Source: Algoriphagus boseongensis
GTDB taxonomy: Bacteria > Bacteroidota > Bacteroidia > Cytophagales > Cyclobacteriaceae
Direction: 5' to 3'
DNA: 64,000 bases
Assembly: GCF_004362805.1 (NCBI RefSeq)
Contig: NZ_SNYF01000007.1
Location: forward strand, 372,001-436,000
Position numbers and translations under genes: made by a program. How positions within the stretch are numbered: the first letter of the stretch is position 1; each line of letters starts with the position of its first letter. The notes under the pieces are model-generated. The model worked only from the letters and a program-made list of their open reading frames with translations. It did not search any database and was not told the DNA's origin. Positions 1-64,000 of this stretch are shown here, one piece after another.

Positions 1-247
1 CGATATCCGGAGTCAGCCAATGTTGAGAATACATTTTCAGGACTAGGAAGTCGTACTTTTCTCCCGGTACAGAATGAACTATCTCGTAGCGATAGGTGGA
101 GTCTGAAGCCTGGACATAGTCTTTAAGCAGCGTGTTGGATCGGGGAGGGGCTTCAGGAGTTTCCTGTGATTTTTTACAGGAAAAAATCAAGCTAAGCCCC
201 AAAACAGCTAATATCAGAGAGCTTTTGGTCATGAAGAATTTGTTCAT
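1..247 (-). CDS. PhoPQ-activated pathogenicity-related lipoprotein, N-terminal part (cut by window edge)
   Basis: Only the first 82 codons lie in the window; the gene runs off the left edge. The protein starts with a short hydrophobic signal ending in the lipobox LIFS-C at about residue 24, so it should be a lipoprotein. After a proline-rich linker the sequence NTLLKDYVQASDSTYRYEIV, followed by a tract ending in SQHWLTPDI, matches the opening of the PhoPQ-activated pathogenicity-related (PqaA-type, alpha/beta-hydrolase-like) family, whose members begin with 'PL.DYV..PDPSY.WE' and 'L.SQTW.T'. Its cellular role is poorly defined in any organism. It lies 50 bp downstream of the propeller lipoprotein on the same strand and is probably co-transcribed with it. 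The family call rests on a short segment. Confidence 0.6.
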   Translation of the reverse strand, partial: MNKFFMTKSSLILAVLGLSLIFSCKKSQETPEAPPRSNTLLKDYVQASDSTYRYEIVHSVPGEKYDFLVLKMYSQHWLTPDI

Positions 248-297
248 AGGTGAAGGGTTTTTTGGGTTAATTTTTTGAAAAAGGGAGACTTCGATTT

Positions 298-3852
<3,555 letters not shown>

Positions 3853-3854
<2 letters not shown>

Positions 3855-3884
3855 AAAGGCGGGGCTTTCCCCCCTTTTTATTTT
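3853..3884 (+). terminator. Rho-independent terminator after GH97
   Basis: Immediately after the GH97 stop: an AAAAAGG/GGGG arm, a CTTT loop and a CCCC/CCTTTTT arm, then TATTTT. One extra base sits in the left arm. A-tract, stem and T-tract suggest that it can work in both directions, and it separates GH97 from the convergent minus-strand operon. Confidence 0.7.
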
Positions 3885-3937
3885 ATCCATGAAAGAGGTT
3901 TTGAAATAATCCAATTTGTTATCCAAATGATTCTTAA

Positions 3938-4375
3938 TCAACTCTCATAGGTGAAATGATCCCTGACCATAGCAAAAAGCTGGTTTTGGGTCATTTTATT
4001 GGCGTCTTTCATGATTATTCTTGTGCCTTGGAATTTCTTATTGTTATTGATCTGTTTGAAAAACTGGTTTTTTGTAATTCCTGGACCAATCAATAACAAC
4101 TCTTTAATTCCTACCACCTTTTCTTCCAGTTCATTGAAGTATTTTTTCAATTGATTTTCTTCAATGTTATTCCTCTTTTTTTCATTGTTAAAAGAACCTA
4201 CTTGAGCATTCATAAATTGAGTCTTATCGCTGGTTTCGCCTTCATAGCGAACGTGGCTTTCGATTGGGGATTCAATTTCTTCTACAGTACATGGATGGTT
4301 TTCAAAGAAACCAATCAAAGTAGCATGGCTTTGATCTATCCATATTCCTGCCTTTTTGGGATGTTGAGTTTCCAT
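3938..4375 (-). CDS. Small eRF1/VLRF1-like protein (hypothetical)
   Basis: 145 residues, no signal peptide. It opens with KKAGIWIDQSHATLI, followed by a charged middle and ELLLIGPGITKNQFFKQI. This pattern (IWID..A.li, then 'llliGPG..K..f...i') resembles the RNase H-like eRF1 domain 2 fold seen in small bacterial release-factor-like or host-attachment-like proteins. The resemblance is by eye only. It is the last gene of a three-gene minus-strand operon, 54 bp downstream of the phosphoribosyltransferase. The three genes together look like a general stress or resting-state module. The function is not known. Confidence 0.6.
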   Translation of the reverse strand: METQHPKKAGIWIDQSHATLIGFFENHPCTVEEIESPIESHVRYEGETSDKTQFMNAQVGSFNNEKKRNNIEENQLKKYFNELEEKVVGIKELLLIGPGITKNQFFKQINNNKKFQGTRIIMKDANKMTQNQLFAMVRDHFTYES

Positions 4376-4429
4376 GGTTATTGGGTTTTTTAGATAATTT
4401 TTCCCATTGAAATCCCATCACTGCAATGG

Positions 4430-5071
4430 TCAATGGGAACTAATCACTTTCTCATGTTTTCTCAAAAATCCCAGAGTTTCCTCATCGGTCAGATTTGAAA
4501 ACCTCTGATATCCTTGAGACACCGCCCGGAAGTCTTCCGGAATCTCTAAAATCAAGACCTCATCTGCCATCTTTTTCAGTTGTAATTCAGCTTCCCTACC
4601 TGATATGGGAGCTGCTACAATGAGTTTTTTGGGATGCTGTTTTTTACATAATTCCAAGGTTGTAAAGAGGGTAGATCCGGTTGCAATTCCGTCATCAACC
4701 ACGATGACTGTCCTATCATTAAGTTGGGGAATGGGTTCACCCTTTCTTAGCAATTGAACCCTTCTCTTGATTTCTTCCAACGCTTTATTTTTGATTTCCT
4801 CCAATTCCAAAGAGCTGATTTCTGAATTGACCCAAGGAGAGAGATATAAACTTCCATCTTCCGCCAAAGCACCAATTGCAAATTCAGGATTTAATGGATA
4901 GCCAAGTTTTTTTGAAATGACAGGGACTAATTCTGCATGCAATTCTTCGGCAACATAGAAGGCCGTTTCTATTCCTCCCCTTGGAATACCAATGATGATC
5001 GGATGTTCACCTTGATATTTTTTAAGTGACTTTCCGAGCTTAATTCCGGCATCTTTTCTATCCTCAAACAT
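4430..5071 (-). CDS. Phosphoribosyltransferase-family protein
   Basis: 213-residue cytosolic type I PRTase fold. The PRPP-binding loop is clear: RTVIVVDDGIATGST at about residues 120-134 (hydrophobic strand, two acidic residues, then G-x-A-T-G-S-T). The N-terminus has IIIGIPRGGIETAFYVAEEL, the 'PRGG' phosphate-binding turn typical of the stand-alone PRTases encoded next to dienelactone-hydrolase-like genes. The substrate is unknown; it is not a clear Apt, Hpt or Upp. Its start codon overlaps the end of the hydrolase gene by 8 bp, so the two are translationally coupled. In other bacteria similar domains are fused into one protein, which supports a joint function. Confidence 0.85.
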   Translation of the reverse strand: MFEDRKDAGIKLGKSLKKYQGEHPIIIGIPRGGIETAFYVAEELHAELVPVISKKLGYPLNPEFAIGALAEDGSLYLSPWVNSEISSLELEEIKNKALEEIKRRVQLLRKGEPIPQLNDRTVIVVDDGIATGSTLFTTLELCKKQHPKKLIVAAPISGREAELQLKKMADEVLILEIPEDFRAVSQGYQRFSNLTDEETLGFLRKHEKVISSH

Positions 5072-5741
5072 TTTGGCAGGATTTGGAATGCACTTTTTCC
5101 GAGTTTGACTTACCTGCTTCTCTAATCACCTGAAAAATCCAATTCATAGATTCTTCAGCTACTTCTTCAAGCTTTCCTGGTTCTTCAAAAAGATGCCCAG
5201 CTCCTGATATTATTTTCAAATTATTTCCTTCAGGAAAATGCTTGTAACAAGCCTGATTTAAACGCAAAACTTCTTGATCCAAGCTACCCACTATCCATAG
5301 CATAGGGCATTTCACCTCAGGAATATGATCCACCGCATAATCCAATCTTCCTCCTCTTGAGATTACTCCGCTGATTTTCTTTTTTAATTTTCCGGCTGCT
5401 GCTACAGCTACTGCTGCACCTGTGCTTCCCCCAAAGTAAAAGATAGGGAGCGAGGCTATTTTTGAATTTGATTTTATTGATCGGGTTAACTCAATTAGCC
5501 GATCTGTTAAGCTTGGAAGGTGGAAGTCTCCAGTTTCTTGTTCAATGGGAGTATTAAGGTCAAAAAGTAAATTGGCAATTCCATTTTTATTGAAAAACTG
5601 AGAAATGCAGTTATTCCTGGGACTGAATCTACCACTCCCACTTCCATGTACAAATAGTACCAAGGCTTTCGGCAGATTGGGGAGAAATAAATCTCCTTCG
5701 CGGTATTTTCCACCAATTTTCAACTGACACAACTCCTTCAT
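5064..5741 (-). CDS. Dienelactone hydrolase-like alpha/beta hydrolase
   Basis: About 225 residues from the ATG at 5741; a longer reading from a TTG at 5780 has no obvious benefit. Alpha/beta-hydrolase features: ALVLFVHGSGSGRFSPRN (oxyanion region HGSGSGR, typical of this subfamily), the nucleophile elbow IFYFGGSTGAAVA (G-G-S-T-G), an acidic residue in MLWIVGSLDQEV, and a late histidine in IISGAGHLFEEPG. The Ser-Asp-His triad is therefore complete. It is cytosolic, with no signal peptide. The substrate is unknown. It is the first gene of the operon with the PRTase and eRF1-like genes. Confidence 0.85.
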   Translation of the reverse strand: MKELCQLKIGGKYREGDLFLPNLPKALVLFVHGSGSGRFSPRNNCISQFFNKNGIANLLFDLNTPIEQETGDFHLPSLTDRLIELTRSIKSNSKIASLPIFYFGGSTGAAVAVAAAGKLKKKISGVISRGGRLDYAVDHIPEVKCPMLWIVGSLDQEVLRLNQACYKHFPEGNNLKIISGAGHLFEEPGKLEEVAEESMNWIFQVIREAGKSNSEKVHSKSCQNV

Positions 5742-5828
5742 AAATTGGTTATTTAAGCAATTGAAGGAAGTCAAAATCAATGACTTAAAAAATGATTTTG
5801 GTCACATAAGGAGCTGCTTTCTGCCTGA

Positions 5829-5851
5829 TAAAAACAGAGAAATGTTCTCTG
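5829..5851 (-). terminator. Terminator after the sialidase gene
   Basis: Read on the minus strand: CAGAGAA, loop CAT, TTCTCTG, then TTTTTATC. A perfect 7-bp stem followed by five T lies about 40 bp after the sialidase stop. Confidence 0.65.
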
Positions 5852-5891
5852 AAATTATGGATAGGTGTTTTTTTAGAGAGTTCCGAAAAAG

Positions 5892-7055
5892 CTATTCTTT
5901 CCACTTAATCTGTTTGAAAACTAATTGGTGGTAATTATCCCTTTCATACAAAATCCCCAAAGTCTTGTCATCTATATTGACTAGGTCAGAATAAGCTGTC
6001 CAAGGAAGTTTTTTGGACTCTGAGGTGAAATCCACTGGAATCACATGGTCCCAGGTTTTGCCTTCGTCATAGCTAAGTTTTATTGTTAGGTAATTTCTTT
6101 CTTCAGTGTCAGCCGCGTTTGAATGTGCGAGGATGGTATTTCCATTTTCCTCGCCAATCGCCAAAATCGAAGCCTGGCAAACTGGATCGGGAAGCTGCTC
6201 TTCGAAGTATTCCTCATCCCAGGTTTTTCCTCCATCTGAGGAGAAGGCTAAGATTCTTTGCCTAATGTTTCCTCTTTGATTTCTGGTGCTCATGATCATT
6301 CTACCTCCAGAAAGCTCAGCTGCTATGGATTCATTTGAGCCGGGAAATCGAATTGATTCTGATAGCCAAAAGGTTTTTCCCTGATCATCTGTAAAAAATC
6401 CATGGGCCAGATATTCGGAGAAATTCTCCTGCGGTGGACCCACTGAATGATTGGCAGCCACAAAGATTCTTCCTTTGAAAGGACCTTGCTGAAACTGAAA
6501 AGCATGGCCGGGAGTATTGGCATAATGTCTCCAATCTTCAGGATTGGTGTAGGAGGGGTTGAAATCAGGATTATTGGGTTTGTGAACTTGCAGGGTGATA
6601 TTAAGAGGCTGCTCCCAAGTTTTTCCCAGATCGAAAGACTTCATCATCCATGCCTCACGAACACCCCGGTTCATTCGGATATCAAATTCGTGGTTATTTC
6701 CCGTATTGTAGAAAAGATAAACGACGCCCTGAGGATATTCAGGATCAAAAAGATCCACCACCGGAGCTGGATTTCCAGCTTGAAGGCTGTCATAATCCAC
6801 CAATGTTTGAATGGGAGACCAGGTAAAACCTCCATCCAAACTTCGCTTCATCACCAAATTGACGTCTCCAAAATCATCACTTCCATTTACTCTTCCTTCT
6901 GCAAAAGCTAATAAATCTCCATTGGGAAGGGAAATGATAGCTGGAATCCTATAAATGGCATGTCCTTCCTTTCCTGCCTCAAAGACGATTGTTTCCTGAG
7001 CCAGAACAAGATTTTGGAAAAAAAGAGCAAAAATGAAAATTAAGAATCGGGTCAC
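5892..7055 (-). CDS. Exo-alpha-sialidase (GH33 neuraminidase)
   Basis: 387-residue secreted six-bladed propeller enzyme that removes terminal sialic acid from glycans. A signal peptide ends at FFQNLVLAQ. The YRIPAI motif (the FRIP/YRIP arginine-triad signature) is at about residues 35-40. At least four Asp boxes (S-x-D-x-G-x-T-W) are visible: SLDGGFTW, SFDLGKTW, SSDGGKTW and SYDEGKTW. The catalytic Glu region is likely NESIAAELSGGRM. The start is a GTG directly before the signal peptide. It is probably periplasmic or surface-exposed. It sits 73 bp downstream of two sulfatase genes on the same strand, so the set may strip sialic acid and sulfate from mucin-like or similarly decorated glycans. 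No sialic acid catabolic genes (nanA/nanE) are in the window. Confidence 0.9.
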   Translation of the reverse strand: MTRFLIFIFALFFQNLVLAQETIVFEAGKEGHAIYRIPAIISLPNGDLLAFAEGRVNGSDDFGDVNLVMKRSLDGGFTWSPIQTLVDYDSLQAGNPAPVVDLFDPEYPQGVVYLFYNTGNNHEFDIRMNRGVREAWMMKSFDLGKTWEQPLNITLQVHKPNNPDFNPSYTNPEDWRHYANTPGHAFQFQQGPFKGRIFVAANHSVGPPQENFSEYLAHGFFTDDQGKTFWLSESIRFPGSNESIAAELSGGRMIMSTRNQRGNIRQRILAFSSDGGKTWDEEYFEEQLPDPVCQASILAIGEENGNTILAHSNAADTEERNYLTIKLSYDEGKTWDHVIPVDFTSESKKLPWTAYSDLVNIDDKTLGILYERDNYHQLVFKQIKWKE

Positions 7056-7128
7056 TACTAGGCTATTTTGGGTACCAAAAAGTAGGGATTTTTTGGTTTT
7101 AGCCTAGGATTTCCAAGTCACTTTTGTT

Positions 7129-8580
7129 TCAATTTTCTCTAAAATATCTCATCAAAGTATATTCTGGCTGCCACTGATCTGGCTTTCTTTTCAGGGTATC
7201 CGGATTGTACGCCATGGGTTTAATCACCTTTGCTGTAAATGAAACTGTATCTCCAACCTGGGCTTGGGATTCCAAAAGCAGGGAGATCATTTTTTCCTTT
7301 TGAACCTGAAATGCACTGTCTTCTACAAGATTATGGAGTTCGTCTGGATCATTTTCCAGATCAAAAAGTTGAGAATAATCCCGTTCTGGATAGCGAATAA
7401 ACTTCCATTTCTTATCCCGAATTGCACGCACGGTATGTCTATAGGCAGTAAACATTACTTCTCGGACAGATTCCTGCTCACCTTTTAAAACAGGAACCAG
7501 ACTTTTTCCCTCCAGATTTTCCTTTTTCGGCAATCCAGCTAGTTCTGCCAAGGTAGGATAGAGGTCATGGATATATGCGAAGGCGTCGAATTCCTTTCCT
7601 TTTGGTACTCCAGGTCCTTGAATGATCAGAGGAATGCGCATGCTATGTTCATAGAGATTTTGCTTTCCCAAAAGTCCATGACTTCCCACTGCCAAGCCAT
7701 TGTCAGCGGCATAGACAATGATGGTGTTTTCATACTTACCGGACTCTTTCAGAGCCTGAATGATTTTTGCTATTTGACTATCCAAGTGTGTAACCAAAGC
7801 ATAATAATCCGAGAGAATCATCTGGATCACTTCCTGTTTTCTGGGCCAGCCTGTGAGGTTTTCATCACGAACTGTCAGTTGGTCAAACTGAAATGGATGA
7901 AATGGCATGTAATTTTTTGGCAAAGGGATAGAACCGTCAAGATAGCGATTGATGTAACTGGCTTCCGGAGAGTAAGGGTCATGAGGTACAGTAAAAGCCA
8001 CATAGCAGAAAAAAGGCTTTGCTGAATCCTTTTGCGACTGAATAAACTCGATGGCAGATTGGGCAAAAACCTCAGTGGAATAGCCTTTTTGAGTTGGTTC
8101 TCCTAATTTTCCATCGGCCCCAAAATCCCTCAATGGAAGATCGTAATGGTTGGCCATGCCACCTAAATAGACATTTTTGGCTTGCTGGAAACTAGCTTCG
8201 AAAGCTTCCTTCTCATTATGCCATTTCCCTGTTCCAAAAGTGGTATATCCAGCTTGGGCAAAGTCCATAGTCATGGTATTTACCCCCTGAAGCTTATCGT
8301 AAACCCGAAAAAGATTTTGCCCACTAAAAAGCATAGCCCGGCTTGCCATGCAGATGGCTCCGTGATTTCCTCCCATCACATAGGCATGGGTAAATCGACT
8401 CCCATCTTTCGCCAATTGGTCTAAAGTAGGTGTTTGGATATAAGGGTTACCAGAAATCCCCAAAGCATCTGCACGCTGATCATCGGCAAATAGGAAAAGG
8501 ACATTTGGAGCTTGAGGAGTTTCTTTTTCCTTACAAGCCCATGACCCAACTAAGAGGAGAAATAATGCTAGTTTCTTCAT
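7129..8580 (-). CDS. S1-family sulfatase, lipoprotein
   Basis: 483-residue type I sulfatase that hydrolyses sulfate esters through a formylglycine. Lipobox GSWA-C at about residue 16 gives a membrane-anchored enzyme. The active-site signature is ICMASRAMLFSG, C-x-A-S-R, where the cysteine must be oxidised by a maturase that is not in this window. Metal ligands occur early in LFLFADDQRADALG and late in IIVYAADNGLAVGSHG. The substrate cannot be named. The start is one base after the stop of the upstream sulfatase gene, so the two are coupled, with the sialidase following. Confidence 0.9.
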   Translation of the reverse strand: MKKLALFLLLVGSWACKEKETPQAPNVLFLFADDQRADALGISGNPYIQTPTLDQLAKDGSRFTHAYVMGGNHGAICMASRAMLFSGQNLFRVYDKLQGVNTMTMDFAQAGYTTFGTGKWHNEKEAFEASFQQAKNVYLGGMANHYDLPLRDFGADGKLGEPTQKGYSTEVFAQSAIEFIQSQKDSAKPFFCYVAFTVPHDPYSPEASYINRYLDGSIPLPKNYMPFHPFQFDQLTVRDENLTGWPRKQEVIQMILSDYYALVTHLDSQIAKIIQALKESGKYENTIIVYAADNGLAVGSHGLLGKQNLYEHSMRIPLIIQGPGVPKGKEFDAFAYIHDLYPTLAELAGLPKKENLEGKSLVPVLKGEQESVREVMFTAYRHTVRAIRDKKWKFIRYPERDYSQLFDLENDPDELHNLVEDSAFQVQKEKMISLLLESQAQVGDTVSFTAKVIKPMAYNPDTLKRKPDQWQPEYTLMRYFREN

Positions 8581-8581
8581 A

Positions 8582-10012
8582 TCAATAGGTTTTACCTAAG
8601 TCATTGGTCTGAACTTCTTTAATTTTTTGGGCCAATAATGCCTTCATGGCTTCTACCTGAGGTTTATAAAAGTCCACTAGAGCTAGATTTTGAAACTGAC
8701 CGGGGTCTTGGTACATGTCAAAAAGTTCAACTCCTTCTTCCCCGTTTTTCCCATATTGGATATAGGCCCATTGCTCGGTTCGAATCAAAAAAGTCTCTCC
8801 TCCCTGAGTGACAGAAAAAGCGAACTCTCTGACCTTTTTCTTTGGATCATTCAAAATAGGCTTAAGACTTTTTCCTTGTAAGGCATTTGGTATTTCATGT
8901 CCTGTCATTTCCAATAGAGTGGGATAGAGGTCGACGAGTTCAGCAAAAGAGTCGCTTGATCCCGGAGAAATTCCAGGGGCTTTAATAATCAAGGGAACCT
9001 TTACTGATTCTTCTTTCAGGGATACTTTCATCCAAAAATCATGTTCCCCCAAATGAAATCCGTGATCAGAAGTGAAAATCACAATCGTGCTTTTTTCCAA
9101 TCCCTCTTTTTTCAAGGCGTTTAAAATCTTTCCAACCTGCGCATCCATAAATGATACCGAAGCATAGTATCCGGCAATTGCCTTTTGCTTTTGCTCATAG
9201 CTCATTTCTGAATTTTGGGTGGTCACGTAATTGATGCCTTTTTTTGGAATGTCATCCCAATCTCCTTCCACGATGGCTGGTGGCACTATTTTCTGCCAGG
9301 GATAAGTTTGAAAGTAATTCTCTGGAGTCACAAAAGGCACATGTGGCCTGACTAAGCCAACAGCCAAAAAAAAGGGTTGATCCTTATGTTTCTGGATCAG
9401 TTCGATTGCTTTTTCAGCAGTTTTTCCATCCGATTGTGCCAAATCTCCTCCTTCGGACTGGACGATGGTCATGACGTTTCCCCCCTTTCGTTCTATACTT
9501 CCATCTGGATTGTTTTGTGCCAATTCGGCTTTTCCAGGAGATGTCCATTCAGGTCCTTGGGAGTTGAATCGCTCAGTCCATGAAGCAGGATCATCGGTAC
9601 CATCACTTCCAGTTTCAATATCAATGGGTACACCCATGTGGAAGATTTTACTCACTCGTGCGGTGTAGTAGCCTTTGGATTTAAAAAACTCAGCCAAGGA
9701 TTTTCTAAAATCTCCTACATTTTCTCGTCCACTGATATAGCCATAGGTTTCTGTAGCGCTTGGATAATAGCCAAACATGAAAGAAGCTCTTGAAGGCCCA
9801 CAAACTGGATATTGGGAATAGGCTTTTTTAAACACTACTCCCTCTGAAGCTAACTGGTCGATATGGGGAGTATTTACGATTTGATTTCCATAAGCTCCCA
9901 GCGCATTAGCGGTAAGGTCGTCCGAAATAATCAGCAGGATATTAGGTTTCTCAGTTTGAGAAATAGCCGAAAAGGAAAGAAAGAGAAGAAAACCGGCTAG
10001 GACAATTCTCAT
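8582..10012 (-). CDS. S1-family sulfatase, iduronate-2-sulfatase-like
   Basis: 476-residue exported sulfatase (signal peptide ending SFSAISQ, type I cleavage). The signature is PVCGPSRASFMFG (C-x-P-S-R). Metal-binding aspartates are in LLIISDDLTANALGAYG and IVIFTSDHGFHLGEH. Its spacing and the run KSKGYYTARVSKIFHMG with an 'SWTERFN' region resemble iduronate-2-sulfatase-type (S1_7) proteins; this subfamily assignment is by eye. It is the first gene of the minus-strand sulfatase-sulfatase-sialidase operon and is divergent from a TonB receptor gene across a 198-bp promoter region. Confidence 0.9.
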   Translation of the reverse strand: MRIVLAGFLLFLSFSAISQTEKPNILLIISDDLTANALGAYGNQIVNTPHIDQLASEGVVFKKAYSQYPVCGPSRASFMFGYYPSATETYGYISGRENVGDFRKSLAEFFKSKGYYTARVSKIFHMGVPIDIETGSDGTDDPASWTERFNSQGPEWTSPGKAELAQNNPDGSIERKGGNVMTIVQSEGGDLAQSDGKTAEKAIELIQKHKDQPFFLAVGLVRPHVPFVTPENYFQTYPWQKIVPPAIVEGDWDDIPKKGINYVTTQNSEMSYEQKQKAIAGYYASVSFMDAQVGKILNALKKEGLEKSTIVIFTSDHGFHLGEHDFWMKVSLKEESVKVPLIIKAPGISPGSSDSFAELVDLYPTLLEMTGHEIPNALQGKSLKPILNDPKKKVREFAFSVTQGGETFLIRTEQWAYIQYGKNGEEGVELFDMYQDPGQFQNLALVDFYKPQVEAMKALLAQKIKEVQTNDLGKTY

Positions 10013-10143
10013 GGAGTCTGATTTTTTGAAAGGGAAGATAATCCTATTTCCGACTTTTTGAAAAAATCCTGGCGATCCTAATGGGTAAAGAGTTCGCGGA
10101 AAAAGGCATTTTAATTTTTATTTGGATTTTTTCTAAATAAAGA

Positions 10144-10174
10144 TTGACTCGAAAAGGTTTTGCTTTTATGTTTG
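10144..10174 (+). promoter_or_regulatory. Bacteroidota-type promoter for the TonB receptor
   Basis: TTG (-33 region) at 10144-10146, a 20-bp spacer, then TATGTTTG (TAnnTTTG, -7) at 10167-10174. The ATG follows 36 bp later. This fits the known sigma factor preference of Bacteroidota. Confidence 0.6.
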
Positions 10175-10210
10175 CATCGTTATTTGAAATAAGTCTAAAT
10201 AAATACAGCG

Positions 10211-12637
10211 ATGCGATTCATTTATAGTCTTTTGGTACTTGGTTTATTATTGTCGACAGAGGCGATTGCCCAAAAGAATTTACTCCGAGGAAAGGTAACT
10301 GACGAAAACAATCTGCCTATTCAAGGCGCTTCCGTTCTGCTTGGCGGTACAGTTAGAGGTGTTCAGACTGATTTGGAAGGGAAGTATGAGTTGAAAGACT
10401 TTCCAGCCGGAGAATACAAATTAGTAATTAGCCTGGTTGGTTTTGGAACATTGGAAAAAGGGTTCTCCATAGGTGAAAAAGAAACCAAAACCTTAGATAT
10501 TATCCTTCAGGAAGAAGAATTCCAATTGGCTGAATTCAGAGTTTCGGCAAGTCGAGGCATTTTATCTCAAAGCAATATGCCAGAGGTCAGTGATTTTCAG
10601 ATCAATGCAGGAAAGAAGAATGAAGTAATCAAGCTGGCTGAAATCAACGCCAACCTGGCGATGAATAATAGCCGCCAGATTTTTGGCAGAACTCCTGGTA
10701 TTTCTATCTGGGAAAATGATGGTTCAGGAATTCAGTTGGGCGTTGCCTCTCGGGGTTTGAGTCCCAATCGTTCTTGGGAATTCAATGTAAGAATGAATGG
10801 GTATGACATCACTCCTGATCCTATGGGCTATCCAGAGGCATATTTCACACCTCCAATGGAAGTGGTGGAGGAAATCCAAATTATCCGAGGAGCTTCTTCT
10901 CTACAATATGGGCCTCAGTTTGGTGGCTTGATGAATTTTGTCTTGAGAAAGCCAGATAAGTCCACCCGATTTACCGCAGAGAGTTTGAATACTTTCGGTA
11001 GCAATGGACTTTTTAGCTCGTTCAATTACGTGGGTGGTACAGAAGGAAAGTGGAATTATACCGCTTACTATCAAAAGAGAAGAGGTGATGGCTGGAGAGA
11101 AAACGGATTTTTCAATACCGATCACGCACACGTTGAAGTCAACTATGCCGCCAGCAATCGACTTAAGCTCGGCTATGAAATGACCTACATGACTACTGAA
11201 ACCCAGCAACCTGGAGGTCTAACTGACGCTCAGTTTGAGGAAAATTCTCAGCAAAGCTCAAGAAGCAGAAATTGGTTTAATACTCCATGGTTTATTCCTT
11301 CTTTGTCTGCAGAATATTTAATCTCTCCAAATACAAAATTGAGTTGGAAGGCATTCGGAACTTTTGCCGAGCGGAATTCTGTAGGTTTTATGAGGCCGAT
11401 CAACCAAGAAGATGATTTTGGTAATAGACAAGTCGACAGAGATTTTTATACTACCTATGGTTCAGAATTGAGGCTTCAGCACAATTATGAGCTTTTTAGT
11501 CAGGAGCAGACCTTGATGAGTGGATTGAGATATTTCAATGGAACCATCGATAGAAAACAGTTAGGAACTGGAACAACAGAATCGGATATGGATTTCTCTG
11601 TGGCTGATGGTGACTACAGAAGAAAGTTAGATTACAACAACATCAATTTTGCAGCCTTTGCTGAAAATGTCTTCCGATTCAATGAGAATCTTTTGTTCAC
11701 TGCCGGATTGAGATTGGAAAACATCCAATCGAATATGGAAGGACAGTTGAATGTAAGCAATGGAACTCCACAGCTTTTGAATCCTGAAACGAGATCCAGA
11801 ACATTTGCCTTGCTGGGTTTAGGTGCCGAATATCACTTGGGTAAAAACACAGAGTTTTATTCCAACTTCTCTCAGGCCTATAGACCAGTTTTGATTTCTG
11901 ACTTGACTCCTCCTGCCACCACCGATGTGATTGATCAAAATCTACAGGATGCTAGAGGATATAATTTCGACTTTGGCTATAGAGGTAAAATCGGAACCTA
12001 TTTCAATTTTGATGTGAGTTATTTCTTCCTGAATTATGATAACCGAATCGGGACCATAGCTCAGGCAAATCCAGATGGATCGATCTATAATTTCCGAACA
12101 AATTTGGGAAGATCAGTTAGCCAGGGATTTGAAGGGTATGTGGAATTTGACCCAATCACTGCCTTCTTCGAAAGTTCAAGATTTGGATACCTTCACCTTT
12201 TTGCGTCAGTAGCTTTGGTTGATGCTACCTACAGGGATTTTGAAGTGACTTCAGTAAGTAACGGAGAAATTACCGTACGAAACTTAGAAGGGAATCAAGT
12301 AGAAAATGCTCCCAAAAGAATCAACCGATTTGGAGCAACCTATAGCTTGGGCAAGTTTTCCATGACTTGGCAATTGAGTGACATTGGAGAAGCTTTCTCT
12401 GATGCCTCAAACACTGTAACTCCAAATGCAGCAGCTACAGTTGGTTTGATTCCAGCATATCAAGTTCAGGATCTTTCAGCCAGTTGGAAAGTTTGGAAGC
12501 AACATACCCTGAAAGCCGGGGTGAATAACTTGACTGACGAAAGATATTTCACCAGAAGAGCAGGAGGGTACCCAGGTCCTGGAATTATGCCGGCTGATGG
12601 AAGAACCTTCTATTTTACTTTGGGTCTAAAATTCTAA
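10211..12637 (+). CDS. TonB-dependent outer-membrane receptor, FecA-like
   Basis: 808 residues. A signal peptide (to AIAQ) is followed by a carboxypeptidase-regulatory-like domain (GKVTDENNLPIQGASVLLGGTVRGVQTDLEGKY is split here as its opening GKVTDENNLPIQ and later GVQTDLEGKY), a plug domain and a 22-strand barrel ending in FTLGLKF. The plug has IQLGVASRGLSPNRSWEFNV and EIQIIRGASSLQYGPQFGG, similar to Fe(3+)-dicitrate-type receptors. No SusD partner, FecR or sigma factor gene lies beside it, so it is not a standard polysaccharide SusCD pair. Its position between sulfatase genes on both sides suggests uptake of a desulfated product, or of iron under the same conditions. A strong terminator follows. 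Confidence 0.88.
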   Translation: MRFIYSLLVLGLLLSTEAIAQKNLLRGKVTDENNLPIQGASVLLGGTVRGVQTDLEGKYELKDFPAGEYKLVISLVGFGTLEKGFSIGEKETKTLDIILQEEEFQLAEFRVSASRGILSQSNMPEVSDFQINAGKKNEVIKLAEINANLAMNNSRQIFGRTPGISIWENDGSGIQLGVASRGLSPNRSWEFNVRMNGYDITPDPMGYPEAYFTPPMEVVEEIQIIRGASSLQYGPQFGGLMNFVLRKPDKSTRFTAESLNTFGSNGLFSSFNYVGGTEGKWNYTAYYQKRRGDGWRENGFFNTDHAHVEVNYAASNRLKLGYEMTYMTTETQQPGGLTDAQFEENSQQSSRSRNWFNTPWFIPSLSAEYLISPNTKLSWKAFGTFAERNSVGFMRPINQEDDFGNRQVDRDFYTTYGSELRLQHNYELFSQEQTLMSGLRYFNGTIDRKQLGTGTTESDMDFSVADGDYRRKLDYNNINFAAFAENVFRFNENLLFTAGLRLENIQSNMEGQLNVSNGTPQLLNPETRSRTFALLGLGAEYHLGKNTEFYSNFSQAYRPVLISDLTPPATTDVIDQNLQDARGYNFDFGYRGKIGTYFNFDVSYFFLNYDNRIGTIAQANPDGSIYNFRTNLGRSVSQGFEGYVEFDPITAFFESSRFGYLHLFASVALVDATYRDFEVTSVSNGEITVRNLEGNQVENAPKRINRFGATYSLGKFSMTWQLSDIGEAFSDASNTVTPNAAATVGLIPAYQVQDLSASWKVWKQHTLKAGVNNLTDERYFTRRAGGYPGPGIMPADGRTFYFTLGLKF

Positions 12638-12662
12638 AAATAAACAGGTGGGTAAAGAAAAG

Positions 12663-12694
12663 CCGCTTTCTAACGGAAGCGGTTTTTTCTTTTT
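12663..12694 (+). terminator. Rho-independent terminator after the TonB receptor
   Basis: CCGCTT (12663-12668), loop, AAGCGG (12677-12682), then TTTTTTCTTTTT. Lies 25 bp after the receptor stop. Confidence 0.8.
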
Positions 12695-12772
12695 ATGGAA
12701 TAATTCTTTGAGTGGCAGGTTCACTTGCCTAAACTTTTTTACTTTAGATAAACTCACTTTACCCACCATCCT

Positions 12773-14452
12773 ATGAAGCTTGTTTTTAGAAAAGCATTAG
12801 TTGCACTTTCATTACTTGCTTTGGCTTCCTGCAAGCAAGAGACCCCTCCGCCATCTAGGCCCAATATCGTCTTTATCATGTCTGACGATCATGCCTATCA
12901 GGCCATTTCTGCCTACAGCAATCATCTGATTGAGACTCCGAATATCGACCGGATAGCCAAAATGGGGATGCTTTTCACCAATGCAACGGTGACCAATTCC
13001 ATTTGTGCTCCTAGCCGGGCGACGATTTTGACTGGGAAGCATTCCCACCTTAATGGAAAAGTCGACAACCATTTTCCTTTTGATACTACCAATGTGACCT
13101 TTCCCCAGCTTTTTCATGATGCAGGTTACCAGACTGCCATGTTTGGAAAGTTGCATTTTGGAAATAATCCCAAGGGTTTTGACCAATTCAAAATCTTACC
13201 TGCTCAAGGAGTTTATTACAATCCCGTTTTCATCACCAAAAATGAAGGGGAGATTACGGTTCCGGGATACACGACGGATATCATCACCGATATGACTTTG
13301 GATTGGCTGGAAAAGGAAAGGGATAAAGAAAAGCCTTTCCTTCTCATGTATCTCCATAAGGCTCCGCACAGGGAATGGCTTCCTGCTGAGCGACATTTGG
13401 AAGAATTCACCCAACGAACTTTCCCTGAGCCATCCACTCTTTTTGATGATTATTCCGGAAGAGGAAGAGCGGCCAAGGAGGCTGAAATGAATCTTCTCAA
13501 GCACATGAACTGGGCTGGCGATTCCAAATTATATCCAGAAGTCATGGATGAATTGGGGATTCCAGATGCTTCTGGATGGGATAAGGCGGCTTTTCAAAGA
13601 GAGGTAGGAAGATTGGATTCCTCACAGCGAGCCAATTGGGATAAATATTATCGTCCGATCAATGAAGCGTTCAAGAAATCCTATGCTTCCATGTCTGAGG
13701 AGGACCTTATGCGCTGGAGATACCAGCGCTACATGCAGGATTACCTGGGTACAATCAAAGCGGTTGATGAAAATGTCGGTCGGGTTTTGGATTATTTGGA
13801 AGCAAATAACTTGATGGAAAACACCATCATTGTTTACACCTCGGATCAGGGATTTTATTTGGGAGAGCATGGCTGGTTTGACAAGCGATTTGTCTATGAT
13901 GAAAGTTTTAAAACACCGCTATTGGTAGCTTGGCCTGGAAAAGTTAAGGCTGGTACAAAGAACAATGAAATGGTCCAGAACCTGGATTTTGCTCAGACCT
14001 TTTTAGAGGCTGCGGGGATTCCGGCTCCAACAGATATGCAGGGAGAGAGTCTAATTCCTCTATTGACAGGAAATACCGAAAAATGGACCCGGGATGCGGT
14101 TTACTACCATTACTATGAGTATCCATCAGTCCATATGGTAAAGCGCCATTATGCAATTGTGACCAAGGAATACAAACTGACCCATTATTATTTTGATACC
14201 GACGAATGGGAATTGATAGACCGAATGAAGGATCCTCAGGAATTGAAAAATGTTTATGATGATCCTGCTTATGCTGAGATTAGGGCTGAATTGCATGAAA
14301 AACTGGATGGACTCCGAAAAAAGTATGGGGATAACTCAGAAATCTCTCAGCGCTATCTGGATGAATATTTGGATCACTTGGAAAAGACCAGACAGTTTGG
14401 GGGAGCCAATAAAGAAGTCACAGAGAAGATTCTTGAAAACAGGAAAAAATAG
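12773..14452 (+). CDS. S1-family sulfatase lipoprotein (copy A of a tandem pair)
   Basis: 559-residue sulfatase with lipobox LALAS-C at about residue 22. Active-site signature NSICAPSRATILTGKH (C-x-P-S-R); metal ligands in IVFIMSDDHAYQAISAYS and IIVYTSDQGFYLGEHGW. The opening and the 'DNHFPFDTTNVTFPQLF' style insert resemble N-acetylglucosamine-6-sulfatase-type enzymes (S1_11), but that is a guess. It shares length and most of its sequence with the next gene, so the two arose by tandem duplication. The extra 200-residue middle insert (residues about 215-330, with RYMQDYLGTIKAVDENVG) is conserved in both copies. Confidence 0.9.
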   Translation: MKLVFRKALVALSLLALASCKQETPPPSRPNIVFIMSDDHAYQAISAYSNHLIETPNIDRIAKMGMLFTNATVTNSICAPSRATILTGKHSHLNGKVDNHFPFDTTNVTFPQLFHDAGYQTAMFGKLHFGNNPKGFDQFKILPAQGVYYNPVFITKNEGEITVPGYTTDIITDMTLDWLEKERDKEKPFLLMYLHKAPHREWLPAERHLEEFTQRTFPEPSTLFDDYSGRGRAAKEAEMNLLKHMNWAGDSKLYPEVMDELGIPDASGWDKAAFQREVGRLDSSQRANWDKYYRPINEAFKKSYASMSEEDLMRWRYQRYMQDYLGTIKAVDENVGRVLDYLEANNLMENTIIVYTSDQGFYLGEHGWFDKRFVYDESFKTPLLVAWPGKVKAGTKNNEMVQNLDFAQTFLEAAGIPAPTDMQGESLIPLLTGNTEKWTRDAVYYHYYEYPSVHMVKRHYAIVTKEYKLTHYYFDTDEWELIDRMKDPQELKNVYDDPAYAEIRAELHEKLDGLRKKYGDNSEISQRYLDEYLDHLEKTRQFGGANKEVTEKILENRKK

Positions 14453-14496
14453 GCGTCATTTCCTTGTTTTTACTTCAATAACCTAAGCACTAATCT

Positions 14497-16176
14497 ATGA
14501 AGATCATTCAATGGACTCTAATCTGGCTGTTTTCAGGATTGGTTTTGATTTCCTGTAGACAAGAAGAACCAAAGTCAGAAAGGCCAAATATCATTTTCAT
14601 CATGTCGGATGATCATGCCTATCAGGCCATTTCTGCTTATGATAATAAGCTGATTGAAACCCCAAATATTGATCGGATAGCCAAAATGGGAATGCTCTTC
14701 ACCAATGCTTCGGTGACTAATTCCATTTGTGCTCCTTCTAGAGCCACTATATTGACAGGGAAGCATTCACATATGAATGGGAAAATTGATAATTATTTCC
14801 CCTTTGATACCACCAATGTGACATTTCCACAGCTTTTTCAGGCTGCTGGATACCAAACTGCCATGTTTGGCAAGCTTCATTTTGGCAACAATCCCAAAGG
14901 ATTTGACCAATTCAAAATATTACCCGGGCAAGGCTCCTATTACAATCCTGACTTTATCACCAAGAATGAAGGAAATGTGAAAATTGAAGGGTATGTCACA
15001 GATATCATCACGGATATGGTTTTGGAATGGCTGGATAAGGAAAGGAAGAAAGAAGATCCTTTTTTGCTTTTCTATTTGCATAAAGCCCCGCACAGAAACT
15101 GGATGGTAGCTGAGCGGCATATGGAGGAATTTACTTCCAAAATTTCCCCTGAGCCTGCCACACTTTTTGATGATTATTCAGGAAGGACAAAAGCCGCAGG
15201 TGAAGCGGAAATGAATATCCTCAAGCACATGGGTTGGTCTGGTGACAACAAGCTTTATCCTTATGTGCTCAAGCAATTGGGAATTGCAGATGTCGGCGGA
15301 TATGACACCTCTCGTTTCATTGGTCAGATGAATCGTTTTACTCCCTCCCAAGCGGAAAGCTTCAATAAATACTACAATCCCATCAGCGAGGAATTTATCA
15401 AGGCCTATCCAAGCATGAGCGAAGAGGATAAGATGCGTTGGAAATATCAGCGATACATGCAGGACTATTTGGGTACAATCAGGGCTGTAGATGAAAATGT
15501 AGGAAGGTTGTTGGATTACTTGGAGGCCAATAATTTGATGGAAAATACCATCATCGTCTACACTTCTGACCAAGGGTTTTACTTAGGAGAGCATGGTTGG
15601 TATGACAAGCGATTTGTCTATGATGAATCCTTCAAAACTCCTCTTTTGGTTTCTTGGCCCGGAAAAGTGGCCCCAGGATCCAAGTCTGATGAATTGGTTC
15701 AAAATCTAGATTTTGCCCAGACGTTTTTGGAGGCTGCGGGAATTCCGGCTCCATCAGATATGCAAGGTGAAAGTATAATTCCTTTGCTCACCGGAAATAC
15801 CGAGAAGTGGACTCGAGATGCGGTCTACTACCATTATTATGAATACCCTGCGGAACATATGGTCAACAGGCATTATGCTATTGTGACCAAGGATTACAAG
15901 CTAATCCATTACTATTTCATAGAGGATGAATGGGAGTTGATTGATCGGAAAAAAGACCCTATGGAACTCAAAAATGTATATGATGATCCAGTCTACTCAG
16001 AAATAAGGGCTGATCTCCATAAGAGGTTGGATGCATTGAGAGAAAAGTATCAGGATAATACAGCTACAAGTGAAAAGTATATAAATCAAATCTTGGATGA
16101 TCCTGAAACGAGAAAGGTTTTTGGGATAAGTCCTGAACAAGCAGCCGAAATCAAGAAGAAGAGAAATAAAAACTAA
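14497..16176 (+). CDS. S1-family sulfatase lipoprotein (copy B of a tandem pair)
   Basis: 559 residues, the same length as the upstream copy and near-identical around every catalytic segment (IIFIMSDDHAYQAISAYD, NSICAPSRATILTGKH, IIVYTSDQGFYLGEHGW). Lipobox VLIS-C. It diverges in the signal peptide, in the middle region (LGIADVGGYDTSRF against LGIPDASGWDKAAF) and in the C-terminal tail. Retention of all catalytic residues in both copies suggests that the paralogs act on related but different sulfate positions or glycan lengths. It is 44 bp downstream of copy A, probably the same transcript, ending at a terminator. Confidence 0.9.
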   Translation: MKIIQWTLIWLFSGLVLISCRQEEPKSERPNIIFIMSDDHAYQAISAYDNKLIETPNIDRIAKMGMLFTNASVTNSICAPSRATILTGKHSHMNGKIDNYFPFDTTNVTFPQLFQAAGYQTAMFGKLHFGNNPKGFDQFKILPGQGSYYNPDFITKNEGNVKIEGYVTDIITDMVLEWLDKERKKEDPFLLFYLHKAPHRNWMVAERHMEEFTSKISPEPATLFDDYSGRTKAAGEAEMNILKHMGWSGDNKLYPYVLKQLGIADVGGYDTSRFIGQMNRFTPSQAESFNKYYNPISEEFIKAYPSMSEEDKMRWKYQRYMQDYLGTIRAVDENVGRLLDYLEANNLMENTIIVYTSDQGFYLGEHGWYDKRFVYDESFKTPLLVSWPGKVAPGSKSDELVQNLDFAQTFLEAAGIPAPSDMQGESIIPLLTGNTEKWTRDAVYYHYYEYPAEHMVNRHYAIVTKDYKLIHYYFIEDEWELIDRKKDPMELKNVYDDPVYSEIRADLHKRLDALREKYQDNTATSEKYINQILDDPETRKVFGISPEQAAEIKKKRNKN

Positions 16177-16191
16177 ACTAGATCAAAGAGC

Positions 16192-16220
16192 AACCCGGAA
16201 ATAAAAAGCCGGGTTTTCTC
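16192..16220. terminator. Terminator between convergent genes
   Basis: AACCCGG (16192-16198), a 10-nt loop and CCGGGTT (16209-16215), then TTCTCGTTTT. Placed between the sulfatase pair (plus) and the rrf2 gene (minus). Confidence 0.7.
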
Positions 16221-16223
16221 GTT

Positions 16224-16661
16224 TTACCCTAGGTCGGATAATCTGGTTTCTCCCTTAATTACCTCCACTGCTAAGAGTTTTAAGCTTTTGGATGTAAGCA
16301 TTCGTTCTAGGTCTTGCCTAACCTTCACTATCTCAAAATGAAGAGGGCAGGGGTTCTTTTCCGAGCATTTGGGGAGTCCGAGTGAGCATCCTGAAAACAA
16401 GCTTTCTCCATCCATTACTTTTACGACATCTTTTAATGTAACCTTTGCATGGGTTTCATCTACATAAAATCCTCCATTTGGCCCCTTAATTGAGCCGATC
16501 AGGTTTGCCTTTGCAAGGTTTTGTAAGATTTTCGCAGTAAATGGAGTTGGAGCACCAATGGTTGGTCCTATTTCTTTTGCACCGACAATTCGATCTTCTA
16601 GACTTTGTGTCCAAATGAAAATAATGGATTTGATGGCATATTTTGAAGCCTGAGAAAACAT
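16224..16661 (-). CDS. Rrf2-family transcriptional regulator with three Fe-S-type cysteines (paralog 1)
   Basis: 145 residues. An N-terminal winged HTH (SQASKYAIKSIIFIWTQS, then AKILQNLAKANLIGSIKGPN with the GGF wing) and three cysteines at C92, C99 and C105 (FSGCSLGLPKC, then SEKNPC). The spacing C-x6-C-x5-C is close to that of Fe-S Rrf2 members such as IscR/NsrR, which sense Fe-S status or NO. The cysteine positions and HTH are essentially the same as in the paralog at 30858-31289. It follows the fasciclin gene on the same strand, but a terminator-like hairpin separates them. Target genes are unknown; a weak variant of the Rrf2-type dyad lies at 17428-17443. Confidence 0.88.
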   Translation of the reverse strand: MFSQASKYAIKSIIFIWTQSLEDRIVGAKEIGPTIGAPTPFTAKILQNLAKANLIGSIKGPNGGFYVDETHAKVTLKDVVKVMDGESLFSGCSLGLPKCSEKNPCPLHFEIVKVRQDLERMLTSKSLKLLAVEVIKGETRLSDLG

Positions 16662-16707
16662 AAGAGACTGTTTTGTCTGAAATATAGGCCCAAAATAAGC
16701 AAAAGAA

Positions 16708-16736
16708 AAAGTTAAGGATCATCGATCCCTAACTTT
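16708..16736 (-). terminator. Terminator after the fasciclin gene
   Basis: Minus-strand reading: AAAGTTAGGGATC, loop GAT, GATCCTTAACTTT, then TTCTTTTGC. A 13-bp stem with one mismatch lies 36 bp after the fasciclin stop. Confidence 0.65.
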
Positions 16737-16771
16737 CCAATTAAGAAAACCATAATAATTTGAAATCTTCT

Positions 16772-17326
16772 TTATTGAGGAATTAATACTTGATCTACCA
16801 CATGGATAATCCCATTTGAGGCTTGAACAGTACCGATGATTTTAGCTCCATTGATGCTGACAGTCCCATCTTCTGCTACCATTATAGCGACGGATCTACC
16901 ATCTGCAGTGCCTAAATTTCGGCCATTGACAAAGTCTTCAGATTTGTAAACACCCAATAAAACATGGTATTCTAAAATATCACGGAGTTTTCTTTGGTTT
17001 TCAGGTTTTACTAAGTCCTCCACAGTCCCCGCGGGCAATGCATCAAAAGCTGCATTTGTAGGGGCAAAAACAGTAAATGGACCCACATTGGTTAACGCGT
17101 CCACGTAATCTGCAGCTTTTAAGGCTGCCACCAAAGTAGAATGATCTGAAGAACCAACTGCTACTTGGACAATGTTAGGATTTGATACGTCATCTTGGAC
17201 TGCAGATTGCCCGAGACCAGGGGCTATTCCGGCTGTACTTGAGCTTGACGTGTCAGTTGACTGGGTTCCGCACGATAATACAAGCAAAGCCCAAAAGACA
17301 ATAAGGGGATAAAGCAACTTTTTCAT
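16772..17326 (-). CDS. Fasciclin (FAS1)-domain lipoprotein
   Basis: 184 residues. Lipobox LVLS-C at about residue 19, then a Ser/Thr-rich linker and one FAS1 domain (about residues 50-184): FTVFAPTNAAFDALPAGTVEDL is split here as FTVFAPTNAAFDALP and AGTVEDL, then LEYHVLLGVY and the C-terminal NGIIHVVDQVLIP. These are the H1 (FAPTNxAF) and H2 (IHVVDxVL) boxes of the family. Such proteins mediate adhesion or extracellular assembly. In Bacteroidota similar genes often accompany NO-regulated or electron-transfer loci, and here an Fe-S-type Rrf2 gene is adjacent. Whether the regulator controls it is inference. Confidence 0.92.
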   Translation of the reverse strand: MKKLLYPLIVFWALLVLSCGTQSTDTSSSSTAGIAPGLGQSAVQDDVSNPNIVQVAVGSSDHSTLVAALKAADYVDALTNVGPFTVFAPTNAAFDALPAGTVEDLVKPENQRKLRDILEYHVLLGVYKSEDFVNGRNLGTADGRSVAIMVAEDGTVSINGAKIIGTVQASNGIIHVVDQVLIPQ

Positions 17327-17427
17327 AATCTGGATATGTGGGGTTAATATTAAGATTTACTTGTCGGTTATTATTTTTGGTTTTGAATGTATTGAATCCG
17401 ATATCAAATTTATTTTAATAAAAATAA

Positions 17428-17443
17428 AAGACAAATAAATCCT
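17428..17443. promoter_or_regulatory. Weak candidate Rrf2-type dyad
   Basis: AAGACA-AATA-AATCCT with flanking TTT. It shares GA-A and ATCCTTT positions with the stronger sites at 23805, 30799 and 31308, but its arms match poorly. It lies between the divergent fasciclin gene and the decarboxylase-moaCB operon. Treat as a hypothesis. Confidence 0.25.
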
Positions 17444-17557
17444 TTATTATTTTTTTAGACATTGAAAATTTTTCAGTTTAAGCGGGATTCTTAGCTTTGC
17501 TACTGTCCTTTACAGGATGTTTAATTTGTCTAAAGGAGTTTTTTATCGGTTTTGGGT

Positions 17558-18817
17558 ATGCATATCAATATGAAATTTTGGAAAAAACTAAATGCAGACG
17601 AGCGGCTTCTAAGAGTTCAATCAGCATTAAAGGATAATGTGGATTTTTCAAAAGATGCTAGTTTGGGTTATCCAGCTTCACGTTTGGATGAACGGGTTTT
17701 TTCCAACGAGTCTCTTTTTCTAAGAGAAATGCCAGTTCTGAGTACTTTTATAGCCAATCCAAATCATATTGGTTGTCATACCTATGGAACATCTGAATAT
17801 GCTTTCAAAGGAACCCAGGCAATTGAGCGGGAGGTGCTGAATATGATTGCAGTGGATTTGTTTAAAATTCAGGAAGGAGAATTTGACGGATATATTTCAC
17901 CTGGAGGTACTGAGGCAAATGCCCAGGCTTTGTGGATTTACCGAAATGAATTCATGAAGAAGTTTGGCGCTAAACTAGACCAAATTGCAATTCTTTCTTC
18001 TGAGGATACCCATTATTCTATCCCCAAAGCCGCTAATTTGTTGATGCTGGGTTGGATAAAAATTCCTGTCCAGTTTCAGACTAGAGAGCTTACTGATGAA
18101 CAGGTCAGACATGCTATAAAACAGGCCTTGTCAGAAGGAAAAAAATATTTCATTGTGGTATCTAATATGGGTACTACCATGTTTGGTTCTGTGGATGACC
18201 CCAAAATCTTTACTAGGATCCTCAAAGAATATCAGCTCCCATACAGATTACATATAGATGGGGCCTATGGAGGATTTGTTTATCCTTTTGGTGATTTTGA
18301 AAATGAAATCAACTTTACTAATCCAGATATTTCATCTATTACCATAGATGCCCACAAAATGCTTCAAGCGCCTTATGGAACCGGGATTTTTGTTTGTCGA
18401 AAAGGATTGATTGATAATGTTTTAACGACTGAAGCTAAGTATGTGGAAGGGATGGACTTGACCTTATGTGGTAGTCGATCTGGTGCAAATGCAGTTGCCG
18501 TTTGGACAATTCTGACTACTTATGGTCCTCATAAATGGTTTGAAAAGATTTCTGTGTTGAAGATGCGTACTAATTGGCTTTGTAAGCATTTGGAAGAATT
18601 GAAAATCCCATACTTTAGAGAGCCTGAAATGAATCTAGTAACTCTTCGATCCGAGGCAATTCCCAAAAAGGTTGCCGAAAAATATACCTTGGTTCCCCAG
18701 ACTCATGACGAATCCAACCAATGGTATAAAATCGTATTGATGGATCATGTAGAGATAGAACATCTGAAAGATTTCATTCAGGACTTAGTAAAATCAAAAA
18801 GCTTAAGCTCCCAATAA
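17558..18817 (+). CDS. PLP-dependent group II decarboxylase
   Basis: About 419 residues from the ATG at 17558 (a TTG at 17552 and an ATG at 17570 are alternatives; AAAGGAG at 17531-17537 lies upstream). Aspartate aminotransferase-fold decarboxylase: GYISPGGTEANAQALWIYRN binds the cofactor phosphate, HIDGAYGGF holds the Asp that pairs with the pyridine nitrogen, and ITIDAHKMLQAPYGTG carries the Schiff-base lysine (DAHKM). The family includes histidine, glutamate, diaminobutyrate and aromatic amino acid decarboxylases; the substrate cannot be read from the sequence. The stop codon overlaps the start of moaCB in a TAATG, an unusual partner for a decarboxylase. Confidence 0.85.
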   Translation: MHINMKFWKKLNADERLLRVQSALKDNVDFSKDASLGYPASRLDERVFSNESLFLREMPVLSTFIANPNHIGCHTYGTSEYAFKGTQAIEREVLNMIAVDLFKIQEGEFDGYISPGGTEANAQALWIYRNEFMKKFGAKLDQIAILSSEDTHYSIPKAANLLMLGWIKIPVQFQTRELTDEQVRHAIKQALSEGKKYFIVVSNMGTTMFGSVDDPKIFTRILKEYQLPYRLHIDGAYGGFVYPFGDFENEINFTNPDISSITIDAHKMLQAPYGTGIFVCRKGLIDNVLTTEAKYVEGMDLTLCGSRSGANAVAVWTILTTYGPHKWFEKISVLKMRTNWLCKHLEELKIPYFREPEMNLVTLRSEAIPKKVAEKYTLVPQTHDESNQWYKIVLMDHVEIEHLKDFIQDLVKSKSLSSQ

Positions 18818-19728
18818 TGGTCAATATCACCCCCAAAAGTTCCACACTTAGAAAAGCCGTTGCGCAGGCGATAGTGAAGGTAAGTTTACCAGAAACTATC
18901 TTGGCCATCCGGAATCATACGGTTCCCAAAGGTGATGTTTTGGAATGTGCACGAGTTGCGGGTTTGTTTGCTGCAAAGAGGACAGCGGATATGATTCCTG
19001 ATTGTCATCCCCTCCCGATAGAATTCACTTCGGTGAACTATGAGGTGGGAGATATGGAGATTAAAATCCTAGTGGAGATCCATACGATTTATAAGACCGG
19101 TGTGGAAGTAGAGGCAATGCATGCAGCGTCGGTTGTAGCGCTTACTATGTATGACATGCTTAAGCCAATCGATAAGGGAGTATCAATCGAACAAATAAAG
19201 TTGCTTGAAAAAAGAGGAGGGAAGTCCGACCGGCAGGGAAATCTAGGTAAAGAAATTAAGGCGATTGTGGTAGTTTGTTCCGATTCTATTTCAGCAGGAA
19301 AAGGCGAAGATCGTGCCGGCGAAGTGATCCGTGAAAAACTGGAAAATCATGGAGTAAAAGTTTTGGAAAAATTGATCATCCCGGATGACCGGGATCAAAT
19401 CCAGGTAGTTGCAAAAAATGCTTCAAAGGATGGAGTTGATTTATTGATATTCACTGGTGGAACGGGGCTTTCGCCGCGTGATGTTACACCCGAAGCGCTA
19501 GAAGAAATTTTAGATCGAAGGATTTCCGGAATCGAAGAAGCCATTCGCACCTATGGACAGCAGCGTACGCCGTATGCTATGCTATCTCGCTCCATTGCCG
19601 GGCTGATCGGAGAGACCTTAGTACTTGGTCTTCCCGGATCGACCAATGGGGCATCGGAGTCCATGGATGCAGTGTTTCCTTCTGTTCTCCACATCTTCAA
19701 AGTGATGGAGGGTGCGAGGCACGATTGA
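18817..19728 (+). CDS. moaCB: MoaC-MoaB/MogA fusion, molybdenum cofactor biosynthesis
   Basis: 303-residue bifunctional protein. Residues about 1-140 are MoaC (cyclic pyranopterin monophosphate synthase): MIPDCHPLPI and GVEVEAMHAASVVALTMYDMLK is split here as GVEVEAMHAASVVA and LTMYDMLK, which contain the conserved active-site histidines and the MHAAS motif. Residues about 145-303 are MoaB/MogA (molybdopterin adenylyltransferase-like): VVCSDSISAGKGEDRAG, LLIFTGGTGLSPRDVTPEA with the GGTG loop, and LVLGLPGSTNGASESM. Both activities are part of Moco synthesis, and a Mo hydroxylase is present at 53.7-56.5 kb. It is coupled to the PLP decarboxylase by a 1-bp overlap. No other moa/moe genes are in the window. 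Confidence 0.92.
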   Translation: MVNITPKSSTLRKAVAQAIVKVSLPETILAIRNHTVPKGDVLECARVAGLFAAKRTADMIPDCHPLPIEFTSVNYEVGDMEIKILVEIHTIYKTGVEVEAMHAASVVALTMYDMLKPIDKGVSIEQIKLLEKRGGKSDRQGNLGKEIKAIVVVCSDSISAGKGEDRAGEVIREKLENHGVKVLEKLIIPDDRDQIQVVAKNASKDGVDLLIFTGGTGLSPRDVTPEALEEILDRRISGIEEAIRTYGQQRTPYAMLSRSIAGLIGETLVLGLPGSTNGASESMDAVFPSVLHIFKVMEGARHD

Positions 19729-19774
19729 GAAATGTGTTTGAAAGGGAAAAAACGGCTGTTTTATAATTGCTGTT

Positions 19775-19839
19775 TGTCAAATTGAGCGAAATCGAAGTGC
19801 GATTGAATCAACTGCATTTCGACTCCGCTCAGGAAGACA
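19775..19839. repeat. REP-like imperfect inverted repeat
   Basis: Arms TGAGCG...TCGAA-TGC (19783-19800) and GCATTTCGA...CGCTCA (19814-19831) match at 15 of 18 positions, with outer TGTC/GACA. The 'GAGCG..GTCGAA' sequence is typical of dispersed intergenic palindromes in Bacteroidota genomes. It lies between two convergent genes. Confidence 0.6.
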
Positions 19840-19875
19840 CTAATTTGCCTTTTGAGATATTCTCGTATTAAATGA

Positions 19876-22140
19876 TCAAGGAAACTTAAAGCTCACCATC
19901 ACAAAGTAATTTCTCCCAGGTGCATACATCGGAGTTTTGTCCGCGCCGATAGGTCTGCTAAGATGCTCGTAATAGGTCTCATCAAAGATATTTTGGACAC
20001 CACCTTTGACCAGAAGTATTTTTCCGATAGGATACCTGACATCCAGATCTAGCAAAGTGAAGCCTGGAGTGCTTCCCTCTCCAAATGCCTCAGAAACCCG
20101 CTCTTGAGCAATGACATGCCTTAGGTTGATACCTGTTTGAAGTTTCCTATCAAGAAACTGTCCCAAGATTCCATACCTCAAATCCAAAGGAGCGATTTCG
20201 GGAAGTGGAGCATCTAGCACCAAATCCTGTCCATAGGTGTACGCAAGGCCAAGTGAGTGACTGAGATTGCCGGTCAGTTGCTGCTTGAAGTTTATTTCAA
20301 TCCCAGTTTTCACCGCTTTATCCACATTCACATATTGCCTTACACCAGGACTTGTCGCCAAGCGTGGCTTTAGATTTGTTTTGACGGAGGAGATATAGTC
20401 GGTCAAATATGATCCGAATAGAGTGAGTTCCAGGGAGATTTTTTCACGGCCATATCCTAGCACAAGATCCAGCTCATTATTGGTTTCCGGCTTGATCTGA
20501 GGATCTCCGATGAGTTCCCATGGATCCATACCCACTGCCAAATAATTGATGTATCGCTCCAAAAGACTTCCACTTCTCCGGACACTTGCGGCCCAGATTC
20601 CGAGGCTGAATACTTTGCCCAAGTCTCGCTGTGCTCCAATGCTGATACCCGGGTTTAGCTGGGTATCTCCCATTTCAGGATGAAGTTGGATAAACTCTTC
20701 TGCAGGATTATTTGCGATAGCTTCATTTATTTCCAATCTTCCGGAAGCAGTGATTACAGTACCTCCTAAAGGGAATAGATAGTTTGCAAAAAAGCCCGTC
20801 TTACTAATCTGGGAATCCTGCCAGATATTATCATAGAATACTTTTCCGGCCATTGGCCCCATGGTTATCACTCTAGTCCGGGTTCCGTCAGCAGATTCTT
20901 CTTTGTAATCTACTCCTGCGTAAAGTTTTCCTTGGGCAAACTTCCACTCTCCTTCACTTCGGAATCCCCAGTTTTGGGTGATGGCTGGTGTGCTCGCATC
21001 CATCATCCTTGGTTCCCGGAGGAGGTTGTCCATGAGATGATCGACTTTGGTGAAATAGACTGAGTTGGTCCATTGAGCTAGCGATTTGCCAGAGAAAACC
21101 CGGGTATGCTTCAGACTTCCCATCCAGGTGTCATCGTTGCGGAGATCCATACCCAGAGACGGGAAATCTACGTTCCGTGCAAAATTTCGATTGACAGTGA
21201 ACTGGACGAGGTCTCGATTGGTCGCTTGAAAATCAGCATAGATTCCCAAAGTTCCTCTTTTGAAATTGGCAGGAACAGGATTTCCGTCCCCGTCGAGGTA
21301 GTCACTCCCCACAGAATAGCTTCCTAGGACGCCGATATCATAGTTTGAGCCTTGGAAACCTATCCGAGCATCATTTCTCCAGACATCACCATTGGTTTCA
21401 AACATTGATGAAACCCGTCCATAGATCCCCGGGTAAGAAGTGAAATTGGGCGTTTCCTGAATGTAGTTGATTGTGCCACCGAGACCTATGCCATACCGGA
21501 GTGCATGGGGGCCTTTGAGGATTTCCACTTCACGGATTCGATTGAGTGCGATTTGGGAAGTAGGAGGGTCCATGCGGTTGGGACAGGCAGCATTGGCAGA
21601 TTGGAGGCCATTGACAACGATATTGAGTTGGTCGTACTTGAATCCACGCATGACCGGATCAAAACCAAAACTGCTGCTTTTGCGGATTCCGGAGACGACA
21701 GGATCCAGTCCGAGAATTGCCCCGGCATCGTGGTGAAGGCGCTCCTGATCCGAGATGAGAATTTTTTTGTCTTTTTCCTCGGACATTTTCAGGGAAATGA
21801 CTGATACCGGTTGCAGCCCATGGAGCTGCTCTTGACGGGAAATTAACCCTGAGTTTGCAGCTTCGGCTACCTCTTTGGGGTCGAGAGTCCAGCTGCCATA
21901 GCTTAGATGGCTGAGATAGAGCCATGTTTCTCCATCTATGAGAAGCGTGATTTGACCATTTTCGTCAGAGACTCCTCTTTGAAATCCATACCGATAGGTC
22001 ACGCCGGGAATACTTTCCTGGGATTCAGAGTCTTTGATTTGTAAGTTTTTTGTTTGCTGCGCAAAAGCAGAAGAAAGGGTATAAAGTACCAGGGCAAGGG
22101 CAAAAATCATCCCTACAGCTGGCTTGATGAGCTTTTTCAT
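19876..22140 (-). CDS. OprC/NosA-like TonB-dependent copper receptor
   Basis: 754 residues from the ATG at 22140 (the longer reading uses a TTG). Signal peptide to SSAFAQ, a short regulatory-like domain, plug and 22-strand barrel ending in YFVMVSFKFP. In the plug, NAACPNRMDPPTSQ (C186, M190) is the C-x3-M-DPPT motif of OprC-type receptors, in which the Cys and Met bind copper. A methionine-rich loop VITMGPMAGK may supply further ligands. OprC homologs (NosA) were linked to copper supply for N2O reductase in pseudomonads. Here it is in an operon divergent from the nosZ region, with a shared promoter dyad. Copper is therefore a better guess than siderophore iron. The motif is seen; the role is inferred. 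Confidence 0.85.
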   Translation of the reverse strand: MKKLIKPAVGMIFALALVLYTLSSAFAQQTKNLQIKDSESQESIPGVTYRYGFQRGVSDENGQITLLIDGETWLYLSHLSYGSWTLDPKEVAEAANSGLISRQEQLHGLQPVSVISLKMSEEKDKKILISDQERLHHDAGAILGLDPVVSGIRKSSSFGFDPVMRGFKYDQLNIVVNGLQSANAACPNRMDPPTSQIALNRIREVEILKGPHALRYGIGLGGTINYIQETPNFTSYPGIYGRVSSMFETNGDVWRNDARIGFQGSNYDIGVLGSYSVGSDYLDGDGNPVPANFKRGTLGIYADFQATNRDLVQFTVNRNFARNVDFPSLGMDLRNDDTWMGSLKHTRVFSGKSLAQWTNSVYFTKVDHLMDNLLREPRMMDASTPAITQNWGFRSEGEWKFAQGKLYAGVDYKEESADGTRTRVITMGPMAGKVFYDNIWQDSQISKTGFFANYLFPLGGTVITASGRLEINEAIANNPAEEFIQLHPEMGDTQLNPGISIGAQRDLGKVFSLGIWAASVRRSGSLLERYINYLAVGMDPWELIGDPQIKPETNNELDLVLGYGREKISLELTLFGSYLTDYISSVKTNLKPRLATSPGVRQYVNVDKAVKTGIEINFKQQLTGNLSHSLGLAYTYGQDLVLDAPLPEIAPLDLRYGILGQFLDRKLQTGINLRHVIAQERVSEAFGEGSTPGFTLLDLDVRYPIGKILLVKGGVQNIFDETYYEHLSRPIGADKTPMYAPGRNYFVMVSFKFP

Positions 22141-22216
22141 GATTATGATTTTGGTAAACAATTGGGACAAAAAGTCCTAAACCGACCAATTGGTCAGTCT
22201 TTTTCTCTGGAAAAAA

Positions 22217-22594
22217 TCAGCTCTGAGGAGGGTGAAAAAAATCAAAAGCAGAACCTGTGGCCAGATTAAATTGATCAAATGGGGTGTAGGAAAATTCCAA
22301 GTTGACTGTTGAATGAGGGTTTAAAGGTTCAAAAGTGACTTGTTCAACGAAAACAAGTCTGAGCTCTTCTAGGGTAATCTCGGTCTGGCCTTCAGTCTGA
22401 TTTTTAGCCTCTGAAAGTCGCTTTCCCAATTCGCATTTTCCGTCGCATTGGAGTTCGGGTTTATCCTTGTTGATGCAATACAAAGCAGTGATTTCCTCCC
22501 GGTCCATGTAAAAATTTACTTGGATAAATGTATACCCCATCCCATTGAGCAGGATCAAAACGATCAGGACGCTATTTAGCACAGCTTTAGCCAC
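22217..22594 (-). CDS. Small exported cysteine protein of the copper receptor operon (hypothetical)
   Basis: 125 residues starting at GTG, which overlaps the end of the NnrS-like gene by 8 bp. One N-terminal hydrophobic segment (VLNSVLIVLILLNGMGYTF) could be a signal or membrane anchor. Then LYCINKDKPELQCDGKC has three cysteines (C-x10-C-x3-C) that could bind a metal or form disulfides. The C-terminus is acidic and aromatic, ending HPPQS. I do not recognise a named family. Position between an NnrS-like protein and a copper receptor suggests a periplasmic metal-related role; this is an inference. Confidence 0.7.
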   Translation of the reverse strand: MAKAVLNSVLIVLILLNGMGYTFIQVNFYMDREEITALYCINKDKPELQCDGKCELGKRLSEAKNQTEGQTEITLEELRLVFVEQVTFEPLNPHSTVNLEFSYTPFDQFNLATGSAFDFFHPPQS

Positions 22595-23715
22595 GAGTGT
22601 TCAAAATTGGTTCAGGGTTTTCTGTTCTTCGGTGATTTAGGTTACCATCGCCCCCTTTTTTCCGGATTTTCCAAATGACAATTCCTGCCATCAGCCCAAA
22701 TTGAATCAGAATCAGATAGCCATTGGCGATGCCGAAAATTTTGCGAAGCTCATAAACTTCAAGAAAGCCAAATAGAATTCTACCTGCTAAACTGACTTGA
22801 AAAAGCGTCCAGGACACCCATAGAATCGGGTGATATGGTGTCTTCCTGATGCCGAAGATGGTTGGGAAAATGATCGGGGCATGAGCCCAAATCATAGAGA
22901 AAGAAAAGCCCAAAAAGAAGGTATGGAGAATCAAATCATAGAATAGAGGATGGTTTTCCAAAACAACTAAAATGATCCCCTGCGTACCAAGCCAAAGATA
23001 TCCAGTCCTCAATCCAATACCCAAATATCGAAACTGACCGTTTTTTTTTGACGAGGACTTTGGCTATATCGAAAACCCAAAGCCAGGCAGCTATCAGCAA
23101 AATTCCTATTCCCAACAGTTCATTTCCCCAAGTATGGAAAGGGACAAGTAGACCAATAAATACAAGCACTAAATGAAGGGATAGGGCATTCTTCGCCCAG
23201 GGAACCACTGGTAAATACTGACTTAACTCCAGCCTCTCTCCTACAATAGTGAAAAGTAAAAATCCCATCCACAAAGTAGTCCCCGCTGCAACCAAGCCGG
23301 ATCTCCAGGTTATGAAATTACCGATAAACCAAAACATGGCTCCGGCATACAGTAGATAAGTATGTAAATAGGGCTTTTTGACCGATTGCAAATGCATGAT
23401 GATTCCCAATCCCAATGATCCGGCAAGTAAAAAATAGAATCCAATCTGGATCATCCCGGCGAGAAAAAAGAACAAAGAAAGCCCTGTCAGAAATGGGATT
23501 GCCAGCCAGATTTTTTTCTTCAACACCATAGCTCGCTCAAGTGAAATCAGCGTTCCCAAAAATCCCCCGACCATCAGCAGGCCGTGATTCAATCCTGCCG
23601 AAGCGACTGGAATCATGGGACTGCCCAGTCGGATCCATCCACCTGAAATGCCTCCCAAGAGTCCCAGCAGAACCAAAGGAAGTAGTAAGTAGGGTTGGGA
23701 TAATTGGAATTTCAT
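22587..23715 (-). pseudogene. NnrS-like membrane protein gene, frameshifted at an A9 tract
   Basis: Two overlapping frames together make one polytopic protein of about 375 residues. Frame 1 (23715 down to 22936) gives GLNHGLLMVGGFLGTLISLERA and many hydrophobic helices, typical of NnrS, a family linked to protection from NO. At T9 on the plus strand (23041-23049; AAAAAAAAA in the mRNA) the reading becomes KKKRSVSIFG and ends without family-like sequence. Removing one A (A8) continues as KKNGQFRYLG then LRTGYLWLG in the second frame (23024 down to 22587) with further membrane helices. It may be a true pseudogene, an assembly error or a slippage-controlled gene. First gene of the copper receptor operon, with an NO-type operator upstream. 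Confidence 0.75.
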
Positions 23716-23778
23716 GACTTTGCCTGCCTTAGATCAGCGAAACTGACGATTTGCATCTCTTCAGAGTTGAATCTGAAG

Positions 23779-23820
23779 CAAAGATATATCTGGTTTTTAA
23801 TAAAAGATAAAAATATCCGA
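23779..23820 (-). promoter_or_regulatory. Promoter with Rrf2-type dyad for the NnrS-receptor operon
   Basis: Minus-strand -7 element TATCTTTG at 23779-23786 (perfect TAnnTTTG). Dyad AAGATA-AAAA-TATCCG at 23805-23820 covers the expected -33 position, which fits repression. The dyad resembles those at 30799-30814 and 31308-31323. Confidence 0.55.
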
Positions 23821-23954
23821 TAATATTTTAAAGGAATGACTGTAATAATTAATTAGACCATTTGCGTCCTAAGTTTGATGCAAAAATTCCTATGTATTTC
23901 TTATTACTGAATTCTGCTAATAACTTTTAGAAATTCGTGCTGAAACAATATCGG

Positions 23955-24344
23955 ATGAAAGCATCTCTTAAAGATCACAGGCAAAAGGTCTACCAGACAA
24001 AAGACACCACCAAAGTAGAAGCTGGCCTAAAAGAAGTTGGCTTTGGTATTCTCACCGAAATTGGCATTCAGGCCACAATGAAGAAAAAACTGGATAAAGA
24101 TTATCCTCCTTTTCAGATTTTAGGAGCATGCAATCCGGTGTTTGCGGATAAAGTCTTGACTGCCGAGCCGAATGTCAGTACGCTGTTGCCCTGCAATGTG
24201 ACCATCCAAAGTCTTGGAGGTGAAGACTAGGAAGAGACCATCATGGATCCTGCCGCAGCAATGTCTGTGGTCCAAAATCCTGCAATCGAGTCTTTGGCAG
24301 GAAAGGTAAGAGGCAAGCTGATGAGTATGCTGGAGAGTTTGTGA
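23955..24344 (+). pseudogene. DUF302-family gene broken by an in-frame TAG
   Basis: The reading frame from the ATG at 23955 (or a GTG at 23937) gives FGILTEIGIQATMKKKLDKD and then ILGACNPVFADKVL and VSTLLPCNVTIQ, the hallmark segments of DUF302 proteins (usually 125-160 residues). It stops at TAG 24228-24230, but the same frame continues with the expected C-terminus: MDPAAAMSVVQNPAIESLAG then KVRGKLMSMLESL, ending at TGA 24342-24344. The N-terminal helix (DHRQKVYQTKDTTKVEAG) also looks abnormal. It is thus a recently inactivated gene, unless TAG is read through. DUF302 proteins have no firm function, and no neighbour depends on it. Confidence 0.75.
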
Positions 24345-24567
24345 TTTAATCCAGATCAACTGATTTTCGAATTTACATTCTGGGCTGAGGGAATCTTTCC
24401 TTGTAAGTCTTCCAAATTTGGGAGACTTTTTTTGTGGGTTAGGGAGTTTAGGCAAAAAGCCATTTGCGGCTCAAAATCAATTCCTTTTTCTGAAGAGGAT
24501 TGAGTTTATTTTATTCAAATTAAAATCCAGAAAAATTTTGCGTGAGGAAGAAATTTATTTAAATTTG

Positions 24568-24581
24568 TTAGTAAATACTCA
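24568..24581. promoter_or_regulatory. TetR operator 1
   Basis: TTAGTA-AA-TACTCA, a near-perfect dyad, 11 bp before the tetR start codon. An identical 14-bp copy occurs at 25192-25205. Two identical copies flanking a TetR gene strongly suggest autoregulation. Confidence 0.7.
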
Positions 24582-24592
24582 CTTACAATACT

Positions 24593-25171
24593 ATGCCCAT
24601 TTCAGAACGCCAAAAAGAAATCATCGATGCAGCAGGGAAAATCCTGACGCAGTCTGGTATCAGCGGATTGACGACCAAGAATCTGGCCAGGGAGATGGGA
24701 TTTTCGGAGGCTGCGATTTATCGGCACTTTCCGAGTAAGGAGGCAATCATTCTCGCTATGTTGGGTTTTCTGAGATCAAATATGGATTCGCGTCTGGCTG
24801 CGGTAAACCAATCTCAGGGATTGGAGGAACGATTAAGAGCGATTTTCTCCAGTCAATTTTCCTTTTTTACTCAAAACCAGCACTTTGTTGTAGCGGTATT
24901 TTCCGATGGGTTATGGGAAGAAAGTGGACAAGTCAATCAGGCAATTTTAGCCTTGATGCAAACGAAGATGAGATATCTCCTCCCACTGATTCAGGAAGGT
25001 CAAAGTCAGGGCCTATTCAAATCATCTATTTCTTCAGAACAAATTGCTCATATAGTATTGGGAGCATTTCGTCTTCACATGTTTAAGTGGCGCGTTTCAG
25101 GGTTCAGTTTTGACTTGGTATCATCCGGTGAAAAGCTGATTGATTCAATTTTAGAAGTTATTAAAGGCTAA
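24593..25171 (+). CDS. TetR-family repressor of the RND efflux operon
   Basis: 192 residues. The N-terminal TetR HTH is clear: ISERQKEIIDAAGKILTQSG, then GLTTKNLAREMGFSEAAIYR with the HFPSKEAII tail of helix 3-4. The C-terminal part (about 70-192) is a ligand-binding helical domain of the SlmA/AcrR-like size. It is the first gene of a tetR-tolC-hlyD-acrB operon, 8-17 bp before the tolC-like gene. Identical operators lie before its own start and at the tolC start, so it likely represses the operon until a ligand binds. The ligand is unknown. Confidence 0.9.
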   Translation: MPISERQKEIIDAAGKILTQSGISGLTTKNLAREMGFSEAAIYRHFPSKEAIILAMLGFLRSNMDSRLAAVNQSQGLEERLRAIFSSQFSFFTQNQHFVVAVFSDGLWEESGQVNQAILALMQTKMRYLLPLIQEGQSQGLFKSSISSEQIAHIVLGAFRLHMFKWRVSGFSFDLVSSGEKLIDSILEVIKG

Positions 25172-25188
25172 AAAAAAATTTGCGTATC

Positions 25189-26505
25189 ATGTTAGTAAAT
25201 ACTCACAAACAAATCTTCCTCACCTTCCTGATATTTTTAATGGGATGGTCGGCCAAAGCGCAGGTATGGACGCTGGACCAATGCCTGGATTCTGCGCTTC
25301 AGTACAACAAGTCTCTGGAGATGGCAAGGAATCAAATTTCGGCAGCCGACTTGAAGCATGCCGAGTCCCGAAGTCAATTGTTGCCCAAGCTGATGGCTTC
25401 GGGTGATTACCGGTATTTTACCGAAATACCCTATCAATACCTTCCTCAGGCTGCTTTTGGAGGTCCGGAAGGTGTCTATAAACCGATCCAGTTTGGGGTT
25501 CCGCATAATTTTTCGGCCAATCTTTCGCTGAGGATGCCGATCTATGACCCGCAGGTTTTGGCAGGAATCCAGATTTCTGAATCCTATCAGGAGTTGGCTG
25601 ATTTGCAGCGGGTCCGAACCGAGGAGCAGGTGTATTTGGAAGTTTCCCATCTGTACTACAATGCCCAGATTCTTAAAAACCAACTCGATTTTCTCCGGCA
25701 AAACCAGGCGAATGGGCAAAAACTGGAACGGAATACCCGATTGCTTTATGGACAAAAACTGGCCACAGGAACAGATCTCGACAAGGTCCTGCTTCAAAAT
25801 CAGCAGCTTGCGGCTCAAGTTCTCCGTCTCGAAAATCAATATCAAATAGTAATTCAGCAGCTGAAATTGAATATCGGGCTGTCACTCGAAAAGGAACTGG
25901 AAATCAATCCGGAAATCCTGTTGCATGAGGAAAGTATTGTCGATCCGGTTTTGACCTCCGACTTTAAAATTCAGGAGATTAAAGAGAAAACCGTAAATCA
26001 GGAGCTCCGCGCTTTGAAGCAATCCAAAATTCCAAGTTTGAATCTGATTGGAAATTATGGTACCACTGGCTTTGGATATAACGGGGCTCCGGAGTCTTTT
26101 CTGAAATTTTACCCAGTGAGTTTCATTGGTGCACAAGTAAGTTTTCCAGTATTTAATGGTACGATTACCACCAAGAGAATAAAGCAAAAGGAACTGGAGC
26201 TGGCTAATGCTTCCATCCAAAAAAGTCTGATTCAAGATCAAAATCTGGTGCAATATCAATCTGCAACTCTTCAGCAAAAAACGGCTGAAAGCCAGATTCT
26301 AACTTCACAATCCCAAATCAAACTGGCTGAATCCATCTATGCCAAAACACTCCTCCAACAACAGGAGGGACTGGCAACCTTAACAGACATTCTACTTGCT
26401 GACAATGCGCTTCGTGATTCGCAACAGCAATACCTCAATGCTTTGGTGGACTACCTCAAAGCAACCCTCGAACTCAAAAAATCCACAGGCACTCTTCTTA
26501 ATTAA
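25189..26505 (+). CDS. TolC-family outer-membrane efflux protein
   Basis: About 438 residues from the ATG at 25189 (a TTG at 25180 is also in frame). A signal peptide ends at GWSAKAQ. WTLDQCLDSALQYNKSLEMA is the typical OEP opening, followed by two coiled-coil-rich repeats (RQNQANGQKLERNTRLLYGQ, then later QQEGLATLTDILLADNALRD). The protein forms the outer-membrane duct of the tripartite pump. The start region overlaps TetR operator 2, so codons 2-6 carry the operator sequence. It is 3 bp from the adaptor gene. Confidence 0.92.
   Translation: MLVNTHKQIFLTFLIFLMGWSAKAQVWTLDQCLDSALQYNKSLEMARNQISAADLKHAESRSQLLPKLMASGDYRYFTEIPYQYLPQAAFGGPEGVYKPIQFGVPHNFSANLSLRMPIYDPQVLAGIQISESYQELADLQRVRTEEQVYLEVSHLYYNAQILKNQLDFLRQNQANGQKLERNTRLLYGQKLATGTDLDKVLLQNQQLAAQVLRLENQYQIVIQQLKLNIGLSLEKELEINPEILLHEESIVDPVLTSDFKIQEIKEKTVNQELRALKQSKIPSLNLIGNYGTTGFGYNGAPESFLKFYPVSFIGAQVSFPVFNGTITTKRIKQKELELANASIQKSLIQDQNLVQYQSATLQQKTAESQILTSQSQIKLAESIYAKTLLQQQEGLATLTDILLADNALRDSQQQYLNALVDYLKATLELKKSTGTLLN
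25192..25205. promoter_or_regulatory. TetR operator 2, inside the tolC start region
   Basis: The same 14 bp as operator 1 (TTAGTA-AA-TACTCA), flanked by G and C in both. It begins right after the ATG at 25189 and so lies within codons 2-6 of the tolC-like gene. Confidence 0.65.
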
Positions 26506-26508
26506 TCC

Positions 26509-27558
26509 ATGAAAAAGATACTATATATCCTCATTCCTTTGGCTATTGTAATAGCCGTGGTGGCCAAGTTGGCGATGAACAAAAAGATCGCTACTGAGCG
26601 GGTGTATTCCTATGACCGTGATCTGGCTATTCAGGTCAATGCGCTGAAGGTTAGTGCTTCCAGTGTACAGCCGGAATATGGTTTTACCGGGACCTTTGAA
26701 CCCAACCGGGAGACCAAATTGAGCGCTGAAGTGCAGGGAAAAGTCAATCGGGTGTTGGTGGAAAATGGCAGTCTGGTCAGAAGAGGACAGGTGCTGATTC
26801 AGCAGGATGATGCCTTGCTTCAGCTCCAACTTAAATCCGCTCAAGTCCAAATCAACGGACTGGAAGCAGATCTCAAGCGCTATCGGATTCTTGTAGAAAA
26901 TGATGCGATTCAGGGGATTCAGCTTGAAAAAACCGAGATGGCGATGGAATCCGCTCAGGTTCAGATTAGCACGCTGAAAGAGCAAATCAGTAAAGCGGCT
27001 ATCCGAGCGCCTTTTGATGGGGTAGTGACAGCCAAGCTGACCGAAGAAGGGGACTTTGCAGCTCCCGGAAAACCGCTGATTCAACTCACCGATATCTCAA
27101 AACTTAAATTGACGATTCAGGTGCCTGAGCAGGATTTGAAGCTTTTTGAGCAGGGAAAAGAATACCAGATTCAGATTCCAGGGCTTTCACAGGAAGCAAC
27201 CGGTAAAGTCAACATGGTTGGAAGTCGAGGTAATGCAGGAAACAGCTTTCCAGTGGAAATCATCATTCCAAACACTTCAAAGCAGGAAATCAAGGCGGGT
27301 ATGTTTGGCGAACTCAAGATGAAAACGGAGGCAGGACAATCAGGAATTCTGATTCCTGCAGTTGCGATCCTTGGTTCCGATCTTTCACCGCAGGTGTACT
27401 TGGTAAAAGACGGGAAAGCAGTCCTTCAAAACATCCAAATCGAGAAGCGATTCCCGGATCAAGTTTTGGTCAGATCAGGTCTGAGCGAAGGAGACGTGCT
27501 GATTGTCGGAGGCCTGATCAATGTCTTTGAAGGTGCCAATGTAACCGCCAACTTCTAA
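26509..27558 (+). CDS. RND efflux periplasmic adaptor (HlyD/MFP family)
   Basis: 349 residues. An N-terminal membrane anchor or uncleaved signal (ILYILIPLAIVIAVVAKLAM) precedes the barrel-sandwich (lipoyl-like) halves: FTGTFEPNRETKLSAEVQGK with NRVLVENGSLVRRGQVL, and later AAIRAPFDGVVTAKLTEEGD. An alpha-hairpin lies between them (LQLKSAQVQINGLEADLKRY region), then a beta-barrel and a membrane-proximal domain. It links the inner-membrane pump to the TolC duct. It ends 10 bp before the permease gene. No metal-binding His/Met-rich tail is visible, so it is unlikely to be a heavy-metal adaptor. Confidence 0.92.
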   Translation: MKKILYILIPLAIVIAVVAKLAMNKKIATERVYSYDRDLAIQVNALKVSASSVQPEYGFTGTFEPNRETKLSAEVQGKVNRVLVENGSLVRRGQVLIQQDDALLQLQLKSAQVQINGLEADLKRYRILVENDAIQGIQLEKTEMAMESAQVQISTLKEQISKAAIRAPFDGVVTAKLTEEGDFAAPGKPLIQLTDISKLKLTIQVPEQDLKLFEQGKEYQIQIPGLSQEATGKVNMVGSRGNAGNSFPVEIIIPNTSKQEIKAGMFGELKMKTEAGQSGILIPAVAILGSDLSPQVYLVKDGKAVLQNIQIEKRFPDQVLVRSGLSEGDVLIVGGLINVFEGANVTANF

Positions 27559-27568
27559 TCCTCGCGAC

Positions 27569-30500
27569 ATGAATATCACATCAATTGCTATCAACCGACC
27601 CTCGCTGATCATCGTTTTGTTCAGCTTATTTATCCTGCTCGGCTACATCGGTTACACCAATTTGTCCTATGAATTGATGCCGGATTTCAATCAGCCTGTA
27701 CTCGTGATCAAAACGGTCTATCCGGGTGCGGCACCTGAAGAGGTGGAAAGTTCGGTTTCTGAAAAAATAGAAGATGCACTTTCCAATCTGGAGGGAGTGG
27801 ACTATTTGATCACCAAATCCCTTCCGAATGCTTCGGTGGTGATCGCCAACATGAAATACGGGGTGGATCTGGATCAATCCATGCTGGATGCGCAACGCTA
27901 CATTGATAATGTCCGAAAGGATCTTCCTGATGAGGTTTTGTCTCCGGTGATGAGTAAAGTTTCTCCCAATGATCTGCCGATTATGTCCATCACGGGCACG
28001 AGCAAGATGGGAAGTACGGAATTTTACCAGCGGATGAAAGATGAGTTTTTGCCTCAAATCCAACAACTCAAAGGAGTAGCGGAAATCACCATTCTGGGAG
28101 GTGAGCAACGGGAGGTGCAGGTGAAAGTAGATCAGGAAAAACTCCGCCAATACAAGATTTCTCTGCAACAGGTTGTGGATGCTATCAACCGTTCGGGATT
28201 GGATATTCCGGCCGGTGTAGTGCAGACTGACAAGGAGCAAAGTGCGGTAAGACTTACCGGAAAGTTCAAAACGCTTGAAGATATCCAAAATGTGCAGGTC
28301 GCGATGCCCATTCCGGGTTCGCCGATTTATGTGAGAGATTTGGCTGTTGTGAAAGATGGCATCCGAGAGATCACTTCCATTAGCCGGTACAACGGGCAGG
28401 AAGGAATAGGAATGATGCTCAAAAAGCAGGGAGATGCCAATGCCGTGGATGTTTCTAAGGCAGTTCGGGAGCGATTGGCTTTGATCGAATCACAAAATGC
28501 TGACGCTGGGGTGAAGTTTATTATCGCGGATGACAGTACTGACAATACCATTGCAGCGGTGGATTCGGTGATTTTTGACTTGATTTTGGCTGTGATTCTG
28601 GTTTCGCTCGTGATGCTTCTCTTTTTGCGAAGCTTCAGAAATTCGCTCATCGTAATCGTAGCAATTCCGACGTCTTTGGTGACAGCTTTTGCTGTGATGT
28701 GGATTTTGGGCTATACGCTCAATCTGATGACTTTGCTTGCCATGTCGCTGATTGTCGGAATCTTGGTGGATGATGCCACGGTAGTTTTGGAAAATATCCA
28801 GCGACATCTCGATATGGGTAAGGATAAGCGGGTGGCTTCGATGGAAGGAAGGATGGAAATCGGATTCTCCGCACTATCGATCACCTTGGTAGACGTGGTG
28901 GTTTTCCTTCCAATCCTCTTTTTACAGGTGTTTGTAGCGGATATGCTCAAGCAATTTTCTGTGGTGGTCATCACTTCCACCTTGACCAGTTTGCTGGTTG
29001 GATTTACGCTGACTCCGTGGATGGCTTCCCGAATTGGAAAATCTGAGGACCTACAGCCTACTAATTTCTTCAACCGTTTTTTGATTGGGTTTGGGCATCA
29101 ATTGGATCGGTTTGTGGCTTGGTACGGCCGTCAGTTAGACTGGGTACTGGAGCACAAACTGGCATTTGCAGGGATCGTTCTGGGGCTTTTTGCAATGACC
29201 GGAATCATCATGAAGCAAGGAATCATCGGAAAGGAATTGATCGCAACCGGAGATCAGGGCAAGTTCAGATTGTATCTGGAGTTTGATAAATCCACCTCTA
29301 TTAAGGAAAACAACCTCAAAACCTTGGAAGTCGAAAACTTCCTGCTCCAGCAGCCTGAGGTTGCTACTATCTTCAGTAATGTTGGTGGGCCAACCACAGG
29401 AATAGGAAGCTTGGGAGTGGGGGCGGCCTTCAAATCAGAGTTGACGATTCAACTTAAGGACAAGAAAGAAAGAGGAGATATCCCGACTGAAACCTATATG
29501 GAAAATATGCGGGAGGAGCTAAAGAGGAAGTTTCCCGGTGCCAGTTATTCCATAATTGCTTTGGGATTGATCCCTAGATCTGCTCCAATTGAGATGACCG
29601 TCAGCGGTCCGAGTACAGAAGCAGTAATGACTGTGGCGAACAACCTCAAAACCGTGGTAGAAAATATCCCCGGGGCAGATTATGTGAAGCTTTCTGTGGA
29701 AGAGGGAGGCTCTGAATTTCAAATCATCCCAGATCAGGATCGATTACAGCGGCTGGGATTGAATAATGCTTTTGTCGGATTGAATGTGCGAACTGCACTT
29801 ACCGGAAACGATGATGCTACGCTGACTGAGGCAGGAACAGAATATCCGGTGCGGATCCAGTTGGATAATTTCAACCGTCAAAACTTCGAAGATGTAAAGC
29901 GTTTGACTTTGGTGAATCCGGCTGGAATACCCATTGAGCTTTCCCAAGTAGCAGCTATTGTGCAGGACAAGTCACCCTCACTTTTGGAGCGGATGGACAG
30001 ACAGCCTGCAGTGACACTGACAGCAAATGCACTGGGAAGACCATCCGGAACAGTGGCCGATGATGTGGTCGCATATCTTAAAGAAAATCCACTACCAGCC
30101 GGGGTCAATATGGTTTGGGGAAGTGATATCAAAAGGCAAAATGACAGTTTTGGGGCTTTGGGATCAGTTTTATTGATTTCCTTCCTCCTCATTTACTTGA
30201 TCATGGTGGCCCTTTACGATAGCTTTATCTATCCGTTTGTGGTGCTTTTCTCCATTCCCGTTGCTGTGATTGGAGCCTTTTTAGCACTTAATCTTTCAAT
30301 GAATAATCTCAGTTTGTTTGCTCTTCTAGGCTTGATTATGCTGATGGGCTTGGTAGCCAAAAATGCAATTCTGATCGTGGACTTCACGAACCAACTCCGT
30401 GAAACAGGTATGGAAGTGAAGGAAGCACTCAAGAAAGCTGGTCAGGGAAGAATGAGACCGATTTTGATGACGACACTATCCATGGTGATCGGAATGCTGC

Positions 30501-30679
30501 CGATAGCCCTGGCGACTGGCACGGCGAGTGAGTGGAAAAATGGATTGGCTTGGGTAATTATAGGAGGCTTAATGTCTTCCTTGATTCTGACAGTCTATCT
30601 AGTTCCGGTTGTTTATTTAGCCGTGGAAAATTTGAGATTGAAGTTGACCCGAAAAAAAGAATCAGCCAAAGTATTTTGA
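27569..30679 (+). CDS. RND multidrug efflux permease (AcrB/MexB-like, HAE-1 type)
   Basis: 1036 residues, the usual length for the family, with 12 membrane helices and two large periplasmic loops. The N-terminus INRPSLIIVLFSLFILLGYI precedes helix 1; the first porter loop has YPGAAPEEVESSVSEKIEDA. Helix 4 carries the proton-relay acidic pair in LIVGILVDDATVVLENIQRH. The second half has LMGLVAKNAILIVDFTNQLR and RMRPILMTTLSMVIGMLPIA, both family signatures. Drug export is the most likely role; the substrate is unknown. Last gene of the tetR-led operon, followed by a terminator. Confidence 0.95.
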   Translation: MNITSIAINRPSLIIVLFSLFILLGYIGYTNLSYELMPDFNQPVLVIKTVYPGAAPEEVESSVSEKIEDALSNLEGVDYLITKSLPNASVVIANMKYGVDLDQSMLDAQRYIDNVRKDLPDEVLSPVMSKVSPNDLPIMSITGTSKMGSTEFYQRMKDEFLPQIQQLKGVAEITILGGEQREVQVKVDQEKLRQYKISLQQVVDAINRSGLDIPAGVVQTDKEQSAVRLTGKFKTLEDIQNVQVAMPIPGSPIYVRDLAVVKDGIREITSISRYNGQEGIGMMLKKQGDANAVDVSKAVRERLALIESQNADAGVKFIIADDSTDNTIAAVDSVIFDLILAVILVSLVMLLFLRSFRNSLIVIVAIPTSLVTAFAVMWILGYTLNLMTLLAMSLIVGILVDDATVVLENIQRHLDMGKDKRVASMEGRMEIGFSALSITLVDVVVFLPILFLQVFVADMLKQFSVVVITSTLTSLLVGFTLTPWMASRIGKSEDLQPTNFFNRFLIGFGHQLDRFVAWYGRQLDWVLEHKLAFAGIVLGLFAMTGIIMKQGIIGKELIATGDQGKFRLYLEFDKSTSIKENNLKTLEVENFLLQQPEVATIFSNVGGPTTGIGSLGVGAAFKSELTIQLKDKKERGDIPTETYMENMREELKRKFPGASYSIIALGLIPRSAPIEMTVSGPSTEAVMTVANNLKTVVENIPGADYVKLSVEEGGSEFQIIPDQDRLQRLGLNNAFVGLNVRTALTGNDDATLTEAGTEYPVRIQLDNFNRQNFEDVKRLTLVNPAGIPIELSQVAAIVQDKSPSLLERMDRQPAVTLTANALGRPSGTVADDVVAYLKENPLPAGVNMVWGSDIKRQNDSFGALGSVLLISFLLIYLIMVALYDSFIYPFVVLFSIPVAVIGAFLALNLSMNNLSLFALLGLIMLMGLVAKNAILIVDFTNQLRETGMEVKEALKKAGQGRMRPILMTTLSMVIGMLPIALATGTASEWKNGLAWVIIGGLMSSLILTVYLVPVVYLAVENLRLKLTRKKESAKVF

Positions 30680-30737
30680 TTCTGATTGAGATCTCAGCTT
30701 TCAGTCTGAGAAAAAGTTACTGATTAGGATTAGTCAA

Positions 30738-30777
30738 AGCCTCCATTTTCATTAGAAAGTGGGGGCTGATTTTTTTT
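30738..30777 (+). terminator. Terminator after the RND operon
   Basis: AGCCTCCA (30738-30745), 14-nt loop, TGGGGGCT (30760-30767; one G-T pair), then GATTTTTTTT. Confidence 0.75.
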
Positions 30778-30798
30778 ATCACTATAAAAAAATATTAC

Positions 30799-30836
30799 AG
30801 GATATTTTTATCCTTTAATATATTCTTTTACATTTG
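30799..30836 (+). promoter_or_regulatory. Promoter and perfect Rrf2-type dyad before rrf2
   Basis: AGGATA-TTTT-TATCCT at 30799-30814 is a perfect 6-bp inverted repeat, followed by a perfect -7 element TACATTTG at 30829-30836. The dyad covers the likely -33 position, an arrangement expected for autorepression. The rrf2 ATG is 22 bp after the -7 element. Confidence 0.65.
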
Positions 30837-30857
30837 ATCATCAATTCAACTTAAGTG

Positions 30858-31289
30858 ATGTTTTCCAAAGCCTGTAAATATGCCATCAATGCGATGATCT
30901 ACATTTCCACCCTGCCGGGGGGAAATGATCGGGTTAGCTTGAAAGACATTTCAAAGGCGATCAATTCTCCTGAAGCGTTCACTGCAAAGATTTTACAGGT
31001 ACTAGTCCGAGAAAATTTACTTTCCTCTATAAAAGGCCCAAATGGCGGTTTTGAGATTCATGAGGATGGAAGAAAGACGCAGCTCTATCGAATCGTGCAA
31101 GTGATTGACGGGGATCAGATCTTCATCGGTTGTGCGTTGGGCCTTGAAAAATGCTCAGAAGATCATCCCTGTGCTGTTCACAATAAATTCAAAGCAATCC
31201 GTGAACATCTCGCCGGAATGATGCTGACTACTTCGCTGGAGGATATGGCCAAAGGGATAAAAAATGGAACCAACTTCTTAAAGATTTAA
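30858..31289 (+). CDS. Rrf2-family regulator, likely NO/Fe-S sensor of the nos region (paralog 2)
   Basis: 143 residues from the ATG at 30858 (a GTG lies one codon earlier). A winged HTH (SKACKYAINAMIYISTLP, AKILQVLVRENLLSSIKGPN) and three cysteines at C92, C99 and C105 (IGCALGLEKC, then SEDHPC), the same positions as in the paralog at 16.2 kb. Fe-S Rrf2 regulators of this type (NsrR and relatives) lose DNA binding when NO attacks the cluster. It lies 41 bp before the RIC gene, which has the same operator, and its own promoter carries a perfect copy. A repressor of the downstream RIC-nos operon is the simplest reading; sensing of NO is inference. Confidence 0.9.
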   Translation: MFSKACKYAINAMIYISTLPGGNDRVSLKDISKAINSPEAFTAKILQVLVRENLLSSIKGPNGGFEIHEDGRKTQLYRIVQVIDGDQIFIGCALGLEKCSEDHPCAVHNKFKAIREHLAGMMLTTSLEDMAKGIKNGTNFLKI

Positions 31290-31307
31290 AAAAAATTCAA
31301 TTTATAA

Positions 31308-31323
31308 AGGATAAAAATATCTT
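31308..31323 (+). promoter_or_regulatory. Rrf2-type dyad directly before the RIC gene
   Basis: AGGATA-AAAA-TATCTT, five of six arm positions symmetric, only 7 bp before the RIC ATG at 31331. The site would block transcription entering from a promoter upstream, and also ribosome loading if bound on DNA near initiation. It matches the sites at 23805 and 30799. Confidence 0.6.
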
Positions 31324-31330
31324 AAATATC

Positions 31331-32050
31331 ATGAACGAGATCGCAGAAAAGAAAGTAGGAAGCATTGTGGCGGGGAATTTCCGCACTGCTAAAATCTTCA
31401 CCGATTATGGAATTGATTTCTGCTGCAAGGGCGGAATCAAACTCAGTGAGGCCTGTGAGAAGAAAGGCGTGAATCTCGATGAAATCACATCCGAACTCGA
31501 GCAAGTGGTAAAGCAACCGGATGAAACGCATTATCAGGACTTTGGCATGACTGATTTAGTAGATCATATTGTCAATGTTCATCACAAATACGTGGAGACC
31601 ACCATTCCAGCTCTGAAATTTTATCTCGATAAAATCGCAAAAGTCCATGGCGATAATCATCCTGAGCTTTTAGAGATCCGGGATGAGTTTTTCAAGACTT
31701 CTGATGCACTGACCTCCCATATGAAAAAGGAGGAGTTTATTCTTTTTCCTTACGTCAAAGCCATGGAGTCAGCGAGGAAAAACCATTTCCCACTTTCTCC
31801 TGCGCACTTTGGAAGTATCGAAAATCCAATCGCAATGATGGAAGAGGAGCATGATACCGAGGGTGAGCGCTTCAGAAATATATCCGCACTGAGCAATAAT
31901 TACACGCCTCCTGCTGATGCTTGTCAGACTTATAAGGTCGCTTTTGCGATGCTTCAGGAATTTGAGAATGACTTACACACTCATATACACCTGGAAAACA
32001 ACATCCTTTTTCCTGAGGCCAAAGAAGTTTTTAGCAGCCTGAATGCCTGA
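31331..32050 (+). CDS. ric: RIC-family di-iron protein, repair of iron centres (YtfE/ScdA)
   Basis: 239 residues. Residues 1-60 form the ScdA_N domain with the paired cysteines YGIDFCCKGGIKLSEACEKK. Residues about 75-235 are a hemerythrin-like four-helix bundle with metal-binding His/Glu: VDHIVNVHHKYVET, SHMKKEEFILFPYV, MMEEEHDTEG and HTHIHLENNILFPEA. These proteins release iron to repair Fe-S clusters after NO or oxidative damage, and are cytosolic. It leads the operon with nosZ, which makes biological sense for an organism that meets NO before reducing N2O. The next gene starts 3 bp after its stop. Confidence 0.95.
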   Translation: MNEIAEKKVGSIVAGNFRTAKIFTDYGIDFCCKGGIKLSEACEKKGVNLDEITSELEQVVKQPDETHYQDFGMTDLVDHIVNVHHKYVETTIPALKFYLDKIAKVHGDNHPELLEIRDEFFKTSDALTSHMKKEEFILFPYVKAMESARKNHFPLSPAHFGSIENPIAMMEEEHDTEGERFRNISALSNNYTPPADACQTYKVAFAMLQEFENDLHTHIHLENNILFPEAKEVFSSLNA

Positions 32051-32053
32051 TCC

Positions 32054-33856
32054 ATGATCACTCAAAATCCAATATTGTCCACATTCTCTTTTTCCTCCGT
32101 GGTTCAATTCCGCCAGAATTGGATAAGATGGGCGTTTGGATTTTTCTTTCTGGCTGTTTGTCTGGGATTGGTAATGAGGTCATTTCACGTGGTTGAGATT
32201 CCTTACTTCGAATACCGAAATATCCTTCACACGCATTCCCATCTCGCTTTGCTGGGTTGGGGACATTTGATGCTTTTAGGAGGGATAGTCTTTGGCTTGG
32301 TGAAGGAAAAAGACCAAGTCAAAGATTATAAGTGGCTTTTCTTGGGAACGATTCTATCGCTATTGGGAATGCTGTTTTCTTTCCCTTTCCAGGGATATGG
32401 AGTGATCAGCATCAGTTTTTCCACGCTTCATGTGTTGCTTTCCTATGGTTTTGCATACAAGCTTCTAAAGGTAATCAGGTCCATAGAAAAGACCCCTGCC
32501 ACTCGTCTGATTCGTCTTGCGATTTGGTTTATGGTGATTTCCACATTTGGACTTTGGTCACTAGGGCCAATATCTGCGACGCTCGGCAGGATGCACGAGC
32601 TCTACTTCATGACGATTCAGTGGTTTCTTCACTTCCAGCTGAATGGTTGGTTTGTGTTGGGAGTACTCGGATTGATCCTTCTCTTCTTCGAGGAAAAAGG
32701 ATTTAAAATCACTTGGACGGCCTATCAAGAATGGATCCTTTCGATCTCTGTGATCCTGACATTCATGCTTGCTGTGACTTGGGCCGAACCGAGACCAATC
32801 TTCTTTCAAATCAATGGATTAGCTGTGATTATTCAGCTGATCGCCTATTCCTGGATTTTGAAGTCAGTTTTCATATTGCTCAATTCAAATCAACTCAAGG
32901 GCTTTGCCCAACTGCTTTTGATTTTGGCTTTGGCAAGTCTGGTTGCGAAAGCGATTCTTCAGGGACTTCTGGTTTTTCCATCCATAGCGGTGATTTCCTA
33001 TTCGATCCGCATGTATGTGATCGGATTTCTTCACCTGGTTTTATTGGGAGCGATGACCATGGGAGTTTCGGCAGTGGCGATCGCCCGAGGCTGGATCAGT
33101 GAACAGCCGATAAGCCGACTTGGGTGGATTCTAATGATTTCAGGCTTTGTGATCACCGAGTTTTTACTCTTTCTGCAGGGTACATTGATTTGGCTGAAGA
33201 TGGGCTTTTTGCCCGAATACAACTTTTGGCTTTTCCTCGCTTCCTGCCTCTTTCCGCTCAGTCTTGCCTTCCTTTTTGCAGGCTTAAGATCAAATGAATT
33301 TTCCAACCAATCTATATCAAATTCTAAAACCCGATTACAAAAACGAATCAATCCTGAGACTATGAGAAAAACTATGATTTGGTCAATGGGTGTCCTGGGG
33401 ATACTCCTGACTTCATGTGGGGGAGGAAGTGGCGAAAGCTCGAACTCCACTGCTACTGAAATCGCTCCAAAAGAAGAAGTAAAGGCCGATCCCAAAGGAA
33501 TCGGAGAATTCAAAACAGTCGAAATCGGTGAAGGAATCGACGAAACATTGGCTGCCTCCGGCAAAGCCATTGTGGACATGAAATGTACTGCTTGCCACCA
33601 GTTGAATGACAAGAGGCTGGTAGGTCCGGGATTTCAAGGTGTCACCAATAGGAGAAGACCTGAATGGATCATGAACATGATCACCAACGTAGATGTGATG
33701 CTTGATCAAGATCCTGCAGCGCAAAAGCTTCTGGAGGAATGTCTCACTCGCATGCCTAATCAGAATATTACTCTAGATGATGCGAGAGGTATTCTGGAAT
33801 TTATGAGAAAAAATGATGAAGAAAAGGCAGGTCAGCGCGATGCTGCCACCAAATAA
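32054..33856 (+). CDS. Polytopic membrane protein fused to a lipoprotein-type cytochrome c
   Basis: 600 residues in one uninterrupted frame. Residues about 25-415 are a membrane domain of roughly a dozen helices with a histidine motif NILHTHSHLALLGWGHLMLL and FMTIQWFLHFQLNGW, reminiscent of haem-binding membrane proteins of nor/nos clusters, but I cannot name the family. Then a short linker and MRKTMIWSMGVLGILLTSC (starting at 33362), which itself looks like a complete lipoprotein signal peptide. The C-terminus is a class I cytochrome c with MKCTACHQLND (CxxCH) and a distal Met in LTRMPNQN. It could be a true fusion or two proteins with an internal start. Most likely it passes electrons to NosZ. 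Confidence 0.75.
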   Translation: MITQNPILSTFSFSSVVQFRQNWIRWAFGFFFLAVCLGLVMRSFHVVEIPYFEYRNILHTHSHLALLGWGHLMLLGGIVFGLVKEKDQVKDYKWLFLGTILSLLGMLFSFPFQGYGVISISFSTLHVLLSYGFAYKLLKVIRSIEKTPATRLIRLAIWFMVISTFGLWSLGPISATLGRMHELYFMTIQWFLHFQLNGWFVLGVLGLILLFFEEKGFKITWTAYQEWILSISVILTFMLAVTWAEPRPIFFQINGLAVIIQLIAYSWILKSVFILLNSNQLKGFAQLLLILALASLVAKAILQGLLVFPSIAVISYSIRMYVIGFLHLVLLGAMTMGVSAVAIARGWISEQPISRLGWILMISGFVITEFLLFLQGTLIWLKMGFLPEYNFWLFLASCLFPLSLAFLFAGLRSNEFSNQSISNSKTRLQKRINPETMRKTMIWSMGVLGILLTSCGGGSGESSNSTATEIAPKEEVKADPKGIGEFKTVEIGEGIDETLAASGKAIVDMKCTACHQLNDKRLVGPGFQGVTNRRRPEWIMNMITNVDVMLDQDPAAQKLLEECLTRMPNQNITLDDARGILEFMRKNDEEKAGQRDAATK

Positions 33857-33879
33857 CCCAGTTTAAACCCCCAAATCTA

Positions 33880-35838
33880 ATGAAAACAAACAATTGGCTA
33901 CTTGCTGCTGGGCTTTTTGCCGCAGCAATAGCACCTGGATGTAAACCCAAAGGCGCCCAAACCGCCATCACTGGGGATGCCGCATCCAAAGTCTATGTGG
34001 CTCCGGGCCAGCATGATGAGTTTTACAACATCGTCTCAGGCGGATTCAACGGACAAATGTCCGTGGTCGGTCTGCCTTCCGGGCGAGTTTTAAAAATCCT
34101 CCCAGTCTTCTCGGTAAACCCAGAAAATGGGTATGGATTTTCTGAAGAATCTAAACCTATGCTCAATACCTCAAACGGTTTTGTGCCTTGGGACGATTTG
34201 CACCATATCGCAATTTCCACTACCAATGCAGAGCATGATGCTAGATGGGCCTTTGGCAATGCGAACAATACTCCAAGAATTGCCAGGGTAGATTTGAATA
34301 CCTTCAAAACAGTAGAAATCATCGAAATTCCGAATTCGGCAGGAAACCACTCGTCTCCCTTTATTACTCAAAATACAGAGTACGTGGTAGCAGGTACCCG
34401 ATTTTCGGTGCCTGTGGGCGAGAATAGAGATGTGCCTATCGATACCTACAAGGATAACTTCAAAGGCCATATTTCTTTCATCGGCGTCAATCCAGAATCT
34501 GGAGAAATGGACATATCATTCCAAATCGAAGCTCCGCCATTTAACTTTGACTTAGCCAGAGCTGGGAAAAATAAGTCTCATGGATGGTTCTTCTTTTCTA
34601 CCTACAATACTGAGATGGCTCATACTCTTTTGGAAGTGAATGCTTCCCAAAAGGATAAGGACTACATCATGGCTATTAACTGGAAGAAGGCAGAGGAATA
34701 TGTCAAAGCCGGAAAAGGCACCAAAAAGAAAGTGCGCTATGCCCATAACAAATGGAATGAAGAAACCCACTCTGCCACCTCTACGATCAAGGAAGAAGTG
34801 CTCGTACTGGATCCCAAAGAGCTCAAGGATATGGTCTACTTTATTCCTTGTCCCAAATCTCCTCACGGTACAGATACAGATCCTACCGGAGAATACATTG
34901 TAGGAAGTGGAAAGCTCGCGGCAATAATTCCGGTGTTCTCCTTTACCAAAATGCTCAAAGCCATTGAAAACAAGGATTTTGAAGGAGAATTAAGCGGCAT
35001 GCCCGTTTTGAAATATGAATCTGTACTCCATGGAGAAGTAGAGAAGCCAGGATTGGGACCTCTGCACACTGAATTTGACGGTAAAGGGTTCGCCTATACT
35101 TCCATGTTTGTTTCTTCAGAGGTGGTAAAATGGAATATCGAAACGCTGGAAGTGGTGGATCGTGTTCCGACCTATTATTCTGTTGGGCACTTGAGTATCC
35201 CTGGCGGTCCTACAGGCAAGCCTCATGGGAAATACATGATTGCTTACAATAAGATCACCAAAGATCGGTATTTGCCTACCGGCCCTGAGCTGACCCAGTC
35301 TGCACAGCTTTACGACATCTCAGGAGACAAAATGCAGCTGCTCCTGGACTTCCCAACTATTGGTGAGCCGCACTATGCAGAAGCCTTCCCTGCCAGTCTG
35401 ATCAAAGATCGTCAGGTGAAATTCTATCCTTTGGAGAAAAATGCCAGCCCCTATGTCTTGAAAGGAATCAAAGATGCCCGTGTGGAGCGCAAAGGAAACC
35501 AAGTCCATGTTTACATGACTTCCATTCGATCCAATTTCAGACCGGACAATATTGAAGGAGTATTTGTAGGAGATGAGGTGTATTTCCACGTGACCAATCT
35601 GGAGCAAGACTGGGATGTGCCGCATGGCTTTGCTGTCAAGGGTGCCAATACCGCAGAACTGCTCATCATGCCAGGTGAGACCTCAACCCTGAAGTGGGTT
35701 CCTGAGAAAGAAGGAGTTTATCCATTCTATTGTACAGACTTCTGCTCTGCATTGCACCAAGAAATGCAAGGCTACATGCGGGTATCTGCTCGTGGATCCA
35801 ATGTACCTCTGAAGTACTCTACTGGAGAATCCGATTAA
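33880..35838 (+). CDS. nosZ: Nitrous oxide reductase, clade II (Sec/lipoprotein type)
   Basis: 652 residues, the copper enzyme that reduces N2O to N2 in the periplasm. The signal has no twin-arginine motif but a lipobox-like AIAPG-C at about residue 21, as in clade II (atypical) NosZ. The seven-bladed propeller holds the CuZ histidines: WDDLHHIAIS, NAEHDAR, KSPHGTD, GPLHTEFD, GKPHGKY and GEPHYAEAF. The C-terminal cupredoxin has CTDFCSALHQEM (C618, C622, H626, M629) and VPHGFA (about H582) as CuA ligands. All copper ligands expected by family knowledge are present, so the enzyme should be functional. It is followed by a strong hairpin. Confidence 0.97.
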   Translation: MKTNNWLLAAGLFAAAIAPGCKPKGAQTAITGDAASKVYVAPGQHDEFYNIVSGGFNGQMSVVGLPSGRVLKILPVFSVNPENGYGFSEESKPMLNTSNGFVPWDDLHHIAISTTNAEHDARWAFGNANNTPRIARVDLNTFKTVEIIEIPNSAGNHSSPFITQNTEYVVAGTRFSVPVGENRDVPIDTYKDNFKGHISFIGVNPESGEMDISFQIEAPPFNFDLARAGKNKSHGWFFFSTYNTEMAHTLLEVNASQKDKDYIMAINWKKAEEYVKAGKGTKKKVRYAHNKWNEETHSATSTIKEEVLVLDPKELKDMVYFIPCPKSPHGTDTDPTGEYIVGSGKLAAIIPVFSFTKMLKAIENKDFEGELSGMPVLKYESVLHGEVEKPGLGPLHTEFDGKGFAYTSMFVSSEVVKWNIETLEVVDRVPTYYSVGHLSIPGGPTGKPHGKYMIAYNKITKDRYLPTGPELTQSAQLYDISGDKMQLLLDFPTIGEPHYAEAFPASLIKDRQVKFYPLEKNASPYVLKGIKDARVERKGNQVHVYMTSIRSNFRPDNIEGVFVGDEVYFHVTNLEQDWDVPHGFAVKGANTAELLIMPGETSTLKWVPEKEGVYPFYCTDFCSALHQEMQGYMRVSARGSNVPLKYSTGESD

Positions 35839-35846
35839 TGCCCATC

Positions 35847-35876
35847 ACCGTCGGTCTTGAAGCCAAGGCCGGCGGT
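35847..35876 (+). promoter_or_regulatory. Strong intercistronic hairpin after nosZ
   Basis: ACCGTCGGTCTT (35847-35858), loop GAAGCC, AAGGCCGGCGGT (35865-35876): all 12 positions pair in RNA (two G-U). No T-tract follows, so it is more likely an mRNA 3'-stabilising or processing element than a terminator. It lies in the 55-bp gap before the next nos gene. Confidence 0.65.
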
Positions 35877-35893
35877 ACTTATCCCTATTTGCT

Positions 35894-36475
35894 ATGAAAA
35901 AGCTCAGTACCCTCAATCGACTATTGATTCTAATCGCCGCATTGACGCTCATTCCAGCCTATTTTACACCGCTCTGGCAAATCAGCCTTTGGGCTCCTCA
36001 ATATCCCGAAGGGCTGAATATGAAGATCTGGATTGATCACCTCAGTGGCAATGTGGATCAAATCAACGGAGTTAATCATTACATCGGTATGAAACATATC
36101 GGAGATGAGATGTTTCCGGAATTTGAGTATTTGGTCTATGTGATTGCTGGGATGATCGCTTTTGGAGTCCTTGCTTTTGGAATTGGAAGACGATGGGCTC
36201 TTTATAGTTTCTTCGGCTTGATTACCCTTTTCGGAATGCTAGTATTGGCAGATATGTACCGCTGGGGATATGAATATGGTCACCACCTAGATCCCACTGC
36301 GGCCATTAAAGTCGAAGGGATGAGTTACCAGCCTCCCTTAATCGGGTACAAAGAATTACTGAATTTTCTGGCTTATTCGGGACCAGATACTGGAAGCTGG
36401 ATTTTGATCGGGGGATCAGCCCTGCTGATTTTTGCGATCCTTCGGGACCGAAGGGAAAAACCCACCATGATCTAA
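35894..36475 (+). CDS. Membrane protein of the clade II nos cluster
   Basis: 193 residues, four likely membrane helices (LLILIAALTLIPAYFTPLW; LVYVIAGMIAFGVLAFGI; ALYSFFGLITLFGMLVLA; WILIGGSALLIFAIL). The large loop after helix 1 has QINGVNHYIGMKHIGDEMFP, with His and Met residues that could bind copper or haem, and the later loop has DMYRWGYEYGHHLDP. Proteins of this type are common between nosZ and nosL in Bacteroidota clusters. Their biochemical role is not established. A copper-handling or electron-transfer role is plausible from the His/Met content and context. Confidence 0.75.
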   Translation: MKKLSTLNRLLILIAALTLIPAYFTPLWQISLWAPQYPEGLNMKIWIDHLSGNVDQINGVNHYIGMKHIGDEMFPEFEYLVYVIAGMIAFGVLAFGIGRRWALYSFFGLITLFGMLVLADMYRWGYEYGHHLDPTAAIKVEGMSYQPPLIGYKELLNFLAYSGPDTGSWILIGGSALLIFAILRDRREKPTMI

Positions 36476-36503
36476 ATTTCTTCACAGATAACCCAATTAT
36501 CCT

Positions 36504-36938
36504 ATGAAACGAATCTTTCTCTTGCTCGCTATTCTCAGTGCTGTTGCCTCCTGTACTGTGGAGCCTAGGCCCATTCTCTATGGAGAGGATGGATGTCATC
36601 ATTGCAAAATGACCTTGGTAGATCCAAAGTATGGAACTGAGCTGGTCACCCAAAAAGGGAAAGTATTGGTCTTTGATGACCTCAATTGCATGCTCAATTA
36701 CATGAATTCTCCGGAAGGAATGGAGCAGGAATACAAACATTTACTGGTGGTAGATTACCTCCAAGAAGGGGTGCTTCTAGAAGCTAAGGATGCCTTTTAT
36801 CTCAAATCAGAGGTGTTTAAATCTCCTATGGTCAGCCAGATCGCCGCATTTAAGGATTATGATCAGCTGAAAAAAATTAAGCAAGAATCTGGTGGCATTT
36901 ACCTCGCTTGGGGTGAGTTGGTCACCCAGTTCAAATGA
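36504..36938 (+). CDS. nosL: NosL, copper-delivery lipoprotein
   Basis: 144 residues with lipobox AVAS-C at about residue 17. It carries the NosL hallmark YGEDGCHHCKMTLVDPKYG (C-x2-C-x-M, copper-binding) and the FDDLNCMLNY segment. NosL is an outer/inner-membrane-anchored copper chaperone that supplies Cu(I) for assembly of the CuZ site of NosZ, together with NosDFY. Its stop overlaps the nosD start by 4 bp (ATGA), so the genes are coupled. Confidence 0.92.
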   Translation: MKRIFLLLAILSAVASCTVEPRPILYGEDGCHHCKMTLVDPKYGTELVTQKGKVLVFDDLNCMLNYMNSPEGMEQEYKHLLVVDYLQEGVLLEAKDAFYLKSEVFKSPMVSQIAAFKDYDQLKKIKQESGGIYLAWGELVTQFK

Positions 36939-38191
36939 AACCCAATCCTCTAATGAAAACCCAGCTTTGTATTCTAATTAGTCTTATCGGGATGTTAAGT
37001 TCCAATTGGCTATGGGCCAAAGAGGTAGTATTAAACCCAAAAGATCCCATTCAGGCTACTATTGATCGGGCCAAAGATGGTGATACCTTGGTGTTTTTGC
37101 CGGGAACTTACAAGCTCAACAGTATAGTCATCCGAAAGCCCCTGACGCTAATTGGGAAGGATTACCCTGTCCTCGACGGAGATGGCAAAGGGAACGTGTT
37201 GCTGATCGCAGCGACTCACGTCACCATTCAGGGATTTAAAATTAGAAATACTGGAAAATCCAATATGGATGATTCTGCCGCCATTAAATTTTTCGATTCT
37301 AAAAATTGCATCATCCAGGATAATATCCTCTCCGATACGTTTTTTGGCCTTCATTTTTCCAATTCCAGCAATCTGACGATTATCAATAATGTGATCCACG
37401 CTGAAGCAATTCGGGAATTTGAGGTAGGCAATGGAATCCATCTCTGGAAATGCAAAAACTCCTTTATAGGAGGCAATCAAGTCTCTGGGCATCGAGATGG
37501 AATCTATCTGGAGTTTGTCACAGAGACTCAGGTCAAAGACAATCTTGTTCAAAAAAATATGCGCTATGGGCTTCACTTCATGTTTGCTCATGACAATAGC
37601 TATATCCGAAATACCTTCCGAAACAACGGAGCCGGTGTGGCGGTGATGTATACCAAAAATGTATTGATGCAAGAAAACCGGTTTGAAGAAAACTGGGGCT
37701 CAAGTGCCTACGGTCTTCTGCTTAAGGATATCCGGGATAGCAAGGTGGTCAACAATTACTTTTTCAAAAACACCATCGGGATCTATATGGAAGGTAGCAG
37801 TAGAATTGAATTTGAAAACAATGATTTTAGGCAAAATGGCTGGGCTTTGAAGCTGATGGCCAGTTGCGATCAAAATACGTTTCTGGCCAATAACTTCATT
37901 CAAAATACCTTTGATATGAGTTCAAATGGCTCAGTGGTCCTCAATAAGATCACCCAAAATTATTGGGATAAATACGAAGGATATGACCTGGATAGAGACC
38001 AAATCGGTGATGTACCCTACCGCCCGATCAACTTATACAGCGTCATCGTGGAGAAGATTCCTTCGGCGGTGATCCTGTGGAGGAGTTTTATGGTCACGCT
38101 TTTAGACCGAATGGAAAAAATACTTCCTACGCTTACCCCGGATCAAATGATCGACGAATCCCCAAAAATGAAAGCTTATGATCTCAGTTAA
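36935..38191 (+). CDS. nosD: NosD, periplasmic copper-processing protein
   Basis: 418 residues. A signal peptide ends near WLWAKE. The rest is a right-handed parallel beta-helix with short repeats of the type 'N.i..N....gi.l..s....i..N', for example NCIIQDNILSDTFFGLHFSN and GIHLWKCKNSFIGGNQVSGH. NosD accepts copper from NosL and inserts it into NosZ with energy from NosFY. It overlaps nosL by 4 bp and nosF by 14 bp. A second in-frame ATG at 36953 also precedes the signal peptide. Confidence 0.93.
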   Translation: MKPNPLMKTQLCILISLIGMLSSNWLWAKEVVLNPKDPIQATIDRAKDGDTLVFLPGTYKLNSIVIRKPLTLIGKDYPVLDGDGKGNVLLIAATHVTIQGFKIRNTGKSNMDDSAAIKFFDSKNCIIQDNILSDTFFGLHFSNSSNLTIINNVIHAEAIREFEVGNGIHLWKCKNSFIGGNQVSGHRDGIYLEFVTETQVKDNLVQKNMRYGLHFMFAHDNSYIRNTFRNNGAGVAVMYTKNVLMQENRFEENWGSSAYGLLLKDIRDSKVVNNYFFKNTIGIYMEGSSRIEFENNDFRQNGWALKLMASCDQNTFLANNFIQNTFDMSSNGSVVLNKITQNYWDKYEGYDLDRDQIGDVPYRPINLYSVIVEKIPSAVILWRSFMVTLLDRMEKILPTLTPDQMIDESPKMKAYDLS

Positions 38192-38921
38192 TTCGATTTC
38201 GAAAAAATTCGGTAAGCAGCAAGTTCTCCATGACTTTGAGCTGCGATTTGAAGCTGGACACAGCTATGCGGTCATGGGACCCAATGGCAGTGGGAAGACC
38301 ACACTGATCAAGTCCATTCTGGGCATGGTGCTGCCAGATTCAGGTGAGATTCTAGTAGATGGCCAATCTATACAGGGACACACAGCTTACCGACAGCAAA
38401 TAGGCTATATGCCTCAAATCGGTAGATATCCCTCAAACATGAAAATCGGACAGCTTTTCTCAATGATGAAAGACATGAGGCCAGAGGTGAAGGAATATGA
38501 TTTGGATCTGGTCAATCAATTTGAATTGGAAATGATCAAGGACAAGGCCATGGGGACTCTTTCTGGGGGCACCCGTCAAAAGGTAAGTGCCGCCTTAGCT
38601 TTTCTGTTTCAGCCTAAGGTGCTGATTTTGGATGAACCTACCGCAGGCCTTGACCCCATCGCCGTAGAAATACTTAAAGCTAAAATTCAAAAAGAGCGGA
38701 AGGAAGGGAAGCTGATCCTGATCACCTCCCACATTCTCAATGACTTGGAGGAACTGACCGATCAGGCGATTTATTTATTTGAAGGGGAGGTATTCTTCAA
38801 TGACTCTATCGAAAGCCTCAAGGAAATTACCGGAGAGGGAAGATTTTCCCCAGCCATTGCCAAACTCATGCAGTGGACCCTAAAAAAAAAGACAAGCACT
38901 AAATCTCTGACCCATGCTTAA
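38178..38921 (+). CDS. nosF: NosF, ABC transporter ATPase
   Basis: 247 residues. Walker A GPNGSGKTTLIKS, Q-loop YMPQIG, signature LSGGTRQKVSAALAF, Walker B VLILDEPTAGLDP and H-loop ITSHIL are all present and in the right order. As the ATPase of the NosDFY complex it powers copper-site maturation rather than copper transport alone. It overlaps nosD by 14 bp and nosY by 8 bp. Confidence 0.95.
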   Translation: MISVNSISKKFGKQQVLHDFELRFEAGHSYAVMGPNGSGKTTLIKSILGMVLPDSGEILVDGQSIQGHTAYRQQIGYMPQIGRYPSNMKIGQLFSMMKDMRPEVKEYDLDLVNQFELEMIKDKAMGTLSGGTRQKVSAALAFLFQPKVLILDEPTAGLDPIAVEILKAKIQKERKEGKLILITSHILNDLEELTDQAIYLFEGEVFFNDSIESLKEITGEGRFSPAIAKLMQWTLKKKTSTKSLTHA

Positions 38922-39681
38922 GCTACTCAAATACGCCCTATACGACATTCTGAAGTCAAGATTTGCCTTGATCTACACCTTCTTTCTCTTTCTCATCGCA
39001 GTGTCTGTGTACCAGATTTCAGATGATTTGGGGAAAGTATCCCTGAGCCTGATGAATATCCTGATCATGATTGTACCCCTGATCGCCGCGGTATTTGCCA
39101 CCACGCATTTTTATAACAACCTCGAATTTATAGAACTTATGCTGGCTCAGCCGGTGAAGCGGATTCAGGTATTTCTCAGTCAGCTATTTGCTGTCATATT
39201 GATGCTGAGTCTTTCCATTTTGATTGGATTTGGGCTTCCAATGCTAGTTTGGGGGGCAGATTCAGGATTGCTGATTTTGCTGGGAGTGGGGGTAGTACTC
39301 AGCGCCGTATTTGCAGGTTTTGCATTTTTGGCAAGTGTGATGACTCGTGACAAAGCTAAAGCCATTGGAGTGAGCCTAGCGCTATGGATATACTTTTCCT
39401 TGGTATACGATGGCTTGGTTTTGTACCTCATCTATAGTTTTGCCGATTACCCCTTAGAAAAACCCACTTTGGCCCTGGTCCTCCTGAATCCTGTGGATCT
39501 CGGAAGGATCCTCATGTTGATGCAGCTTGACATTTCTGCCTTAATGGGGTATACTGGAGCCTTTTTCCGCCAGTTTTTCTCCAGCAATACGGGATGGTTA
39601 ATTGCCTCGTCTGCCTTATTGATTTGGATTGTTTTTCCGAATTGGATCGCCCTGAAGGTTTTTGGAAAACGCGATTTCTAA
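38914..39681 (+). CDS. nosY: NosY, ABC transporter permease
   Basis: 255 residues with six membrane helices, for example ALIYTFFLFLIAVSVYQIS and VLLGVGV-type segments (LLILLGVGVVLSAVFAGFAF). It partners NosF in the NosDFY complex. Last gene of the operon; the gap to the next gene is 88 bp, without an obvious terminator but with a small AACCTT/AAGGTT repeat. Confidence 0.92.
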   Translation: MLKLLKYALYDILKSRFALIYTFFLFLIAVSVYQISDDLGKVSLSLMNILIMIVPLIAAVFATTHFYNNLEFIELMLAQPVKRIQVFLSQLFAVILMLSLSILIGFGLPMLVWGADSGLLILLGVGVVLSAVFAGFAFLASVMTRDKAKAIGVSLALWIYFSLVYDGLVLYLIYSFADYPLEKPTLALVLLNPVDLGRILMLMQLDISALMGYTGAFFRQFFSSNTGWLIASSALLIWIVFPNWIALKVFGKRDF

Positions 39682-39769
39682 TAAAATTGCCATCACTTAA
39701 TTTGAGAAAATAAAACCTTTGCAAGGTTGAATTGGAGGCAATAAAGTATTTTTCCGGAAATATTATTTC

Positions 39770-41230
39770 ATGAAATACACTAGGTTTTTACTAGTAAGCC
39801 TTATTCTTTCCTTCGGCCTTTTCTTTACCTCTTGCCAAGATCCTGCCGAGGTCATTTTACCCAAAGGAGATGACGGGCAGGTTTTTGCAATTGATACCAA
39901 GGAAAGCCAGATTCCATATCTGGTGATCGATACTCAGGGAAGAGAGATTCCTTATGAACCTGGGATTCCTGCTCAAATGAAAATCTATGTGGACAAAAAG
40001 CTCCAGCAGACCCAAAGGATTGATTTGGAGTTTAGAGGCAAAACTTCCTTTCGGCTTTCAGATAAAAAAGCATTCAATTTTGAGACGATAGACGAATCGG
40101 GAGAAGGGATAGACGTGGCTTTTTTTGGATTGCCTGCAGAGGAAGATTGGCGACTAGTCGGTCATGTGGTCAATTTGAAAGATAAATATGCTTGGGATAA
40201 ATCTTTGATTTTTAACCATGTGGCTTACCGTCTTTCTCTTGAAATGGGGAAATATGCCAGTCGGGGAGTATTTGTGGAGTTGGAAGTGAACGGAGAGTAT
40301 TTGGGAATTTACTATTTCTGTGAAAAGCTAAAAAGAGACTCCAATCGAATCAATATTAAATCTTTGAATGCTTCATCCACGAATCTCACGGGCGGATATA
40401 TCCTTAAAATCGATAAAACCGATGCTGGACCTGAGCACGATGGAAAGCCCTTGTCCTATTTTATGAGCAATTGGGATGATGATGCCCGATATACCGAATT
40501 CAACAGCTTCAGAAGTCAGTTTGATATTTTTGGAAAGCCCTTGACCTTTGCTCCATTTGCTCCCCCATATCATTCCCAACAATATCTTGAGACTTATTTT
40601 ACCTATGAGTATCCTAAGGCTGAGGATATTACTCCTGCTCAAAAGACCTACATCCAAGGCTATATGAAGGACTTTGAGGAGGCTTTGCTGAAAGCACCTT
40701 CCTCCAGTGAAAATCCAGCCTACTTTAACTTCATGGATGTAGAATCATTTGCTGATTACTTTATCATCAATGAATTGTGCAGAAATGTGGATGCCTATCG
40801 ACTGAGTACCTATCTAGTGAAAGACCGAGACGGAAAACTCGCCATGGGTCCAGTTTGGGATTTCAACATCGGGTTCAATGAAGGATGGAGAATTCCCGCC
40901 ACAGATTGGGTGATCAATTACAACGATTATGTAAGCAATGACCCTTGGATGGTTCCTTTTTGGTGGTCCAAGTTAATAGAAGACCCAGCTTTCAAAAAGA
41001 AACTTAAAGAGCGTTGGATATTCCTCAGAAAAGGCCCACTTGCCAACTCCAATATTCAGGGAATCGTGGATGATGCCGTCAAGTACCTCCAAGAAAACGG
41101 AGCCGTGGAGCGAAACTACCAAAAATGGGATCAGGGCATAGGAGTCAACTACGATCAGGCTGTGCTAGAATTGAAGCAATTCCTTACCGAAAGGGTCAAT
41201 TGGATGGATTCCCAAATCAATTCATTCTGA
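39770..41230 (+). CDS. CotH-family kinase-like lipoprotein
   Basis: 486 residues, lipobox LFFTS-C at about residue 22. The CotH fold is visible: RIDLEFRGKTSFRLSDKKAF (RG.SS....K), KDKYAWDKSLIFNHVAYRLS, YLGIYYFCEKLKRDSNRINI, GYILKIDKTDAG and the catalytic-looking AMGPVWDFNIGFNEG (W-D-F-N). CotH proteins phosphorylate secreted proteins in spore formers; lipoprotein members occur in many non-sporulating Bacteroidota with unknown targets. Its 3' end overlaps the convergent PIG-L gene by 14 bp. Confidence 0.9.
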   Translation: MKYTRFLLVSLILSFGLFFTSCQDPAEVILPKGDDGQVFAIDTKESQIPYLVIDTQGREIPYEPGIPAQMKIYVDKKLQQTQRIDLEFRGKTSFRLSDKKAFNFETIDESGEGIDVAFFGLPAEEDWRLVGHVVNLKDKYAWDKSLIFNHVAYRLSLEMGKYASRGVFVELEVNGEYLGIYYFCEKLKRDSNRINIKSLNASSTNLTGGYILKIDKTDAGPEHDGKPLSYFMSNWDDDARYTEFNSFRSQFDIFGKPLTFAPFAPPYHSQQYLETYFTYEYPKAEDITPAQKTYIQGYMKDFEEALLKAPSSSENPAYFNFMDVESFADYFIINELCRNVDAYRLSTYLVKDRDGKLAMGPVWDFNIGFNEGWRIPATDWVINYNDYVSNDPWMVPFWWSKLIEDPAFKKKLKERWIFLRKGPLANSNIQGIVDDAVKYLQENGAVERNYQKWDQGIGVNYDQAVLELKQFLTERVNWMDSQINSF

Positions 41231-42095
41231 GCATCGGGAAAAGTCTGAGGATTTCTTCCTTGCTTGGCTGAGTTCCATATTCACAGATCTCAAAGGCTTC
41301 TGCATATTGAACTTGGGCTGCTTTTTCCTGTCCATACCATTTTTCTAGTCCTTTTCTGACAGTAGGATTGGGAGCAAAAGCACGCTTTGATTTTAGCCAG
41401 GCAATTCTCTCTTCTTTACCTTCTGGAATTTCGTCAGGATCGTTGCTGACCCATGGAAGCCATTCGTAGAATTGGGAGACATGGGCATCCATGCCGTAGA
41501 TTTTTTTATCAATCACAGAGCTGATATCAATGGCGATGTCAGGGGAAAAAGGATTTGGCTTTTGGAAATTATCCTGATAATACAAGAAGACAGGGTTTTT
41601 TCTCAAAGGTGGAGTGTCAGCAGCAATGTTGGGGACGCCAACCATAAAAGCGGCATCCTGCACCAAAACGCCTGTATATCGATGGTCAGGATGATAATCG
41701 TTAGGACGATGAGAGATTACCACATCCGCTCCCCATTCCCGGATTTTCCGAATCACATCCAGCCTGATTTCAAGGGTGGGTAAAAGTTCCCCATCATGGT
41801 TGTCTAAAACATCATAAGTGACTCCCAGTCTTCTGGCTACCTCTTGAGTTTCTTCATATCTTCTTTTTGCCAACATTCCTCCTCCCATTTCCATATGTCC
41901 TGCATCCCCATTGGTGACAGTAAGGAATTTGACTTCATGCCCCATCTGAACGAATAAAGCCGCGGTTCCTCCGGATTTGATATCGCAGTCATCCGGATGC
42001 GCTCCTATCATCAGGATTTTCAGAGGTTTTTCCTGAGAAAAAACAAAGCCAAAGGATAAGAAGAAAAAGGAAAGCGAGAATAGGATTTTTTTCAT
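41217..42095 (-). CDS. Exported PIG-L family deacetylase
   Basis: 292 residues with a signal peptide (LSFFFLSFGFVFSQ). Zinc-binding signature ILMIGAHPDDCDIKSGG (AHPDD) and the distal histidine motif SHRPNDYHPDHRYTG are complete. This fold removes acetyl groups from N-acetylglucosamine-type substrates (GlcNAc-PI, mycothiol, bacillithiol). As an exported protein it probably acts on sugars in the periplasm. The last 14 bp overlap the end of the CotH-like gene on the other strand. Confidence 0.9.
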   Translation of the reverse strand: MKKILFSLSFFFLSFGFVFSQEKPLKILMIGAHPDDCDIKSGGTAALFVQMGHEVKFLTVTNGDAGHMEMGGGMLAKRRYEETQEVARRLGVTYDVLDNHDGELLPTLEIRLDVIRKIREWGADVVISHRPNDYHPDHRYTGVLVQDAAFMVGVPNIAADTPPLRKNPVFLYYQDNFQKPNPFSPDIAIDISSVIDKKIYGMDAHVSQFYEWLPWVSNDPDEIPEGKEERIAWLKSKRAFAPNPTVRKGLEKWYGQEKAAQVQYAEAFEICEYGTQPSKEEILRLFPMLRMN

Positions 42096-42279
42096 GGTGG
42101 GTGAATTTGAATTAAAAATCTACCCAAAGAAATTGGAAAAGCAAAGGTAAAATGATGCAGTCGGACTGTTCTTCAATTAGTTGTAAGGAATTGGCTATGA
42201 CAAATTTCCAGAACTTTTAAGGCCGAGGATTCCGATTTCTGCCTAAATTGAATGGCTAGCAAGTTAAAACTTCACTCCA

Positions 42280-43848
42280 ATGAATTATCCAAGCATTTTT
42301 AACGACGTGGTCGGTCCAGTTATGAGAGGCCCTTCAAGTTCTCATTGTGCTGCTTCACTCAGAATCGCCAGAATTTGTCATGATTTGATGGGAGGGAGGA
42401 TTTCTTCTATTGAAATCGATTTTGATCCGGCTGGCTCTTTGGCTACCACGCATAAAGATCAAGGTTCGGATATGGGCTTATTTGGTGGTTTTTTGGGCTG
42501 GGAGGCGCACGATGAGCGGTTGGTCGATTCAGAAATGCATCTGCGGGGAGCCGGAATTTCTTACACCATTCGAATAATTGAATTGGAAAACAAACACCCC
42601 AATGCTTACCAAATTACCCTTACTAATCCTTGGGAGTCTCATCGCGTGGTAGCTATTTCCACCGGTGGAGGGATGATTGAAGTTGTCGAAATCGATGGGG
42701 CTAAAGTTTCCTTGGCAGGAGATCGGTTCATGACCTTAGTCTATGCTGATCTGCCTGATCAGGTGATGAACTATCTGGACCAAGCTGGAGATTGGGATAG
42801 TTTGGAAGTGCTTTCAGGGACTTCCAAAATGGTTCTTTTAACTGCTCAAGCGCCAATTGATCCGATTTTACGGGAAGAATTGTCACAAATCGAAGGGGTG
42901 AAAATGATCAAGGAAATCCGCCCGGTACTTCCTGTTCTTTCTTCTAAAAATACCCGTGTTCCCTTTATCACAGTGGAGGAAATGTTCGCTTACAATGAGG
43001 ACAAGAATTTACCTCTTTGGGAATTAGCGGTGAGGTATGAAAGCATGAGGGGGAATATTTCCGAGGAGGAGGTTCTCGCTAAAATGGATGATATCCGGAT
43101 TATTCTCAAAAACGCGGTGGAGACCGGGCTTAAAGGAACCAAGTTTCAGGATAGAATTTTGGGTCCTCAATCCGTGAAATTCAAGTCCTTGATGGAGGAA
43201 AAGAAGTTGGTCAATGGAGACGTCTTGAATCGAATTATCATGTATGTATCTGCCATCATGGAGGTAAAGAGCTCCATGGGTGTGATCGTAGCAGCCCCAA
43301 CAGCAGGTTCTTGTGGAGCAATGCCAGGAGCGGTTCTTGGGGTTTCTGATTCTTTGGGACTTTCTGATGAGGAGACTGTAAAAGCCTTGATGATCGCAGG
43401 GCTAATAGGAGTATTTATTGCTGCCCATTCCACTTTCGCCGCTGAGGTTGGGGGATGCCAGGCAGAATGTGGTTCTGGCGCTACTATGGCCGCTGCCGCA
43501 ATTGTTCATTTGGCTGGCGGGACGCTTAATCAAAGTATTTCTGCCGCTTCAATGGCTTTACAGAGTTCATTGGGAATGATTTGCGATCCTATTGGAAACC
43601 GGGTAGAGGCTCCATGCCTGAACAGAAATGTGATGGCAGCTTCCAATGCGCTTTCCTGCGCAAATATGGCTTTGGCTGACTATGACCATTTGATTCCATT
43701 GGATCAGGTAATTGAGACTATGTATGAGGTAGGAAAAAGTATCCCCAATACCTTGAGATGTACTAATCTGGGAGGCTTATCCATTACCAAGGCCGCCAAA
43801 GAAATTGAGAAAAAGCTGGAGTCCAAACAGTTTTTCAAAAGTTGCTGA
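42280..43848 (+). CDS. L-serine ammonia-lyase (single-chain, Fe-S type)
   Basis: 522 residues, converts L-serine to pyruvate and ammonia. The beta domain comes first (DVVGPVMRGPSSSHCAASLR, the 'GPSSSH' motif), followed by an ACT-like part and then the alpha domain with IVAAPTAGSCGAMPGAVLG, VGGCQAECGSGATMAAAA and a region with MICDPIGNRVEAPCLNRNV. The cysteines in these three segments bind the [4Fe-4S] cluster. Such enzymes lose activity in oxygen or NO. The usual single-chain enzyme is around 450-460 residues, so this is somewhat long. No serine-related operon neighbour is seen. Confidence 0.92.
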   Translation: MNYPSIFNDVVGPVMRGPSSSHCAASLRIARICHDLMGGRISSIEIDFDPAGSLATTHKDQGSDMGLFGGFLGWEAHDERLVDSEMHLRGAGISYTIRIIELENKHPNAYQITLTNPWESHRVVAISTGGGMIEVVEIDGAKVSLAGDRFMTLVYADLPDQVMNYLDQAGDWDSLEVLSGTSKMVLLTAQAPIDPILREELSQIEGVKMIKEIRPVLPVLSSKNTRVPFITVEEMFAYNEDKNLPLWELAVRYESMRGNISEEEVLAKMDDIRIILKNAVETGLKGTKFQDRILGPQSVKFKSLMEEKKLVNGDVLNRIIMYVSAIMEVKSSMGVIVAAPTAGSCGAMPGAVLGVSDSLGLSDEETVKALMIAGLIGVFIAAHSTFAAEVGGCQAECGSGATMAAAAIVHLAGGTLNQSISAASMALQSSLGMICDPIGNRVEAPCLNRNVMAASNALSCANMALADYDHLIPLDQVIETMYEVGKSIPNTLRCTNLGGLSITKAAKEIEKKLESKQFFKSC

Positions 43849-43903
43849 TAGGAGAAAGATTCGGAAAAAAATAAGAAAAGTTGTCAATTGACAGCCTTTT
43901 TGC

Positions 43904-46618
43904 TTACCAAGATGAAGCTTCACCCAATTGATGAATGGTGTTTTGCACAAGTCCTTCAACATCTTTCCCCTTGTCATCTTTGAGTTGGTAGTTAATTTCC
44001 ATTACCCAAGTAGGTTTGATTTCAGGGATACTCAGTTTGATGGTTTTTCCATCTTTGCCTAATTCTGCCTTGGTGACTTTCAAAGTTTGCTCATTGTAAT
44101 GAGTTGAGCCATATTTTCTGGATCTCAATAGATCCCAAACTTTGATGGTATAATTGTTTAAATCTTGAACGCTTTCCCGGTCAAGTTCATCTGTGAAAAT
44201 CAGTTTCATTCCATTTTTATTAGCCTGTAGACCAACTAGAATAACCATCGGCTTCTCTACTTTTCTGATCCGGTATAGGCCTCCCAATTGAGGCTGAGTA
44301 GAACCCCATGCGGATAGGCCACATAAATAAAGCTGTCCGTCTCCGGGATTAAATCTGCCACGCATTACTCCTGTAGAAAACCTTGGGATAGGCAATTCGA
44401 AAATTCCCCCTTGTACCTGATCTCCGATTTTTTCAAATGGAACTACAAAGACTTTTCCGTAGCCATAGGAAAGATTCAAAAGTTTACCATCCAGAGCTCC
44501 CCATTTTTTGCTTTCTACCCACAGAAGCTCTGATGGAGATTGATCCCGATCTCTTTCGATCCAAACCAAGGGTTGCTCCATTCCTGAATCTGTACTGTCC
44601 GGAGGAGGATTATAGCTAAACATATTCCCGTAAAAACCACCTTTTTTCACCCAGTTGACCCGATTCATGGGATTCCAATGACCTTCTTGGTCCGTTACGA
44701 TAAAGGTTCCGTCTGGATTAATGCAAACCCCATTTGCAGCCCTGAAGCCTGTCGCTACGATTTCTGTTTTCTGACCATCCTTACTAACTTTGATCAAGGT
44801 TCCATGTTGGGGAACCAAGGCTTCCCGAGCATGTCGGGCACTTTTTGCATAATAAAAATTCCCTTCCTTATCCACCTGAAGTCCCATGGCAAATTCATGG
44901 AAATGATCCGTCACCTGGTGATCACTATTATAGGCTTCATAAAAATCAGTCTCTCTGTCTCCGTTAAAATCATGGAGCTTCACCAGCTGATCCCGACAAG
45001 TCACAAAAATTTCTTCATTAATCACCTTGATTCCTAAGGGTTGAAAAAGGCCTGAAGCGATTCTTTGCCAGGTTAGCTTTCCGCTGTTTTTGGTAAAACC
45101 CTCAACCAGCCAAACATCTCCATCTGTTGAGCAGATTACCCCTTTGTTGGGATCTTTGAAAAAGTCCAGTCCGCTTAGTCTAAACTGATTTTTCCAAGGG
45201 CTGTCAAATGGAGGATTTAGGATATCCACCTGAAAAGGACCTTCTTGGGTTCCTTGAATCACTTCAGTCGACAATTTTTGAGGATATCTGGAGGGACCGC
45301 CTTTGATCATGGATTCCAGAGATTCGGGAGGACTACTGGTTTTGGCGAATTCTTTAAGTTCCTCTGGCTTGGCTTTGCTGATCAGTAATTTGATTTGAAG
45401 CCTTTGGGAGGGAGAAACTTCCATTAAAGTAAACCCATCCTGTTTTTTTAAGCTGGCTCCATTTCCTAGTAGCTCAACAGAGACTTGACTAGGAGCTACT
45501 CTCATTTTCAGAGGTTTATCGGATGGAGAAATATTCAATGTCCTTGTAAATACAGGCGAGCTATCCAGCATTTCCAGTCCAAAAGTTTCCAGGACTTTTG
45601 CATTTCCAACCGTGTAGGAAATAATTACCCGGTTCTCGAATTGATAAAGTCCTTTGTATTGAGCCCATTCCCTGGGAAGGGGACCGAATTTTCTCCCATC
45701 TCGAGCTTGGAACCGAGGATCATCAAATTTTCCAGTCATGGGATTTGCCCAGGCAGGTCCCACGGGATTCGAAAAATGAAGGTCTCCGCTTGTTCTTGGC
45801 GAAATATTATGCCTACCATTAAAAAGAATAGCTTCCCAATCGATAAAGCCTTCTCCTGTCCAGGCCCCAGCTACTCGCATCAAATCATGATCAAACATCA
45901 TCCATGCTTTCCCGGCAGCCACTCCTCCTTCCCCTTTATCTATCCTCACCGCGATTCCTTTGTAGGCAAAGTTGGCATTGATGAGGTTTTCGTCAGGAAG
46001 GGGCGAGGGACCGGATGATCGCTCCCTTTCTGGGGCATTCAACCCGACAAGCTCATAGGTATTAATCAAAAAGTTGCCGTAGTCCATTTCTGCCCAGGGT
46101 TTAAATTCCTTGGGCTCGGGGCCAGAGGAAGTACCTAAAGGAAGACTTGCCAAGTAAATAGAATCGATCTCAAAAAACTGGTTTGGGTTCTTTTCCTTAA
46201 TAAAAGTTTCTCTCAGGTAATTAATAATGTCATACTTCTCAATTGGTGTGAGACTGACTTGAGGAGGCATGGAGCCGTAGCCTCGGGTAAGCGTTTGGTA
46301 AATCGAATAGGGATCCTTTCCTACTTTGAATTCTCCCTCCCAGAATTTAAAAGCATTTGGGATGGAACCGGGAGTTTCTGGATTCCCATGGCAGTTGAAG
46401 CAAATATTATTGTAGATATGTTCCCCTGTTCGGATGGATTCATCATTTCGGTCCCCAAGGGCAGTTAGAAGACCTTTATGGTCAATATTCTTTTCATAGT
46501 CTGGTAAATCGATTTCTTGAAGAATAAACCCCGTGTCCTGTTTTTTTTCATTGGTATTGCACCCAAAAGCCAAAAGGGAGGTGAAGAAAATTAAGTAAGA
46601 ACGGAAGATCGTATTCAT
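43904..46618 (-). CDS. Large lipoprotein with cytochrome c and propeller domains (DUF6797-like)
   Basis: 904 residues from the ATG at 46618; the 24 extra upstream codons are not needed because the SPII signal (SLLAFG-C) begins here. An N-terminal class I cytochrome c has NNICFNCHGNPETPG (CxxCH) with distal Met in YGSMPPQVS. The middle (about 170-440) is a beta-rich domain of the type often annotated DUF6797, and the rest (about 480-800) is a sorbosone/glucose dehydrogenase-like propeller (NGVCINPDGTFIVTDQEGHW). The C-terminal part is a beta-sandwich. It probably oxidises a sugar-like substrate and passes electrons to haem. The role is inferred. Beside it, divergently, is a rhamnosidase. Confidence 0.8.
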   Translation of the reverse strand: MNTIFRSYLIFFTSLLAFGCNTNEKKQDTGFILQEIDLPDYEKNIDHKGLLTALGDRNDESIRTGEHIYNNICFNCHGNPETPGSIPNAFKFWEGEFKVGKDPYSIYQTLTRGYGSMPPQVSLTPIEKYDIINYLRETFIKEKNPNQFFEIDSIYLASLPLGTSSGPEPKEFKPWAEMDYGNFLINTYELVGLNAPERERSSGPSPLPDENLINANFAYKGIAVRIDKGEGGVAAGKAWMMFDHDLMRVAGAWTGEGFIDWEAILFNGRHNISPRTSGDLHFSNPVGPAWANPMTGKFDDPRFQARDGRKFGPLPREWAQYKGLYQFENRVIISYTVGNAKVLETFGLEMLDSSPVFTRTLNISPSDKPLKMRVAPSQVSVELLGNGASLKKQDGFTLMEVSPSQRLQIKLLISKAKPEELKEFAKTSSPPESLESMIKGGPSRYPQKLSTEVIQGTQEGPFQVDILNPPFDSPWKNQFRLSGLDFFKDPNKGVICSTDGDVWLVEGFTKNSGKLTWQRIASGLFQPLGIKVINEEIFVTCRDQLVKLHDFNGDRETDFYEAYNSDHQVTDHFHEFAMGLQVDKEGNFYYAKSARHAREALVPQHGTLIKVSKDGQKTEIVATGFRAANGVCINPDGTFIVTDQEGHWNPMNRVNWVKKGGFYGNMFSYNPPPDSTDSGMEQPLVWIERDRDQSPSELLWVESKKWGALDGKLLNLSYGYGKVFVVPFEKIGDQVQGGIFELPIPRFSTGVMRGRFNPGDGQLYLCGLSAWGSTQPQLGGLYRIRKVEKPMVILVGLQANKNGMKLIFTDELDRESVQDLNNYTIKVWDLLRSRKYGSTHYNEQTLKVTKAELGKDGKTIKLSIPEIKPTWVMEINYQLKDDKGKDVEGLVQNTIHQLGEASSW

Positions 46619-46833
46619 TTCAAGGCATTTGGGTTGGGACACAAAAAGAAAAGTCAAAAGGAATTTAAGGAAAGTCTGCTTGGGAATCAAAAGAAGAGTG
46701 CCTTGAGCTAATTAGCTGGGGTTTTAGCGTTTATTTCAGATCGGCTGGATTTTCCATTTTGAATGTTTTTCCCTACCGCAGGATAGACAAATTGAGAAGA
46801 AGTCTTATTTTCCTTCAAATCCCTCCTTTTGAT

Positions 46834-49800
46834 ATGAAAAAACTCTTTTTTATCCTTTTGCTCTTAGGAATTTCCCAAGTGCTTTACTCCCAAGATTCTA
46901 CCCTGGTTCTCAAATTTCAAAATCCTCCTAATGAGGCGAAACCAAGAGTTTGGTGGCATTGGATGAATGGAAATATCACTAAAGATGGAATTCTGAAAGA
47001 TCTGAATTGGATGGAAAGAACCGGTATTGGGGGATTTCAGAACTTTGATGCCAACCTATTTACTCCTGTAGTAGTGCCTAATAAGTTGGTATTCATGACT
47101 CCTGAGTGGAAAGATGCTTTTCAGTTTGCTACAAATTTGGCAGGTCAAAAGGGGCTGGAAATGGCTATTGCAGGTTCACCGGGATGGAGTGTGACAGGTG
47201 GACCTTGGGTAGAACCAAAGGATGCAATGAAAAAATATGTTTGGACAGAATATGAGGTAGAAGGAGGTGATACCTTGTCTTGTATTCTTCCTGATCCATC
47301 TGGACAAACCGGTAAATTCCAAGATGCTCACTTAGCAGAGGAAGGATTTTCGGGAGCATTTATAGGAGAATTACCTATTTACTATGAGGATGCCATTTTG
47401 ATTGCAATTCCGGTTTTGGAAAATGAAAAGTCCTTGTTCCAATTAGCTCCAAAAGTAAGCTCGAGTGGGGGGGAATTTTCCCTTTCCCTTTTGGCTGATG
47501 AGAGCTTGGCTGAAGAGGCTTTTTTGGCTCCTATGGGAATCGGGGAGGATATGTGGATTCAATATTCTTTTGAACAGGCACAAACTTTTACAGCTCTTGG
47601 GATTGCCGGAGCCATGAATGGCCCTTTGGCAGAGTTTAATGGTGGTCCTGAGAATAGAAGTTTAAAAGTAAGTGATGATGGAGTCAATTTTAAGACAATA
47701 GCAAAAGTTTCAGGAAGTACAGTTCCTTTTAATACAGTTTCCTTTCCTCCGACCAGGGCTAAGTATTGGAGGATTTGCTACGAAACCTTGGCCCCTCAGC
47801 CAAATCTCTTTGCCGCTATGGCAGGAGTTCCACAAACCGACTTGAAACCAGATGGGGTAAATGTGGCTGAATTTCAACTCTATTCTACTTCAAGAATTGA
47901 TCAAGCTGAAGATAAAGCAGGGTTCTCTCCCTGGTCAGAAGATTACCTTTTGGCAAAAAATCAGGTAGGAGCTGCAAACGATTCCTTTCTTTCCAAGGAC
48001 CAAATAATTGATTTAAGCGGCAGATTGGATGCCGATGGTACTTTGAATTGGGAAGTTCCAGCAGGTAAATGGAAAATCATCCGTTTTGGATATTCTTTAA
48101 CTGGTCGCCAAAATCATCCGGCCTCACCAGAAGCTACTGGTTTAGAAGTAGACAAACTAAATGAAGACGCTGTTCGTCGCTATATCAATCATTACCTGGA
48201 TTTATACCAAAATGCAACTGGGGGGAAATTGGGTCCAGGAGGTCTGGAATACATGATTTTGGATAGCTATGAGGCTGGGCATATGAACTGGACTCAGGAT
48301 TTTCCTTTGGAATTCCAACAAAGAAGGGGATACAGTTTATTACCCTACTTACCGGTCCTGACAGGGAGATTGGTTGGCAGTAGGGAAGAAAGCGAGAAAT
48401 TTCTCTGGGATTTCCGAAAGACCATAGGAGAAATGATTTCGGACAATCATTACGATGTGATAGGAGAGGAGCTGAAAAAGCGAAATATGAAGCGCTACAC
48501 AGAATCCCATGAAAATAAGCGGATTTATTTGGCTGATGGGATGGATGTCAAGCGGCATGCTGATATTCCCATGTCGGCCATGTGGACTCCTGGGAGTCTG
48601 GCGAGTGGAGCAGACGAAGAGGTTAGAAGTGAAGCAGATATCCGGGAATCAGCTTCTGTTTCGAATATTTATGGGAAGCCTTTTGTAGCAGCGGAATCCA
48701 TGACATCGGTCGGTAGACCTTTTCAGGAATATCCTGAGCGCCTTAAACGGACAGCCGATTTAGAGCTCGCCTCCGGCTTGAACAGGTTTGTAATTCATAC
48801 CTCAGTACATCAACCGCTGGAGGATAAGAAACCGGGATTTTCACTAGGTCCTTTCGGCCAATATTTTACCAGGCAAGAAACATGGGCAGATATGGCCAAG
48901 CCTTGGATTGATTATTTAGGCAGAAGTTCATTCTTGCTCCAGCAGGGGAAAAATGTAGCAGATATCCTCTATTTCTATGGAGAAAACACCAATATCACTT
49001 GGGTGGCCCGGGAAAAACTTCCTGAAATACCCAAGGGATATGAATTTGATTTTGTGAATTCAACAGCACTTCTGGAAGCAATAGAGGCTGAAAATGGGAA
49101 GCTGAAAGCGAAAAGCGGAAACACCTATGAGGTGCTGATGCTGGATCCCAGTGCAAACTTGGTGACCCTGAAGGTGTTGAAAAAACTTCAATCCTTAGCG
49201 GATTCTGGAGTGAAAATCATCGGGGAGAAGCCGATCAAATCTCCAAGCCTTTCCGATTCGGATGCAGAGTTTCAGGCCTTGGCTAATCAGATTTGGGCAA
49301 AGTCAAATGTTGGTCCGGATGTCAAAATAGGTAGTTCTCCAGACGTCCAGATTTCAGAAACAGCGCACAAGATTTTGTTTAGGCATAGAACATCACCTGA
49401 ACGGGATATTTATTGGCTAAATAATCGAAGTGTGGAGCCAACCACTGCCAAAGTGAGCTTTAGGATAGCGGGGAAAAAGCCTTTGCTTTGGAATCCGATC
49501 AACGGGGAAACCAAAGAGGTTTCATACAAAATTGAAAATGGAAGGACAGAGATTTCGCTGCCTTTTGAATCCTGGGATGCATTCTTCGTGATTTTTGAAG
49601 GGGAATCCCCCGTTAATTCCTTCTCAGCTAAAGCCAAAACAGAAAGCGAAATCTTGGTATTGGAGGGAAGTTGGAATGTGATGTTTGGGAACAAGGAAAG
49701 TGAATTTCAATCCCTAGGCAGTTGGTCAGAAAATTCTGATCCGGATATCCGCTACTATTCAGGAAATGCCTTTTACCAAAAGGAATTTTTCATCCCGGAA

Positions 49801-50109
49801 AAAGAAATAGAAACCAGCTACTTTTTGGATTTGGGAGAGGTGAAAAACCTTGCCGAGGTAAGTGTAAATGGTGAAGTTCTTGGTATAGTTTGGAAAACAC
49901 CTTTTAAGGTTGATATCACCAAGGCCATGAAAGGGGGTAAGAATTTATTGGAAATCCGGGTGGTCAATACCTGGGTCAATCGCCTGATTGGAGATTCTCA
50001 GGAAGGTGCAAAAAAGACAACATTTACCACCATGCCATTCTATCAGGCAAATTCTCCTCTAGTTCCCTCTGGATTGCTTGGCCCTGTCCGAATCTTCAAA
50101 AGTAAGTAA
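46834..50109 (+). CDS. GH106-like alpha-L-rhamnosidase, exported
   Basis: About 1091 residues from the ATG at 46834, which starts the signal peptide (KKLFFILLLLGISQVLYSQ). A barrel begins RVWWHWMNGNITKDGILKDL then WMERTGIGGFQNFDANL, a pattern characteristic of GH106 proteins. Further segments GLEYMILDSYEAGHMNWTQD and FVAAESMTSVG hold candidate acidic residues. The C-terminus has a galactose-binding jelly-roll (YFLDLGEVKNLAEVSVNGEV). It is expected to release rhamnose from plant or algal polymers such as pectin or ulvan in the periplasm. The family call is by pattern; no other rhamnose genes are in the window. Confidence 0.85.
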   Translation: MKKLFFILLLLGISQVLYSQDSTLVLKFQNPPNEAKPRVWWHWMNGNITKDGILKDLNWMERTGIGGFQNFDANLFTPVVVPNKLVFMTPEWKDAFQFATNLAGQKGLEMAIAGSPGWSVTGGPWVEPKDAMKKYVWTEYEVEGGDTLSCILPDPSGQTGKFQDAHLAEEGFSGAFIGELPIYYEDAILIAIPVLENEKSLFQLAPKVSSSGGEFSLSLLADESLAEEAFLAPMGIGEDMWIQYSFEQAQTFTALGIAGAMNGPLAEFNGGPENRSLKVSDDGVNFKTIAKVSGSTVPFNTVSFPPTRAKYWRICYETLAPQPNLFAAMAGVPQTDLKPDGVNVAEFQLYSTSRIDQAEDKAGFSPWSEDYLLAKNQVGAANDSFLSKDQIIDLSGRLDADGTLNWEVPAGKWKIIRFGYSLTGRQNHPASPEATGLEVDKLNEDAVRRYINHYLDLYQNATGGKLGPGGLEYMILDSYEAGHMNWTQDFPLEFQQRRGYSLLPYLPVLTGRLVGSREESEKFLWDFRKTIGEMISDNHYDVIGEELKKRNMKRYTESHENKRIYLADGMDVKRHADIPMSAMWTPGSLASGADEEVRSEADIRESASVSNIYGKPFVAAESMTSVGRPFQEYPERLKRTADLELASGLNRFVIHTSVHQPLEDKKPGFSLGPFGQYFTRQETWADMAKPWIDYLGRSSFLLQQGKNVADILYFYGENTNITWVAREKLPEIPKGYEFDFVNSTALLEAIEAENGKLKAKSGNTYEVLMLDPSANLVTLKVLKKLQSLADSGVKIIGEKPIKSPSLSDSDAEFQALANQIWAKSNVGPDVKIGSSPDVQISETAHKILFRHRTSPERDIYWLNNRSVEPTTAKVSFRIAGKKPLLWNPINGETKEVSYKIENGRTEISLPFESWDAFFVIFEGESPVNSFSAKAKTESEILVLEGSWNVMFGNKESEFQSLGSWSENSDPDIRYYSGNAFYQKEFFIPEKEIETSYFLDLGEVKNLAEVSVNGEVLGIVWKTPFKVDITKAMKGGKNLLEIRVVNTWVNRLIGDSQEGAKKTTFTTMPFYQANSPLVPSGLLGPVRIFKSK

Positions 50110-50112
50110 GAA

Positions 50113-50144
50113 AAAAGGCCCGGTTTTTTGAAATCGGGCCTTTT
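50113..50144. terminator. Bidirectional terminator
   Basis: AAAAGGCCCG (50113-50122) and CGGGCCTTTT (50135-50144), a perfect 10-bp stem with a 12-nt loop, between the convergent rhamnosidase and XRE genes. Confidence 0.85.
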
Positions 50145-50148
50145 GGCT

Positions 50149-50907
50149 TTAGCTGATTAGATTTCCTTCTTCGTCGATTTGAAAGGTCCAAACATAATCC
50201 TTGCATGAATTGGAAACATTTGGCGTGGAGCAAGTTTGTCTGCTGCCTTCTATTTCAAAATTCCCTGAAGAGCTCATTTGAGTAATCTGATAGCCATACT
50301 CATTGAAGAACTCGCCATAGGTTTTTTGCCAAAGGACTTCTCCATTAGCATTCACTTTGATCAAAAGGACATCGTAATTTCCCTTTCCGAAGGAACTGGT
50401 GGATCCCAGAATCAGGAAACCCCCATCTGCCGTGGAGGCCACTCCTCCGGCCTTATCGTAGCTACTGCCCCCATAGATTTTCTGCCAAAGGATTTCTCCC
50501 TGATCATTTTTTAGGGTCAACTGAATGTCACACTCGGTATCGCTTCCACAATTCACCGTCACGATTTCAACGGGTAGGGAAATTTCATTTGAAATGATTG
50601 ATGATGTGGAAGGAAAAAAGACAGATAGAATCCAAATAATTCCAGCAGCTATGCTGCCGATGCTTAGGATGTGCATAAGTTTTTTAGTTTTTGGTTTAGA
50701 ATTTTGATTTGGCTGAATAGCTGAATCCAATTGAAATTCTCCCACAAAGACTTCCTGAAACTTTTTCAAAGAATAGGGGCTAGGATTTACCGTTCCTTTT
50801 TCAATTCTCTGAATAGTTCTTAAAGTAAGCCCACATTTTTCAGCGAGTTCACTTTGAGTCCAGGCTTTTGCAATTCGGGAGGATTTGATTTGTTCTCCGA
50901 TATTCAT
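50149..50907 (-). CDS. XRE-type HTH protein with membrane helix and propeller-like sensor
   Basis: 252 residues. Residues 1-60 are an XRE HTH (IGEQIKSSRIAKAWTQSELA, then CGLTLRTIQRIEKGTVNPSP). After a linker comes one membrane helix (ILSIGSIAAGIIWILSVFF, about 77-97), then an extracytoplasmic part with two repeats of the type 'GEILWQKIYGGSSYDKAGG' and 'GEVLWQKTYGEFFNEYGYQI', common in Bacteroidota beta-propeller proteins. The arrangement (cytosolic DNA-binding domain, one helix, exterior beta domain) suggests a one-component membrane regulator that senses an outside signal. I know of no named family. Neighbours give no clear target. Confidence 0.8.
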   Translation of the reverse strand: MNIGEQIKSSRIAKAWTQSELAEKCGLTLRTIQRIEKGTVNPSPYSLKKFQEVFVGEFQLDSAIQPNQNSKPKTKKLMHILSIGSIAAGIIWILSVFFPSTSSIISNEISLPVEIVTVNCGSDTECDIQLTLKNDQGEILWQKIYGGSSYDKAGGVASTADGGFLILGSTSSFGKGNYDVLLIKVNANGEVLWQKTYGEFFNEYGYQITQMSSSGNFEIEGSRQTCSTPNVSNSCKDYVWTFQIDEEGNLIS

Positions 50908-51073
50908 GTTTCAAAATTCTAGGGAGAAGCCTTGCCATCCAAGGTTTCCAATGCGACATCCTTGCGACATTTAAACCCAAATGAGAGGTTTGGGTTGTTA
51001 AATTTTTTACAAAATCAAAAAAATGCAATTTAAAAGACATTAAATTAGATAATTAACCACCCCCCAAAGCACT

Positions 51074-51616
51074 ATGAAATTCTTAAAAGTCTCCCTCCTA
51101 ATCGTCGTCATTGCCATTGTAGGCCTTCTGGTTTATGGCCTATTTATTCCCACCGATCTTCGGGTGGTGGAAAAAATTTCTATAAATAAGCCAATTGCCG
51201 AAGTTTATGATTTCACCAAATTGCTCAAGAATCAAAGTTTATACAGCAAGTGGCAATTGATGGACCCTCAAATGGAACACTATTTTGAGGGGGAGGATGG
51301 GACAGTTGGTTTTGTGTCTGGTTGGAAAAGTGAAAACCCTGATGTGGGAAGTGGAGAGCAGGAAATAATAGCCATCATGGATGGACAGCGGATCGATTAC
51401 GAGTTGAGATTTTTTGAGCCATTCGAAAGCAAATCACAAGCTTTTATGGTCTTTACTTCCACTGCTCCTGATCAGACCGAAGTCACCTGGGGATTTGATT
51501 CTGAGATGGCCTATCCGATGAATCTGATGATTCCAATGATGGACATGCAAGTAGCCTTGTCTGATGATTTTAGTGTTGGATTGGCAAATCTTAAAGCCTT
51601 TCTTGAAAAGAACTGA
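51074..51616 (+). CDS. SRPBCC-family protein
   Basis: 180 residues. An N-terminal hydrophobic segment (VSLLIVVIAIVGLLVYGLFI) anchors it or acts as a signal. The remainder fits the START/SRPBCC helix-grip fold: VVEKISINKPIAEVYDFTKL opening and the C-terminal helix region ALSDDFSVGLANLKAFLEKN. No catalytic residues can be assigned. Such proteins bind hydrophobic ligands or act as polyketide cyclase-like enzymes. The stop codon abuts the convergent DUF1460 gene with no gap. Confidence 0.8.
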   Translation: MKFLKVSLLIVVIAIVGLLVYGLFIPTDLRVVEKISINKPIAEVYDFTKLLKNQSLYSKWQLMDPQMEHYFEGEDGTVGFVSGWKSENPDVGSGEQEIIAIMDGQRIDYELRFFEPFESKSQAFMVFTSTAPDQTEVTWGFDSEMAYPMNLMIPMMDMQVALSDDFSVGLANLKAFLEKN

Positions 51617-52465
51617 TTACTTTCCGGTGATTCTGGCCACCATGATTCCGGATTGACTCTTATTTCCGGCTAAATACTCATGAAGAGGTAGGGAAGAAAT
51701 CTCTACCTCTTTGTTTTTTGAACTGGCATGCATGAGGTGAATTCTCCCGTTTTTCTGGAAGGCGAAACCAACATGAACCATATCTAAATTTGAAATCGAA
51801 GTAGTAATAGCAATCAAATCTCCTGATTGGATTTGATTCTCTATGTCTTTGATCTTGGCTTTAGGGATATAATAGTATTTCCGCGCACTGATTTCTTTTT
51901 CTACTTGCTTCAGTTTTTCCACATTTTTTTGCTCGCTCAGTTGAGGGTAAAACTGAGGGTTTTCGGTCATAAAGCTGGGATGATTTTCATAAACCTCCCC
52001 ATCGATGGAGGCGGTGATATCTTCTAGGATTCCTTTCTCCTGGTTTTCATAAATCCAATCTGAGAAGTAATGCAATCGACTTTGGTATCCTTCATTTTTT
52101 CCCTTTCGATATCTCAGTAGTTCCAGTTCTATTTCGAAATCCTCCATGCTGAATTCTTTCTTCTCAGCCAATCTGGCCAAGGTCACTACAGATTCCAAAT
52201 AGGTAGTGCAGTCCACCCCTTGAAAATCAATCACCAATTGCTCGGGGCCGGGGATTTCTAAGGTTTTCTCTACATAGGGAGTTTCCAAAAACCACTGTCC
52301 AGTCTCTACAATCCATTCGTTTGGACTTTGAGTCTTGTCAGATTCAGACTTGAGCTTTGCCAAGGCATTTTCCAACTTGGCTCTGGATTCAGGGGTGCAA
52401 ACTGTCTGTGCGGAAAGGGTTCCAAAAAGTAGAAACAAGAGGTAGAAGCCTAAGAATTTTTTCAT
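51617..52465 (-). CDS. DUF1460 (NlpC/P60-like) exported protein
   Basis: 282 residues with a signal peptide (YLLFLLFGTLSAQ). LVIDFQGVDCTTYLESVVTL carries the putative catalytic cysteine (VDC-TTYLE, matching the DUF1460 signature), and DMVHVGFAFQKNGRIHLMHA carries the His-containing NlpC/P60-like segment. DUF1460 enzymes cleave peptidoglycan-derived or acyl amide bonds. It is probably periplasmic. It is convergent with the SRPBCC gene. Confidence 0.88.
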   Translation of the reverse strand: MKKFLGFYLLFLLFGTLSAQTVCTPESRAKLENALAKLKSESDKTQSPNEWIVETGQWFLETPYVEKTLEIPGPEQLVIDFQGVDCTTYLESVVTLARLAEKKEFSMEDFEIELELLRYRKGKNEGYQSRLHYFSDWIYENQEKGILEDITASIDGEVYENHPSFMTENPQFYPQLSEQKNVEKLKQVEKEISARKYYYIPKAKIKDIENQIQSGDLIAITTSISNLDMVHVGFAFQKNGRIHLMHASSKNKEVEISSLPLHEYLAGNKSQSGIMVARITGK

Positions 52466-52660
52466 TTTGGGTAGAGTTTCCTTTTTTCAAAACTATGAAA
52501 AACACGGATTAAAGACTCGTGATTTAATTAGTCTTCTCAATTATCCGAGTGGTTAACAAGACAAGGGTTGTTTAAATCCGATGTAAAAAAGCCTTTGGAA
52601 ATGGATTTGGAGGCTTTTAGAATACCGTAAGCCAGTGCAATATATTTTTAACTATTTACC

Positions 52661-53101
52661 TCAGTACAAGATGGAATTATACCCCAAAGCCTGGAGCTGT
52701 AAAATCCGAATAGTGTAGGTTTCCACTACTTCCAAACCTGAAAAAAGCTCTTCTTTGGTAATTCCCTGCCGTTTCATCGCCACACTGCAAATACTTACCC
52801 GGATTTTACCTTTGTATTTTTCAAACTGTTTTTCCAAATCCGATCCCTTTACCATCGTTTTGACGATAGGGCCTTTGACTACGATTTCAAAGTTTTGGAA
52901 TTGAACCCCATTTTCTACAAAGGTATCAAACAAGGATAAGGCACTCATCAGTCCATCTTCGTCCTTTACTCCAAAGGCGTAGTTTGGCGTTTTGTTAAGG
53001 TCGGAAATGGTCTCTTTTTTAAGGATGGTCTGAGCCATACTGATTTCTGATGAATGAAATACAAGAGCAAAGGCAAACAAAAAACCTAGTACTGTTTTCA
53101 T
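52661..53101 (-). CDS. DsrE-family exported protein
   Basis: 146 residues from the ATG at 53101, the start of the signal peptide (VLGFLFAFALVFHS... MAQ); a longer reading to 53221 is not supported by signal structure. A DsrE/F-like alpha/beta fold is seen in NFEIVVKGPIVKTMVKGSDL, IRVSICSVAMKRQGITKEEL and the C-terminal LQALGYNSILY. A cysteine in SICSVA is the usual reactive position. Such proteins handle sulfane sulfur; as an exported member its role is unknown. Confidence 0.8.
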   Translation of the reverse strand: MKTVLGFLFAFALVFHSSEISMAQTILKKETISDLNKTPNYAFGVKDEDGLMSALSLFDTFVENGVQFQNFEIVVKGPIVKTMVKGSDLEKQFEKYKGKIRVSICSVAMKRQGITKEELFSGLEVVETYTIRILQLQALGYNSILY

Positions 53102-53324
53102 ATTGGAGGCATTTATAATTTGGACTGATTGATTAAAAGTAAGCTTTTTGTCCGATAGGGAAGGGGTTTTGAAAAAATTGGACTTAAGTGCGAAGGCCAA
53201 ACAAGCTATGATTTCCTTCATTTAGGTATAGAAGGATTTTAACGATTTAGAAAGGGTTGATTTTGATAGTCTCCTTGGTTATTCGCGTAAGTATGAAGAC
53301 AAGGTTTATGTAGGACCAAAAAAC

Positions 53325-53358
53325 AAAAAGCCCTCAGAAAGAATCTGAAGGCTTTTTT
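53325..53358 (-). terminator. Terminator after tRNA-Asn
   Basis: Minus-strand reading: AAAAAAGCCTTCAGA, loop TTCTT, TCTGAGGGCTTTTT, beginning 1 bp after the tRNA 3' end (one mismatch in the stem). Confidence 0.75.
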
Positions 53359-53359
53359 G

Positions 53360-53433
53360 CTCCCCCTCTAGGGCTTGAACCTAGGACCCCATGATTAACA
53401 GTCATGTGCTCTAACCAACTGAGCTAAGGAGGA
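53360..53433 (-). tRNA. tRNA-Asn (GTT)
   Basis: 74 nt read on the minus strand. TCCTCCT acceptor arm pairs with AGGGGGA (one U-G); D-arm GCTCAGTTGGTTAGAGC; anticodon loop CTGTTAATC with anticodon GTT; T-arm CTAGGTTCAAGCCCTAG. CCA is not encoded. All four arms fold. Confidence 0.97.
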
Positions 53434-53746
53434 ATTTTATATTTTCCCGATTTACTCTAAGCTCCACTGTAGCTATCGGGATGAGCTAAGGAGGAATTTG
53501 TCGTCCCTTTCGGAAAACGTGTTGCAAATGTAGGCGCATAGTAATTTTATTCCAAATCCATTTTTAAAAAAAATGTGCTTTTTGTGCTTTCCGCCTTCCT
53601 TCTCTTTCTCTCTCAGGGAATTATTTTTTGGGTTGTACTGATTTAATTTTAATCCCAGACCAGAGATCAAGAATTAAAGTCCCCTCTTACGTCAGGTTTT
53701 AAAAAAGAATTCTTGTAGTTTAATAGTATCACCAGACCAAATAACT
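53434..53746. other. Intergenic stretch with a copy of the tRNA 5' end
   Basis: No credible gene in these 313 bases. The 17-nt GAGCTAAGGAGGAATTT that ends the tRNA locus (53421-53437) is repeated at 53483-53499 in the same orientation. This may be a tRNA remnant from an old tandem duplication. An open frame at 53473-53670 lacks any recognisable feature. Confidence 0.5.
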
Positions 53747-54205
53747 ATGGAAGAATATTCAATCACTGTTAACGGGAAAAAGCTTGATGTACAGGCTTTA
53801 CCCGATATGCCCTTATTGTGGGTTCTAAGAGACCTCTTGTCCATGAAAGGAACCAAATTTGGATGTGGGCAGGCGCTTTGCGGTGCTTGTACTGTTCACT
53901 TGGACGGACAAGCAGTTAGATCCTGCAGTTTACCAATCTCCGAAGTGGGAGACGGAAAAATTACAACCATCGAAGGACTTTCAGAAAAAGGAGATCATCC
54001 CTTGCAAGAGGCTTGGGTTGAGCATATTGTTCCTCAATGCGGCTATTGTCAGGGAGGTCAAATCATGACAGCTGCAGCACTTTTGGCTACAAACCCTAAG
54101 CCTTCAGAGGAAGAAATTGAACGAGCTATGGAAGGGAATCTTTGTCGTTGCGGTACTTACAACCGGATCAAAGAAGCAATCCAAACCGCATCCCGAAACC
54201 TTTAA
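53747..54205 (+). CDS. Xanthine dehydrogenase-family 2Fe-2S subunit (IorA-like)
   Basis: 152 residues. Two iron-sulfur domains: GTKFGCGQALCGACTVHLDG (plant-type cluster, with a fourth Cys in RSCSLP) and VPQCGYCQGGQIMTAAALLA with GNLCRCGTYNRI (second cluster). It transfers electrons from the Mo active site of the large subunit. It is the standard partner of isoquinoline-1-oxidoreductase/aldehyde oxidoreductase beta subunits. The large-subunit gene follows after 11 bp. Confidence 0.92.
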   Translation: MEEYSITVNGKKLDVQALPDMPLLWVLRDLLSMKGTKFGCGQALCGACTVHLDGQAVRSCSLPISEVGDGKITTIEGLSEKGDHPLQEAWVEHIVPQCGYCQGGQIMTAAALLATNPKPSEEEIERAMEGNLCRCGTYNRIKEAIQTASRNL

Positions 54206-54216
54206 CTCCTTAAGCT

Positions 54217-56499
54217 ATGAAGAATTTTATTCCATTTTTGAAAAATAAGAACCCAGAAGACCAGTCGAAAATCTTCGTGCCTTCTCGAAGGGATTTTCTA
54301 AAAATCAGCTCTTTGGCTACCGGAGGATTCCTGCTTGGAGTCAATTTCCAATGTGCAGGTCCAAAGGGAGAACCCATCACCTTTGCTCCGAATGTATATA
54401 TCTCCTTAAGTTCGGATAATGAAGTCATCCTAGTTGCCCACCGTTCTGAAATGGGTACGGGGATTCGAACTTCCCTGCCAATGATTATGGCGGATGAGCT
54501 TGGGGCAGATTGGAAAAAGGTTAAAATCATCCAAGCCGAAGGTGATGAAGATAAGTACGGCAACCAAAATACAGATGGCTCTTTTTCAGTTCGGATGTTT
54601 TACGAACCCATGCGAAAAGCAGGAGCTACCGCCCGGCAGATGTTAATTAATGCAGCCGCGAATAAATGGGGGGTTGATCCATCAGAATGTACCACAGAAA
54701 ATTCCCAGGTTCTCCTCAATGGATCCAGCAAGAAAGTTGATTTTGGGGGTTTGGTTGAAGCACTTCAGACCATGGAATTGCCTGATCCAGCCACTATTAA
54801 ACTCAAGGAGCTTTCTGAGTATAAATTTATCGGGACTGATGTACCCATCTACGATGCTAAGGCGATCGTCTCAGGACAGGCTACTTTTGGAGCAGACGTG
54901 GATTTGCCAAATATGCAAATTGCCGTGATCGCCAGAAGTCCGGTTGTTGGGGCAAAGATTTTATCCTACGATGATGCCGCAGCTTTGGCAATTCCCGGTG
55001 TGAGTCAGGTAATAAAAATTGAAGGAGCGGGAATTCCTCCGGGTTTGGATAAGCCTTTGGAAGGTTTGGCTGTTCTGGCTTCCAACACATGGGCTGCAAA
55101 AAAAGGACGTGAAGCCTTGGTAATTGAATGGGATTTAGGGCCTAATCAAAGCTATAGTTCAGCCGCTCAACTTCAGGAAATGGCTAAGTCAACCCTTAAA
55201 AATGGAAAAGTAAGCCGTGAGCGAGGGAATTTTAATTCCGCTAAATCTTCTGCAACCAAGGTCTTGGATAGAACTTATTTAGCGCCATACTATGCCCACG
55301 CGACCATGGAGCCACCCGCTGTAATCGCTGATTATCGTGGAGATGGAAGTGTGGAGATTTGGGCTCCAACCCAGCATCCACAATGGGCTAGAGGAGCCGT
55401 TGCAGGTGCATTGGGATTAGAATTACCGAAAGTAAAAGTAAATGTAACCTTGCTAGGTGGAGGATTTGGAAGAAAGTCAAAGCCTGATTTTGTGGTAGAA
55501 GCAGCCCTTTTGTCAAAAGCTGCCAAAGCTCCGGTTCGAGTTCAGTGGACACGAGAGGATGATATTCACCACGACTTTTATCATTCACACAGTGCACAAA
55601 GAATTGTGGCTACTCTGGATAGTTCAAAGAAATTGACAGGCTGGAATCACCATACCGTTTTTCCCGCGATTGGCGCTACAGGGAATGCCGCCGAACTTCA
55701 TCCCTCAAGTGGAGAATTGGAGTTGGGCTGTAGGGATTTCCCGTACGATGTACCCAATATCAGAATTGAAACCCATGAATCTGCTGCCCATACTCGAATT
55801 GGCTGGCTGCGTTCGGTGAGTAATATTCACCATGCTTTTGCGATTCATACCATGATGGATGAGATTGCTGAGGCTAGGGGATTAGATCCAGTTGAAAATG
55901 CTTTGGACTTATTCGGTGAGGATAAGAACCTGACTTTTGAAGGAGAATTGGAGGGAGATTTTGGGAACTATGGGGAAAAGCTGGAAGACTTCCCATGGAA
56001 TACAGGCAGGATGAAAAAAGTGATCCAGGATGTAGCTGCCAAATCCAACTGGAAAGCTCACAAGGATGCTGGAAAGGCTGTAGGATTTGCAGCTCACAAA
56101 AGCTTCCTGACCTATGTGGCCTGTGTGGTCATAGTGGAAAAAGATGCAAACGGGCAATTATCCATTCCTGAAGTACATTATTCAGTGGACTGTGGAGTAG
56201 GGGTAAATACCGATCGAATCAAATCCCAATTTGAAGGTGGAGCACAGTTTGCTACTTCTTTGGCGATGACTTCTGCCATCACCTTCGAAAACGGTCAGGT
56301 AGTGCAGAATAATTTTGATTCTTACCAAATCATCCGCATGCCTCAATCTCCGAAAAAAATCCATGTGCATATTTTGCCTAGTACGGAAAAACCTACGGGA
56401 GTGGGTGAGCCACCTGTACCTCCATACATTCCTGCCTTGGCAAATGCGGTGTATAAATTGACTGGGAAAAGGATTTACGAATTGCCTTTTAAGGTCTAG
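54217..56499 (+). CDS. Molybdenum hydroxylase large subunit (IorB-like), Tat-exported
   Basis: 760 residues. SRRDFLKISSLATGGFLLGV is a twin-arginine signal, so the folded cofactor-bearing enzyme is exported to the periplasm. Mo-cofactor binding segments include EMGTGIRTSLPMIMADELGA and TLLGGGFGRKSKPDFVVEAA, and the catalytic Glu is in TGVGEPPVPPYIPALANAV. Substrates of this family include N-heterocycles and aldehydes; it cannot be specified. It uses molybdenum cofactor, whose synthesis genes are partly present at 18.8-19.7 kb (moaCB). No XdhC-like maturation gene is adjacent. Confidence 0.92.
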   Translation: MKNFIPFLKNKNPEDQSKIFVPSRRDFLKISSLATGGFLLGVNFQCAGPKGEPITFAPNVYISLSSDNEVILVAHRSEMGTGIRTSLPMIMADELGADWKKVKIIQAEGDEDKYGNQNTDGSFSVRMFYEPMRKAGATARQMLINAAANKWGVDPSECTTENSQVLLNGSSKKVDFGGLVEALQTMELPDPATIKLKELSEYKFIGTDVPIYDAKAIVSGQATFGADVDLPNMQIAVIARSPVVGAKILSYDDAAALAIPGVSQVIKIEGAGIPPGLDKPLEGLAVLASNTWAAKKGREALVIEWDLGPNQSYSSAAQLQEMAKSTLKNGKVSRERGNFNSAKSSATKVLDRTYLAPYYAHATMEPPAVIADYRGDGSVEIWAPTQHPQWARGAVAGALGLELPKVKVNVTLLGGGFGRKSKPDFVVEAALLSKAAKAPVRVQWTREDDIHHDFYHSHSAQRIVATLDSSKKLTGWNHHTVFPAIGATGNAAELHPSSGELELGCRDFPYDVPNIRIETHESAAHTRIGWLRSVSNIHHAFAIHTMMDEIAEARGLDPVENALDLFGEDKNLTFEGELEGDFGNYGEKLEDFPWNTGRMKKVIQDVAAKSNWKAHKDAGKAVGFAAHKSFLTYVACVVIVEKDANGQLSIPEVHYSVDCGVGVNTDRIKSQFEGGAQFATSLAMTSAITFENGQVVQNNFDSYQIIRMPQSPKKIHVHILPSTEKPTGVGEPPVPPYIPALANAVYKLTGKRIYELPFKV

Positions 56500-56510
56500 A
56501 ATCCAGATTG

Positions 56511-56573
56511 CAGTGGGCAGGAAGCCGTGGAAAAAAGCTAGTTAAGCCAAAACCCACAGTTTTCTGCCTACTG
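56511..56573. terminator. Possible convergent terminator hairpin
   Basis: CAGTGGGCAG (56511-56520) and CTGCCTACTG (56564-56573), 9 of 10 matching, separated by a 43-nt loop and followed by ATTTTTT. The stem overlaps the stop region of the minus-strand gene. A weak candidate. Confidence 0.35.
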
Positions 56574-56990
56574 ATTTTTTGTGCTGAAATTTCTGGTTAG
56601 GGTTTTGATAAATCGGATATGCCGAAACCTCAGCGCCGACCAATCCTCATCAATGGCTATCTGCCTGACGGTCTCAAAATCAAAATTCCCCACAACTCTC
56701 CAGCCCGAATCTCTATTGATTTGGGCTTTATATTTTTTGGAAGTCCCTTTGGGATAGGCCATCCACAAGGGTTCGTCATTGGCGCAAATTTCTGCTAGAA
56801 CAGGAAAATAGGTTTGAACTTCTTCCTCTGTTTGCACGAAGGCCAAAGTGAAGCTTGGTTTTTCTCCTTCTTGGGCCATTAATCCCATTTTTTTCCAGGA
56901 ATTGATCAAAGGATCCAGATCTGAAGGAAGGTTCCAAACCTTGATTTTCATTCCTTCTTTGAAATTCATCTTTTTTAAAATGGTATCCAT
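56568..56990 (-). CDS. DUF3052-like small cytosolic protein
   Basis: 140 residues from the ATG at 56990, chosen because the longer reading (to 57155) runs into the divergent gene and lacks family-like sequence. Conserved-looking segments: PLWMAYPKGTSKKYKAQINR and WRVVGNFDFETVRQIAIDED, then WSALRFRHIRFIKTL. 'W.ay Pkgts' and 'dewsalRFR' are typical of the DUF3052 family, seen in many bacteria but without a known function. It is divergent from the propeller protein gene. Confidence 0.75.
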   Translation of the reverse strand: MDTILKKMNFKEGMKIKVWNLPSDLDPLINSWKKMGLMAQEGEKPSFTLAFVQTEEEVQTYFPVLAEICANDEPLWMAYPKGTSKKYKAQINRDSGWRVVGNFDFETVRQIAIDEDWSALRFRHIRFIKTLTRNFSTKNQ

Positions 56991-57083
56991 AGCGTTGATT
57001 TTGGGAGATTCAAAGTAAATAAAAAGAGGCGGAAAAGTAGGCGAATTGCTGCTTTCCCCAAGTTCTTGCCTTATTTTTAAGCT

Positions 57084-57965
57084 ATGAAATTTTTCCCCAA
57101 TCTCATCTTTTCCCTTTTTCTGACCGGACTTGTAGTCACTCCCTCTTTTTCCCAACAGAAAGAAAATGTTGATTCTGTTTATCTGGCCGGAATTCCCATC
57201 AAATCATTTAAGAGTCAAAAACTGGAGGAAATCAGTGGCATGGCTTTTTCCCATATTCATCCTAACCTCATCTATGTCCATACCGATAGTGGGGGCGAAC
57301 CAGCGGTTTATTTGCTGGATTCACTTGGAAATGATTTAGGGAAAATTGAGTTGGACAAAGCCAATAACCGGGACTGGGAAGATATTGCAGTGGGGCCAGG
57401 TCCCGGTGGAAAATCTTACGTTTATGTGGGTGAAATTGGGGACAATGCCGCGGTTCATTCAGAAATTGTGATTTACAGATTTGAGGAACCTTCCAAAATT
57501 CAAGAAGATATGGAAGTCAAACCAGAAAAGGTAAAACTGACTTTTCCCGGAGGCCCAAGAGATGCAGAAACTTTGATGGTGGATCCTAGAAGTGGAGATA
57601 TTTTTATTGTGTCGAAAAGGGATGAGAAAAACACACTTTATTGTGTTCCAAGAGATGCTTTTTCAAAGGGTACAGCAGTTTTGGAGGAGTTTCATCAATT
57701 TACCTTCAGCAGTTCGGTGGCTGGTGATATTTCCCAGGATGGATCCAAGATTTTGATAAAGAATTACTTTGCAGTCTATTATTGGGAAAGGAAATCGGGG
57801 GAAACCGTGGATCAGGCTCTAAAAAGAATTCCCAAACGCCTACCGTATGTGCCCGAGCCTCAAGGTGAGGCCATAGGATTTAATCCCACAGGGACTTCCT
57901 ATTTTACTATCAGTGAAAAGAGGTACAAAATCAATCCTACACTTTATCGCTATCCAAAAAAATAA
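57084..57965 (+). CDS. Exported propeller-like protein (hypothetical)
   Basis: 293 residues with a signal peptide (FSLFLTGLVVTPSFSQ). EISGMAFSHIHPNLIYVHTD, then DWEDIAVGPGPGGKSYVYVG and GDISQDGSKILIKNYFAVYY suggest repeated beta-propeller blades, as in SdiA-regulated-like or SMP-30-like proteins. No active site can be named. The next gene begins 3 bp after the stop, so they are co-transcribed. Confidence 0.7.
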   Translation: MKFFPNLIFSLFLTGLVVTPSFSQQKENVDSVYLAGIPIKSFKSQKLEEISGMAFSHIHPNLIYVHTDSGGEPAVYLLDSLGNDLGKIELDKANNRDWEDIAVGPGPGGKSYVYVGEIGDNAAVHSEIVIYRFEEPSKIQEDMEVKPEKVKLTFPGGPRDAETLMVDPRSGDIFIVSKRDEKNTLYCVPRDAFSKGTAVLEEFHQFTFSSSVAGDISQDGSKILIKNYFAVYYWERKSGETVDQALKRIPKRLPYVPEPQGEAIGFNPTGTSYFTISEKRYKINPTLYRYPKK

Positions 57966-57968
57966 GCC

Positions 57969-58901
57969 ATGCAAACCACCTCATCCATTCTTATGGTCAG
58001 ACCAGCTAACTTCGGATTTAATCCTGAGACGGCTGAAAATAACTTCTATCAGCAGAAGGATGAGCGAAGCTTTGAAGAAATTCAGGCCTTGGCAAGAAAG
58101 GAATTTGATGGTTTCGTGACCTTACTCCGGGATCAGGGGGTGAATGTTTTAGTCGTGGAGGATACCGAGATGCCTGTTAAAACTGATGCAGTTTTTCCAA
58201 ACAACTGGTTTTCCACGCATCCCGATGGCAAGGTGATTTTATATCCCATGTATTCTCCGAATCGAAGGTTGGAGAGGCGAAAGGACATCTTGGAAATGCT
58301 AATAGTAAAGGGATACAATCTGAATGAAATTATTGATTTAAGCTTTTTTGAAGAAAGTGAGCAGTATTTGGAGGGGACAGGAAGTATGGTTTTGGATCAT
58401 ACTGCAAAGGTGATTTACGCTTGCTTTTCCCAAAGAACTCATCCGATCCCCTTGGATTATTTGGCAAAAATTATTGGGTATCGGGTAGTTGGTTTTGATG
58501 CGGTCCAGGAAATCAATGGAGAAACCAGCGCCATTTATCATACCAATGTCATGATGCATGTGGGTTCTGATTTGGCGGTGATATGTCTGGAAAGTATCGC
58601 AAAAGCTTCCGAACGGCAGCTTGTCCAAGAAACCCTGACTAAATCCGGGAAAAAAGTGATCCCGATTACGGCCAAGCAAAAGTTCAATTTTGCAGGGAAT
58701 ATGCTTGAAGTGAGCAATGAGGGAGGAGAGAAATTTACCGTCATGTCCCAAGCAGCTTACGATTCCCTCACCGTTGGGCAGATTCAGTCCATTGAAAAAT
58801 ACACCACCATTATAAGCCCTTCCATTCCTACAATAGAAAAGCTAGGTGGAGGATCTGCTCGGTGTATGATGGCGGAGATTTTTTTACTAAAAAGTAAGTG
58901 A
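57969..58901 (+). CDS. ctlX: Citrulline-type amidinohydrolase (CtlX-like)
   Basis: 310 residues, guanidino-modifying (penten) fold. DAVFPNNWFSTHPDGKVILY provides the Asp and substrate pocket, EGTGSMVLDH and IYHTNVMMHVG the catalytic His, and KLGGGSARCMMAEIF the nucleophilic Cys. This matches amidinotransferase-like proteins called CtlX, associated with citrulline use in other bacteria. The substrate is taken from family annotation. It is cytosolic and immediately follows the propeller gene. Confidence 0.82.
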   Translation: MQTTSSILMVRPANFGFNPETAENNFYQQKDERSFEEIQALARKEFDGFVTLLRDQGVNVLVVEDTEMPVKTDAVFPNNWFSTHPDGKVILYPMYSPNRRLERRKDILEMLIVKGYNLNEIIDLSFFEESEQYLEGTGSMVLDHTAKVIYACFSQRTHPIPLDYLAKIIGYRVVGFDAVQEINGETSAIYHTNVMMHVGSDLAVICLESIAKASERQLVQETLTKSGKKVIPITAKQKFNFAGNMLEVSNEGGEKFTVMSQAAYDSLTVGQIQSIEKYTTIISPSIPTIEKLGGGSARCMMAEIFLLKSK

Positions 58902-58909
58902 GCAGTCAC

Positions 58910-58962
58910 AGTGATCAGTCTCAGTTATAGATACTGGTTACTGCGACTGAATACTGATCACT
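58910..58962. repeat. Intergenic inverted repeat
   Basis: AGTGATCAGT (58910-58919) and ACTGATCACT (58953-58962) are perfectly complementary; the inner CAGTCTCAGTTA and TTACTGCGACTG continue the stem at 10 of 12. No T-tract. The repeat touches the purB stop. Sequences like this occur dispersed in Bacteroidota intergenic DNA. Confidence 0.6.
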
Positions 58963-60305
58963 TAAATTCCGGTATAATTAAAGGGACTGATCGCCTTCAA
59001 TTCTCCTTTTAATTCATCAGAAATAGCTAAGCCATCCACGAAAGTGGCGATAGATGCTTGGGTGATTTTCGAATTGGTTCTGGTCAGGTCCCGAAGTGCT
59101 TCGTAAGGCTTAGGGAATCCTTCTCTTCTCAGAATAGTCTGAATGGCCTCGGCTACCACGGCCCAATTTTCTTCCAAATCTCCATTAATTGCAGCTTGGT
59201 TCAACTCAAGTTTGTTGAGTCCTTTGATAAGAGATTCCAAAGAAATCAGCATATGGGCCAACGGAACGCCAATTACCCGTAGGACGGTGCTATCCGTAAG
59301 GTCTCTTTGTAATCTGGAGATAGGAAGTTTCGCAGCCAAATGCTCGAACAAAGCATTGGCGATTCCGAGATTTCCTTCCGCATTTTCAAAATCAATTGGA
59401 TTGACTTTATGAGGCATCGCTGATGATCCTACTTCCCCAGCTTTGATTTTTTGCTTGAAGTAGTTCATGGCTACATATTGCCATACGTCTTTGGAAAGGT
59501 CAAGTAGGATCGTATTGATACGCTTCAAACCATCGAAAACAGCAGCCAGATTATCGTAATGCTCGATTTGAGTAGTTGGGTAGGAGCGCTCCAATCCTAG
59601 GTAATTTTCCACGAAGGTGAAGGCAAATTCATTCCATTCAATTTCGGGATATGCAACCTGATGGGCATTCATATTTCCGGTAGCTCCGCCGAATTTTGCA
59701 GAATAAGGCACTTGCTCCAGCAACTCCATTTGCTTTCTTAAGCGAATGACAAACACCTGAATTTCTTTCCCCAATCGGGTAGGAGAGGCAGGTTGTCCAT
59801 GGGTTTTTGCAAGCATAGGGATGCTTTTCCACTGCTCAGCCAGATCGGCTAATTTTTCCACCACTTCCTCCAATTGAGGCAAAATAACCTCCTGAATGCC
59901 TCTTTTGAGCATCAATGGGGTTGCGGTATTATTGATGTCTTGGGAGGTTAAGCCGAAATGGATAAATTCTTTGTACGGCTCAAGACTAAGTTGATCGAAT
60001 TTTTCTTTAAGGAAATATTCCACCGCCTTGACATCATGATTGGTGGTCTTTTCGGTGTTTTTGATCCACTCTGCGTCCTGAAGACTAAAATGCTTTACCA
60101 AATCTCTCAATTTTGGAAAAAGTGAATGATCAAAGTCCTCCAACTGAGGAAGAGGGATTTGGCAGAGGGCAATAAAGTACTCCACTTCCACATGGACTCG
60201 ATACTTGATTAGGGCAAATTCAGAGAAAAAAGCCCGCAAAGGTGCGGTTTTGCCGGCATAGCGTCCGTCTACTGAAGAGACGGCTGTCAAGGTATTTAAT
60301 TCCAT
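58962..60305 (-). CDS. purB: Adenylosuccinate lyase
   Basis: 447 residues, converts SAICAR to AICAR and adenylosuccinate to AMP. Fumarase/aspartase superfamily. The signature GSSAMPHKVNPIDFENAEGN (the catalytic-Ser loop) is present, as are TNHDVKAVEYFLKE and MLAKTHGQPASPTRLGKE. Length is usual for the family. It is a housekeeping gene with no operon partner in the window; it diverges from the PaaE-like gene with 215 bp between. Confidence 0.97.
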   Translation of the reverse strand: MELNTLTAVSSVDGRYAGKTAPLRAFFSEFALIKYRVHVEVEYFIALCQIPLPQLEDFDHSLFPKLRDLVKHFSLQDAEWIKNTEKTTNHDVKAVEYFLKEKFDQLSLEPYKEFIHFGLTSQDINNTATPLMLKRGIQEVILPQLEEVVEKLADLAEQWKSIPMLAKTHGQPASPTRLGKEIQVFVIRLRKQMELLEQVPYSAKFGGATGNMNAHQVAYPEIEWNEFAFTFVENYLGLERSYPTTQIEHYDNLAAVFDGLKRINTILLDLSKDVWQYVAMNYFKQKIKAGEVGSSAMPHKVNPIDFENAEGNLGIANALFEHLAAKLPISRLQRDLTDSTVLRVIGVPLAHMLISLESLIKGLNKLELNQAAINGDLEENWAVVAEAIQTILRREGFPKPYEALRDLTRTNSKITQASIATFVDGLAISDELKGELKAISPFNYTGI

Positions 60306-60520
60306 TTGATTAGGTTTTGCTTCGCAAAGATGATGATCACTCCGGTTTCGGAGCTGACAAAGTTAAGCCTTTGGGCTCAAAATAGGCCCATGCCCAGAAG
60401 AATTATCCGGGGAGGACAAACTTACTTTGAACTTTTGGGGTTTATCAGGGAAATAACTCAGGTAATTGCCGGATTTCATTTCGGGGCAGTTATTTTTGCA
60501 GCCAAATCACCAGAATTCAG

Positions 60521-61624
60521 ATGTTTAATTTCTTTAAGAAAAAGAAAGAGGAGGTAAAGACCAATTCCTATTTGCCTCTAAAAGTGCGGGAGGTAGTGAG
60601 AGAGACACCGGACACGGTCACGATTTACTTTGAGCAACCAGAACCTTTGATGGATTATAAACCGGGTCAGTTTTTGACTTTAGTTATGGAGTTTGATGGA
60701 AAAGAACAGCGTCGTTCTTATTCCCTTTGTACTTCTCCCTATGTGGATCCATTTCCAGGAATTTCTGTCAAGCGAGTTCCCAATGGGCTTTTCTCCAATT
60801 TTTTGAATGAAAAAATATTCCCTGGAAAAACCATCAATGTGGTGAAACCATTGGGTCATTTTACCACAGATTTCCATTCAAAAAACAGACGTCATTTCTT
60901 CCTGATTGCTGGGGGAAGTGGGATTACCCCGATTATGGGGATCCTGAAATCTGTTTTGGTCAACGAGCCTCAGTCCATCATTACTTTGATTTATTCCAGT
61001 CGGGATGAGGAAAATATCATTTTCAAAAGGCAACTCGATTTGCTCGAATTGGCAAATCCTGATAGACTCAAAGTCATCCATAATCTAAGTCAGCCTTCTG
61101 AAGACTGGTCTGGAAAGAAAGGTAGAATTACTCCTGAAGGCTTGAAGGAGCTATTTGCAAATGCGGAATATGAGCAGCGCTACGAAGAGGTATATTTCCT
61201 ATGCGGTCCGGATGGCATTATGGATATGACCATGAAGTTGCTGGAAGATCTCGGAGTAGATAAGGAGAGAATCCATAGAGAAAGCTTCTATTCTGCTGCA
61301 GCTCACCAAGCTCACGAAGATGCGCTCAAAGGAATTAATAATGGAATCCTTACCCGAGATGTAACCATCGTTTTGGAAGGCGATGAAAATATCATCACGG
61401 TAAGTCCTGAAAAGACTGTCCTGGAAGCTGGGTTAGAGTCTGGGTTGAATATGCCTTACAGCTGCCAAAGTGGATTGTGTACGGCTTGCCGAGGTAGAGT
61501 CCTAAGCGGTGAGGTGAAAATGGATGAAGATGCCGGCCTGAGTGAAAAAGAATTAGCAGCTGGCTATGTCCTTTGCTGTGTTTCCCGCCCTTTGACCGAT
61601 GATGTCAAAATCACCATTGAATAA
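60521..61624 (+). CDS. PaaE/ferredoxin-NADP reductase-like flavo-iron-sulfur protein
   Basis: 367 residues. FAD domain: RRSYSLCTSPYVDP (RxYSLC); NAD(P) domain: FFLIAGGSGITPIMGILKS and VYFLCGPDGIMDM; C-terminal plant-type [2Fe-2S]: MPYSCQSGLCTACRGRVLSG, with a later Cys in YVLCCVSR. This is the architecture of phenylacetyl-CoA epoxidase reductase (PaaE) and similar reductases. No paa genes are beside it, so it may serve another oxygenase or ferredoxin. It is cytosolic. The following gene is 10 bp away. Confidence 0.9.
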   Translation: MFNFFKKKKEEVKTNSYLPLKVREVVRETPDTVTIYFEQPEPLMDYKPGQFLTLVMEFDGKEQRRSYSLCTSPYVDPFPGISVKRVPNGLFSNFLNEKIFPGKTINVVKPLGHFTTDFHSKNRRHFFLIAGGSGITPIMGILKSVLVNEPQSIITLIYSSRDEENIIFKRQLDLLELANPDRLKVIHNLSQPSEDWSGKKGRITPEGLKELFANAEYEQRYEEVYFLCGPDGIMDMTMKLLEDLGVDKERIHRESFYSAAAHQAHEDALKGINNGILTRDVTIVLEGDENIITVSPEKTVLEAGLESGLNMPYSCQSGLCTACRGRVLSGEVKMDEDAGLSEKELAAGYVLCCVSRPLTDDVKITIE

Positions 61625-61634
61625 TGCTTGAATT

Positions 61635-62123
61635 TTGGAACTAGAAGAGTTAAAGAAAGTCTACAGGAAAACTGAGCAACTCACAATGATTATGTTGCTC
61701 GTTTCCCTGCCGGCTTTTGGGATTGTTTATTTGTACCATAATTCAGGAAATCTGAATTGGGATCTGCCCAAACTTCCGGGGTTCTGGAATGGATTTTTTA
61801 TCGGAAGTAGTATTGTCCTGTTGATTGGGCAGTATTTTCTCTTTCATCAGGACTTGAAAAAAGTGGGAGTAGATTTTTCGCTTTTTGAAAAAGTAAGGGT
61901 TTATTCGAAAGCCACCGTGAAAAGATTTTTTATTCTTTTCTGTATATCTGTCTTGTCTACCATAGGATTATTGTTGAATCAAGGGCCAGTTTATATCGTG
62001 GTCTTCGCGGTTTGTTTGGTGTTTTTCTCTTTGGGAAAACCAAGTCCTGATCGACTTTCCAGACTTCTCAAACTTAAAAAAGAAGACCGGGAGCTTCTCA
62101 GAGAAGTCACCCGGCCTCAATAA
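61635..62123 (+). CDS. Small membrane protein (hypothetical)
   Basis: 162 residues starting at TTG. Four hydrophobic segments (IMLLVSLPAFGIVYLYH; FWNGFFIGSSIVLLIGQYFL; FILFCISVLSTIGLLL; VYIVVFAVCLVFFSL) and a charged C-terminus ending EDRELLREVTRPQ. No recognised family. It probably is co-transcribed with the PaaE-like gene. No function can be inferred. Confidence 0.7.
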   Translation: MELEELKKVYRKTEQLTMIMLLVSLPAFGIVYLYHNSGNLNWDLPKLPGFWNGFFIGSSIVLLIGQYFLFHQDLKKVGVDFSLFEKVRVYSKATVKRFFILFCISVLSTIGLLLNQGPVYIVVFAVCLVFFSLGKPSPDRLSRLLKLKKEDRELLREVTRPQ

Positions 62124-62157
62124 ATTTTAAAATGGGTTTTTTAGCCCTGATTTCCGA

Positions 62158-63084
62158 TTAGTTTTCGATCGTAATATTTCCAGAGCTGATATTTCCACGG
62201 ACAGTCGTAGAAGCTCCATTATCGATTTCCAATGTTTTTCCGGTGTTGATTCCTCCTACTTTAAGGTTTCCTGAAGAGGCTTTCAGGGAAAAATTGAAGC
62301 TTTTTAGGTTGGAGTTAGTTTGAACTCGGAAATTCCCGGAGGTTCCATTGAATCTAGTATTTGGACCCAAGCCTGAATTGGTAGCCCGTACATTACCTGA
62401 AGTAAACTGCATATTTCCCAATTGACCGGCATTGTTGATTTTAGCATTTCCTGAGGTCAATCTCACATTGACTTCTCCATCCACTCCATCAGCTTCAAGA
62501 GATCCGCTGGTGGATTCGTAATTCAGGTTTCCTTTGATATTGAAGAAATTTCCATTTCCTGAAGTCACTCCACCTTCTACATTTCCGGATACCCCATCTG
62601 CGGTCAAATTACCCGAGGTCGCCTTAATACTCAAATCTCCATTGACCTTGTATGCCTTTACATTTCCTGAGGAAACTCTAAGCGAGGTTTTGTCATTGGA
62701 TACATTTTCTATGGTCATATTCCCTGAACTTCCCTTGAAATCAAGCGCGATTCCTTCCGGTCCGGTGATATTGATGTAACCCTTGTTTTTAGTATTCCAG
62801 TTGTAGTTGTTTTGCTTGCGGGTATGACTGATTTTCAAAACATCTCCCAAAGTCACAAAGACGATATCCTGATCCGAGTCGTTGGATTCCAAATAGGCTT
62901 CCACATTTACTTCGCTGCCGCTTCCACCTTTGTAAGTCACATTTAGCCAGCCGCTTTCCACTTCAATTTTCTTAATTCCCGGATAGGTTTTTTTAGTGTC
63001 AACCAAGACATTTTGGGCAAAAACTGCGGTGCTGATAACTAGCAGAGCAATTGCCAAGGCGAATTTTTTGGTATAATTCTTCAT
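62158..63084 (-). CDS. DUF4097-type adhesin-like repeat protein, exported
   Basis: 308 residues with signal peptide (FALAIALLVISTAVFAQ). The body is a repetitive beta-solenoid with the recurrent 'SGN' turn: SSGNMTIENV, SSGNVKAYKV, TSGNLTADGV, TSGNGNFFNI, TSGSLEADGV, TSGNAKINNA, TSGNVRATNS. About ten such repeats are spaced 18-22 residues. This fits head-GIN/DUF4097 proteins of Bacteroidota, which have no proven function. It lies 14 bp downstream of the beta-barrel gene on the same strand, likely the same transcript. Confidence 0.88.
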   Translation of the reverse strand: MKNYTKKFALAIALLVISTAVFAQNVLVDTKKTYPGIKKIEVESGWLNVTYKGGSGSEVNVEAYLESNDSDQDIVFVTLGDVLKISHTRKQNNYNWNTKNKGYINITGPEGIALDFKGSSGNMTIENVSNDKTSLRVSSGNVKAYKVNGDLSIKATSGNLTADGVSGNVEGGVTSGNGNFFNIKGNLNYESTSGSLEADGVDGEVNVRLTSGNAKINNAGQLGNMQFTSGNVRATNSGLGPNTRFNGTSGNFRVQTNSNLKSFNFSLKASSGNLKVGGINTGKTLEIDNGASTTVRGNISSGNITIEN

Positions 63085-63098
63085 GTTTTTGTGGGTTT

Positions 63099-63914
63099 TT
63101 AGTCTACTCGTAGTCCAAAGCTCATGGCCTGCAATTCAGGTCCTTTTGCTTCTTGGAATAGGTTGTTCATGTCGTAATTGAAAAATAAGGTCACGTCTCC
63201 GATTCCTATTTCTCCTCGAAGTCCATAGCGGAAATTCTCGATGTACATGTTGGATTTGGTGTAATCTTTTCTCTTGTCTCCATCTACATCGTAGACGAAT
63301 TTACCTCTTCCTCCAAGTCTATACCCTGCATATCCTCCTGCTCCAAATCTGAAATTCCCATTATTGGTTCTAAGAGTCGGTATAATTGTTAGTGTGGCGT
63401 AGGAGGCAGAAATCTTGGATTTGGTAGGATCAGCTCCAGGAACGTCGATGACTTCAGTATAATCGACAAAGTCAATTCCGGCAGGAGTTTTTACCGCCAC
63501 CAGACTTGGGTCTTCAAACTTAAAATTGTACCAGCTTACTCCAAGCGAAGATCTGAGATGGAAGTTTTTGCTTGCCTTCCAAGTACCCACTGATTGAAGA
63601 GCTACATACCAGCTTCCCCAAGGTTTTACTTTTGGAGCTCCTTTGTCTACTGGGTAAATGTTAATTCCGACTTCGGATTCCAGAAAATTGTAATGAAACT
63701 TGGATGACTTGGTAGAATGGTAGTTGGTGTAGTCATTTTCATCAATTTCCCATTCGTAAGACTTGGTACCGTCTTCGTATTTGGTCACTGTCCAGGACTT
63801 TCCAAACATGGTGTAGGCTTTGGTTTTGCCTTCTTGCTCGGTTTCAGTGGTTTGGGCAAATCCTTTTCCTACTAGGAAGAGTAATGCAATTGCCAGAAAG
63901 TTGATTTTTCGCAT
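63099..63914 (-). CDS. Outer-membrane beta-barrel protein
   Basis: 271 residues with signal peptide (FLAIALLFLVGKGFAQ). The rest alternates aromatic strands such as SWYVALQSVGTWKASKNFHL, FRFGAGGYAGYRLGGRGKFV and IGDVTLFFNYDMNNLFQE, and ends in SFGLRVD. The aromatic-strand pattern and terminal hydrophobic strand are typical of OmpW/PorT-like small barrels. No substrate can be predicted. It precedes the DUF4097 gene. Confidence 0.8.
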   Translation of the reverse strand: MRKINFLAIALLFLVGKGFAQTTETEQEGKTKAYTMFGKSWTVTKYEDGTKSYEWEIDENDYTNYHSTKSSKFHYNFLESEVGINIYPVDKGAPKVKPWGSWYVALQSVGTWKASKNFHLRSSLGVSWYNFKFEDPSLVAVKTPAGIDFVDYTEVIDVPGADPTKSKISASYATLTIIPTLRTNNGNFRFGAGGYAGYRLGGRGKFVYDVDGDKRKDYTKSNMYIENFRYGLRGEIGIGDVTLFFNYDMNNLFQEAKGPELQAMSFGLRVD

Positions 63915-63940
63915 AGTTGGTTTGTGTTAAAAATTAGGGA

Positions 63941-63963
63941 AAAGGGGAGGTAGGCTCCCCTTT
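63941..63963 (-). terminator. Terminator of the gene cut at the right edge
   Basis: AAAGGGGAG (63941-63949), loop GTAGG, CTCCCCTTT (63955-63963), a perfect 9-bp stem just after the stop of the minus-strand partial gene. Confidence 0.7.
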
Positions 63964-63966
63964 GGT

Positions 63967-64000
63967 TTAAAATACAATTCCGAATGTGATAGGATTGAGC
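63967..64000 (-). CDS. C-terminal end of a protein cut by the window edge
   Basis: Minus-strand reading ends LNPITFGIVF then TAA (63967-63969). The final aromatic residue and alternating pattern fit an outer-membrane beta-barrel end. Only 10 codons are visible, so the identity cannot be given. Confidence 0.4.
   Translation of the reverse strand, partial: LNPITFGIVF

Follow-up and report, generated by a model that had tools for sequence, protein, structure and literature searches.

A conserved dyad operator and a candidate Rrf2-type regulon for iron-centre repair, N2O reduction and copper uptake in Algoriphagus boseongensis

A 64,000-nucleotide stretch of the Algoriphagus boseongensis genome (the window) was compared with related genomes. 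This comparison gives good support to a shared, autoregulated Rrf2 regulon that would join the repair of iron centres to N2O reduction and copper uptake. As an earlier note on this DNA had proposed, one operator was common to the three arms and tied to an autoregulated rrf2 gene. The comparison showed it conserved with these genes in the family and beyond. The Rrf2 protein encoded at 30858 is probably an Fe-S repressor, released by NO, of the rrf2-RIC-nos, nnrS-copper receptor and fasciclin-rrf2b operons. Bacteroidota with clade II nosZ, many of them non-denitrifying, are regarded as natural N2O sinks. With an operator, a named regulator gene and a list of targets, it becomes testable when N2O reduction switches on and why copper import would be tied to it.

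Operator sites in the genome

All three dyads described in the earlier note were present in the sequence at, or within 1 nt of, the positions it gave: AAGATA-AAAA-TATCCG at 23804-23819, AGGATA-TTTT-TATCCT at 30799-30814 and AGGATA-AAAA-TATCTT at 31308-31323. The window was scanned with a symmetrised 18-mer matrix whose training set consisted solely of rrf2-homologue promoters of other genomes. These dyads ranked first to third, a site that the note had missed ranked fourth, and the next match reached only 9.8 bits (Table 1). The note claimed three sites where at least four exist. Its observation is confirmed, and in a stronger form than first stated. The sequence of the fourth operator was found unchanged before the fasciclin gene of one relative, and three further loci carried other sites before this gene.

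Table 1. Features of the candidate regulon in the window, by position.
Feature	Position	Strand	Basis or remark
Second rrf2 (rrf2b)	16224..16661	-	44% identical to first; same Cys3-His motif and FTAKILQ core
Fasciclin-like lipoprotein gene	16772..17326	-	ORF list; named from sequence
TAAATTTG, -7 element (TAnnTTTG) at fourth operator	17405..17412	-	19 nt after TTTG inside operator
Fourth operator AAGGATTTATTTGTCTTT, before fasciclin gene and second rrf2	17427..17444	-	15.0 bits
TonB-dependent receptor, closest to copper receptors (OprC/NosA type)	19876..22170	-	TIGR01778 218 bits, best family, below cut-off 472
Small protein between nnrS and copper receptor	22217..22594	-	adjoins nnrS and OprC in relatives
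nnrS-like gene, split by frameshift	22587..23715	-	intact homologue in relatives matches both frames
TATCTTTG, -7 element of nnrS promoter	23779..23786	-	21 nt after TTTA of dyad
Operator TCGGATATTTTTATCTTT, before nnrS-ORF-copper receptor operon	23803..23820	-	19.6 bits
Operator CAGGATATTTTTATCCTT, before rrf2	30798..30815	+	21.2 bits, matrix from other genomes; covers expected -33 element
TACATTTG, -7 element (TAnnTTTG) of rrf2 promoter	30829..30836	+	18 nt after TTTA of dyad
rrf2 regulator gene, C92-x6-C99-x5-C105-x2-H108	30858..31289	+	PF02082, TIGR00738, fold matches
Operator AAGGATAAAAATATCTTA, between rrf2 and RIC	31307..31324	+	20.9 bits
RIC (YtfE/ScdA-type di-iron repair protein)	31331..32050	+	TIGR03652 240.6 bits, cut-off 204.7
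Membrane domain fused to cytochrome c domain	32054..33856	+	PF00034 at residues 500-586
NosZ, Sec-type (clade II) N2O reductase	33880..35838	+	TIGR04246 924 bits, cut-off 625
ORF35894, NosL, NosD, NosF, NosY; one operon with NosZ	35894..39681	+	PF05573 for NosL; ORF list; gaps <=55 bp

The short motif AGGATANNNNTATCCT, allowing two mismatches or fewer, matched the window 10 times against 3.1 (sd 1.7) expected, a number reached in 0 of 100 shuffles. Over the whole genome, with the same tolerance, it was not commoner than the control (182 vs 221). The short motif was therefore modestly enriched in the window and not enriched genome-wide, and the case rests on conservation. That AT-rich dyads are chance matches near promoters would fit the genome-wide counts and a perfect short-motif copy inside holB (C4:49816), which was itself dismissed as chance. 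This reading is contradicted by the conservation and target specificity given below, and we consider its probability negligible. Whole-genome counts with a loose consensus were uninformative.

The 18-mer pattern, with one mismatch or fewer, occurred at 32 places in the 4.18-Mb genome. Four of these were the window operators, lying within 13.9 kb of one another (p 1.5e-4, uniform placement) and among the few good sites in this genome that precede genes; the remainder fell mostly in coding sequence. Three more lie outside coding sequence: one stands between two convergent genes and scored 17.3 bits, another is upstream of a glpD-like gene (16.5), and the third falls within a divergent gap (16.4). 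They were put down to chance or left without explanation.

Promoter architecture

TAnnTTTG is the -7 promoter element of Bacteroidota. At the nnrS and rrf2 sites of the window the dyad lies over the expected -33 element beside a perfect TAnnTTTG, as had been claimed. Of 177 sites, 65 had TAnnTTTG at a distance of 31-34 nt from where the operator starts, which is a sharp peak; in shuffles the figure was about 0.1-0.2 per position. Among rrf2 operators it was found at offset 28-36 in 59 of 76, a spacing that puts the operator over the -33 element there. Many Cyclobacteriaceae had a second operator copy (AAGGATATATTTGTCCTG) about 27 bp downstream, over the -7 element itself. Placement over the -33 and -7 elements favours repression as the putative mode of control. 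Sites before nirK, norC and nos usually lacked a perfect TAnnTTTG at that spacing and had a different geometry.

The description of the dyads as marking three promoters held for rrf2 and nnrS and is doubtful for RIC. The RIC-proximal site lacks TAnnTTTG and stops 7 bp short of the RIC ATG, so an auxiliary operator inside the rrf2 operon is likelier than a separate promoter; in this genome the site is probably not an independent promoter.

Conservation and targets in Bacteroidota

Searching with the regulator together with its orthologues yielded 80 named loci, most of them from Cyclobacteriaceae (Algoriphagus, Aquiflexum, Belliella, Cecembia and others) and Flavobacteriaceae; the sequences are related, and p-values from them overstate independence. 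When the regions upstream of the 80 rrf2 genes were submitted to unbiased motif discovery, the motif obtained was GGATAwwwTTGTCC, which usually lay 55-63 nt 5' of the start codon; the position of the A. boseongensis operator, about -58 from the ATG, is shared with most of these relatives. A second sample, drawn independently from across the phylum, had a site scoring 13 bits or more between -52 and -65 in 21 of 27 rrf2 promoters. Some Flavobacterium rrf2 promoters among the 80 loci were without a site, yet RIC and norC nearby carried one.

Matches of at least 14.5 bits in these loci were intergenic in 171 of 184 cases, with 13 inside genes. Sites preceded RIC (46/74), the copper nitrite reductase gene nirK (13/21), a NorC-like cytochrome gene (7/13), quinol NO reductase (qNor; 3/17), nnrS (2/5), fasciclin genes (4/19) and a gene for a small cysteine-containing protein of Winogradskyella (4/8). 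In Flavobacteriaceae, nos operons begin with a cytochrome c gene, followed by a fasciclin gene and then nosZ, and a site preceded this first gene in 6 of 8 cases. NirK scored above its curated cut-off; the names NorC and qNor were given from sequence and context, with no family match behind them. In total, 87 of 176 NO/N2O genes other than rrf2 had a site against 13 of 741 other genes, 10 of these 13 being divergent from rrf2 or rrf2b, with a promoter region in common. The earlier note had staked its proposal on co-occurrence of the motif with these genes in relatives, which holds, the nnrS-copper receptor operon included.

In genomes without a close Rrf2, a good site was found near RIC in 0 of 13 cases (one weak distal match, 13.8), but this control does not discriminate, since the site was likewise mostly absent from RIC lying elsewhere in genomes with Rrf2. 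No hmp gene was seen among the targets.

The half-site and the 4-nt spacing of the dyad recall FNR boxes, and in some Flavobacteriaceae a separate Crp/Fnr-like dyad adjoins the operator in nos and nirK promoters. Use of the operator dyad by another regulator, such as a Crp/Fnr protein, is nevertheless very unlikely: it lies directly before rrf2 genes across families, the neighbouring Crp/Fnr-like dyad differs in sequence, and no site was seen at the TetR gene (24593) or among its relatives (0 of 4).

The Crp/Fnr-like dyad (ATATGA...TCATAT) was seen just downstream of the operator before the nos cytochrome c gene and some nirK genes at eight loci, mostly followed by TAnnTTTG near offset 57. Dual control of those promoters is likely.

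The nos, copper receptor and fasciclin arms

Relatives keep the order of the nos operon genes, of which NosD, NosF and NosY were named from order and sequence, with no family search. The product of 32054-33856 has a multi-helix membrane domain, and a lipoprotein-like signal precedes its cytochrome c domain. The fusion is common to close Algoriphagus relatives and was found at four of the named loci. A search of this genome for a NirK catalytic domain and a quinol NO reductase, made without a positive control, found neither. Accordingly, the organism may reduce N2O without itself producing NO from nitrite.

The first fragment of the nnrS-like gene gave no Pfam match, so the name rests on the earlier note and on gene context. 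The frame changes at a run of nine A in the region 22990-23070 (minus strand), which may reflect a true lesion, slippage or faulty assembly. Two of the named loci (361-365 aa) and a same-genus genome have an unbroken homologue. Family-wide, an operator preceded nnrS or RIC2-nnrS in 14 of 14 cases where these open an operon (this genome and 13 relatives) and in 0 of 9 where nnrS is embedded behind nosF-nosY, counting clear cases only, with seven further contexts outside both classes. A Fisher value obtained under a looser classification was not relied on. Seven relatives of the operon-opening set have nnrS, the small protein and the OprC-like receptor in the order found here, and one further locus (L086) reads RIC2-nnrS-small protein-OprC. 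This retention makes the copper link a conserved gene arrangement, and copper is the predicted substrate of the receptor.

At 11 loci, pairs of operators about 75-100 bp apart were seen before nnrS, the second often adjoining the start codon; looping or a road-block is possible.

The fasciclin gene is beside rrf2b here and its homologue lies between cytochrome c and nosZ at seven Flavobacteriaceae loci, suggesting that this fasciclin-like gene may have an unrecognised role in N2O reduction.

The regulator and its paralogue

Membership of the Rrf2 superfamily was given by PF02082 (84.6 bits, cut-off 30) and TIGR00738 (84.6, cut-off 73.3). The predicted fold had a mean pLDDT of 86.7, with CymR, RsrR, NsrR and IscR as top matches, and the protein grouped with those of Algoriphagus boritolerans and close relatives (93-94% identity). 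The three cysteines named in the earlier note, C92, C99 and C105, were invariant in ortholog alignments, and so was H108. All but one of about 100 Bacteroidota homologues had C-x6-C-x5-C-x2-H, from which E. coli NsrR and IscR differ. The core of the recognition helix, FTAKILQ, is unlike that of E. coli NsrR, consistent with a different operator. Placement by a tree with E. coli NsrR and IscR was abandoned because the branches were too long.

The protein encoded at 30858-31289 is likely the regulator of these sites, as the earlier note held, although the second Rrf2, having the same recognition-helix core, could bind them too. A reading in which the operator is real and the paralogue is its main binder, or both proteins compete for it, has a minor but substantial probability. 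The two share the wing KGPNGGF in addition to the helix core and the Cys3-His motif; rrf2b is also preceded by sites in relatives and stands directly behind nnrS at three loci, and other rrf2 paralogues are common. Against this, the operator is most constant at the first rrf2, preceding 66 of 87 genes annotated as rrf2 (some paralogues included) vs 2 of 11 rrf2b genes, and many loci have operators with no rrf2b in view.

Comparison with known Rrf2 systems

A 2005 study of proteobacteria predicted that NsrR controls RIC, nnrS, norB and nirK, with the operator motif gATGyAT-N5-ATrCATc (PMC1274295). As far as the available text of that paper goes, the NsrR regulon (gamma- and beta-proteobacteria, Bacillus, Streptomyces) is similar in having an Rrf2-family regulator, RIC/ytfE (dnrN), nnrS, norB and nirK as targets and palindromic promoter operators; it differs in operator from the GGAYA-N4-TRTCC found here, and no Bacteroidota NsrR sites appear there. 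The target set in our loci (RIC, nnrS, norC, qNor and nirK) is of this NO-related type. E. coli NsrR has C-x4-C-x5-C without the histidine. By curated cut-offs the regulator is not NsrR (29.8 bits vs 182), and its predicted ligand motif, recognition helix and operator differ. A regulon of the NsrR kind with a different regulator motif and a real, conserved operator is well supported by these comparisons.

The NsrR of Magnetospirillum, also an Rrf2 regulator, is sensitive to NO and binds at the promoters of nosZ and norC (PMC11014258). It is alphaproteobacterial, with another motif, and the accessible part of that source does not mention nnrS or a copper receptor as targets. Two papers pointed out Rrf2 genes next to the clade II nos clusters of Bacteroidota and relatives, with Rrf2 control of nos suggested for Melioribacter (PMC6264515, PMC3534657); no operator, regulon or copper link is given in the accessible portions of these papers. 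In the literature searched, largely without subscription papers, no operator or regulon for clade II nosZ Bacteroidota was found.

A histidine at +3 after the last cysteine is conserved, and the ligand loop closes with C-x5-C-x2-H, as in IscR, but the first spacing is x6 here and x5 there; the IscR equivalog cut-off was not reached (52.2 vs 207.55). These features bear on a reading in which the regulon is real and the signal is iron-sulphur status, oxygen or redox, not NO. E. coli IscR (C-x5-C-x5-C-x2-H) has a similar C-x2-H end, and among NCBIfam models IscR outscored NsrR (52 vs 30 bits), both far below cut-off. The targets are, however, NO/N2O genes (nirK, norC, qNor, nnrS and RIC), with isc/suf operons absent among them in the scanned loci, and we judge this reading unlikely. 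NO is thus the favoured signal, as suggested by the kind of genes targeted and by the conserved Cys3-His motif.

Proposed mechanism

The sequence comparison itself establishes where the operators lie, that they overlap promoter elements and are conserved, and which genes they precede. In the model built on it, a dimer of the 30858 Rrf2 protein with a putative iron-sulphur cluster would bind the dyad RGGAYA-N4-TRTCCY. With the cluster intact, it would sit as a repressor on the -33 element, and in relatives also on the -7 element, and would block its own operon from rrf2 through RIC, the cytochrome and nosZ to nosY. The same repressor would shut the nnrS-small protein-copper receptor and fasciclin-rrf2b operons, and the 16224 paralogue may share these sites. 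NO would damage the cluster and the protein would leave the DNA, so that iron-centre repair, NO handling (NnrS), N2O reductase and copper import would be made together. More speculatively, this could be an NO switch of Bacteroidota's own, in which an Rrf2 subfamily with C-x6-C-x5-C-x2-H uses a private operator overlapping TAnnTTTG (contained in GGA-TAwwTTTG-TCC); here foreign NO would cue N2O respiration and copper import.

Elsewhere in the window, sulfatase-like and sialidase-like genes with a TonB receptor occupy 298-16176, apparently a polysaccharide-use region unrelated to the regulon.
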